Source: a virus
Strand: one strand, 5' to 3'
Virus record (IMG/VR): IMGVR_UViG_3300032820_000047
Span: 1 to 35,052 of that record
Length of the DNA: 35,052 bases
The translations under genes were made by a program, and so were the position numbers. The notes beneath the pieces are model-generated. The model did no database searches. It was given only the letters and a program-made list of their open reading frames with translations, and had not been told where the DNA came from. The first letter of the stretch is position 1; every line of letters begins with the position of its first letter. Below are positions 1 to 35,052 of this stretch, in pieces.

Positions 1-5
1 TCCAT
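1..5 (-). CDS. Start of a leftward gene running off the left edge
   Basis: On the minus strand an ATG lies at 5-3, preceded by the SD-like run AAGGGAG with a 5-nt spacer (ACCAC). Only the first five bases of the gene are in the window, so nothing can be said of its product. It fits the surroundings because the neighbouring lysis genes are also leftward, which makes 6-531 the leader or control region of this gene. A chance ATG with an SD-like run cannot be excluded. Confidence 0.35.
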
Positions 6-48
6 GTGGTCTCCCTTGTTGAATGGTTACCAATCGCTGTAAATCACT

Positions 49-65
49 GGCTCACTGTGTGAGCC
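49..65. other. Perfect stem-loop GGCTCAC-TGT-GTGAGCC
   Basis: Seven base pairs close a three-base loop, 44 bp upstream of the probable leftward start at position 5. On the plus strand it is followed by GTTTC, too short a T-run for a confident intrinsic terminator. On the minus strand it would sit in the 5' leader of the edge gene. Its role is unknown. Confidence 0.5.
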
Positions 66-405
66 GTTTCAATCGTCACATGATCAGGACGAGCGCATCC
101 TGTAACCCCCACCCCCCATAACGCTTGTTGGCAGGTGTAGGGACACAACCACTCCTGAAACACGTATTTTTTTTGGGATACTGATTCATGCCTGGGGCAG
201 GTTGTATGAAGACCGGGTGAGGAACACCCTCATGAGGGAATCTGGCCTTCGGCAGAGTGGAGGGGGGAAGGGAACCATACAGGCAAATCCCGGCTTTTTA
301 TACGATTTCTACCTGAATCGAGTGTTTTCAGTGGGTTACGGGGAAGGAAACCCCTTGACAGGGATGAATATGCACTCAGAAATGAATAATGTTGATTCTA
401 AAGAG

Positions 406-459
406 TATTCATGAATATTAATCGATTAAGTCGCTGAAAATGCAGGTATTCAATGAATA
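406..459 (-). promoter_or_regulatory. Palindrome cluster overlapping a leftward promoter candidate
   Basis: Three dyads lie within 54 bp: 406-417, 418-429 and 447-459. The first and third share the half-site TATTCA/TGAATA and their centres are about 42 bp apart, close to four helical turns. Read leftward, TTGAAT (448-453) and CTTAAT (425-430) are spaced 17 bp like -35 and -10 boxes, each falling inside a palindrome. That is the arrangement of a repressor-controlled promoter, but both boxes match consensus at only four of six positions, so this is inference. Confidence 0.35.
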
Positions 460-531
460 GTGAATATGCGGGACTGAGGGGTAATACAGCGCCATTTTTG
501 GCATTAGGGCTGCTTATTTTGTGGGGCAGGG

Positions 532-873
532 CTATTCGCCGTCTCCCCATGTGGTCGCCTTATCGACGAGGGCTTCAATTTTACGGGCTTCCACGACCAG
601 CGTGACGGACCTTTTGACGGCCATAATCAGCATGTCCCAGTCTTTGACGCCCCATTCGACGGTATCGTTGCTGTCCAGCTCCCGAAGCGCAGGCTCAATC
701 GCCTTGAGGACGAAATCCATCTTCGCTTCGCCCTGATGGCGCCCGGTGATCTTATTTTCCGCCAGATCGACCAGAGGACCGATCATGGCTGTGGCTGGGT
801 TGGCGTTGAGCACCATTTTTCCGCCAATGAGTGCTCCCTGACCGATTTTCTTCATAATAGACCCGAAATTCAT
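532..873 (-). CDS. Lysis-module protein of unknown function (113 aa)
   Basis: This is the last gene of the leftward lysis module. The chosen ATG at 873 overlaps the stop of the upstream 52-aa membrane ORF (ATGA) and follows the SD-like run AAGGGGG by about four bases. The reading frame is open further upstream, but that extension is out-of-frame shadow of the small ORF. The protein has a glycine-rich, mildly hydrophobic N-terminal third (residues 1-40), then an acidic/amphipathic helical region with no clear membrane segment. It resembles small soluble proteins often found beside phage holins and endolysins, but no family is recognised. A spanin or holin accessory role is only a contextual guess. 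Confidence 0.7.
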   Translation of the reverse strand: MNFGSIMKKIGQGALIGGKMVLNANPATAMIGPLVDLAENKITGRHQGEAKMDFVLKAIEPALRELDSNDTVEWGVKDWDMLIMAVKRSVTLVVEARKIEALVDKATTWGDGE

Positions 874-1028
874 GGTGCCCCCTTGTTTGTCTTCCACTGT
901 TTTCGCAGCTGTCTTTTCGCCTTCCACTCCAGAATGCAAAACGAAAAGATCGACGAAGCAATCGCCAGAAAAAAGAGAGAGATAAGCGCGGCGGCGTATC
1001 CAATCAACAAGCACGTCGCCGTTATCAT
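870..1028 (-). CDS. Small membrane protein (52 aa), lysis module
   Basis: A short minus-strand ORF begins at ATG 1028, three bases after the previous stop, and ends at 870 with an ATGA overlap onto the next start. It has a long N-terminal hydrophobic segment (about residues 3-33, including GYAAALISLFFLAIASSIF), then a basic tail rich in Lys, Arg and Trp (KAKRQLRKQWKTNK). This N-terminal membrane anchor plus charged cytoplasmic tail is typical of small holin, antiholin or inner-membrane lysis proteins. Tight coupling on both sides argues that it is translated. It is too short for homology claims. Confidence 0.65.
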   Translation of the reverse strand: MITATCLLIGYAAALISLFFLAIASSIFSFCILEWKAKRQLRKQWKTNKGAP

Positions 1029-1031
1029 TTT

Positions 1032-1295
1032 TTAAGCGTTCTTTTTAAGGCCGGAACCAACGCGGTTACGGTGAGAATCTTTACAATAATATTTAATTTG
1101 AGGTAATTCAACCTGCATCGGTTCGTCGCAATAGGCGCATAACTCCATGCGGATCGCTTCCTTTACATGGACAATCTCAGAGTGTCCATCAGGGTAATTG
1201 AGTTGAAGAGTCAGCATTGAGTCTCCATATTGGCAAATCATGTAAGGGCAATCAGTAACACTACCGGCATGATTCAGCGTGGTGTGGTGATTCAT
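1032..1295 (-). CDS. Small Cys/His protein, zinc-ribbon-like (87 aa or 61 aa)
   Basis: Positioned between two small membrane genes. ATG 1295 overlaps the upstream stop as ATGA. A second ATG at 1217 has a better SD (GGAG, 6-nt spacer) and would give 61 residues; the choice is unresolved. The C-terminal half carries CAYC, then about 16 residues later YYCKDSHRNR, so three Cys and one His could bind a zinc ion as in short phage zinc-ribbon proteins. No enzymatic motif is present. Its place in a lysis module may be incidental; many small phage metal-binding proteins of this type are orphans. Confidence 0.6.
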   Translation of the reverse strand: MNHHTTLNHAGSVTDCPYMICQYGDSMLTLQLNYPDGHSEIVHVKEAIRMELCAYCDEPMQVELPQIKYYCKDSHRNRVGSGLKKNA

Positions 1296-1498
1296 CTCCT
1301 CAGTGTCCTCTTTAGCGCCGGGACAAGGACCGTCACAATCACCATCGCCCCGATCGTCTTCAACTCCGTCTCATCAAAACTCGATGCTGTCAGAAGCAAA
1401 ATCAGCACCAAGCCGCAGATTACCGCGACAAACTGGAGCAAATCCCACAACGGATGTTCGGGATGTGCGATCAACTGTCGAAATGAGGGCTGTTTCAT
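1292..1498 (-). CDS. Two-segment membrane protein, holin candidate (68 aa)
   Basis: The 68-residue product has two hydrophobic segments: about residues 20-40 (LLQFVAVICGLVLILLLTAS) and 48-60 (TIGAMVIVTVLVP). They are separated by a short acidic loop (FDETELK), and the protein ends in a basic tail (LKRTLRR). Small size, two membrane spans, a charged C-terminus and position just downstream of the endolysin fit a class II-type holin, which would form the inner-membrane lesion that releases the endolysin. The neighbouring 57-aa protein is an alternative holin. No sequence family is firmly recognised. Confidence 0.65.
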   Translation of the reverse strand: MKQPSFRQLIAHPEHPLWDLLQFVAVICGLVLILLLTASSFDETELKTIGAMVIVTVLVPALKRTLRR

Positions 1499-1511
1499 TT
1501 TCTCCCAGATC

Positions 1512-1685
1512 TTACTCGCTGCCCCAGAATTTAACAGGCTGACCGGAAATTATCCGCAGCCCGATATTCGCAACCGCAACAATCGGAACGGCCAGCTGGT
1601 CGGGCAGAATGCCGCCAATTGTCACTGCGATACTCAGTAGATTAAACCAGAAAGTCTTGCTCACAAATATGCTTTTCGCTGACAT
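1512..1685 (-). CDS. Holin-like small membrane protein (57 aa)
   Basis: The start is ATG 1685 because AAGGAG precedes it by six bases; the longer open frame to 1793 overlaps the endolysin gene and lacks such a site. The protein opens with KSIFVSKTFWFNLL, followed by a hydrophobic stretch (about residues 13-26) and a second (VPIVAVANIGLRII), ending in QPVKFWGSE. The pattern SKTFWFN...ILPD...VANIGLR resembles a common short phage protein found beside endolysins and thought to act in the membrane at lysis. It follows the endolysin stop by 10 bases, so the two are probably co-translated. Confidence 0.7.
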   Translation of the reverse strand: MSAKSIFVSKTFWFNLLSIAVTIGGILPDQLAVPIVAVANIGLRIISGQPVKFWGSE

Positions 1686-1695
1686 TTGATTCTCC

Positions 1696-2046
1696 TTATC
1701 GAGGGGCCGGCAAGTCGGCCGGCTTGGGTTGATATTCGCAATGATAGTGTATATTGAGGCCTTTCCCGTGCAGAATGACGTCCCAAGTTTCACCTAGGGC
1801 CAGTTCGAGCGATTTTTTAATCATTTTGCGAGCGACATGGGTCAGGTGGTTGGCCCTGAGATCGAAGGCCCACCCGTCGGGGTGCAGGCTGGGTTTCCCA
1901 CGCCGGGGTGGTCGCTGAAACCCCGTGATCGTACAGGTGTCACCCGTGGCGGAAAATACCGCGTCAACCTGTATCAGTCCGAGTAGTATCTGGGGGTGGA
2001 TGACCTTGATGGTGGCTCCGCGCTTGCCTTGCTTGACGTGAATCAT
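1696..2046 (-). CDS. Endolysin, peptidase M15-type (116 aa)
   Basis: Probable zinc peptidase that cleaves peptide cross-links of peptidoglycan. The M15 signature is visible: H55 in SLHPDGWAFDLR with D62 seven residues on, and a second metal site near the C-terminus in NIHYHCEYQ (H100/H102, E104). The length suits a single-domain phage L-Ala-D-Glu or D-Ala-D-Ala peptidase, and no wall-binding domain or signal peptide is present, so export would rely on a holin. ATG 2046 is preceded by GAGGA. It is the first gene of the leftward lysis operon, directly below a terminator-like hairpin in its leader (2057-2089), which may delay its expression. Confidence 0.82.
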   Translation of the reverse strand: MIHVKQGKRGATIKVIHPQILLGLIQVDAVFSATGDTCTITGFQRPPRRGKPSLHPDGWAFDLRANHLTHVARKMIKKSLELALGETWDVILHGKGLNIHYHCEYQPKPADLPAPR

Positions 2047-2056
2047 GGGTCCTCAG

Positions 2057-2089
2057 TAAAAAAGAGCGACACCTGCGAGCGCCGCTCTT
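2057..2089 (-). terminator. Terminator-like hairpin in the lysis-operon leader
   Basis: Read leftward, AAGAGCG (2089-2083) pairs with CGCTCTT (2068-2062) and is followed by a T-run (six T at 2063-2058). The endolysin SD and ATG begin immediately after. Within the loop side, 2077-2087 is itself a palindrome (GAGCGCCGCTC), so an alternative short hairpin is possible. An intrinsic terminator between promoter and first gene would act as an attenuator. The 14-nt loop makes this less certain than a tight hairpin. Confidence 0.5.
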
Positions 2090-2131
2090 AATCATCGGTC
2101 AACGATGGAAGGAGACTGGAGTATATCCTCA

Positions 2132-2174
2132 GGGGCCAACGTCGATTCATGAGAATCACTGGGGCGTCGGCCCC
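2132..2174. other. Large stem-loop in the divergent control region
   Basis: GGGGCC (2132-2137) pairs with GGCCCC (2069-2074 offset by 100, i.e. 2169-2174); after one mismatch ACG (2139-2141) pairs with CGT (2165-2167). Inside it GATTC-ATGA-GAATC (2044-2057 offset by 100, i.e. 2144-2157) forms a perfect 5-bp hairpin with a 4-nt loop. It would be transcribed in the leftward leader if the promoter at 2200-2228 is used. No T-run follows on either strand, so it is not a simple terminator. Confidence 0.45.
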
Positions 2175-2199
2175 CGCACAAGGAGTTACACACGAACAC

Positions 2200-2228
2200 T
2201 TGATAGCCTGAATTCCGTAGAATGTCAA
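2200..2228 (-). promoter_or_regulatory. Leftward sigma70-type promoter candidate for lysis genes
   Basis: On the minus strand a perfect TTGACA (2228-2223) is followed after 17 bp by TATCAA (2205-2200), a four-of-six match to the -10 box. Transcription would begin near 2193, giving a leader of about 146 nt before the endolysin ATG. The 9-mer GTCAACGAT that overlaps this -35 box recurs at 2098-2106, which could be an operator repeat. Confidence 0.5.
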
Positions 2229-2237
2229 CGATCTTCC

Positions 2238-2266
2238 TTGACCCCAACCCCAGAACACGTTAAACC
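2238..2266 (+). promoter_or_regulatory. Rightward promoter candidate for the late operon
   Basis: TTGACC (2238-2243), a 17-bp spacer and TAAACC (2261-2266) form a weak sigma70-like pair back to back with the leftward promoter. The -10 box is poor. If used, transcription would begin at about 2273, the A of the first late-gene ATG, giving a leaderless transcript; this agrees with the absence of an SD sequence there. Confidence 0.35.
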
Positions 2267-2272
2267 CTTCTT

Positions 2273-2590
2273 ATGTCTATCGAAGTAAACCCGAGGAAGT
2301 TTCACCAAGGCGACGTCCGAACGATTACGCTGATTATGGGCGAAAGTCTGGCCGGATGGAGCGCCTCGCAGTTCACCTTTAGCCTGACCCGGCCCGACGG
2401 CGGCACCGTGGCGATGACGTCCAGCCGGACCGTTGTGGATGCGACCACCGGGCAGCTCTCGGTGAAGTCGGTTGCAGGGGACTTCGACGAGAACGGCACG
2501 TACTTACTTCAGGTCGCCACCACCACCGCGCCCGCACGGAGCTGGCCCCACGTCAGTCTCAGAGTTCACGGCAATACCACACCACCCTAG
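2273..2590 (+). CDS. First late-operon protein, Ig-like/beta-rich (105 aa)
   Basis: The protein is predicted to be mostly beta: GDVRTITLIMGESLAGWSAS, then FTFSLTRPDGGTVAMTSS, GQLSVKSVAGDFDENGTYLLQV and a final strand HVSLRVHG. This alternation, with the PDGG turn and DENGTYLLQV edge, resembles the small immunoglobulin-like domains found in phage accessory and baseplate-associated proteins; a BppU-type N-terminal domain is one possibility. Function is unknown. An in-frame TAA lies 12 bases upstream of ATG 2273 and there is no SD, so the start is well fixed but initiation is unusual. The stop abuts the terminase ATG directly. Confidence 0.65.
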   Translation: MSIEVNPRKFHQGDVRTITLIMGESLAGWSASQFTFSLTRPDGGTVAMTSSRTVVDATTGQLSVKSVAGDFDENGTYLLQVATTTAPARSWPHVSLRVHGNTTPP

Positions 2591-4237
2591 ATGCCGACGC
2601 ACGCTGACGATCTGATCAAAGAGATCGCCCAGGCAACAGGCGTGCCTGAGGCCGATGTCGTGCGTGCCGCCCGGAAGCGGAAGCGAGAAATCGATAGCGT
2701 GGCTGCCGACTGTGACCGGGTTCTCAACGATCCTCACGCATGGTTTACCGAAGTCATTACGCCCCCCGAGTACCAGCGCCGCGTGGGCGCACTCCAACAC
2801 GAAATGATCGACTTCATTACCGACAAGAAGTGGATGTGGAAGTTGATGCTGGTGCCGAGAGAGACCGTAAAATCGCACACGATCACGATCGGTGAGGACC
2901 TGCGATCCGCCGTCAAAGACCCCAACATGCGGATCATGATCGACCACGGGGTGCGGGATAAGAGCGCACTGTTCCTCGGCGCTATTAAGGGTAAGCTGGC
3001 GAGCGCGCAGGTTCAGGCCCGCTTCGGCAACCTCCTGCCCACCTCCAGTAACCGGCAGCACCGCAACAACGCCTTCCAGCTCGACCTGCTCACCCGCACC
3101 GATACGTCAATCAAGGAGGCTACGTTTACCGCGTCCGGTTGCGGGGTGAGCGAGGCGGGGAATCACTTCGACCGGATCGTGGCTGACGATCTGGTGTGTG
3201 AGGATAACTCAGGGGAGTTTGCCACGCCGGAATCGCTGGAGTCGCCCATCAGGCGTTTCGAAGCCTATGTCGACCTGCTCGACAAAGAGCATGGCGAACT
3301 CTGGTGTATCGGCACCCGATGGAACCCGCTCGACTGCTGGCAGCACATCATCGATACCTTCTGCGACCCCCACTGCAAGACAGACGACGGCCAGTTTCTC
3401 AGCCACGCCCCTAACTGTACCTGCGACTTCGACGTGTCGGTGCGGGAGCTGAAGGAAGATGGGGAGTACATCTACCCGGAGATATGGACCGCAGAGAAGG
3501 AGGCCCGCACCCTTCGGGCCAAAGGGCCATACGGGTTTTCCTGCCATTACCTGAACAACCCGACCGATCCGATCAATTCATGGTTCAACCCGTCAAGCAT
3601 CGAAGCCTGCCTCTACGACGACGAGCAGTTTGCCGAAGAATTTGACCGGCCGATAGGGGAGCATTATCGTGAGTGCAACTGGTATCTGGCGGTGGATCCA
3701 GCCGAGTCGAAGAAGAAAGGCAGCTCGTCGACTGCCGTGGTGAGCGTGGCTCAGGACGCCACCGGGATGTGGTGGGTCGATCAGGCGGTCAAGAAGAAGG
3801 CCGATACGGGTGAATTCGTCGATCTCTGCATCCGGCAGCACAAACTTATTTCAACCCAATATGATCGGGTGGGCATGTTCGGGATGGAGCAGAATACCCG
3901 GAAGTCGCTGGCCTACGCGCTCCGTGTTCGGATGACGCAACTGGACTACCATTTCGGGATCCGCGACCTCGCTCCCGACACCCAGGGCGGCCCGGAAGCC
4001 AAGGAGCGTCACATTAAGCGAATACAGATTTTATTCCAGTTCAACAAGATCCGGATCCACCGTCGCTGCCGGGATCTGATCCGATTGCTGAAGAATCTTC
4101 CGGCAACAAAATTTCGAGATCTGGCCGACGCTCTCGCGTATGTCATGGACATGACCCCGCCAATCGAGCAAAATACCGGCGACGAGATTGGTCTGCCGGA
4201 CTTTGCTGAAGAACAGTTTGAGGGGACTGGCTACTAG
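2591..4237 (+). CDS. terL: Terminase large subunit (548 aa)
   Basis: The motor ATPase and headful/end nuclease that packages DNA into the prohead. Visible motifs are a deviant Walker A (about 89-97, PRETVKSHT), Walker B DRIVADD (194-200), a coupling-type motif CIGTRWNP (239-246), and the RNase H-like nuclease acidic residues D369 in YLAVDP, E433 in FGMEQN and a late Asp in FRDLADALAYVM. Length is normal for the family. An extra Cys/His cluster (C258, H261, C262, H272, C276, C278) lies between ATPase and nuclease and could bind metal. It begins immediately after the preceding stop, implying translational coupling, and the portal gene follows after 9 nt. Confidence 0.93.
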   Translation: MPTHADDLIKEIAQATGVPEADVVRAARKRKREIDSVAADCDRVLNDPHAWFTEVITPPEYQRRVGALQHEMIDFITDKKWMWKLMLVPRETVKSHTITIGEDLRSAVKDPNMRIMIDHGVRDKSALFLGAIKGKLASAQVQARFGNLLPTSSNRQHRNNAFQLDLLTRTDTSIKEATFTASGCGVSEAGNHFDRIVADDLVCEDNSGEFATPESLESPIRRFEAYVDLLDKEHGELWCIGTRWNPLDCWQHIIDTFCDPHCKTDDGQFLSHAPNCTCDFDVSVRELKEDGEYIYPEIWTAEKEARTLRAKGPYGFSCHYLNNPTDPINSWFNPSSIEACLYDDEQFAEEFDRPIGEHYRECNWYLAVDPAESKKKGSSSTAVVSVAQDATGMWWVDQAVKKKADTGEFVDLCIRQHKLISTQYDRVGMFGMEQNTRKSLAYALRVRMTQLDYHFGIRDLAPDTQGGPEAKERHIKRIQILFQFNKIRIHRRCRDLIRLLKNLPATKFRDLADALAYVMDMTPPIEQNTGDEIGLPDFAEEQFEGTGY

Positions 4238-4246
4238 GAGGCACCG

Positions 4247-6418
4247 ATGAAAATCTTTGAAGTAGACCCGCATGTCCCCGTCGAAGAGGCGGGCTTCCAG
4301 CAGGAAGAGGAATACCAGCGCAGCTCGGACCCGACCGATCCGATAACAGGCTTCGCCCCGCCCGCGTTCACGCCTCTCTATGACCGCACCCAGTCTGAGA
4401 AGGACGACATTGTCACCCAAACACTGGAACGGTTTCGTGAGTCCCGTGATGAAATGAGCCTCCATTACCCACGGATGATCGCCAGCTACCGGAAGTACAG
4501 GTCAATAGCGAAGCCCTTAAAGAACCGACTGGGCAAGAAACTCCGCGCTCGCGCCAACCTGTTTGTCCCGTATCCGTGGGCCATTGTCGAAAGTGAAATG
4601 CCCCGCCTCGCCGGCCGGCTACCGCGCATCAAGGCGTTTCCAAGGAATCCCGGAGCCCGCGTTAAGGGCGATGCGATACAGGATCTCCTGTTTTATACCT
4701 TCGACCGCATGAGCTTTATCCAGCTCCAGATCCTCTGGCTGCGGCAGCACTCCCTGTACGGATTCAGCCCGCTTCTGGGGTTCTGGCGGCAGGAAGAAAA
4801 GAGGGTGTTCGCACGGAGGGTGGACGAAGAAACCGGAGAAGAAGAGGTGGTCGCGGAAAACCAGACCACTTACGACGACTTCTGGTGCCGCCTGATCGAC
4901 TGCTTCGACAGCTTCCATCAGCCCGGCGTCGAGAAGTTCGAGGACGGGGACTGGTATGAATATCGGGAGTGGTATTCGGCTCAGGACATCCGGGCTCGGG
5001 TCGATGCCGGAGTCTTCTATCCCGACACGCTCGACTACCTCGAAGACAACCTCTCAGGGCAGCGGTTCTCAGACGAAGGTTCCGGTAAATTCGAGCGCGA
5101 CGAACTCGCCAAGTTCCAGGGCAACCTCGGTGTCCACGGATACGGCAAGCACGAATGTCTCTGGGTACTGGAAGACGGACAGGTTCACGCCGTATTAAAC
5201 CGGCAGCACCTTGCCCGCAGCGGTGACAACCCGAACCCCCTTCAGGAAAAGCCCATATTCAACGTCACATTGATGCCTGCGGTCAGTGAGCCGATCGGCA
5301 TGAGCACGATCGATCAGATGGCGGGGCTGCCTGAGAAGCTCAATGCGCTGACCAACGCCCGGATGGACAACATCGCCCTGATGATGAACCGGGTTATTTT
5401 AGCCGACCGCTTCTCCCAGACAGACTTCTCGAACCTGTTCATGTCGCCCGGAAATGTCATTCTCACCGACAACGTCGACAAGGCGGTCAGGGTGCTGGAC
5501 TTCCCCGACATCGGCCAGTCCAGTGAGCGGGAGATCCTTGTCACCAAGGAAGAACTCCAGTTTGTGAACGGGATTAGCGACTTCATCGTGGGTGTGAAGA
5601 CCAAGTCGCGGCTGGCCGACACCGCGACCGGAGTCTCCACTATCGTGAGGGAAGCGAACGCCCGCTTCGCCCTGAAGCTGGCTACTTTTGAGGCGGGGCC
5701 GCTTCGTCGTCTGGTCAATACCGCCCACGCCTACAACATGGTCTACATGCCGAGGGATAAACAGATTTTCATTTCCGGCCCGAAAGGCTATGAGATGCGG
5801 CACGTCAATATCGAAGAGATCCTGTGCCAGTGCGACCTGATCATCGAGCCCGGATCGACGGTCCCGCTGGACCAGATCTCACGCAGAGAATCGCTGGCAT
5901 CCCTGCTGGATCGGGTGATGCGGGCACCGCAGGTCATCGACCAGACCCGGTACTGGAGCGAGACATTTGCCGCTCACGACATCCGAAACCCCGGAGAGTT
6001 CCTGCTCCAGAAGGAAGGTCCCCTGCCTGAGGCTGAGGACGCCCAGCTGGCCGAGGGCGAGAATGTCGCGTTGCGTCAGGGCCAGCCCGTCGAGGTGGTG
6101 GGTAATGACCGGATCCATCTGGCGATCCATACCCGGCCTATCGAGAACGGCGAGATTAACAACTGGGATGAGGAGGCTCGCTCCAGGCATGAGTCGCATA
6201 TTCAACAACACACCAGCAAGATGATCGCGTCCCGGACTCAGGCGCTTCAGGCTGGTCAAAACTCTATGTTTGGAGCTGCAAATGGACAACCCGGCCCAGA
6301 AGGAAGCGGCGGATTATTCGGAGGAGCTGGCCCAGTTCAAGGCGAATCTGGCATTCCCGCCGGAGTTGGCGGGCCGATTGATGCGGGTGGACAAGGAGAC
6401 GTGGCGGGTTCTCTCTGA
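4247..6418 (+). CDS. Portal protein (723 aa)
   Basis: Assigned from its place after the large terminase and from the portal-like N-terminus: RFRESRDEMSLHYPRMIASYRKYRS, the RARANLFVPYPWAIVESEMPRL stretch and a conserved acidic/aromatic core (WLRQHSLYGFSPLLGFWR). Portals form the dodecameric ring at one capsid vertex through which DNA passes. Length of about 720 residues matches podovirus-type portals rather than the shorter siphovirus ones. ATG 4247 has a near-perfect SD (AGGAGGCACCG). The last 46 or so residues form a glycine/proline-rich tail read in a different frame from the next gene, an overlap of 137 nt; this tail is atypical and may be disordered. Confidence 0.88.
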   Translation: MKIFEVDPHVPVEEAGFQQEEEYQRSSDPTDPITGFAPPAFTPLYDRTQSEKDDIVTQTLERFRESRDEMSLHYPRMIASYRKYRSIAKPLKNRLGKKLRARANLFVPYPWAIVESEMPRLAGRLPRIKAFPRNPGARVKGDAIQDLLFYTFDRMSFIQLQILWLRQHSLYGFSPLLGFWRQEEKRVFARRVDEETGEEEVVAENQTTYDDFWCRLIDCFDSFHQPGVEKFEDGDWYEYREWYSAQDIRARVDAGVFYPDTLDYLEDNLSGQRFSDEGSGKFERDELAKFQGNLGVHGYGKHECLWVLEDGQVHAVLNRQHLARSGDNPNPLQEKPIFNVTLMPAVSEPIGMSTIDQMAGLPEKLNALTNARMDNIALMMNRVILADRFSQTDFSNLFMSPGNVILTDNVDKAVRVLDFPDIGQSSEREILVTKEELQFVNGISDFIVGVKTKSRLADTATGVSTIVREANARFALKLATFEAGPLRRLVNTAHAYNMVYMPRDKQIFISGPKGYEMRHVNIEEILCQCDLIIEPGSTVPLDQISRRESLASLLDRVMRAPQVIDQTRYWSETFAAHDIRNPGEFLLQKEGPLPEAEDAQLAEGENVALRQGQPVEVVGNDRIHLAIHTRPIENGEINNWDEEARSRHESHIQQHTSKMIASRTQALQAGQNSMFGAANGQPGPEGSGGLFGGAGPVQGESGIPAGVGGPIDAGGQGDVAGSL

Positions 6419-6641
6419 GGTTATCGGACTCAAGCGCCGGATCGCTTTACAGCAATTAGAAGTGCCGACGCCGGAGGAAACCCGCGAAGAATTTACCGAC
6501 CGATGCCTCGGTCTGCGTGCCAGCCTCAAGACCCTCAGCAACATTCAAACCCTCCCCGAACAAGGGGAGGGTATCGTCCTAGAATGGGAGCTTGTTCAGG
6601 CCCAAGCCAGAGGCGATATGCCTATCGATGTCGAGGAATAA
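6282..6641 (+). CDS. Small head-morphogenesis-region protein (119 aa)
   Basis: Starts at ATG 6282 with GGAG six bases upstream, inside the portal gene; the first 137 nt overlap the portal C-terminus in another frame. The product is a largely helical, charged protein (YSEELAQFKANLAFPPELAGRLMRVDKETWRVLSEVIGLKRRIALQQLEV) ending in an acidic tail (MPIDVEE). No family is recognised. A location between portal and scaffold suggests a chaperone or minor head protein, but this is inferred from order only. The good SD and sensible helical composition argue against it being a shadow. Confidence 0.72.
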   Translation: MDNPAQKEAADYSEELAQFKANLAFPPELAGRLMRVDKETWRVLSEVIGLKRRIALQQLEVPTPEETREEFTDRCLGLRASLKTLSNIQTLPEQGEGIVLEWELVQAQARGDMPIDVEE

Positions 6642-6681
6642 ATTGACTCACCCCACACACTTCAGTTAAAAGGGAGACACT

Positions 6682-7527
6682 ATGGCAGACGAAATGGATG
6701 GAACCGCAACCGATACGTTAGTTCCTTCAGAGGAAGACGAGGCCCTGTTCGGCGATAGCGATCAGGGAAGCGGCGAAGGTTCAGGCGACGGAGATGTGGC
6801 GGCCCCCGACACGGCCAGCGACGTTGACGGCGAAAGTGATGGAGCATCGGTATCAACCGACGCGACCGCGACTGCATTGCGGAAGCTCGGTATTGAGAGT
6901 GTCCAGGAAGTGGCGGAGCTTCAGAAGGGAAGGGCGGAGGCCTCAGTATCGGACCCCCGGATTGACGCGATGGAAGCGAAGCTCTCAGCCCTCGGACCTC
7001 AATTAGCGGCAGCCGCCGCTGGAAGGCCGGCAGGCTCGACAGCGACTCCAGCCGAAACCGAAAAGTTCCTCAAGGAATTCCTGCTTAATCCGCAGGGCTC
7101 ACTGACTGCTGTAAGCGCGAAATCTACACGCGACGCGATCCAAGAGGCGATGAAACCTTACGTCCAGATGGTCGAAGGGATGAAGGATGACGCTATCGTC
7201 AACGAGTTTGCCATCCGTCCTGGCACCGGGTTTATCCCGGATCAGGACACGGCTGTTCTTAACAAGTTCCTTGTTGAAAATCCCTACATCGGTGGATCTG
7301 CCGATCCGCTGGGGGACGCATGGGAGCTGGTTAAGGCGAAACGGCCGAAGTTCTACGCCAAGAGGGCCAACGCTGCTGCGTCCAAAGCCAACCAGAGCGC
7401 GATGAAGAAAGCCGCGGGTATGGGGGGAAAAGGGACCGCAGTCACCTCGAAGGCCGATGGCGGGGGTGGTGACGAATTTGATGGCGTACTTGATCGCGCC
7501 GAAAGGATTCAAAAGGCCTTCAGCTAA
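6682..7527 (+). CDS. Scaffold-like protein (281 aa)
   Basis: Sits directly before the major capsid gene with a good SD (AAGGGAG). The N-terminal 60 residues are strongly acidic and low-complexity (SEEDEALFGDSDQGSGEGSG), the middle is helical, and the C-terminus is basic (VKAKRPKFYAKRANAAASKANQS) before a short acidic end (DEFDGVLDRAERIQKAF). Acidic N-terminus, helical middle and basic capsid-binding C-terminus are the usual features of podovirus scaffolding proteins that direct prohead assembly and then leave. No protease motif is seen. The identification rests on composition and position. Confidence 0.75.
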   Translation: MADEMDGTATDTLVPSEEDEALFGDSDQGSGEGSGDGDVAAPDTASDVDGESDGASVSTDATATALRKLGIESVQEVAELQKGRAEASVSDPRIDAMEAKLSALGPQLAAAAAGRPAGSTATPAETEKFLKEFLLNPQGSLTAVSAKSTRDAIQEAMKPYVQMVEGMKDDAIVNEFAIRPGTGFIPDQDTAVLNKFLVENPYIGGSADPLGDAWELVKAKRPKFYAKRANAAASKANQSAMKKAAGMGGKGTAVTSKADGGGGDEFDGVLDRAERIQKAFS

Positions 7528-7541
7528 GAGGAACTTTACCC

Positions 7542-8711
7542 ATGGCAACTGTCAACACAGGAACACGCGGAACCAAGCTGGTCACCGGCACAGAGAACGT
7601 CAATGTACGCGACGTCTCTGAACGGATACTCCTGCTTCAGCCCAACGCCGCTCCACTGATCTCGTATCAGGCGGGCATGGGCGCAAAGAAAGTCGCATTC
7701 AACCCCACGTTCGAGTGGCTACAGGATGAACTGTCGCCCAATACCGTCACCGACTCGGGTGGTTCCGGTACAGGGACCACGATCAACCTCACCACAAACG
7801 AGGGTGGGTATGTCCGGCCGAACGACGTACTGATCGCTCCCAACGGGGAGTCGATCCATGTCACGTCCAAATCAACAGACGCACTGACTGTTCAGCGGTC
7901 AATGGGCTCGGTTGCTGCCGACGACATCGCGACAGGCGAGCAGTTCGTAATCATCGGGCAGGCGGTGCAGGAGGGATCCGACATCCCGTCCTACCGTCAC
8001 ACCGAGCAGGTCACGAAGACTGGTTATATCCAGATCTTCAAGGACCCGGTGATACTCACCGAGATACAGAACGCCACGAAGTCTTACGGCGGACCCGACC
8101 GGACCAAGAAAAGGATGCTGGCTGCAATCGAACACAAGCGTTCGATCGAGCAGGCGTTTCTTTTCGGTGATGCGTTCGAGCAGACCTCCGGCACGCAGAC
8201 GCTCCGAGGTACGGGCGGGCTGATCAACGAGATCAGCACTAACGTCCTTGCCGCCGGTGGCGTTCTCAGTGAGTCGGACTTCACCGACAGCTTCCTTGTC
8301 GACGTGTTCCGGTATCAGCCGGAAATTCCGCTCGACACGAAGCTGGCGTTCTTCTCTCCCATTCTGATCGCCGCGATCAACTCATGGGCGAAGGGCGCAC
8401 TCCGGATCACGTCCAACGAGAAATCGTTTGGCGTTAAGATCGGTACCTATGTCTCAGCTCATGGTGAGCTGAAGATCATCCGGCATTGGCTCCTGAAGGA
8501 TTTCACGGAGTTCCAGAAATACGGATTCGTTGTGGATCCGCAATTTACGAGCTACCGCTTCATGGACGGGCTAGACACGAAGTTACACGTCAACACCCAG
8601 GCCGATTCCGTGTCGTCCATTCAAGATGAATACCGCACCGCCTGTGGACACCAGCTCGGGCTGGAGAAGGCGCACGGTGTTATCTCTGGAGTGACTGGAT
8701 ATGCAGCCTAA
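7542..8711 (+). CDS. Major capsid protein, SU10/HK97-fold type (389 aa)
   Basis: Forms the icosahedral shell. Recognised from family-like features of SU10-type (DUF5309) capsid proteins: an N-terminal NVRDVSERILLLQPNAAPLIS, then VAFNPTFEWLQDELSPNTVT, a beta-rich YVRPNDVLIAPNGESIHVTS segment, the helix IEHKRSIEQAFLFGD, and the C-terminal LKIIRHWLLKDF...LDTKLHVN. Length fits. ATG 7542 follows a weak SD (GAGGAAC). The stop overlaps the next gene by 11 nt. It follows the scaffold-like gene, as usual for podovirus head modules. The exact family name would need a profile search. Confidence 0.85.
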   Translation: MATVNTGTRGTKLVTGTENVNVRDVSERILLLQPNAAPLISYQAGMGAKKVAFNPTFEWLQDELSPNTVTDSGGSGTGTTINLTTNEGGYVRPNDVLIAPNGESIHVTSKSTDALTVQRSMGSVAADDIATGEQFVIIGQAVQEGSDIPSYRHTEQVTKTGYIQIFKDPVILTEIQNATKSYGGPDRTKKRMLAAIEHKRSIEQAFLFGDAFEQTSGTQTLRGTGGLINEISTNVLAAGGVLSESDFTDSFLVDVFRYQPEIPLDTKLAFFSPILIAAINSWAKGALRITSNEKSFGVKIGTYVSAHGELKIIRHWLLKDFTEFQKYGFVVDPQFTSYRFMDGLDTKLHVNTQADSVSSIQDEYRTACGHQLGLEKAHGVISGVTGYAA

Positions 8712-9333
8712 CGGCGCAGCTGAGGGGGCTAAGGCCCCCTCCCTCTCTTGCGATTATTGCGACCACGCTCCGTTCAAGAATTCAGGCGGACTGAAGTCGC
8801 ACGTCCGATTCAAACACCCCGACCAATCCGCCTCTGTAGGCACCACCGCTCCGACCGTAGAAGAACTCAGCGAGCGAGTCGACAGCCTCATGCTGTTGCT
8901 GGAGAAGGCGGGCGCACAGCCGCTAGGCGTGGAAGAAAGCACGTTTACGCCGCCGAACTATCGCGCTCCCAAGCGTGTCATGTTCTTATCACCGAGGTCT
9001 CCGGGCCTGACGGTGATTGTGATGCGAAGTCATCGGCAGCTCGTACCTATCGGCCCCGGGCTGACAGAGTCGATTCTCATGCCGGGTGTGACCGTGCAGT
9101 TTGTGGCCGGACGACTCTTTACTGACGACGCCCGTGTGATCGCTTTCCTTAGTGGCGACCGTGACGAGTGTTTACGGCTCGGCATCATGGATGAGCAGCA
9201 CCCCGGACACCCGAAGGTCTATCAAAGCGATCGGTACCCTGTTATCGGAAGCGACGTGGCCGGAGATGTTCCGATCTCACGAAAAGTCACCGAGCCTGAA
9301 GCGGCGGCGCGGGCCTCAGCCAATCCTGGATAG
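8701..9333 (+). CDS. Capsid-adjacent protein with N-terminal C2H2 zinc finger (210 aa)
   Basis: Overlaps the capsid gene's end by 11 nt. Residues 17-39 form a C2H2-like finger: C17-x2-C20-x13-H34-x4-H39, with the hydrophobic spacing (F25, L31) typical of classical fingers. A short helix follows (TVEELSERVDSLMLLLEKAG). The rest (from about 80) is beta-rich with VTVQFVAGRLFTDDARVIAFL, resembling a small structural domain often coded beside phage capsid genes (strand, glycine, TDD, then a helix ending in FL). A head decoration or completion protein is likely, but the role of the finger is unknown; it may bind packaged DNA or a host factor. Confidence 0.7.
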   Translation: MQPNGAAEGAKAPSLSCDYCDHAPFKNSGGLKSHVRFKHPDQSASVGTTAPTVEELSERVDSLMLLLEKAGAQPLGVEESTFTPPNYRAPKRVMFLSPRSPGLTVIVMRSHRQLVPIGPGLTESILMPGVTVQFVAGRLFTDDARVIAFLSGDRDECLRLGIMDEQHPGHPKVYQSDRYPVIGSDVAGDVPISRKVTEPEAAARASANPG

Positions 9334-9346
9334 GAGTTTATGAATA

Positions 9347-10024
9347 TTGAGACTTATCGAGATCCGGGACCGCGTTCGCGGAATAATCCGCAATGACGCC
9401 TATGACGAGTTTGCGATCGACGACGCTGTAAACGACGTTCTCGCAAGCATCAACACGGCTGGCCGATTCCGATTCCACGAAAACAACGAAGACGTCGCGC
9501 TGGTCAACGGGACCTTCAAGTACGCGGTGACGTCCACCATAATCGCTGAACACCAGATCCTCATTCAGCCTCAATCCTCAGATCAAGCCGAAGTCACCAA
9601 GTACCCGGGCGGCATCACCGAGGGTATAGCCGACGGCGCGTTCGAAGGTACAACAGGGGATACGCCGACCCGCTACGCCCGATGGAAAGACGAGTGGTGG
9701 TTCGATCCGGTTCCGAACGCAACAGCGGCAGCCAAGACTCTTCGTATTTACCATATGAAGGATCTTGCGCTGCTGACCAGCGACCTTGATACCCCCGGAA
9801 TCAACGCCCGATACCACCTGACCGTTTTAGCTTACGGGGCCGCAGCCATGATCGACCCGAACGCCGCGATCCGCACCGGCGGTGGGGCGCAGAGCGTGGG
9901 TGAAGTGTACGACAAGGCCTTCAACAACATGATCCGTCAGGAGACGTGGAATCCGGACGAACGCCCGACGCTGGTGATGGATGACCGCTTCGCTGAAATG
10001 GAAGGGTGGGGGAACGTGGTATGA
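9347..10024 (+). CDS. Head-tail adaptor protein (225 aa), TTG start
   Basis: Opens with LRLIEIRDRVRGIIRNDAYDEFAIDDAVNDVLASI, the usual N-terminus of podovirus/siphovirus gp6-like adaptors that stack below the portal ring. An in-frame TGA at 9341-9343 rules out a longer start, so initiation is at TTG 9347, about 10 bases after the SD GGAG. An ATG at 9340 is in another frame. The rest contains helical segments around DLDTPGINARYHLTVLAYGAAAM. It overlaps the following gene as ATGA. A single-base indel at the start could otherwise restore the ATG. Confidence 0.78.
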   Translation: MRLIEIRDRVRGIIRNDAYDEFAIDDAVNDVLASINTAGRFRFHENNEDVALVNGTFKYAVTSTIIAEHQILIQPQSSDQAEVTKYPGGITEGIADGAFEGTTGDTPTRYARWKDEWWFDPVPNATAAAKTLRIYHMKDLALLTSDLDTPGINARYHLTVLAYGAAAMIDPNAAIRTGGGAQSVGEVYDKAFNNMIRQETWNPDERPTLVMDDRFAEMEGWGNVV

Positions 10025-11949
10025 GCCGCAGGCAAATACCCCAACCGCAGGAAGCGGCCCTGTTCCCGCCCGTCCGTGGTCTCTATAAACCGTTTAGAAG
10101 CGGAAACCCGCTCATGAATCAGGGTCGCGCCTCGACCTTCAACGGCTGGCGCATCGCGGACGGACACGCCCGCATCATCGAAGGCAATGTCGCCACAAAC
10201 GGCAAGTCCACCACAGTCACAACGAACATGAAGTGCATCGTCCCGTACTTCGACCCGTTCGGTGCGGCCGACTACGCGATTCTGTTCTACGTGTGCGGTC
10301 AAAAGTGTATTCAGCAACCGATTAATGGAGTGGGATCAGAGGCGGTCCTTAACGCCACGCTTCTTGGCGCCGACACTCAGGCTCTTATCGCGTGGGGCCG
10401 ATTCCGTGAACACATACTGATCGCCGACACCGTTGGCGGGCTGTTCTGGATCCAGCCGGGAACTGTGAGAAGCGCCGGAGTGACCGCCCCCGGATCCGCG
10501 CCATCACTCGCCGATGACGGCACGGGAGCGCAACCGCCCGCCGCCACTTACACCGTAAAAGTGACGTTTGTAAACGACAAGGGCCATGAAGGCAACGGCT
10601 CGGCCGCGTCCAGCGCCGTCGTCGCGTCCGGAGGTCAGATCGACTGGACGTCTATACCCACAGGCCCAGCCGGGACGGCATCGAGGAACCTGTACCGGCA
10701 CGCCTCGGCGGGTACCAGTTATTTGCTCGCCGGATCGATTGCCGACAACTCCACCACGACGTTTACCGACACCGTCGCCGATGCCTCTCTGGGTCGACAG
10801 CTCGACAGCGACAACGACGTGCCTATCGACACGCTGCGCGATATTGCAATCTCGCCGGCCCGGGTGTTCTTGCTGGCAATGGACGGCCTTACCATATGGG
10901 CCTCGAAGATCGAAGCCATTACCGGACAGGCAAACTGGGAAGCGTACCCGTCAGGACTTAGCCTTGACATGCCATTCGACGGTGCGAACGATGACGCTAA
11001 AGCGATCATATTCACCCACGGCGATCTCTACGTGTTCGGCGGCAGCAAAATATTTCGTATGGTGGGCGACATCGCGACCGGTGTGAGTGTCGAAGATATA
11101 TCGGTGGACATGGGGATTTTCTCCACACACGCCAAATGCGAAACCTCCGACGGTTGGATCATCCTCAGTAATCAGAAACAGCTGTGGGGGTACAGCCCGA
11201 TCAGCGGACAGCTGACACGTCTTGCCTCGGGAGTCCAGGGTGAGCTAGACCAGATCGAGCGGAACACCGGTCTCGACGGACCGACGATTACCTTCGACTC
11301 TGGATACAATTGCGTCTACCTCCACTACGGCAAGTCCGCTGCCGGTGACAACAACCTCGACATGGGGATCGACCTCTCCAGCGGGGAGGTGTTCACGCCG
11401 GGATGGAACTACGAGTTCTCTGAATACTCCAAAGACTTTCGTCAACTGTTCGGGGCTCGCCCCGATACCAACGTGATTAGAGGTTGGTGGCCCAGCCACG
11501 CGGTCGCCGTGACCTACGCAAACATCAACGGCTCGGCGCCTACAGACCAGCGGATCGAGTGGGTCATGTACACCCCGTCGCCGGGAGACGACATCCACTT
11601 CCTCGGCTTAAGCTTTGTGATTAAGTCTCAGGTCAAAGCCGCGGGCGTCATACCGCTCCTTAAAGTGGAGTGGTCTCTGGACGGCACCGCCCGCTACCGC
11701 ACGGCCCTTATCAACGTGGACCGGGAGCGGCTGACAACGCAGGAGGGAGAGATCAGTCCCAACGTCCACGCGTACGTCCCGATTGATCTCGTGGCTAAAT
11801 ATCTCACGCTTCGAATCTCTGTCGTGGAGACTGCGGGGCGTGCCGGTGGCATGGAACTTTACGCTGGAATGCTTTCATATTCGAACAAGTCGGAAAGCCG
11901 TGAAGGCCAGAAATCTATACCAGAAGGGCTGAGTCGGGTTTACACTTAG
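10021..11949 (+). CDS. Nozzle/DNA-stabilisation-like beta-propeller protein (642 aa)
   Basis: Located right after the adaptor, where podoviruses code the tail nozzle or DNA-stabilisation protein (P22 gp10-like or T7 gp12-like). The sequence is mostly beta with repeated short blades, for example HGDLYVFGGSKIFRMVGD and DGWIILSNQKQLWGYSPISGQ, and a loop-rich fibronectin-like insert near residues 175-260 (PPAATYTVKVTFVNDKGHEGN...). A beta-propeller is likely, which would plug the portal channel. It starts at ATG 10021, overlapping the previous stop (ATGA); an upstream in-frame GTG at 10006 is less favoured. The family call is moderate. Confidence 0.62.
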   Translation: MSRRQIPQPQEAALFPPVRGLYKPFRSGNPLMNQGRASTFNGWRIADGHARIIEGNVATNGKSTTVTTNMKCIVPYFDPFGAADYAILFYVCGQKCIQQPINGVGSEAVLNATLLGADTQALIAWGRFREHILIADTVGGLFWIQPGTVRSAGVTAPGSAPSLADDGTGAQPPAATYTVKVTFVNDKGHEGNGSAASSAVVASGGQIDWTSIPTGPAGTASRNLYRHASAGTSYLLAGSIADNSTTTFTDTVADASLGRQLDSDNDVPIDTLRDIAISPARVFLLAMDGLTIWASKIEAITGQANWEAYPSGLSLDMPFDGANDDAKAIIFTHGDLYVFGGSKIFRMVGDIATGVSVEDISVDMGIFSTHAKCETSDGWIILSNQKQLWGYSPISGQLTRLASGVQGELDQIERNTGLDGPTITFDSGYNCVYLHYGKSAAGDNNLDMGIDLSSGEVFTPGWNYEFSEYSKDFRQLFGARPDTNVIRGWWPSHAVAVTYANINGSAPTDQRIEWVMYTPSPGDDIHFLGLSFVIKSQVKAAGVIPLLKVEWSLDGTARYRTALINVDRERLTTQEGEISPNVHAYVPIDLVAKYLTLRISVVETAGRAGGMELYAGMLSYSNKSESREGQKSIPEGLSRVYT

Positions 11950-11967
11950 CAACGAACGGGGGTCGAA

Positions 11968-12759
11968 ATGGAGTGGGCTACAATCTGGAAAACCATTCAA
12001 GACATTATGGGTGCTCAGGGTGCTCAGGGTACTCAGGGTACTGATGGTGGAGGCGGAACGCCACCCTTTGTACCTCCACAAGAGGGTGGTGGGAAAGAAG
12101 GGCTTCCGGCAGTAATCCAACAGCTCGCTCCAATCCTTAGTATGTTCAGAAAGTCCCCGCAGGGCCGACAGAAGGAACTCGCGACCGCTGATCAGGTGGG
12201 CTTTGAGAGGGCCGCACAGCAGATCCAGCAGGACGTGTTCTCTGGGAGAATGGATGTCGATAGCGGCCTCGATGCGCTCGACGACCTCGCATTCTCACTT
12301 AATAGAAGTGGCGGCAACCAATTCCAAGCTGCGGGCGCGTCCAACGCGGGGCGGCTTATCGCTCAGATCCGGTCTCTGGTGTCGACGCTGCGAAACCAGC
12401 AGCTCCACAGCTACGACGAAAATATTACCGGAAGCCCAAGGTTCCAAGCCGACAGGCTCCGCACCCGACTCCGCGCGCGGCTTGAGGGCCAACCTCTTGG
12501 CGAAACGATAAGGAACACGGAGATGGAAAGACTCTTCACCCCAGCCCCGAGGGCAATGGATAATGTCGATGAGGTTAGGGGCCGGGTGGAGGAAATGTTC
12601 CCGAATACTGGAGCGGAGGCTGCGTCAGCGAGGATCTCGGCTCGCCTCGCAGAGCTGGGGAAGCGCCCCGGCCTCCTCTCAGAGAGTGACGAACTAAGGC
12701 GTAGACAGCTTCAATCGGGGAGTCCCATGCCTCCCGTCTCGCCTACACGGAGATACTGA
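11968..12759 (+). CDS. Probable internal/ejection virion protein (263 aa)
   Basis: First of four adjoining probable internal proteins. The N-terminus has a short collagen-like run (GAQGAQGTQGTDGGGG), then a proline-rich linker and a long helical part rich in Gln, Arg and Ala (FERAAQQIQQDVFSGRMDVD, RLIAQIRSLVSTLRNQQLHS). This soluble helical, low-complexity type is usual for proteins stored in the head and expelled with DNA. No signal or membrane segment is seen. Its stop shares one base with the next ATG (TGATG). Function is inferred from position and composition. Confidence 0.6.
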   Translation: MEWATIWKTIQDIMGAQGAQGTQGTDGGGGTPPFVPPQEGGGKEGLPAVIQQLAPILSMFRKSPQGRQKELATADQVGFERAAQQIQQDVFSGRMDVDSGLDALDDLAFSLNRSGGNQFQAAGASNAGRLIAQIRSLVSTLRNQQLHSYDENITGSPRFQADRLRTRLRARLEGQPLGETIRNTEMERLFTPAPRAMDNVDEVRGRVEEMFPNTGAEAASARISARLAELGKRPGLLSESDELRRRQLQSGSPMPPVSPTRRY

Positions 12760-14282
12760 TGGCACAGGCGCAATCAATTCAATTGCCTCCAGGATTTACT
12801 AGAGCCCGGAGGCGGGCGCACTATCCCGGTCAGCAGCCTCCGCAAGGGACCTATAACCCAACTCCAGACAAGCAGGCTCTTAGTGAGCCTAGTTGGGATG
12901 ATGTGTTCTTTAAAGATGTCGGGCCCGTCCCCGTAGTCGGTGGGGAGCAAGAAATTGGGCCTTCGGGTCCGGGTCAGCTAGACCAGACGTCCCGGTCTAT
13001 TATGCCCGGGGTCGATGAAGACACGGTCCCATCAGGCGCTGGACAGGGGCTGGTACCGCCCCCAGACGTAGATCCCGGAGCTGGTGGAGCTGAGAAATTC
13101 GAAGCCCCGCTCGATTTGGCAGCCATGAAAACCCCTGTCAGGCAAGCGCAGAGGCTAGCTGAGTGGCTCGAAAGTAGGGGCCAAGATGTCCCCAGTTTTA
13201 GAGTGGGCGGTGATGGCGGAGAGATCGACGTCAACATAAACAATCTGATCGGTGAAATCAACGACCCGAAGACTACAGACGCCGAGCGACAGTTCATGTC
13301 GGCCGAGTTAGTCTCGTTGCTCCACAGGAGAAACCGCAAGATCGGCGCCGGTTACGGGTTCTTTGTGTGGAACCCTAAGACCGGACAACCGGAATATGAA
13401 GACCGCACTGCGGGCTCGATGACCGGACAAATCGATGCTCCCTTTGATGGCGGCATCTCCGACCCCAACCGATTCCTTGATGAGCAAACACTCAAAAGTC
13501 ACTTAACTGATCTGCTGAGGAACCTTGGAGAGGGTGGCGTCACAGAGGAGCAGCGAGGGATCGAAGAGTCACAATTTATAGAGGCGCTCCAGCAGGCGGC
13601 CGGAATACGGAGAGGGGACGCAGTACAACGAGGCGGCACCGGAAACGTGTTTGGCGGCGTTGTCGAGTCCGATCTCGACCGCATTGGTCGAGAAACTGAA
13701 ATCGCGCGGGGACAAGGGTTAGCCAAACTTCGGCTGGGAATCCTAGAACAGCAGAACCAGAACAGAAAAGAAGCCCTCGCGGGTGCGCTGCAATTAGCGG
13801 GTCTCAGCTCGACCGAGGCCATCGCTCTCGCAGGGGAGATCACGAGGCAGCGTATTGCTCAGGCCGGGCTGGCTCAAGAGGCGGAGCAGTTTGGGACTAC
13901 GGAGGGCAGACTCCGGGATGAATTCGGAACTACGGAATCCAGACTGCGGGATGAATTCGGAACTGTTGAGGACAGACTGCGGGATGAGTTTGGAACTACG
14001 GAGGGTAGACTGCGGGATGAGTTTGGCACTGTTGAGGACAGATATCGGCATCAATTCGACACTACCGAAGCCAGACTGCGGGATGAGTTCGTCGCCAACC
14101 ACGAAATCCAGCTCAAATCGCTCGGTATCGACGCGGTCAACGCCGCGAACAGGCTCACCGAGGCACAGATGCGAATGGTCGTCGACCTGCTCGACTTACA
14201 CCTGCAGGCCGATGCGGCGGACAAGGCGACGATTTCGAATTTGATAAAAACAATAATTGAGGGGGGTAGCGCCGTTGGCTAA
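12759..14282 (+). CDS. Internal/ejection virion protein with 11-residue repeats (507 aa)
   Basis: Proline/glycine-rich N-terminal 110 residues are followed by helical segments. Residues 378-443 hold six consecutive 11-residue repeats (FGTTEGRLRDE and variants FGTVEDRLRDE, FDTTEARLRDE), a hendecad coiled-coil pattern, then a further helix to the end (TEAQMRMVVDLLDLHLQADA). The hendecad period favours long straight right-handed helical bundles. Together with the neighbours it probably belongs to the ejected complex that bridges the cell envelope. The ATG is at 12759 and the stop overlaps the next gene's TTG start. Confidence 0.65.
   Translation: MAQAQSIQLPPGFTRARRRAHYPGQQPPQGTYNPTPDKQALSEPSWDDVFFKDVGPVPVVGGEQEIGPSGPGQLDQTSRSIMPGVDEDTVPSGAGQGLVPPPDVDPGAGGAEKFEAPLDLAAMKTPVRQAQRLAEWLESRGQDVPSFRVGGDGGEIDVNINNLIGEINDPKTTDAERQFMSAELVSLLHRRNRKIGAGYGFFVWNPKTGQPEYEDRTAGSMTGQIDAPFDGGISDPNRFLDEQTLKSHLTDLLRNLGEGGVTEEQRGIEESQFIEALQQAAGIRRGDAVQRGGTGNVFGGVVESDLDRIGRETEIARGQGLAKLRLGILEQQNQNRKEALAGALQLAGLSSTEAIALAGEITRQRIAQAGLAQEAEQFGTTEGRLRDEFGTTESRLRDEFGTVEDRLRDEFGTTEGRLRDEFGTVEDRYRHQFDTTEARLRDEFVANHEIQLKSLGIDAVNAANRLTEAQMRMVVDLLDLHLQADAADKATISNLIKTIIEGGSAVG
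13890..14087 (+). repeat. Six 33-bp tandem repeats encoding an 11-residue unit
   Basis: The repeated codons give F-G-T-(T/V)-E-x-R-L-R-D-E; unit five has diverged to Y/H/Q and unit six to FDTTEA. T-type and V-type units partly alternate, so part of the array may have grown by 66-bp steps. It is in frame, so copy number could vary without breaking the gene. Confidence 0.9.
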
Positions 14283-15759
14283 TACACCGTTGGCGCATTG
14301 GAACCTGCCGCCGAGGCAGCGACCCACACTGCAGATTCCAGACGATCGACGAGGCCCCATAGGGCTTCCGCGGAGGTCCAGAGGACGGCCGGGCGGCCGC
14401 CCCGCGGGGGTTTTTCGTGGCGGGATTGGTCAGGCTGCCCGGCCAGAGGGAAGACTGGACAAGCTGCGTAATGTTCTGTCGCAGATTCGTGGCGGGATTG
14501 GCAATGTCACGACCGGCCAAATCCCCGACGTCAATGCGCCATTGGACCCGTCAGCACTGGCCGCATCAGGGATCGAGCAGTCACCCGACGCCAACCGTGG
14601 GATCTTCGAGATCCTCACCGAGCTGGGCCGGATGCGTGGGCAGAGTCAGGTAGACGCACACACGGCGGCGAAGGCGGAGCAGGACAGGCAGATCACTAAC
14701 GCTGAGATTATGGCCCAGACAAAAGAGCGAGAAGCGCAGGCTCTCCTTCGTGGAGCCCGGACAAAGGACGTTCTGGCGAACATCGACATCCCGCGTATCA
14801 ACGCAGAACTCCGGGCGTTAGAGGGTGCCGCCGACGAGAAGATCAAGCTGGACACGCTTGAGGAAAGGATCCGAAACAACAGGGCTACTATAGAGGTGCG
14901 GGAGCGGGAGTTGGCTGAGGACATCCGTTTAGAAGTTGATCGAGGCAAACGTGACCTTCTCCGTATCGAGCTGGAGAGAATTCATCAGACGAATGCAGAT
15001 CTCACCGCGGCCGAAAACGCAGTCACCGCCCGCATCACCGCGCTGTCGCAGCAGGCCGAAAGTGAAGCCGATATAGGCAAAACGGTCGCTGAGACGAATG
15101 AGCTGACTGCAATGCTTCCGGGCCGCCTCGAAGAACAAGCGGCCGAGACAGGCTTAACGCTCGCGGAAGCCGACTTGGTGAGAGAGCAAATCAGAGAGCT
15201 TAGTGGTCAGATCGATCTCACCACGCCAAGTGCACGAATGGATGCCCAAAGTCAAGGTATACGAGACGGCTACTTTATCAGCCTTGGAAATCAGGCAGAT
15301 GCGTTTGCGGCGAGGGCGAGAGCGCAGGCTGGAGGCACTCTCTCGCCAACTGTCGCCGAAGTGGTCAACGTGGCTAGGTTACTCGCCCAGCTCGGCGGAA
15401 ATCAGGAGAGTATCCGTGATTTAATTGAGGGGAACCCGGCTGCAATGACGGCCATTGGTCTCCAGCCCGGAGACACCGATCCGTACAGCTTAGCTGTAAG
15501 GCTCCAGCGATTCTTCCTAGGGAGCAGTGTGGGTGAAGTTACCCCGTCATTCCCACCCCCCACTGGCGGCACCGCAGCGGGGCAACCCGCCATCGGTACG
15601 GGCGGGCTGTCACCCGGATCAGCCGGCGCATTTGATCCCGGCCAAACCCCGTCGGGGGTCTTAGGCGATACACTCACCCGACCGGAGGCGATTCAGTTGC
15701 TGGAAGAGATGGGCCAGCCGGATACGGAAGCAAATATTCGCGCAGCTATGGGGCTATGA
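14275..15759 (+). CDS. Internal/ejection virion protein, coiled-coil (494 aa)
   Basis: The start is taken as TTG 14275, 8 bases after GAGGGGGG; it overlaps the previous stop. The protein has a basic, glycine/arginine-rich N-terminus (residues 20-60), then long charged helices rich in Glu/Arg (residues about 110-320, e.g. LDTLEERIRNNRATIEVRERELAEDIRLE), and a proline/glycine linker before the end. The C-terminal 27 residues (LTRPEAIQLLEEMGQPDTEA and on to IRAAMGL) recur as a helical motif in the 1525-aa neighbour, linking the two. An ejection or internal scaffold role is likely; no enzyme motif is visible. Confidence 0.62.
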   Translation: MANTPLAHWNLPPRQRPTLQIPDDRRGPIGLPRRSRGRPGGRPAGVFRGGIGQAARPEGRLDKLRNVLSQIRGGIGNVTTGQIPDVNAPLDPSALAASGIEQSPDANRGIFEILTELGRMRGQSQVDAHTAAKAEQDRQITNAEIMAQTKEREAQALLRGARTKDVLANIDIPRINAELRALEGAADEKIKLDTLEERIRNNRATIEVRERELAEDIRLEVDRGKRDLLRIELERIHQTNADLTAAENAVTARITALSQQAESEADIGKTVAETNELTAMLPGRLEEQAAETGLTLAEADLVREQIRELSGQIDLTTPSARMDAQSQGIRDGYFISLGNQADAFAARARAQAGGTLSPTVAEVVNVARLLAQLGGNQESIRDLIEGNPAAMTAIGLQPGDTDPYSLAVRLQRFFLGSSVGEVTPSFPPPTGGTAAGQPAIGTGGLSPGSAGAFDPGQTPSGVLGDTLTRPEAIQLLEEMGQPDTEANIRAAMGL

Positions 15760-15760
15760 G

Positions 15761-18700
15761 TTGGCAGTTCAGGCCATCCAAGACCCGGCCCGGATACAAC
15801 GCGCCAGAGCGCGCGTGGAGGCGCTCGCCCGGATACAACGCGCCAGAGCGCGCGTGGAGGCCCTAAAGACTCCCGAGACTCCCGAGACTCTCGCGGCAGA
15901 GGCGCCCCCATCTGACGTTCCTCCCGTCGCAACGGGCCGACCTGGACACCTCGCCACCATGCGCGCGGCGCGCGGCCGACGAGGAACTCCCGCAAGAGAA
16001 TTCACACCAACAACCGGAGAGACGCTTCCTCCGCGTGCGGGCGGCGAAGAGCTTGCAGCTTTGAGGCGGCAACAAGAACAGATCGGCGCTGCCGAACGCC
16101 GCGCCATGACCAGCCTCGAAGCGAGGACTGAAGGCTTCGCGACACCCCGGATAGGCCCAGCAACCGGAGACGAAGTGCGGATCCCAGTCGCCGAGTTGCC
16201 CCGTACCAGCGCACGAACTCCCGACACCAGAGGCAACACCGAGCGAATTCTCACAGCGTTCGTCGGTGGGTTGGCGGGTGGCTTCGGCGAGGACATGTCT
16301 AAGTTCAACCCGCTGATGAAGGCAAACGAACCGCATGAATCGTTCGTGGCCCGGACACTGACCGAGACCATACCGGGGTTCGCGGGTGAGGCCGGACGTA
16401 TAGCGATCATCCTGAAGATGCTCCCCGGGCTGGCTCCAAAATTCGGAGGCGAGGTTGCCGCGAATGCGATCGCCAAGGTCAAGAGAATCCTGATGAATGG
16501 TGGGAAGGGCGCGATCGAAGAAGCCTTCAACGTGGCCCTTCGACCGGTCGACAGAGTCGACGACCTCAGGTGGGGAGCGGAGAAGGTTGAGGGACTGCTT
16601 GGCGTAGACATCCCGTCGCTAGGCATTGAACGGAGCACGGGGGCGAAGCCGCCTGACTATAAAAACATGATGATGCGGGTGGGCCTCGGCGGCTTGGCCG
16701 GGGCAGCCGTTCCGGCGGGCGTTGGGGCGGTGCAGAGGCGGCTGGCCGAACGCTCGTCGAGAAGATCAGTCGAAGGATTGAGGGCGAGCGTGGGGACGGC
16801 AGGCGATGCTGAAACTGCGGCAGGTGCCGGGCCTCAGTACCGTGGCTCCTCGGCCGCTGAAACGCTAGGAGAGATGGCGCGGGAGGCAGGCAGTATTCCT
16901 CCACCGGTAGACGAGTCAGCCGCAGCAAGGCTCATGAATCTCTACAGGCGTTACGCTGGCGGCGAGAGCGATGAAGCCCTGTCGGGAACCGCGCAACACA
17001 CCGACGCTGAGATCGATATGATCAACGCCCTTAGGGCCAAACGCGGCCTTAGGCCGCTTCCTTACAAAGAATACATTCCGCCGGAACGGCAACTCCCCGC
17101 CGCTGGAGAATCCACCGAGGCGCTGCTCCGGGTCCAGAAGTTCCAGCCAAGCAGCGAGGTCCGGCCCCTGAAACAGCCGGTACTGATACCCAAATACGCA
17201 TCGGGGAGATTGCCTTTGGAGCAAAGGCTTCTGCCTCCAGACGCGGCTACAGGCCCTGTCATCACTCAGGCCGACAAGGTCGTCCCGTTGACGCGAGAGG
17301 CGGCAATTGAATCGTTGACGCAGTCGGGCATGGTAACGGGCAGAGCTGTGACGGAAGAGGCTATCCAGGAGGTGATGCAGCGGTCAAGGAAACACGGACG
17401 GTTCACGAAACTATTTCGAGGAACCGGTGAGGACGTTGTCCCGGGCGAACTCAGGCCCCGAGGTCCGGACACGCCGGAGGGGACGTTCGGCTTCCAGCAG
17501 ACAGGCGACATCGTCCCGGCGTTCTCGCGATCCGACGAAGCGTCCACGTTCATCAGGAGCGACATCGAGGAGATGTCCCGGGGCGGTAGCCAGCGGTGGA
17601 GGCTCAGACTCGACGAGGAGGGTGTGGGGATATCATCGATGCTTAGAAGGGCGGGCATGACCCAGAGGGGCGACAAGGTTGTCTCTGGTGGGGACCGGAT
17701 AATGCGCCATCATGGCGACATCTACGTCATGGAAGTTACGCAACCGCTGCGGAGACCGGGGGGTGAAGACCTGGCCTTTTCTCAGGAAACACTGGGCATC
17801 CCGATGACTCGGCAGGAAGCCATTGAACGGTTGACGCAGTCGGGCAGAGATGAAACGGAAAGCAATATCAGGGCGTTGATGGGGACGCCAACACGCACGG
17901 TCCGGTTCCGGGTCCCACCCGGGGAGAGCTTAGAGGATGCGGTCGCCGAGGTGCGGCGGGTGGTCAATGAACCGTCGGCCCTCGATACAGCCCTCGAAGC
18001 TAGCAGTAATGCTGAACTTAGACAGGCCGTCGAGGCGTCAGCCGAGTACGGCGAGGCGCAGCTGGGGCGTGATGCTGCTCGTCGCGCCGAACGCACGCAG
18101 AGGGATTGGGATGAATGGAACCAACGCTACGGAAGCGTAGCCGACCCGGGCCGTCAGCCACCCCCGCCCCCCAGACCGCCCAGACCGCGCGGCGTGCGGC
18201 CAACTACGCGACCGCCAGGCGAAACCCCAATGCTCGACCGGCTGTATGAGAATGTACAGACCGGAGTTACAAGGAATGTGGAGAACCTCACACCGTCCGA
18301 TGCGGCGGACTATCTCGCAGTACTGGAAGACTACGTGTTGACGCGGCCGGGCAAGCAGTCAACGGTCGGTGGTGCCCGCTTCTCAGGTAGGACTTTCAAT
18401 GAATTGGACGATGTTTCGCAGGACAGAATCAGAGCGGAAATGCTGCGTCTTCGTGAGGTCATACCTGAGGACGCAGCGTCAAAGGCTCGCGTCAGCGCGG
18501 ATGCCGCAGCCAGGGATGTGAGCGCCGGACTTTCCCCCGAGGACGTGAAGCTCGCTGGAGTCCGTGAGGTCCCGAAGCAGAGAGGAGTCAACCCCGACCT
18601 GCCAGAGGGTGGTGGGGCGGTGGATCCGCTGCCGCCCGCGGGGCAAGCCTCGGGCGCACCGCCGCCGATCGGCACGCGGCCTCCGGAGACTGGAGGGCGG

Positions 18701-20338
18701 GCTGAGTCGGCCAAGAACTCAGCGAAAATGTTCTTCGACAACTTCCGACCTGCCGATGTCGTTCTTGAGCGGAATGGTCGAGAGGCTGTCGTCTTACCAA
18801 TTCGGCGCGCTTCGCAGGCATCTAACAAGTTCTTACATGAGCAGACGGAGATCGTTAGAAGGATCGTCATCGACTTCAAGCTCAAGCAGGGGAGCAGGGA
18901 CTCGCTCGACGTGGCCTCAATCCTAGACGGGCGCAGCGTTCCGAGTGCCTCTGACAATGCCCAAGCCGCCGCCGAGCGTTTACGTGAAGAATTCTTCAAT
19001 CCCATATGGATGCGGTCGCTTGAAAAGGACACGCGCGAATTGATTCTCCGGCGAGGCGGAGCAGTGCGGTACGTCCGGGACTACTGGCCGCACATTCGAG
19101 ATATCGAAGGCGCACGGTTCGGAGAGGCCGACGCCACCGACATGTTCCGCGAACGACTACCGGAAGAACTTGTCTCGAAGCTGTTCCGCGATCGCAAGCT
19201 CGTTGATCCAGGCGATTACTCCCTTGACCTGTTCGATGTCATCCCGCTCTACATGAACCAAGCGAAGCGGACCATCTTCGATCTCCCGGCATACGACAAG
19301 GCATTGAAGGCGCTGGATCGTGGGGGCAAGGCCGTTGGTGAGATGGATGAATTCCTCGATGGACTCAGCAGGTGGTACGCAGATAATTTCGTGGGCACGG
19401 TAAGCTCGCGTGACCGCGTGACCGCCAGTCGTCTATACAAGAGAACAGCCCGGCTCCTGGGGCAGACTTACTACGACGCTTTCATTGGAGGCAACCCCGG
19501 AATCGCGTTAATCAACACGACGCAGACTCTTCTGAATACTTACCCGCAACTCGGCGTGAAACATTCGTTAGCTGGACTCATCGAATTGGGGACGAAGGAA
19601 GGCCGCAAAAAATTCCTAGAGACCGGGCTGCTTCTGGACTACGCGGGCCTCGAAGAGGTACTGCAGACCACCGCAGGCAGGGCCATGCAGGCGAGGCCTG
19701 TGCGCGACCGGATGCTGTACCTATTCCGTGGCGCAGAAGCACTTAACCGCGGCATCTCCTATCATGGCGCTCTCAGCAAGGGGAGGGCTCTCGGGAAGAC
19801 CGGGCAGGAGTTGGAGAATTACGCCACGGACATGGTGGAGCGCACGCAGTTCGCGTACAACCGCGCCTCGGCCTCCAGAGTCCTCACCAAGTTCAGTGAG
19901 ACCGTGCCCGGCATGGCTCAGTTCATGTCGTACCCAGTCCGGCAGGGTGACTTCGTCGTCGGAATGCTGGACGATATATTCCGGAATGGGCTGAGTGGCC
20001 GTGAACGCGCCAATGCGATTGGCCGGTTCTCCAGATTCATAGGGATGGCGTGGGCATTGACAGAGACGGTCGGCCCAATGGCCTACGACTTCCTTACAGC
20101 GGTCGTCGGCCCGTCAGTTCAGAACATGTCGAGGTTCGCCAACTGGGCGGCAGGCGCCGCTGTTGACCCGGGCGAAGCCATCGGTGATCTTCCGATGGAC
20201 CTGCTTCGAGAGATCGATCGAATCCTTCCCGCTTCGGTGGGGCGTAAACAGATCGAAGACCTGACCGGGATTCCGTTGACAGTGCCCCGCGAGGACCGCA
20301 GCGGGATTCAACCCATCCAGCCAATGGGTGTGGATTAG
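15761..20338 (+). CDS. Giant internal/ejected polyvalent-type virion protein (1525 aa)
   Basis: The largest gene of the window, TTG start just after the previous stop. Regions: tandem 13-aa duplication (10-35); amphipathic/hydrophobic stretches near 165-240 and 303-325 (MRVGLGGLAGAAVPAGVGAV); a motif copy at about 509-540; a segment 545-665 with LFRGTG and AFSRSDEASTF, faintly ADP-ribosyltransferase-like; a second motif copy at about 680-712; a Pro-rich linker near 800-830; and a long C-terminal part (about 990-1525) with YVRDYWPHIRD and NYATDMVERTQFAYNRASAS, resembling the C-terminal domain of large polyvalent virion proteins that are ejected into the host. Membrane-active helices may help form an ejection channel. 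No lytic domain is recognised. Confidence 0.65.
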   Translation: MAVQAIQDPARIQRARARVEALARIQRARARVEALKTPETPETLAAEAPPSDVPPVATGRPGHLATMRAARGRRGTPAREFTPTTGETLPPRAGGEELAALRRQQEQIGAAERRAMTSLEARTEGFATPRIGPATGDEVRIPVAELPRTSARTPDTRGNTERILTAFVGGLAGGFGEDMSKFNPLMKANEPHESFVARTLTETIPGFAGEAGRIAIILKMLPGLAPKFGGEVAANAIAKVKRILMNGGKGAIEEAFNVALRPVDRVDDLRWGAEKVEGLLGVDIPSLGIERSTGAKPPDYKNMMMRVGLGGLAGAAVPAGVGAVQRRLAERSSRRSVEGLRASVGTAGDAETAAGAGPQYRGSSAAETLGEMAREAGSIPPPVDESAAARLMNLYRRYAGGESDEALSGTAQHTDAEIDMINALRAKRGLRPLPYKEYIPPERQLPAAGESTEALLRVQKFQPSSEVRPLKQPVLIPKYASGRLPLEQRLLPPDAATGPVITQADKVVPLTREAAIESLTQSGMVTGRAVTEEAIQEVMQRSRKHGRFTKLFRGTGEDVVPGELRPRGPDTPEGTFGFQQTGDIVPAFSRSDEASTFIRSDIEEMSRGGSQRWRLRLDEEGVGISSMLRRAGMTQRGDKVVSGGDRIMRHHGDIYVMEVTQPLRRPGGEDLAFSQETLGIPMTRQEAIERLTQSGRDETESNIRALMGTPTRTVRFRVPPGESLEDAVAEVRRVVNEPSALDTALEASSNAELRQAVEASAEYGEAQLGRDAARRAERTQRDWDEWNQRYGSVADPGRQPPPPPRPPRPRGVRPTTRPPGETPMLDRLYENVQTGVTRNVENLTPSDAADYLAVLEDYVLTRPGKQSTVGGARFSGRTFNELDDVSQDRIRAEMLRLREVIPEDAASKARVSADAAARDVSAGLSPEDVKLAGVREVPKQRGVNPDLPEGGGAVDPLPPAGQASGAPPPIGTRPPETGGRAESAKNSAKMFFDNFRPADVVLERNGREAVVLPIRRASQASNKFLHEQTEIVRRIVIDFKLKQGSRDSLDVASILDGRSVPSASDNAQAAAERLREEFFNPIWMRSLEKDTRELILRRGGAVRYVRDYWPHIRDIEGARFGEADATDMFRERLPEELVSKLFRDRKLVDPGDYSLDLFDVIPLYMNQAKRTIFDLPAYDKALKALDRGGKAVGEMDEFLDGLSRWYADNFVGTVSSRDRVTASRLYKRTARLLGQTYYDAFIGGNPGIALINTTQTLLNTYPQLGVKHSLAGLIELGTKEGRKKFLETGLLLDYAGLEEVLQTTAGRAMQARPVRDRMLYLFRGAEALNRGISYHGALSKGRALGKTGQELENYATDMVERTQFAYNRASASRVLTKFSETVPGMAQFMSYPVRQGDFVVGMLDDIFRNGLSGRERANAIGRFSRFIGMAWALTETVGPMAYDFLTAVVGPSVQNMSRFANWAAGAAVDPGEAIGDLPMDLLREIDRILPASVGRKQIEDLTGIPLTVPREDRSGIQPIQPMGVD
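15788..15865 (+). repeat. 39-bp in-frame tandem duplication
   Basis: Two adjacent 39-bp copies (15788-15826 and 15827-15865) encode ARIQRARARVEAL twice near the start of the giant protein. They differ at only two bases, at their ends, which points to a recent duplication. Confidence 0.92.
17281..17890 (+). repeat. Dispersed helical-motif duplication inside the giant gene
   Basis: The 17-mer GTTGACGCAGTCGGGCA occurs at 17314-17330 and 17830-17846, 516 bp apart in the same frame. It lies within two longer similar peptides, TREAAIESLTQSG and TRQEAIERLTQSG. A related third peptide, TRPEAIQLLEEMG, ends the preceding gene. This looks like a duplicated, diverged module rather than chance. Confidence 0.75.
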
Positions 20339-20348
20339 GACTATAAAA

Positions 20349-20681
20349 ATGCCGATGTATCCATACGAGTGTGAGTGCGGGTGGGCGACGGATTTATTCC
20401 GATCCATCCATGAGTACGACCCTGCACTGGAAGTGTTTTGTTCCGAGTGCCACGGGAAGATGTTCCGTGTGATCACCAAGTCCGCTGTCGTCTTTGGCCG
20501 GAAAGTAGGCGGTGATACCGGATTCTATGCCTTAGACTATGGCACGCGGGCCACAGAAGACATCACGTACCCGGCCAAGCAAGAGAGGTTACGGAAAGAT
20601 GGGAGATTCAGAGACCCCTTTGCAGACACCCCCGACTACACCCAGCCCAGCGAGGAGACCGTCGCCGCGTTCGCGGACTAA
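20349..20681 (+). CDS. Zinc-ribbon protein, FmdB-like (110 aa)
   Basis: The N-terminus MPMYPYECECGWATDLFRS has the FmdB-type ribbon, with cysteine pairs C8-x-C10 and C31-x2-C34 about 20 residues apart. Such small ribbons occur in many phage and bacterial proteins of unsettled role, often regulators. The rest is unstructured and acidic toward the end (PSEETVAAFAD). ATG 20349 follows the giant gene closely; an AGGA lies about 9 bases upstream, and an earlier in-frame GTG is less favoured. Its last 83 nt overlap the next gene in another frame. Confidence 0.72.
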   Translation: MPMYPYECECGWATDLFRSIHEYDPALEVFCSECHGKMFRVITKSAVVFGRKVGGDTGFYALDYGTRATEDITYPAKQERLRKDGRFRDPFADTPDYTQPSEETVAAFAD

Positions 20682-20955
20682 GAATGCGCCGCAGCCGCAC
20701 AAGGCGGTCACGCATTCTGAAGTCCTCAGCACCGAAGACGTGAAAGCGGAGTGGCTGGCGATATGGAGGGACGAGGCCTTGCCGATGCCGATCCGGAAAG
20801 CGTGCCTCGATAATCTGGCTAAAGAACTGGGGATGCTGAAGGACAGGAAGGTGAACGAGTTCCCCGCTCTAGATACGCTCCTGAAAGAAATGGGCGTCAC
20901 CGCGGTCAATAGGATCGCTGGAGGCAGAAAGCCATTGAAGCTGGCCGGAGGGTAA
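20599..20955 (+). CDS. Terminase small-subunit-like protein (118 aa)
   Basis: Starts at ATG 20599 (AGAGAGG upstream), 83 nt inside the zinc-ribbon gene; the longer frame above it has only a shadow extension. After a basic, proline-rich N-terminus (SPARRPSPRSRTKNAPQP), the core VLSTEDVKAEWLAIWRDEAL...RKACLDNLAKELGMLKDR resembles the helical core of some phage small terminases (A/EW-A-x-R-D-E...R-A-L-x-x-L-A-K-x-L-G-M). Small terminases bind phage DNA and hand it to the large subunit. If right, the gene is displaced about 18 kb from the large subunit. This is a weak similarity judged by eye. Confidence 0.45.
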   Translation: MGDSETPLQTPPTTPSPARRPSPRSRTKNAPQPHKAVTHSEVLSTEDVKAEWLAIWRDEALPMPIRKACLDNLAKELGMLKDRKVNEFPALDTLLKEMGVTAVNRIAGGRKPLKLAGG

Positions 20956-20961
20956 CTAATA

Positions 20962-21288
20962 ATGAACCTTGCTATGAATTCCGTGATCATAGGCTGGATG
21001 TTTTTTTCAGGCGGCTTACTGATGCTGACCCCACAAGCCGACGCTCAGATCGAAACCACGACCCGCGAACGCCTTGTCACACTTGAGGCGGAAGTTGTGA
21101 ACCACACCGCGCTCGCGGCTCACCCTGAAATGGCGACGAGAATGAACGAACTTACGGTGACAGTGGCCCGCATGGAAGGGGTCAGTCAGAGCAACAACAG
21201 GATCCTGATCGCGCTTGTCATCGGGGTGTTTCTCAGTCTGGTGCAATCGCTTCGGCTTGAGTTAAAATCACGCGGTGCTGGGAAGTAA
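20962..21288 (+). CDS. Membrane-anchored protein with coiled coil (108 aa)
   Basis: ATG 20962 has an SD (GGAGGG). Residues 4-27 are a hydrophobic signal/anchor ending in PQADA, followed by a short helical stretch (TTTRERLVTLEAEV, MNELTVTVARMEG) and a C-terminal hydrophobic segment (ILIALVIGVFLSLVQSL) before a basic end (LKSRGAGK). A signal or anchor at the N-terminus and a C-terminal membrane helix fit an envelope-spanning or lysis-accessory protein. No family is recognised. Confidence 0.6.
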   Translation: MNLAMNSVIIGWMFFSGGLLMLTPQADAQIETTTRERLVTLEAEVVNHTALAAHPEMATRMNELTVTVARMEGVSQSNNRILIALVIGVFLSLVQSLRLELKSRGAGK

Positions 21289-21344
21289 TGGTAGGATTGG
21301 TCGCGTGGAGTAGAGTCACAGACGAAGGCGTCTTGGAGGGATAA

Positions 21345-22097
21345 ATGCAGATGATTCGAGGCGGATATGGAAGCGGAAGGCCCCAAGGGTACCCCGGGCA
21401 GTTCGCGCCCATTCAGGGAGCAGTTCAAGTCGTGCGAGGTGGACATGGGAGCGGAAGACCTCAGGGATACCCCGGGCAGTTCTCGCCAGTTCAGCAATCC
21501 GGGCTCTCGTCGGCTCTTGCATCAACGCGATCTCAGGTCGGTGGAGGTACCGGGTTCAGCGCCCAAGCCATGCACCGTCCGGACCCTGAACTTTACGGCA
21601 CCGGACTCCCGGAATTCCGCCCCGGTGGCTCCATTGACGAGGATGACCCGGTTTTGGCGCCACCCTCCCACGCCGTAGCGACGCTTGCTGATGAGGGAGG
21701 GCAGGAGCAGTCAGTTAATCTGGATGGGACGCCCGATTCGTCAATTCTGCTGAGTAACCTGCTGGCCGGGGGATATTCAATATCCAGCATCACTCAGGCT
21801 CCGGAGTCGAGAGCGACCGCACCGATCTCAGGGCAGTCATCATCGTATTCGTTGGCTGCGGCCCTCGGAAGGAACCGGCGGGGAGGAACTGAGGCCAGAA
21901 CGTCGGCGCGTGGTATAGAAGGCCCAACCCCGCACCATCTCTCAAGTTCTGGCTACGGAGCGAGAGGGGGCAGCAATTCGCTGGTATTTGGCCGACGCTC
22001 TGGAGGCACCGACGATGCTGGCGAGCGCCTAGAGAATATGCTTTCGGGGTTCAGGCGGACTCCGGGAGCAAACCCGAATCTACCGGACGCATATTAG
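21345..22097 (+). CDS. Low-complexity Gly/Ser/Pro-rich protein (250 aa)
   Basis: The N-terminus holds two copies of a 20-residue segment at 5-24 and 31-50 (RGGYGSGRPQGYPGQFAPIQ and a close variant with GHGSG). The rest is rich in Gly, Ser, Pro and Arg with no clear hydrophobic core, ending in RTPGANPNLPDAY, so it is probably disordered. ATG 21345 follows GGAGGG. A virion linker or adhesion component is possible, but no function is assigned. Two ATGs near the start (21345, 21351) cannot be separated. Confidence 0.65.
   Translation: MQMIRGGYGSGRPQGYPGQFAPIQGAVQVVRGGHGSGRPQGYPGQFSPVQQSGLSSALASTRSQVGGGTGFSAQAMHRPDPELYGTGLPEFRPGGSIDEDDPVLAPPSHAVATLADEGGQEQSVNLDGTPDSSILLSNLLAGGYSISSITQAPESRATAPISGQSSSYSLAAALGRNRRGGTEARTSARGIEGPTPHHLSSSGYGARGGSNSLVFGRRSGGTDDAGERLENMLSGFRRTPGANPNLPDAY
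21357..21494 (+). repeat. Two 60-bp direct repeats, 78-bp period
   Basis: Copies at 21357-21416 and 21435-21494 encode 20-residue segments beginning RGG(Y/H)GSGRPQGYPGQF. They have diverged at many third positions, so the duplication is older than the 39-bp one in the giant gene. Confidence 0.8.
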
Positions 22098-22108
22098 AAT
22101 GAGGGGCT

Positions 22109-22447
22109 ATGAAAGCACGAGAGATAGAACTTACAAGGCCGGGATTTACACATAGCTATAAGACGACGCTGCGTGCCGTGATTGAGCAAGCGTCGAGCCG
22201 GGCGGGCATGAGCGTGTCCGAGGTTCGGAGGCGCGTCAGAATGCTGGACATCCTCGAATCGTGCAACGATGACGGTGTCTTCCGGATAAGCGACTCGCAA
22301 CACACACATCTTAAGAAACTCTTAGATGCATACCCGTGGCAGGCCGCCAACTCACATATCGAAGGTTTGATCGACGACGTAATCAATGCGGAAGAGGTGG
22401 ACATGGAAGTTGTCAACCGTGAACCCGCGGACTTCACTATGGCGTAA
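22109..22447 (+). CDS. Hypothetical helical protein (112 aa)
   Basis: Begins at ATG 22109 after GAGGGGCT. A charged helical protein with segments VIEQASSRAGMSVSEVRRRVRMLDILESC and THLKKLLDAYPWQAANSHIEGLIDDVINAEEVDME. The middle portion has the look of a short helix-turn-helix-like segment (SRAGMSVSEVRRRVRML), but no DNA-binding family is firmly seen. It lies between the low-complexity gene and the fibre gene. Function unknown. Confidence 0.6.
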   Translation: MKAREIELTRPGFTHSYKTTLRAVIEQASSRAGMSVSEVRRRVRMLDILESCNDDGVFRISDSQHTHLKKLLDAYPWQAANSHIEGLIDDVINAEEVDMEVVNREPADFTMA

Positions 22448-22475
22448 CCGCCGGCGGTGATTGGGAGGCGTATCG

Positions 22476-23678
22476 GTGAGACTGAAGCGTGAAGAATTAT
22501 GGCTGCAAAGTAACGACGGCAAGATAGTAACGCCCTTCGGCAGCATCGACAGCAGCGGTGCCATCGTTGTCGGAAATTCCTCCATACCACTAAAGATAAA
22601 CGGGGAATCCATCCTCATCGGTGAAACGGAACATGAATACGATATCAATGGTGGGACGATTGACGGGACGGTCATCGGTGGGGACGATCCAGCAGCGATT
22701 ACCGGTACAACTATTACCGGGGCGACAGTTGACGCGACAACAGACTTCACTGTCGGGGCAACGGTTATCACTGATGGCGTCATCACGGACGCTACAGGGC
22801 TCCTGATTTCTGCTGCGATCGACATCAACAGCGGCACGATCGACGGCGCCACGATTGGAGCGGCGAGCCCATCGAGCATCGTCGGCACCACTATCGACGC
22901 GAACACCGACTTCACCGTAGGCAGCACCGTCATCACCGACGGCGTCATCACAGACACCACGGGACTTCTTATCACCGCCGCGCTCACTTCAACGTCGGGT
23001 GGTTCGCTAACGGGTACGTGGTCTAACCTGGGCATCGTCACGACGATTGATATTAACGGCGGCACGATAGATGGCGCGATTATAGGCGGGGCCACACCTG
23101 CAGCGATCACCGGCACGACGATCAGCGGTTCCACCTCGGTCAATGGCATTACGGACCTGACATCAACCCCAACACGGACAATGATTCTAACGGCTGCCGG
23201 TGCAACGCCTACTACAACTATTGGAGCGGCTGACCCTGCAGTAATTGAAGCTGGAACCAACGACATCGACTACTACGTTGTTGATTTTGACACTTCTTCT
23301 GAAGAACGGTGCTTCTGGAATATAGCTATGCCGGGAAGTTATAACGGAGGGACTGTCACAGCTACATTCTACTGGACTAATGCTGGTGGTGGTTCGGGTG
23401 AAACAGTTGTTTGGGGAATAAAGGCTTTAGCTTTAAATAACGATGAAGCTATTGACCAAGCATACGGAACAGAAATAACAACATCAGATACTTGGATTGC
23501 TCAGAACGATGTTCATATTTCACCAACTTCATCAGCAATAACTATCGGAGGTTCTCCTGCTGGTGATGAGTATGTTGTTTTCAACGTAGGCCGTAAAGTT
23601 GCTTCTGATGATTTGTCAGGCGATGCGCGTTTAATTGCAGTTAGAGTTGAATACACCGCTAATGCCTACTCAGACTAA
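22476..23678 (+). CDS. Tail-fibre protein with beta repeats (400 aa), GTG start
   Basis: GTG 22476 follows GGAGG by seven bases. Residues about 56-220 contain degenerate repeats of the type INGGTIDG...IGG..PAAITGTTI and FTVG.TVITDGVITD.TGLLI, suggesting a repetitive beta-helix or triple-beta shaft. From about residue 260 a different domain starts (DYYVVDFDTSSEERCFWNIAMPGSYNGGTVTATFYWTNAGG...VVFNVG), similar to C-terminal domains of many phage tail fibres. This tip domain is visibly AT-richer than the shaft. The product most likely binds the host surface. Confidence 0.8.
   Translation: MRLKREELWLQSNDGKIVTPFGSIDSSGAIVVGNSSIPLKINGESILIGETEHEYDINGGTIDGTVIGGDDPAAITGTTITGATVDATTDFTVGATVITDGVITDATGLLISAAIDINSGTIDGATIGAASPSSIVGTTIDANTDFTVGSTVITDGVITDTTGLLITAALTSTSGGSLTGTWSNLGIVTTIDINGGTIDGAIIGGATPAAITGTTISGSTSVNGITDLTSTPTRTMILTAAGATPTTTIGAADPAVIEAGTNDIDYYVVDFDTSSEERCFWNIAMPGSYNGGTVTATFYWTNAGGGSGETVVWGIKALALNNDEAIDQAYGTEITTSDTWIAQNDVHISPTSSAITIGGSPAGDEYVVFNVGRKVASDDLSGDARLIAVRVEYTANAYSD
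22641..23135 (+). repeat. Degenerate repeats in the fibre shaft
   Basis: The unit, roughly ID(I)N(G/S)GTIDG..IG...P..I.GTTI followed by TDFTVG.TVITDGVITD.TGLLI, occurs twice, with a third partial copy after an insertion (SGGSLTGTWSN). The repeats are in frame and degenerate. Confidence 0.7.
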
Positions 23679-23695
23679 GCTTGAGTATTTAAGTT

Positions 23696-24097
23696 ATGCC
23701 TGTTTCATCGCTACTTGAAGGAATTGGGGCTGAACTCGATTCTCTTTTTACGCAGTTCACACCGCTTCAGCTAGAATATAAATCATCCCATAACAACAGG
23801 TATTTTCAGGGGGTTGGAACTCCGCAAACTGTCCCTGAAGATGGAAATGCGATTGCTCCTGATTTAAGTCTTCATCCTTCAGATCAAGCAGAGGACTGGG
23901 ATGAATTTGGAGCTACGCTTCCATCCGCAATGAATTTTTCAGTCGCACTCCATACTTACTATGGTGACGCAGGCCAAGGCTGGGTGGCAGTTGCAACAGT
24001 TATTGAAGATGGAAAAACATGGACAAAACAAAAAAGCTTTGGTTCAGAAGGAAGGGACGCAGAATGGGCCGAGATGGTGCCAATGAGGCCGAGGTAG
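23696..24097 (+). CDS. Hypothetical fibre-region protein (133 aa)
   Basis: An AT-rich gene immediately after the fibre. It has an N-terminal helix (SSLLEGIGAELDSLFTQF), then beta-type sequence with aromatic residues (FSVALHTYYGDAGQGWVAVATVIEDGKTW) and a short acidic/basic end. There is only a weak SD before ATG 23696. No family is recognised; a small fibre-accessory or chaperone role is possible from position alone. Composition matches the fibre tip, suggesting both arrived together. Confidence 0.6.
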   Translation: MPVSSLLEGIGAELDSLFTQFTPLQLEYKSSHNNRYFQGVGTPQTVPEDGNAIAPDLSLHPSDQAEDWDEFGATLPSAMNFSVALHTYYGDAGQGWVAVATVIEDGKTWTKQKSFGSEGRDAEWAEMVPMRPR

Positions 24098-24107
24098 TCG
24101 GTAAGCC

Positions 24108-24866
24108 ATGGCAATCTATGACAATTTAATTTCTTATTGGGAACTTGAAGAATCATCAGGGACTCGTGCAGACTCACACGGGTCAAATCACCTAACCGAC
24201 AACAACACGGTTGCACAGGCAACTGGCAAGGTAGGCGAAGCTGCTGACCTCGAAACGTCTAACAGTGAATACTTAAGCATAGTACCCGGCGCTGACTTAC
24301 AGGTTGGAGATGTAGATTTCACTTGTTGCGGATGGATAAATATTGAAGCTGTTGGGACCACCTCCGGTCGCTTCATAGTTGGACAATGGGCGAATGCTGG
24401 CCCAAGCGATGATACCGATTCGTGGTATGTGAACTTCCGAGATCATCCTTCAGACGGCGATGACTTTTCATCTTCTATTTCCACTGACGGTGGAACTCTC
24501 GTTGGATTTGATGACGGCGGTGGACACGGAGCGGGTACTTGGTTTTTTCTGGTTCTCTGGTTTGATTCCACAGCCAATACCTGGAATCTGCAAGTCGATA
24601 ACGGGACCATTACTAGTGCAGCGACAGGGTCAAACGCTCCATCAACGACTAATACGCCCTTCACACTTGGCGCACACGCAGGTCCAGGCTCTTACTTTGA
24701 TGGACTTTTAGATCAATGGGGTTTCTGGAAAAAAGTTCTTTCGTCGGCGGAAAAAACATTTCTTTACAATAGTGGAAATGGTCGAAGCTATGCAGATTTA
24801 GGTGTTCCATCGGGAGTTAAGTCCCCTTCAGGCGGTGTAGCTATTGGGCACACTCCATTTTATTAA
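24108..24866 (+). CDS. LamG/concanavalin-like lectin-type tail protein (252 aa)
   Basis: The protein opens with ISYWELEESSGTRADSHGSNHLTDNNTVAQATGKVGEAADLE, the standard start of LamG-type (concanavalin A-like) jelly-roll domains, followed by CCGWINIE...FIVGQWAN, WFFLVLWFDSTANTWNLQVDNG and FDGLLDQWGFWKKVLS. These match the edge strands and the final strand of the domain. Phage LamG domains usually sit in tail proteins and bind glycans. Only one domain is present, so it is probably a receptor-binding or fibre-tip accessory. It lies within the AT-rich segment. Confidence 0.8.
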   Translation: MAIYDNLISYWELEESSGTRADSHGSNHLTDNNTVAQATGKVGEAADLETSNSEYLSIVPGADLQVGDVDFTCCGWINIEAVGTTSGRFIVGQWANAGPSDDTDSWYVNFRDHPSDGDDFSSSISTDGGTLVGFDDGGGHGAGTWFFLVLWFDSTANTWNLQVDNGTITSAATGSNAPSTTNTPFTLGAHAGPGSYFDGLLDQWGFWKKVLSSAEKTFLYNSGNGRSYADLGVPSGVKSPSGGVAIGHTPFY

Positions 24867-24892
24867 TCGGATGTCATAATTTGGGGTTGGCG

Positions 24893-25123
24893 ATGCAGGA
24901 CTACGACAACAAACTTCAGCTCCTAGTAGATGCACGTATCCGAGAGGAAATGAAAAAACCGTATCCGTTTATGGCCGAGGCGAACCGGATTATCAACAAA
25001 CTTACACAAGAGCGGAGGGAAACGACCCGCAAAATCGAGGCGCTCAACTCGGAGCTTCGGACAGAGCGGGCGAAGACGAAACAGGCTCTTGATATTGTCG
25101 ATAAGTTTAGAAAGAACAATTAG
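24893..25123 (+). CDS. Small coiled-coil protein (76 aa)
   Basis: ATG 24893 is preceded by a GGGG run. The product is almost entirely helical and charged (residues 20-75, LTQERRETTRKIEALNSELRTERAKTKQALDIVDKFRKN), with a heptad-like pattern from about 40 to 70. The gap to the next gene is two bases. It probably forms a dimeric or trimeric coil in the tail region; no function can be named. Confidence 0.65.
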   Translation: MQDYDNKLQLLVDARIREEMKKPYPFMAEANRIINKLTQERRETTRKIEALNSELRTERAKTKQALDIVDKFRKNN

Positions 25124-25125
25124 AC

Positions 25126-25353
25126 ATGACTTTCATCGCTAAGGATTTCAAGGAAACACGGACGGTTCATGGGAGATGGACCTTCATACCTCAACAGCTG
25201 TTTCTGTCTCCGCTCGGTCCTGGAGTTTACACTGAGGCCACCTTACCGGCCGCCTCTAATCACGCTTACACGTTAATCGTCGTGTCTGATGGAACCAGCG
25301 GCACCAACATGGTTCGATACAGCGATGGTACGTCATGGCTGGCCCTTGGATAA
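25126..25353 (+). CDS. Small tail/fibre-type domain protein (75 aa)
   Basis: Residues about 38-75 (ATLPAASNHAYTLIVVSDGT...MVRYSDGTSWLAL) match a short beta motif frequent at the ends of phage tail proteins, where a LPAA segment is followed by VVSDG and SDGTSWL. The first part is short and basic. ATG 25126 comes two bases after the coiled-coil gene's stop. The end overlaps the glycosyltransferase start region. It may be a fibre-tip or assembly domain coded as a separate protein. Confidence 0.65.
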   Translation: MTFIAKDFKETRTVHGRWTFIPQQLFLSPLGPGVYTEATLPAASNHAYTLIVVSDGTSGTNMVRYSDGTSWLALG

Positions 25354-25975
25354 ATTAAAAGTCTTTCTCACCATCCCCAACCTCGGATGGATCCACGACG
25401 ACTTGGTCGACTTCATCGTTTGGATGCTTCAGGACCCGCACGAGATCCAGCTGTACCGACCCAGAAACTTCCGTCCGACGGAATCGATGCGACAGCACTG
25501 TATGGCCTCGTTCCTTGCGACCGACTGCGACATCTGGTTCTCTGTGGACAACGACAACGCGCCGTGCCTTCCCGAAATCATCAACATTGCCGACGAGAAC
25601 CTCCCGATCGTAGGATTTCCGACCCCGTGTTACGACACAGACACCGGATCGATCAGTCTGAACTGCTACGACATTGTCAAGGGAAAGCATGTGCCCCGGA
25701 CTCACGGTGAAGGGCTTCAGGCGGTGAGTGCGATCGGTGGTGGGTGCTTCATGGTGCGGCGTGACGTGGCCGCGAAGGTCCTCGATCAGCAACCGTTCCG
25801 GCCTGAGATGGACGACTACGGCCGTATCACTGTGAGCGAGGACCTCGTGTTCTCTCAACGTGTACGGGAGGCGGCCTTCCCGATCCACGCTCACTTCGAT
25901 TATCCCTGCCATCACCGGAAGACAGTGGATCTGCTCCAATTCGTAGCCAAGATGACCGAGGAATGGCAAGCCTAG
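25346..25975 (+). CDS. Phage GT-A glycosyltransferase-like protein (209 aa)
   Basis: The N-terminus LDKLKVFLTIPNLGWIHDDLVDF and the segment CDIWFSVDNDNAPCLPEIINIA resemble GT-A fold glycosyltransferases found in phages; the DND triad would act as the metal/nucleotide-sugar motif. Downstream it keeps FMVRRDVAAKVL and EDLVFSQRVREAAFPIHAHFDYPCHH. Start is ambiguous: TTG 25346 fits the family-like start; ATG 25325 would add seven residues; neither has an SD. It is the last gene before the convergent operon, 8 nt away. It could modify virion or host glycans, by inference. Confidence 0.68.
   Translation: MDKLKVFLTIPNLGWIHDDLVDFIVWMLQDPHEIQLYRPRNFRPTESMRQHCMASFLATDCDIWFSVDNDNAPCLPEIINIADENLPIVGFPTPCYDTDTGSISLNCYDIVKGKHVPRTHGEGLQAVSAIGGGCFMVRRDVAAKVLDQQPFRPEMDDYGRITVSEDLVFSQRVREAAFPIHAHFDYPCHHRKTVDLLQFVAKMTEEWQA
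25347..25370 (+). repeat. 24-bp exact direct repeat, copy 1
   Basis: This 24-mer at the glycosyltransferase start (core AAATTAAAAGTCTTTCTCA) is repeated exactly at 34149-34172, nearly 9 kb away and in the same orientation. It is AT-rich against the neighbouring DNA and encodes DKLKVFL here. Confidence 0.9.
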
Positions 25976-25983
25976 CGAGCTGT

Positions 25984-26259
25984 CTACAGGGAAGGCGCTG
26001 CTTTGCCGGCCCCATGGGTACCTCGGGTCGTCTGGGTGCCCGAAAGCCCGTTAGAAGCGATTCTGTGGGGTATATTCCGCTTCACCCTCTCTACGTACAG
26101 CCACCCTTTGTCCAGTTTGAGCTTAAATAGCAACGGTCTGGCGCCCAGAATTGCGCCCCGCTCAAGGTGGGCTTCGGCTTCTTTTCGGTCTGTGGTGGTG
26201 AAGTGGAGCGGCTTCCCGTCATCGACCTCGAACACGGGAAGCCATATTACAGCGGGCAT
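25984..26259 (-). CDS. Hypothetical protein at the end of the leftward operon (91 aa)
   Basis: The last gene of the minus-strand operon, with only 8 bases between its stop and the stop of the rightward glycosyltransferase gene. Sequence is mixed beta/helical: VIWLPVFEVDDGKPLHFTTTDRKEAEAHLERGAILGARPLLFKLKL. The C-terminus is basic and low-complexity. No SD is visible before ATG 26259; the start follows the previous gene's stop closely. No family recognised. Confidence 0.55.
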   Translation of the reverse strand: MPAVIWLPVFEVDDGKPLHFTTTDRKEAEAHLERGAILGARPLLFKLKLDKGWLYVERVKRNIPHRIASNGLSGTQTTRGTHGAGKAAPSL

Positions 26260-26265
26260 GGGGTC

Positions 26266-26670
26266 TTAACTGCCGGCGTAGCCGATCAGTGGGAAGCTGG
26301 CCTGAACCCCGACCTTCGGTGCGGCCGTTGATGCGGTCTGAGCCGGGATGGTTGCGGTCGCACGGCACAGCCGGGCAAGAGCCGTCGGCTGCTTGTCTTC
26401 GGCGTAACCTGCAGACGCTGCGCTCTGCGTGAAGGAGTCCGACACGTACCAGATCTCAGATCCCGCCGTAGTGTCGGGCGTGATCTCGAAATCCATATCG
26501 ACGGTGGCGGTATCGGTGTTGGTCTTGCTGAAGAAGATGGTGACGTTGAGGCGGTCGCCCCACTTGTCTGTCCGTTCGTGCGTCCGGACTGCTTCGGTGG
26601 TTGCTGCTGCGGTGGTTGCGTACTGCGTCTTGGCGAGAAGTACGCTCGTATATCGCTGTCCTACTCTCAT
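26266..26670 (-). CDS. Possible structural/accessory protein (134 aa)
   Basis: Starts at ATG 26670, with GGAGG about eight bases upstream and a promoter candidate above it. The sequence is beta-prone and rich in Thr and Ala (YTSVLLAKTQYATTAAATTEAV, RLNVTIFFSKTNTDTATVDMDFEITPDTTAGSEIWYVSDSF), which suggests a small beta-sandwich protein such as a capsid or fibre decoration. It lies among accessory genes on the opposite strand from the virion operon, and has its own promoter candidate, so late expression may be separate. Function is not established. Confidence 0.6.
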   Translation of the reverse strand: MRVGQRYTSVLLAKTQYATTAAATTEAVRTHERTDKWGDRLNVTIFFSKTNTDTATVDMDFEITPDTTAGSEIWYVSDSFTQSAASAGYAEDKQPTALARLCRATATIPAQTASTAAPKVGVQASFPLIGYAGS

Positions 26671-26703
26671 TGATCGGACCTCCGTTCGCGTTGACTCCGC
26701 GGT

Positions 26704-26731
26704 CTTATACTTTGTGCCGCCGCTCGGTCAC
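26704..26731 (-). promoter_or_regulatory. Promoter candidate with adjacent dyad
   Basis: Read leftward, GTGACC (26731-26726) and TATAAG (26709-26704) are 16 bp apart, and the -10 box matches at five of six positions. A near-perfect 7-bp dyad, ACGACTG-A-CAGTCGT at 26730-26744, overlaps the upstream edge of the -35 box. It would serve the two genes at 25984-26670. The dyad could be an operator. Confidence 0.4.
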
Positions 26732-26779
26732 GACTGACAGTCGTAAATGAACCTTACAACAAACGCGAATCGATTGCAG

Positions 26780-26902
26780 CTAAAACAGGGTCCAGTGGCC
26801 CCAAACGAAGCCACGCCAAAGGAGCCGGGCACACAGGAAAGCGACACATTCGACCGATACGATGGCAATAACGATCCGATCAGCAGGGGTGAGCTGTGTC
26901 AT
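26780..26902 (-). CDS. Tiny membrane protein (40 aa)
   Basis: ATG 26902 overlaps the upstream stop as ATGA and follows GGAGG by seven bases, so translation is credible. Residues about 10-27 form one hydrophobic helix (IVIAIVSVECVAFLCARLL), followed by tryptophan-rich WRGFVWGHWTLF. It is a single-span mini-protein of unknown role, coded downstream of the glycosyltransferase/TPR pair and the 160-aa gene. Confidence 0.6.
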   Translation of the reverse strand: MTQLTPADRIVIAIVSVECVAFLCARLLWRGFVWGHWTLF

Positions 26903-27381
26903 CCAAGATCCTCCGAATGTCTGGAGCTGACCAGCTGCCATAGGGCGACACCGACACTACGCGGCCCTTGACGTATTGTCGATCGACCCAGAACCCGCCA
27001 CAGCCTGTATATCGGTTGCGAGTGGTCGATTATCCCCGTGTCATGTATGAGTGGCTTGTCCCGAATCTCCAGCGACATCAACATCGTCTCGGCCTCTTCA
27101 AAAGTGGCAAGCTCCGGCCCCTTGTGCGACGTGGTATGTCCATGCTCAACCGTGATGAAGTACAGGGCCGGGTCGGCCGGTGGGTTGAAGTCTGCCGGTG
27201 ACATATTCAGCGGCGGCCGGCCTCCGCGTTCGCGTGCCTTTGACACGAAGGTATCGATGGCTTCTTGTGGATCCTCGACGTGCGGCTGGAACTCAGCGAC
27301 CCCGGTGTCCATCATCGTTGTCACCATGTAGAGTTCCCGCAGTCGGGACGCTCTGTGGATCCGTTCATTCAGCAACGGCAT
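26899..27381 (-). CDS. Hypothetical protein (160 aa)
   Basis: ATG 27381 is chosen because AAGGAG precedes it; the longer frame to 27399 has no such site. Its first 17 nt overlap the TPR gene's end. The protein shows TMMDTGVAEFQPHVEDPQEAIDTFVSKARERGGRPPLN, then EHGHTTSHKGPELATFEEAETMLMSLE and a basic C-terminus. The helical EAIDTFVSK and ATFEEAETML segments are reminiscent of small phage accessory proteins, but no family is recognised. Confidence 0.62.
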   Translation of the reverse strand: MPLLNERIHRASRLRELYMVTTMMDTGVAEFQPHVEDPQEAIDTFVSKARERGGRPPLNMSPADFNPPADPALYFITVEHGHTTSHKGPELATFEEAETMLMSLEIRDKPLIHDTGIIDHSQPIYRLWRVLGRSTIRQGPRSVGVALWQLVSSRHSEDLG

Positions 27382-28345
27382 ATTGCTTCTCCTTTCCAAA
27401 GTAACCCTCGTCGTAGAGGGTCGTCATAAGTTGCCAGTGAGAGAGCTGTGTCTCCAGCCACTCCCAACTCTTAGTCTCGGCGACCCGACACAACCCGGCG
27501 TAACAGGAGTCATGGTCTCCGATTTCGAAAAGACAGATCGATCGATTCAGCTCGGCGATCTCTGACCCTCCCTTGTTCAGTGCGTTATCGAAGGCCATGA
27601 TCGCCTCACTGAATTCATAAATGGTCATCAGGTACAGGCCCCTGCTTGTATGGAGGTGAGGCTCATCGGGCCACGCGTCAAATCCTATTGCGATTGTTTT
27701 CTTTGCGGACCCGGTCTTGCCTTGCATGAGGTATAGACGGGTGAGGTTGCTAATAATCTTCGGCCAGTCCGGGTGGATTTTCTTCGTGAGCGACAAGGCT
27801 TTCACCATCACGGACTCCATTTCCCTGTCATCGATTCCCTTCCGCAACCGGGACGCGTAGTTGAGCAGCACCCGCACTTTGTTTGGACTTTCCTTCACGG
27901 CTTGAGACCAGAACACGGTCTCGTTGCGGTAGGCGAACGCGCGGAATACGGAAAGAGCCATCCACAGCACGACGACGACGCACGCCAGCCGCCACGGCAA
28001 CCACGCCACAGCTAGGGCGGCGCCGGCAGAGGCGAAGTACCCGCGCATTTCCATGACGTAGTCGGATATATTGACGACGGTGTATCCCAGAAGCGGAGAG
28101 CAGAACATCAAGACAAGGGCCAAAGCCAAAGGCAGCGGCCCCCACAGGATAATGACACCGGCCACAATGAAAACCGGGATCATCAGCGGAGGCCGCCCCT
28201 TCAGGTTAATCTCTGTCTCGTCCGGGTCCAGCTTCGTGTTGAGTCCGAAGACCGCCCCGCTGTACAAGAAGTGCCAGAGCATCCGATAGGATGGGTAGGC
28301 ACGCCAGAGATAACCGATCTGGTGGCCGAGGTGCGGGAGTTTCAT
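27365..28345 (-). CDS. Membrane protein with C-terminal TPR repeats; partner of the GT-C protein (326 aa)
   Basis: ATG 28345 overlaps the preceding stop (ATGA), so it is coupled to the GT-C gene. Residues about 55-145 carry hydrophobic spans (LMIPVFIVAGVIILWGPLPLA, VMFCSPLLGYTVV, LACVVVVLWMAL) and the family-like segment DYVMEMRGYFASAGAAL. From about 170 follows a helical TPR-like region: WSQAVKESPNKVRVLLNYAS, LTRLYLMQGKTGSAKK and SEAIMAFDNALNKGGSEIAELNRS. Membrane spans followed by TPRs match the second half of TMTC/DUF1736-type O-glycosyltransferases, where the TPRs bind the protein acceptor. Here the gene is separate from its first half. Confidence 0.62.
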   Translation of the reverse strand: MKLPHLGHQIGYLWRAYPSYRMLWHFLYSGAVFGLNTKLDPDETEINLKGRPPLMIPVFIVAGVIILWGPLPLALALVLMFCSPLLGYTVVNISDYVMEMRGYFASAGAALAVAWLPWRLACVVVVLWMALSVFRAFAYRNETVFWSQAVKESPNKVRVLLNYASRLRKGIDDREMESVMVKALSLTKKIHPDWPKIISNLTRLYLMQGKTGSAKKTIAIGFDAWPDEPHLHTSRGLYLMTIYEFSEAIMAFDNALNKGGSEIAELNRSICLFEIGDHDSCYAGLCRVAETKSWEWLETQLSHWQLMTTLYDEGYFGKEKQYAVAE

Positions 28346-28944
28346 AGTCGGACCCACAGCACGAAGGCCACGCCGGCCAGCAACGCCGGAGCGACGATAC
28401 CTTCTTGCTTGGTTCGCATGGCGCACGCCCCCGATAGCGTTGCCCAGATCCCGTGACCTGAGAACGCCAGCACCAACATTCCCATCAGGAATGTGGAACA
28501 CAGCGTCGAGCTTCGACCTGAAGGCGTGATGACTGCAGTGGTATTGAGCCGATTCACACCCCACCCGATACCGGCAAGTATCGCCATGCTCTCGGATGCG
28601 AACAGACCCACGAACCAGTAGAACAACACGGCGTTGAAGCCGTGGATAAGCAGGTTTACCGCCATCCAGCCTTGCCGGTTGTCGCCGAAAAGGGCGACGC
28701 ACACCCTGTACGACCACGTCAGAATCAGCCGGTCATTGGCGATGGCCGCGATGATGGCCTGAGCCCACGACGGGCTCTCACGGTCGACGCTGCCTGTCCG
28801 CTTCTTGTTGTCGAACAATGTCTTCTTGGAATATACGATGCTAGCCCCGTCAAGTCCGATTATTGCGCCCGTAACCCACACCGGTATGTAAGGCAGAATC
28901 GCCGCTAAAGCGATCAGAAGTTCAATCGGTAAATTTATATTCAT
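28342..28944 (-). CDS. GT-C-type polytopic glycosyltransferase first half (200 aa)
   Basis: Begins at ATG 28944, overlapping the previous stop (ATGA), with GGAG four bases upstream. Multi-span hydrophobic protein: residues 3-30, 95-120, 123-165 and 180-198. The segment DRLILTWSYRVCVALFGDNRQGWMAVNLLIHGFNAVLFYWF closely follows the RPL-x-LSY...LFG-NP...NLLLHxxN pattern of TMTC/DUF1736-type membrane transferases, and SSTLCSTFLMGM and CAMRTKQEGIVAPALL resemble later conserved blocks (GR-xxLL, KE-G). The acidic loop motif usually DD appears only as LDG. Together with the TPR gene it would make one bipartite glycosyltransferase. Confidence 0.62.
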   Translation of the reverse strand: MNINLPIELLIALAAILPYIPVWVTGAIIGLDGASIVYSKKTLFDNKKRTGSVDRESPSWAQAIIAAIANDRLILTWSYRVCVALFGDNRQGWMAVNLLIHGFNAVLFYWFVGLFASESMAILAGIGWGVNRLNTTAVITPSGRSSTLCSTFLMGMLVLAFSGHGIWATLSGACAMRTKQEGIVAPALLAGVAFVLWVRL

Positions 28945-29324
28945 CGCACTCCAAATACGCGCTCCAGTGCGCGTCTTTTAAGCTCCTTCTGAATGTGCCG
29001 GGTCACTCCGGGCTGGTCCACGCTGATACCTCTCGACTGAAGCTCTTGAGCGATAGCCTCTGGCCCAAGGCCCTTCTCCCACAGTGGGATAACGGCGCGA
29101 CGTGTCGGACCTCTCTGACGGTACAGCTTGACAGGGCGATGGATGCGTTGCAGCCATGCCCATATCGCAGACTTGGTGGTCGGCAGTACCGGGAACCCAC
29201 CGCAGGTTCGGATCCAATTCTCGATGGAGCGGAGGGTGTAGCCGACCAGCTCCCCCGCTTCTCTCTGGCTGTAGACGAATGCGCGATCCTTCAGCGGTCG
29301 CTTGTCTGTGGTGTTATGTGGCAT
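28941..29324 (-). CDS. Two-HTH DNA-binding protein (127 aa)
   Basis: ATG 29324 overlaps the RusA stop; the frame further up is only TTG-initiated. Residues about 20-45 (YSQREAGELVGYTLRSIENWI) look like an excisionase/MerR-type or Nu1-like helix-turn-helix, and residues about 85-115 (WEKGLGPEAIAQELQSRGISVDQPGVTRHIQ) give a second HTH. Such two-HTH proteins occur as phage regulators and also as small terminase subunits, so this is a rival candidate for the missing small subunit. A basic C-terminus (KELKRRALERVFGVR) supports DNA binding. No clear SD is seen. Confidence 0.66.
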   Translation of the reverse strand: MPHNTTDKRPLKDRAFVYSQREAGELVGYTLRSIENWIRTCGGFPVLPTTKSAIWAWLQRIHRPVKLYRQRGPTRRAVIPLWEKGLGPEAIAQELQSRGISVDQPGVTRHIQKELKRRALERVFGVR

Positions 29325-29673
29325 CGGTGAGCGTGAGTTCCACGCGAGGTTTTTCTCTGTCAAGATGGGACTCGATATGCCCGATACTCAGGGCCTGCCA
29401 GTTGTCATCTCTGATCATCTTGGCGTCAACCAACCCGTCGATCGCTGGCTTCAACCCTTGAGCCGCGTTTAGTGAGTCCCTGCGTCGGAGGTCGGGCCAG
29501 TAGAAGTCAATCGACAGAACGGCCCGGCGCTTGAATTTGCGCTTCGACCCGAGGGCGACGACGAACGCTTCTTCCCTGTATCGCCTGGTCGGGCCTGCCT
29601 TCGATTTCCAGCTGCCTTTGTTATGTGCATGAAGTCCCTTCGGTGGAAGCGACAGTCTTATCGTGACACTCAT
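29314..29673 (-). CDS. rusA: RusA-like Holliday-junction resolvase (119 aa)
   Basis: Cleaves four-way DNA junctions made during replication and recombination so that DNA can be packaged. Family features are the N-terminal LPPKGLHAHNKG...RRYREEA, and the catalytic region RRRDSLNAAQGLKPAIDGLVDAKMIRDDN with D66, K75, D79 and D89-D90, in the usual D..N....K...DGL....DD order. Length is normal. ATG 29673 overlaps the upstream stop as ATGA. It sits in the early operon near the DnaC-like loader, so a role in processing replication intermediates fits. Confidence 0.88.
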   Translation of the reverse strand: MSVTIRLSLPPKGLHAHNKGSWKSKAGPTRRYREEAFVVALGSKRKFKRRAVLSIDFYWPDLRRRDSLNAAQGLKPAIDGLVDAKMIRDDNWQALSIGHIESHLDREKPRVELTLTDAT

Positions 29674-29897
29674 TTAACACCCCCGGATTCCTCAACCACA
29701 CCCCAGACAATGGCCTTCCGACCGGACCTGCTGTTGGTGTACCGGCGCTTTCCTACAGGCTCAATCAATCCCAGATCGTGCAGGCCGCACAGGCATGTCG
29801 TCGCAGCAGCTTGAGATATATCCATAAGGCCGCTTATCTCCATCGACGTCGTGTGTCCGTCCCTTATCGCTGCTAAAACCTGATCGAATTGGGTCAT
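29670..29897 (-). CDS. Winged-helix DNA-binding protein (75 aa)
   Basis: A small winged-helix protein: VLAAIRDGHTTSMEISGLMDISQAAATTCLCGLHDLGLIEPVGKRRYTNSRSG shows helix-turn-helix plus beta-wing features (HDLGLIEPVGKRRY), as in MarR/ArsR-like or phage transcriptional proteins. ATG 29897 follows the stop of the membrane gene by two bases and a GGAGGAG run lies further upstream. Its stop overlaps rusA. Probably a local transcription regulator or an anti-repressor. Confidence 0.7.
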   Translation of the reverse strand: MTQFDQVLAAIRDGHTTSMEISGLMDISQAAATTCLCGLHDLGLIEPVGKRRYTNSRSGRKAIVWGVVEESGGVK

Positions 29898-29899
29898 AT

Positions 29900-30190
29900 T
29901 TATTGCAACTCCTCCGGTAGTTCACGCACGGTGACAGTGTCTCCGATGATATCCACGACTTCCCACCTGCGCGTGCGGGTTGAGGGTCCGGCGTCTAGGA
30001 TTGATATCCTCGCCCCGAGTTTATAAGGGCCGTGTTCGAATCTGGCTATATCACCGACTGTGATGGTTTTGACTTTCAATGCGGTGTGGTTTTTACAGAA
30101 GGTGATCGCTGTGACGAGGATGGCCCCGACGATGGCGACCCCGGCCATTATGAACAGGACAGCATCGGCGTTCTGAATAACATCTTGCAT
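29900..30190 (-). CDS. Single-span membrane protein (96 aa)
   Basis: ATG 30190 has a GGAG seven bases upstream; a longer frame above it is low-complexity shadow. One hydrophobic helix near residues 10-32 (AVLFIMAGVAIVGAILVTAIT) is followed by a small beta-type soluble domain, including VGDIARFEHGPYKLGARISI and RRWEVVDIIGDTVTVRELPEEL. This layout fits a membrane-anchored accessory with a compact cytoplasmic or periplasmic domain. No family recognised; it lies just after the DnaC-like gene in transcription order. Confidence 0.65.
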   Translation of the reverse strand: MQDVIQNADAVLFIMAGVAIVGAILVTAITFCKNHTALKVKTITVGDIARFEHGPYKLGARISILDAGPSTRTRRWEVVDIIGDTVTVRELPEELQ

Positions 30191-30294
30191 GTGCGTGCTC
30201 CTAAGCTTGGAGGGGGGCGAGACACGGCCAATGAAACCGCGCCGGGCCTTACGGATACCGGACCCCCCAGAAAATTCATATCTAAAGTATCTTC

Positions 30295-31020
30295 CTAGAA
30301 TTCGACGATGGTGCAACGCTCGTCCAGACGCCGCCCCACCGAAATTGAGATGATCCCGTTTTTAGCCAGATCGTGCAGGCTCATGTTCGATGTGAACGTG
30401 ATGCCGTTCAACCGGGCGTAGATTTTGTTGATCAGTTCGAACAGAATTTCTTGGCGGAAACCTGTGCGTTCGAAGTTCACCTTGTCGATGTCATCGATGA
30501 ACAGGTGGTACTCCGGGTGTGCGTCCGCCTTGTCCCAGACATCAGAGATGTACCCGTCGGTGGTCTCATGCTTTCTGAGTTCGTCGACGAGTTGCCGTGC
30601 GGTACGGAAGTGGCATTCCACCCCCGCCTCCATGCACGCCCTGAACTGAGCCGCCATCAGGTAGGTCTTGCCCCGGTCGTTGGGGCCGGTAAACAGGTAG
30701 CTCTCCAGCGGTTCGCTGACCACGATGGCGTGCGCCCGGCCCTGCCAGTCGTTCTTCTCTTCGAATTTGTACAGGTCGGCGTCGTGGAACATCTTGTCCA
30801 GCGATTCGATCGCGTTCTTCGCCCGTTCGGCGGCGATCTTTCGAATCTGGCAGCCACAGCGCGTCACCCCGTGGATGGGGTCGCAGCCGTGAGACTCCTC
30901 CACGACATCCTTCCACCCGGTGTCTTTGCAGTCGGGGCAGGCCGGCGGTGGCGGCTCGGCCTTCGGTTCGAACGTGGCTTTCATCCTGTCCCAGTCAGCC
31001 TGCGTCACTGTTTTCTTCAT
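30295..31020 (-). CDS. DnaC-like helicase loader ATPase (241 aa)
   Basis: Loads the host (DnaB-type) helicase at the phage origin. Order of motifs: an N-terminal zinc-like cluster C28-x2-C31 and C55-x-C57; Walker A GPNDRGKT (112-119), with an Asp-Arg instead of the usual small residues; Walker B LFIDDID (173-179); a sensor segment FTSNMS (209-214); and an arginine pair in SVGRRLDER (228-235). Size matches DnaC/DnaI-type loaders. GAGG lies six bases before ATG 31020. It follows the 100-aa gene closely. No phage helicase or polymerase is found here, suggesting recruitment of host machinery. Confidence 0.87.
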   Translation of the reverse strand: MKKTVTQADWDRMKATFEPKAEPPPPACPDCKDTGWKDVVEESHGCDPIHGVTRCGCQIRKIAAERAKNAIESLDKMFHDADLYKFEEKNDWQGRAHAIVVSEPLESYLFTGPNDRGKTYLMAAQFRACMEAGVECHFRTARQLVDELRKHETTDGYISDVWDKADAHPEYHLFIDDIDKVNFERTGFRQEILFELINKIYARLNGITFTSNMSLHDLAKNGIISISVGRRLDERCTIVEF

Positions 31021-31022
31021 AA

Positions 31023-31325
31023 CTAACCTCTGTTTTCCTCTGGAGGCTTAGACCCCTTGTTGTCGATGGCGTAGATGGCGTGCGCCAGTCGTATGAAATT
31101 CTCCCCGGTGTTCTGGACCATGACACACCGGCCATCGGGAAGGTCAACCCGTATCGCCACGGCGGCAGCCCCATTGCTGAGGCCTCGCTCGATGATGGCG
31201 ATCGACAGGTGCTTGGGGTCGAGTTCCACGATACGAGCGTGCCTTAGCTCCTCACTCAGCTCAGGCCACGCTGTCTGTCCCGCCTTCTGTATCCTCACGT
31301 CGAGAGTGATATTTCCTGCCATCAT
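31023..31325 (-). CDS. Hypothetical protein (100 aa)
   Basis: ATG 31325 (a second ATG follows) overlaps the previous stop as ATGA and has a GGGGG run just upstream. The sequence has a beta-type start (ITLDVRIQKAGQTAWPELS), a helix (EELRHARIVELD), and a beta pair AAAVAIRVDLPDGRCVMVQN before a helix FIRLAHAIYAI. No family is recognised; a small fold of beta-alpha type is likely. It lies between the coiled-coil gene and the helicase loader, so a DNA-metabolism role is plausible but unproven. Confidence 0.62.
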   Translation of the reverse strand: MMAGNITLDVRIQKAGQTAWPELSEELRHARIVELDPKHLSIAIIERGLSNGAAAVAIRVDLPDGRCVMVQNTGENFIRLAHAIYAIDNKGSKPPEENRG

Positions 31326-31969
31326 GCCCCCGTGATCTTCAGGCTGGGAGTCTTGATGATCTTGATGCCAGGGATCACGACGGTCCCATCCGACCCACGG
31401 ATCGCAGCCATCACCGCAGTCCGGCTGACTTCGAGGTAGCTGCGTGGCACCACCGCATCGTTGAACACCTCGAAGTTGTAGTTGTAGGTCATGGCTATGC
31501 CATCGGCCTTCGCAGCCTTAGTCGGGATGACCACGGCGTTCTGTTCAAAAGCCGTCGTAATTACTTCGTCCGCCTCTGCGGTCCGGCCCCTACGGTCCAG
31601 CTCTTCAGCCTGAAGGGCGGCCTGTCGCTGATTCTCTTCGTCGATGCGCTTGGCCTCCGCCTCCGCCTCAGCCCTGTGAGCCTGTTCCTGTGCTGCGTTC
31701 CAGTCCAGCATGAGGCGCTTGACCTTGCCGAGTTGGTTATATACAGGCGCGAGTTGACCCCGCTCTGCCGCCACGATTGCTTTGTGTGTTTCTTGGGCCT
31801 TCCGCTTGAGTGGAGCGTAGTGATCCTTGATCACCTTCTCCAGTGACTTGAGTTGCCGCCCGACATCGGCGGCCTGTGTGTACTGATCTTGGGTTGCGAT
31901 CTCCGGCAGGGCCTCAGCCACCCCTACCAGCGTGAGATCGGTCTCTTTGATTTTCAATTTTGTTGCCAT
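31322..31969 (-). CDS. Phage recombination-region coiled-coil protein (215 aa)
   Basis: Residues 25-130 are strongly charged and helical (QLKSLEKVIKDHYAPLKRKAQETHKAIV and AQEQAHRAEAEAEAKRIDEENQRQAALQ). The C-terminal part (YNYNFEVFNDAVVPRSYLEVSRTAVMAAIRG...VVIPGIKIIKTP) matches a small fold common in a phage protein family found beside annealing proteins and nucleases. The role is not known for certain; a partner of recombination is likely from context. ATG 31969 follows GGAG. Confidence 0.7.
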   Translation of the reverse strand: MATKLKIKETDLTLVGVAEALPEIATQDQYTQAADVGRQLKSLEKVIKDHYAPLKRKAQETHKAIVAAERGQLAPVYNQLGKVKRLMLDWNAAQEQAHRAEAEAEAKRIDEENQRQAALQAEELDRRGRTAEADEVITTAFEQNAVVIPTKAAKADGIAMTYNYNFEVFNDAVVPRSYLEVSRTAVMAAIRGSDGTVVIPGIKIIKTPSLKITGA

Positions 31970-31981
31970 GTGTGTACTCCG

Positions 31982-32278
31982 TCAGATTGTTTTGAGCCAG
32001 CCCATGCGAGACTGGCTCTTGTCATCGAATGAGAAAGTGGCCGAACGTCGTCCGGAGCCGCCCCCCTCTTTAAATACCGGAACGATCATGTCGATGAACG
32101 AGAGGTCACGCCGGATGGTCCGGTCGTTGACACCCATCGCCCTTGCCAGCTCGTGCATGGTGGGTGGCGGGCCATCGCAGATCCGCTGCGCCACCCGGAA
32201 AGTTCGAATGAGCTGTCTGTAGCGTGAACCGCCACAAGATGTATCGTCGATTGAGTAACTGACCCGTCGTCTGCTCAT
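31982..32278 (-). CDS. HTH regulator-like protein (98 aa)
   Basis: ATG 32278 overlaps the nuclease stop (ATGA) and has a GAGGA just upstream. The HTH is TMHELARAMGVNDRTIRRDLSFIDM (about residues 41-65), the pattern of winged DeoR/HTH_11-type domains. N- and C-terminal parts are basic and Ser-rich. A transcription or replication-initiation role is possible. It sits between the nuclease and the coiled-coil gene, so it probably acts on the early operon or on DNA. Confidence 0.68.
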   Translation of the reverse strand: MSRRRVSYSIDDTSCGGSRYRQLIRTFRVAQRICDGPPPTMHELARAMGVNDRTIRRDLSFIDMIVPVFKEGGGSGRRSATFSFDDKSQSRMGWLKTI

Positions 32279-32862
32279 GGAGTCCTCAGCTTTGCGGCCT
32301 TCCACTTGAAAATCGACAGGGCGTTCTGAAACACGGTGAAGTCTCTGAAGAAATCCTCATGAAAGACCTGTTTATATGTACCGTTGTCTCTCAGTAGAAG
32401 AGAACAGCGGCGAACCTTATGGCTGTCGACCTCCATCAAGGCGAGGTAGGCAGCCGTCGCTATCGGGTAGTCCGGGTAATACTGGCCGGACTTCCAGTCG
32501 GGCAGGAGCAGGCCATCCCGGTCCTCACCGAACGCATCGGGTGTGCCGGCGTAACCGTGGATCGAGCTGTACATCGGCTCTTCCCATTGCCTTGGGATGA
32601 AACCGGACTCTTCGACCCACTTCTCCAGAGCCGACATCCGTCCCGCAATGGAGGGCTCGTCCACCCACCACGGATCGACACCATCGAAGAGGTCTTCCGA
32701 TGCCATGTGCATCAGCTTCCCACGCTCCAGTGCCGGGATTCGGTGCTTGTCGGGAATCCGTGAGTAGTCACAGATGCCCACGCTCTCAAGGATCTGGTTG
32801 ACCCCCGGGACAGGCTTTCCATCGAGGCTGTAGGTGTGTGTATTTGGATCCAGGGTTATCAC
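32275..32862 (-). CDS. PD-(D/E)XK nuclease, exonuclease-like (195 aa), GTG start
   Basis: A DNA nuclease, probably an exonuclease producing single strands for annealing. The signature is H52 in RGKLMHMASE, D109 in AGTPDAFGE, D122-x-K124 in LLPDWKSG and Tyr/Ala in the following helix (IATAAYLAL), as in Cas4/RecB-like or phage exonucleases. GTG 32862 overlaps the previous stop (GTGA). Its neighbour upstream is the annealing candidate, so the two resemble a phage exonuclease/annealing pair. The exact enzyme type cannot be fixed by eye. Confidence 0.75.
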   Translation of the reverse strand: MITLDPNTHTYSLDGKPVPGVNQILESVGICDYSRIPDKHRIPALERGKLMHMASEDLFDGVDPWWVDEPSIAGRMSALEKWVEESGFIPRQWEEPMYSSIHGYAGTPDAFGEDRDGLLLPDWKSGQYYPDYPIATAAYLALMEVDSHKVRRCSLLLRDNGTYKQVFHEDFFRDFTVFQNALSIFKWKAAKLRTP

Positions 32863-33857
32863 TGGGCGACCGCCTTCACGGCATCGATCACCGCATCGTA
32901 GGCGTCCGGAGAGATCTCGTTGGCGTGAGCGACCCCGGCCTCTTCGAATACGAGCTTCCTCAGGTCGGTGTCATCGTCTCCGGGCCCGATCAACCCGGCA
33001 CCCCGAGCGATCGCGTACAGTCGCCGGAGCTGCGGCGTGGAGATGGACGGACCTCCAGTGTCGGCTGGTCCCGTGCTTTCCGGGGCTGCCGCTTTGCGAA
33101 CCCTCTTCTTGGCGGCCCTCTTCTTCACGGGCGGCGGTTGAGGGTCATCCTCATTCACGACCACGGGTGTGATGACAGCCTCCGCCTCGATAGCGGTGTA
33201 GGGTTCACCGCTGCGATCCTCAATGTCTTGTGTGAAGATCCCGGAGCTGCGGGTTACGCTGCGTGCGGCCCGCACCTTGGCCCGTTTCTCAGCCATCTGA
33301 AGGATAGTGTTCTTCTGATCGGCCACCTCCATGTTGGGGACATCCTGCGGGGCAGCGAACGCTTCATCGTCGGGCCACTTCATGCCGCAGCCGCCCTTCT
33401 TGCCCCAGCACAACCACCCGCCGCCGTACTCAGCCCGGCCCTTGATGATGGCTTCTGTGCCGCACTCGGGACAGGCGTTCAAGGCCCTCCGGTACTTGTA
33501 CTTGGCCTCATGTGAATTGCATGACGCCATCTCTGATCCGACCTCAATCGGCTCGGACCCCTTGAAGAAGAGACGGCACTTCACCGTGTAGTCAAACAGC
33601 GGTGGCACCATAGCCCAGTCTTCGGTGATGCCGACGATCTCATACTCCGCCCTCAGGCCGTAGATCTCCATCAGCTTCTCAGCCCCCGACTGATACATCG
33701 AGAGCTTTTCGGTTCCGGGTATGACCCCGTAGTCTTCATCAGGTACGAGGTAGTTCGACACAAACTCCCTCAATTTTGCGATCTGATCCTTGGCCTCTGC
33801 CACGCTCACCATCGGCGTGAGCTTCGAGACCCGTGTCAATGCGTGTTGATCATCCAT
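32859..33857 (-). CDS. Recombination/ssDNA-annealing candidate with zinc ribbon (332 aa)
   Basis: A known phage and actinobacterial-type family is suggested by VPDEDYGVIPGTEKLSMYQSGAEKLMEIYGL near residues 38-68, then a beta-type core with a four-Cys ribbon (C129, C132, C150, C157), and NTILQMAEKRAKVRAARSVTRSSGIFTQDIED at 183-214. A Lys/Ala-rich linker precedes a C-terminal helical domain (LRRLYAIARGAGL...). Such proteins are coded beside phage exonucleases and are thought to help recombination, but the exact activity is not settled. ATG 33857 follows GAGGGG and overlaps the XRE gene. Confidence 0.68.
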   Translation of the reverse strand: MDDQHALTRVSKLTPMVSVAEAKDQIAKLREFVSNYLVPDEDYGVIPGTEKLSMYQSGAEKLMEIYGLRAEYEIVGITEDWAMVPPLFDYTVKCRLFFKGSEPIEVGSEMASCNSHEAKYKYRRALNACPECGTEAIIKGRAEYGGGWLCWGKKGGCGMKWPDDEAFAAPQDVPNMEVADQKNTILQMAEKRAKVRAARSVTRSSGIFTQDIEDRSGEPYTAIEAEAVITPVVVNEDDPQPPPVKKRAAKKRVRKAAAPESTGPADTGGPSISTPQLRRLYAIARGAGLIGPGDDDTDLRKLVFEEAGVAHANEISPDAYDAVIDAVKAVAQ

Positions 33858-34095
33858 GTGCTTTCCCCTCGGGTTTGAGTTCCGGTGACGCGAACGCCTC
33901 CAGATCTTTGTACTTGATTTTGAACAGACGTACGAGCTTGACGAACGTCTGGTTACTGCATGATCGGCCTTGCTCTATGCGGTGCAGAGTGGACACGTTT
34001 TCTTCCAGACCTTCAGCCGCCGTCCTAAGTGTCAGGTCGTTCTTAGATCTGTAGGCCCTGAGTGCGTGCCCCATTGAAGTAGTAACTACTGTCAC
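33850..34095 (-). CDS. XRE/Cro-CI-type regulator (81 aa), GTG start
   Basis: Helix-turn-helix of the XRE family: LRAYRSKNDLTLRTAAEGLEENVSTLHRIEQGRSCSNQTFVKLVRLF (about 12-58), with the usual recognition helix VSTLHRIEQGR. GTG 34095 is preferred to the inner ATG (34074) because GGAGGG lies seven bases above it. A single small domain with no protease or dimerisation domain suggests a Cro-like regulator rather than full CI repressor. It is close to the 24-bp repeat copy 2 (34149-34172), a possible binding or promoter element upstream. Confidence 0.85.
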   Translation of the reverse strand: MTVVTTSMGHALRAYRSKNDLTLRTAAEGLEENVSTLHRIEQGRSCSNQTFVKLVRLFKIKYKDLEAFASPELKPEGKAHG

Positions 34096-34148
34096 TGTTT
34101 ATCCCTCCCTGTTGTTTCCGGTTGATCTACGAAACCAATCTATTCGAA

Positions 34149-34172
34149 TGGATAAATTAAAAGTCTTTCTCA
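34149..34172 (+). repeat. 24-bp exact direct repeat, copy 2
   Basis: Identical to 25347-25370 and in the same orientation. It spans the stop region of the KTSC gene (minus strand) and lies 54 bases above the XRE GTG. The palindromic core is AAAGTCTTT. Its AT-rich sequence is distinct from flanking DNA. No further copy was seen. Confidence 0.9.
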
Positions 34173-34453
34173 GTGGATCCATCCGATCTCCGATATTTGA
34201 AGCCGCCCCCCTTGATGACGCGATGGAACGTCCCCCCAACCGAGGCCGTATCATCATAGGTTGCGTCCCGCATGAGTTTGAACGCGTCAATCGGAACGTC
34301 TTCGTAGACGTAGATACCGTTACGCGTTCTGGTAACAGACGGTAAAACCACACCCCTGAACGCGACGGTCAGTCTCTTTATTTCCTCTGAGTATTCAAAC
34401 CAGCTGATCGTTGAAGAGTCGATGTCCTCTATTTTCACAGATTCAATGCTCAC
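34157..34453 (-). CDS. KTSC-domain protein (98 aa), GTG start
   Basis: Residues about 12-90 match KTSC: STISWFEYSEEIKRLTVAFRG, then YVYEDVPIDAFKLMRDATYDD and SVGGTFHRVIKGGGFKYRR. KTSC is a short domain of unknown function found in phages and bacteria, often fused to nucleic-acid proteins; Lys/Thr/Ser/Cys-type residues name the family. GTG 34453 is preceded by AAGGAGAG. The reverse-strand ORF over it (starting ATG 34148) has no SD and is taken as a shadow. The gene ends in the 24-bp repeat. Confidence 0.76.
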   Translation of the reverse strand: MSIESVKIEDIDSSTISWFEYSEEIKRLTVAFRGVVLPSVTRTRNGIYVYEDVPIDAFKLMRDATYDDTASVGGTFHRVIKGGGFKYRRSDGSTEKDF

Positions 34454-34497
34454 TTATCTCTCCTTCGGGATATTATATCCCAGATGTGGGACTTGAT

Positions 34498-34842
34498 TCA
34501 ACGCCCTCTGTCCATTGACTTCGCGGCGCTTACTACCGCACGTATCGCGTCCTGCTGTCGGACGTACAGTGCGTCGGTGACGGAGCCAAACGCCCAGTCC
34601 ATACTGGACAGGCGCTCGGCCAGTTCGACGCAGAGCTTCTTGCGCGTCATCGTAGCGATGACCGTCCCGCTGTAGGTATGGTCAAGCGACCAGCGGCGGC
34701 TGTTCTCCCGCCGCACAGCCAGCCCGGTCCTCCTTATGGGCTGACCTGTGACTGACATTTGAACGGGGTCCGGGTCGACGATACCGATGTGCCGCCCGTC
34801 CCTTGGTTTTCTTACTGTGTATTTCGTCTTTTTTACAGTCAT
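34498..34842 (-). CDS. Basic hypothetical protein (114 aa)
   Basis: ATG 34842 overlaps the stop of the 23-aa peptide (ATGA) and has a GGAGAGAG run directly before it. The protein is rich in Arg and Lys (TVKKTKYTVRKPRDGRHIG, AVRRENSRRWSLDH), with a helical C-terminus (LCVELAERLSSMDWAFGSVTDALYVRQQDAIRAVVSAAKS). It may bind nucleic acid, but no fold or family is recognised. It lies near the right end of the leftward early operon. Confidence 0.62.
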   Translation of the reverse strand: MTVKKTKYTVRKPRDGRHIGIVDPDPVQMSVTGQPIRRTGLAVRRENSRRWSLDHTYSGTVIATMTRKKLCVELAERLSSMDWAFGSVTDALYVRQQDAIRAVVSAAKSMDRGR

Positions 34843-34910
34843 CTCTCTCCGATGTTGACGATCTTCACAGCCTTCTTCGCTGTTTTCTTTGCTGCTTTAT
34901 TCTTAGCCAT
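34839..34910 (-). CDS. Very short Lys/Ala-rich peptide (23 aa)
   Basis: ATG 34910 has a strong SD (GGAGG, eight bases upstream) and the ORF ends with an ATGA overlap onto the 114-aa gene, both unlikely by chance. The peptide MAKNKAAKKTAKKAVKIVNI followed by GER is strongly basic and resembles histone-H1/HU-tail-like sequence. It may be a real micro-protein or mainly a translational coupler for the next gene. Confidence 0.55.
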   Translation of the reverse strand: MAKNKAAKKTAKKAVKIVNIGER

Positions 34911-34928
34911 TTCTCGCTTCCTCCTGAG

Positions 34929-35052
34929 TTATCGAATCCTCCAAAGGCGGGTACCTCTGGGGAGTCGGGTTATGTTGAGGCGTTCACGCAAGGTGCGTCT
35001 GGCCTTTCTGTCACTGGTAGCGGACACCACGGTGAACCGCCACCAAAAGTCA
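34929..35052 (-). CDS. Truncated gene at the right edge (C-terminal 41 codons incl. stop)
   Basis: A minus-strand frame is open from the window edge to TAA at 34931-34929. The visible end is DFWWRFTVVSATSDRKARRTLRERLNITRLPRGTRLWRIR, a basic tail. It is followed 18 bases later by the SD/ATG of the tiny peptide, in keeping with a continuous operon. The start and identity lie outside the window. Confidence 0.5.
   Translation of the reverse strand, partial: DFWWRFTVVSATSDRKARRTLRERLNITRLPRGTRLWRIR

Follow-up and report, generated by a model that had tools for sequence, protein, structure and literature searches.

The gene pair and its surroundings

The window, that is the whole stretch of viral DNA analysed here, comprises 35,052 nucleotides (IMG/VR record IMGVR_UViG_3300032820_000047, positions 1 to 35,052). 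Its minus strand carries two adjoining genes, and both reading frames and their overlap were found in the sequence as the original prediction had placed them. Gene A (P0001, 28342–28944, 200 aa) encodes the TM1-6 half of a GT-C/TPR-type protein, as judged by a profile match and an AlphaFold2 model. Gene B (P0002, 27365–28345, 326 aa) encodes later membrane spans, the EL5 motif and TPR repeats, as judged by a profile match, AlphaFold2 and Foldseek. The predicted division into a polytopic half and a second half with membrane spans followed by TPRs is thus borne out. The stop codon of gene A and the start codon of gene B share an ATGA at 28342–28345, and a second ATGA at 28941–28944 joins the stop of an upstream HTH gene to the start of gene A, both on the minus strand, as are all features of the pair described below. 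By eye, a GGAG at 28949–28952 is the probable ribosome-binding site of gene A. Gene B is preceded by a weak GGG only, which, together with the GGAG of gene A, fits translational coupling of the two genes; the gene downstream of gene B is preceded by AAGGAG.

A second contig, L003, matches positions 4–9281 of the window at 99.98%. Its positions 127–5281, approximately 5.2 kb, are absent from the window and link the window's last 126 bases to its start, which gives a phage genome of about 40.2 kb. The plus strand carries genes for terminase, portal/head-tail adaptor, major head and internal virion proteins. The pair lies on the minus strand together with RusA-like, exonuclease-like and IstB/DnaC-like genes, and its earlier placement in a phage early operon is therefore reasonable.

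Homology to bacterial TMTC-like proteins

Direct scans of Pfam, NCBIfam, PHROGs and PDB sequences gave no significant match for gene A or gene B. Since these searches were empty, a gapless signature was read from the sequence and used to scan the DNA of bacterial and archaeal genomes. In its canonical form, R-P-L-x12-G-x4-G-[FYW]-H-x2-N-x3-H, it retrieved 113 proteins, almost every one of which has DD in its first loop. A family profile of 664 positions was built from 89 of these, all bacterial TMTC-like GT-C/TPR proteins. Gene A matched profile positions 91–223 with 59.8 bits (E = 1.4e-17) and gene B matched positions 319–566 with 81.9 bits (E = 3.2e-24); residues 1–160 of gene B, mostly without TPRs, scored 32.3 bits alone. 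All other ORFs in the window scored below 4 bits. Plain shuffles (1,000) reached at most 8.3 bits, and 2,000 shuffles that kept the hydrophobic/polar pattern reached at most 9.6 bits for gene A and 14.4 bits for gene B. Because the bacterial set was collected with this signature, its R, P, L, G, H, N and H were bound to be present, and independent evidence comes from the other conserved positions only. Four homologues found without the signature motif were also read. At the level of sequence, the homology of both halves to consecutive parts of one bacterial family is firm, and neither product was placed in an unrelated membrane family by the profile or structure searches.

Among the family members in alignment A1, the membrane part matched PMT_2 in 24 of 40 at E 0.01 and PMT in 7 of 40, and TPR families were matched behind the membrane part in the bacterial members. 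A PMT-type membrane part followed by TPRs is also the architecture of TMTC proteins (PMC7801869). The pair had been assigned to the TMTC/DUF1736 type. Homology to TMTC-like GT-C/TPR proteins upholds the first part of that assignment; the second fails, with PF08409 (DUF1736) matched neither by the pair nor elsewhere in the window and with several conserved positions lost. Neither gene exceeded the curated cut-offs of PF13231 (PMT_2) and PF02366 (PMT). By profile and alignment, the pair is a diverged two-gene GT-C/TPR relative and not a canonical TMTC/DUF1736 member.

The family had been described as normally one long protein, and its bacterial relatives almost always are. Gene A alone was run by tblastn against 388 genomes from the phylum to which L067 (an Opitutaceae MAG) belongs and gave 14 matches, every one of them in an open frame (552–926 aa); the same search of 398 genomes of another phylum gave none. 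When eight genomes were searched with alignment A1, nearly all strong matches lay in frames of at least 400 aa, and one copy carried a stop. The one-piece form is therefore the rule in cells. One Bacteroidales genome (L061, G012) contains 25 TMTC-like matches, many in tandem.

The phage pair is homologous, in consecutive order, to bacterial TMTC-like proteins (PMT_2 and TPR; e.g. L083, L072, L067) over TM2-6, TM8-11, the EL5 motif, the linker and the TPRs. In contrast to the pair, these are single proteins of about 500–900 aa with DD, RP and KE motifs and a longer TM7/EL4. With animal TMTC1-4 the pair shares the order of parts, a membrane GT-C portion with an N-terminal acidic loop and the EL5 arginine, then TPRs (PMC7801869). 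The animal proteins are O-mannosyltransferases formed of one chain with 11 TMs, DD, SHKSYRP and DUF1736 (PMC7801869), whereas the pair has no PF08409 match.

The junction between the genes

There are no stop codons within the gene A frame or the gene B frame. Codon bias trained on other genes of the same phage favours the gene A frame before the junction and the gene B frame after it. Over the final 70 codons of gene A this signal is weak and does not decide between frames; homology still backs the gene A frame there. Programmed -1 frameshifting at the junction was considered and rejected, as by eye no slippery heptamer precedes the stop.

It is very unlikely that the split arose from an indel, made in assembly or sequencing, in what is really a one-piece gene. 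A sequencing frameshift in a decayed gene had been named at the outset as one of the observations that would undo the original prediction, and it is disfavoured. One contig only covers the junction and the relatives are one-piece, which leaves room for such an error; however, homology continues up to the point where gene A stops, the other frames conceal none there, and a single indel leaves the missing segment of 36 residues discussed below unexplained. The junction ATGA also equals the ATGA before gene A. This last point is a weak one, because ATGA at a TGA stop is not rare by chance.

Conserved and lost positions

Residue equivalences were taken from alignments A1 and A2 and from column counts over the 89 bacterial proteins. 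In gene A, family residues R88, N113, H117 and K206 are kept as R72, N97, H101 and K179. The codon of R72, the R of the family RPL, lies at 28729–28731 (column counts and A1); NLLIH, residues 97–101, is the family N-x3-H motif (28642–28656; A1); and K179, the conserved K of loop EL3, is encoded at 28408–28410 (A1). In gene B, Y369 and the EL5 arginine are kept as Y103 and R101. Both lie in EMRGY (residues 99–103, 28037–28051; A2), which corresponds to the family E[HR]RxY motif of loop EL5, so that the MRGYF segment singled out originally does belong to a family motif. The linker YRNETVFWSQAVKESP (residues 139–154, 27884–27931), recognised by profile and alignment, represents the family W-x6-W...P segment. 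The TPR repeat region occupies residues 157–292 (27470–27877) according to the family scan, AlphaFold2 and Foldseek.

The pattern SY...LFG...NLLIHxxN, cited in the original prediction, was right with respect to NLLIH and had SYR in the wrong register. Reading SYR (residues 79–81) as the family [SY]YRP needs an 8-residue deletion and was rejected; the family arginine is R72, in DRLI, which fits without a gap over 30 residues ending in N-x3-H, and many BLAST alignments start from R72 too.

Several conserved positions are lost in the pair: P89 is replaced by L, P150 by R, and E207, the glutamate of KE, by Q. The EL2 acid, present in 63 of the 89 bacterial proteins, is S in the phage. DD, found at each position in 87 of 89, is cut to D32 alone (codon 28849–28851; A1), in agreement with the reduction to LDG that had been pointed out. 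The register of D32 is ambiguous by one residue: without a gap it equals the second Asp, and MAFFT sets it on the first Asp with a one-residue gap. Bacterial members with a single acid exist (L016, L065, L149) and are otherwise normal; LDG is thus no proof of inactivity.

In the phage, 124 residues separate K206 from Y369, as compared to 128–232 in bacteria (median 160, n = 89). This distance is shorter than in 89 of 89, and against the bacterial median the region around TM7/EL4 lacks approximately 36 residues. It follows that TM7 and part of EL4 are absent, or that TM7 has shrunk to the gene B helix at residues 11–32, which is weakly hydrophobic and of low model confidence. The TPRs would be periplasmic if TM7 is present; without TM7 the orientation of gene B is uncertain.

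In the sequence, the retained ligand-site residues and the open frames point to function, and the lost acids and missing segment to reduction. Carried further, the latter would suggest a captured one-piece gene in decay, split and shortened, its products inactive and on the way out. The split, the TM7/EL4 deletion and the loss of several conserved positions all fall in one gene pair, for which no relatives show that it is maintained. Yet decay seems unlikely: both frames are free of internal stops and show the codon bias of the phage along their length, the overlaps on every side are short, and R72, K179 and R101 are retained.

Structural models

AlphaFold2 models were made of single chains with family alignments. 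That of gene A had a pLDDT of 87.9 and a pTM of 0.84; the corresponding values for gene B were 77.4 and 0.74, with the TPR part confident. In Foldseek searches of the PDB, the gene A model resembled STT3 (6ezn_F, query TM-score 0.57) and PglB (5ogl and 6gxc, 0.49–0.50), in each case with E > 1. The PDB matches listed for it at a query TM-score of at least 0.49 were GT-C enzymes only. With E-values above 1 and a model built on the family alignment, this structural likeness is support and not proof. Compared with the solved GT-C enzymes ArnT, PglB and STT3, gene A is alike to the latter two by TM-score, with no sequence match. The gene B model matched TPR proteins. In BFVD the best confident match of the gene A model was A0A514K2W1, a protein of 326 aa from a Nitrosopumilus spindle-shaped virus (probability 0.98, TM 0.64), perhaps another short viral GT-C-like protein.

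Relatives in other phages

Close relatives of the pair were found neither in IMG/VR scans nor by tblastn of the GenBank phage collection, and a first DNA motif scan of viral contigs gave chance matches only. It had been proposed to look for the same split pair in other phages; searches of phage, viral and bacterial sequences found no split-form relative. A relaxed motif scan of viral contigs, with the family profile, revealed one-piece TMTC-like genes in two other uncultured phage lineages. One lineage (L136/L131/L130) has such genes at L136 6756–8447 (plus strand) and L131 1–1455 (minus strand), with P22-like portal, coat and major-tail genes as neighbours; the other has one at L133 7327–9123 (minus strand), near terminase and SPP1-like portal genes. 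The three long one-piece phage copies scored 342–502 bits against the family profile, and the DD and KE motifs are intact in L136 and L133. When two of the one-piece phage proteins were compared by tblastn with 50,697 GenBank phage records, no TMTC-like gene was detected, and a literature search for phage TMTC/GT-C proteins found nothing relevant.

These proteins share with the pair a location on phage contigs and a match to the same profile. They differ in being single ORFs beside virion genes, while the pair consists of two ORFs away from them. In L136 and L131 the one-piece genes lie between coat/portal and tail genes, and in L133 beside terminase/portal. This position might suggest that the pair glycosylates virion proteins and not the host surface, and the window also holds a phage-type glycosyltransferase-like gene (25289–25975). 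A virion target is nevertheless highly improbable. The virion genes are on the other strand, the pair is grouped with genes for replication and recombination, and the active site of GT-C enzymes faces the periplasm, whereas capsids and tails assemble in the cytoplasm. Where the genes lie and which side the active site faces make modification of the host envelope the likelier of the two.

Possible function

The explanation that we favour, tentatively, is that the two halves of a diverged bacterial-type TMTC-like protein form a two-subunit inner-membrane glycosyltransferase that alters the host envelope. Both halves would enter the inner membrane of the host and come together as one GT-C fold. 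TM1-6 with D32, R72 and K179 would be contributed by gene A; gene B would add the later spans with R101 and, on the periplasmic side, a TPR domain. With the TPRs holding a periplasmic or exported acceptor, the complex may transfer to it a sugar taken from an undecaprenyl-phosphate donor, thereby modifying the host envelope during infection. The likeliest benefit would be the blocking of superinfection, since the pair sits with replication genes and not with virion genes.

In favour of this explanation are the kept ligand-site residues R72, K179, R101 and one D, whose roles are read from PMC7801869, the consecutive profile homology, the PMT_2/PMT and TPR matches of the family, the ATGA coupling and the coding bias, the one-piece phage relatives with intact motifs and the GT-C likeness of the gene A model. 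Counted against it are the changes in one Asp of DD, P89, P150, the EL2 acid and E207, the loss of about 36 residues, the failure to find a split-form relative or to recognise a GtrB-like synthase among the genes tested, and Foldseek E-values that are not significant. The fuller proposal of a working two-subunit GT-C enzyme, its fold split after TM6 between coupled genes, the second with TPRs, and modifying the host envelope, is doubtful.

It is distinctly unlikely that the pair is a non-catalytic membrane scaffold, in which the GT-C/TPR shape binds an envelope or transport protein, for example in superinfection exclusion, with no sugar transfer. The reduction of active-site acids while fold-type residues and TPRs are kept would suit such a role; the donor-binding R and K are kept, however, and single-acid forms occur in the otherwise normal bacterial members L016, L065 and L149.

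Phage Gtr serotype-conversion glycosyltransferases are polytopic membrane transferases that probably draw on a bactoprenol-linked sugar. They are accompanied by GtrA and GtrB and lack a TPR domain. The pair would resemble them as a phage-coded, here putative, polytopic membrane transferase, but the neighbours tested, which covered small ORFs and the absent 5.2 kb in part, included no recognisable GtrA or GtrB-like donor synthase.

TMTC-type transferases are known from animals and many bacteria, the bacterial ones being largely uncharacterised. An active split pair would show that two separate halves can make up a GT-C fold, a help in dissecting the donor and acceptor sites, and would give phages another means of altering the host surface. 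An inactive one would be an enzyme fold that the phage has reduced to a membrane scaffold.

Other features of the phage genome

The glycosyltransferase-like gene at 25289–25975 (P0003, plus strand, 228 aa) has a weak match to phrog_34859, a phage glycosyltransferase family (E = 2.6e-6), and carries a D-N-D motif, with no Pfam, PDB or phage-record matches; it is a possible partner of the pair. Window positions 24108–24866 (plus strand) encode a protein with a LamG/concanavalin-like domain (PF13385, E = 3.6e-14), and in the L136 phage, too, a LamG protein is encoded downstream of the TMTC-like gene. An exact 35-base direct repeat is located at 15788–15861, near the start of a gene for a 1525-aa protein. 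Contig L003 encodes, at 363–1577 (minus strand), a 404-aa protein with SCHTDTVH, a motif that by the look of the sequence resembles those of M20/M42-type metallopeptidases.
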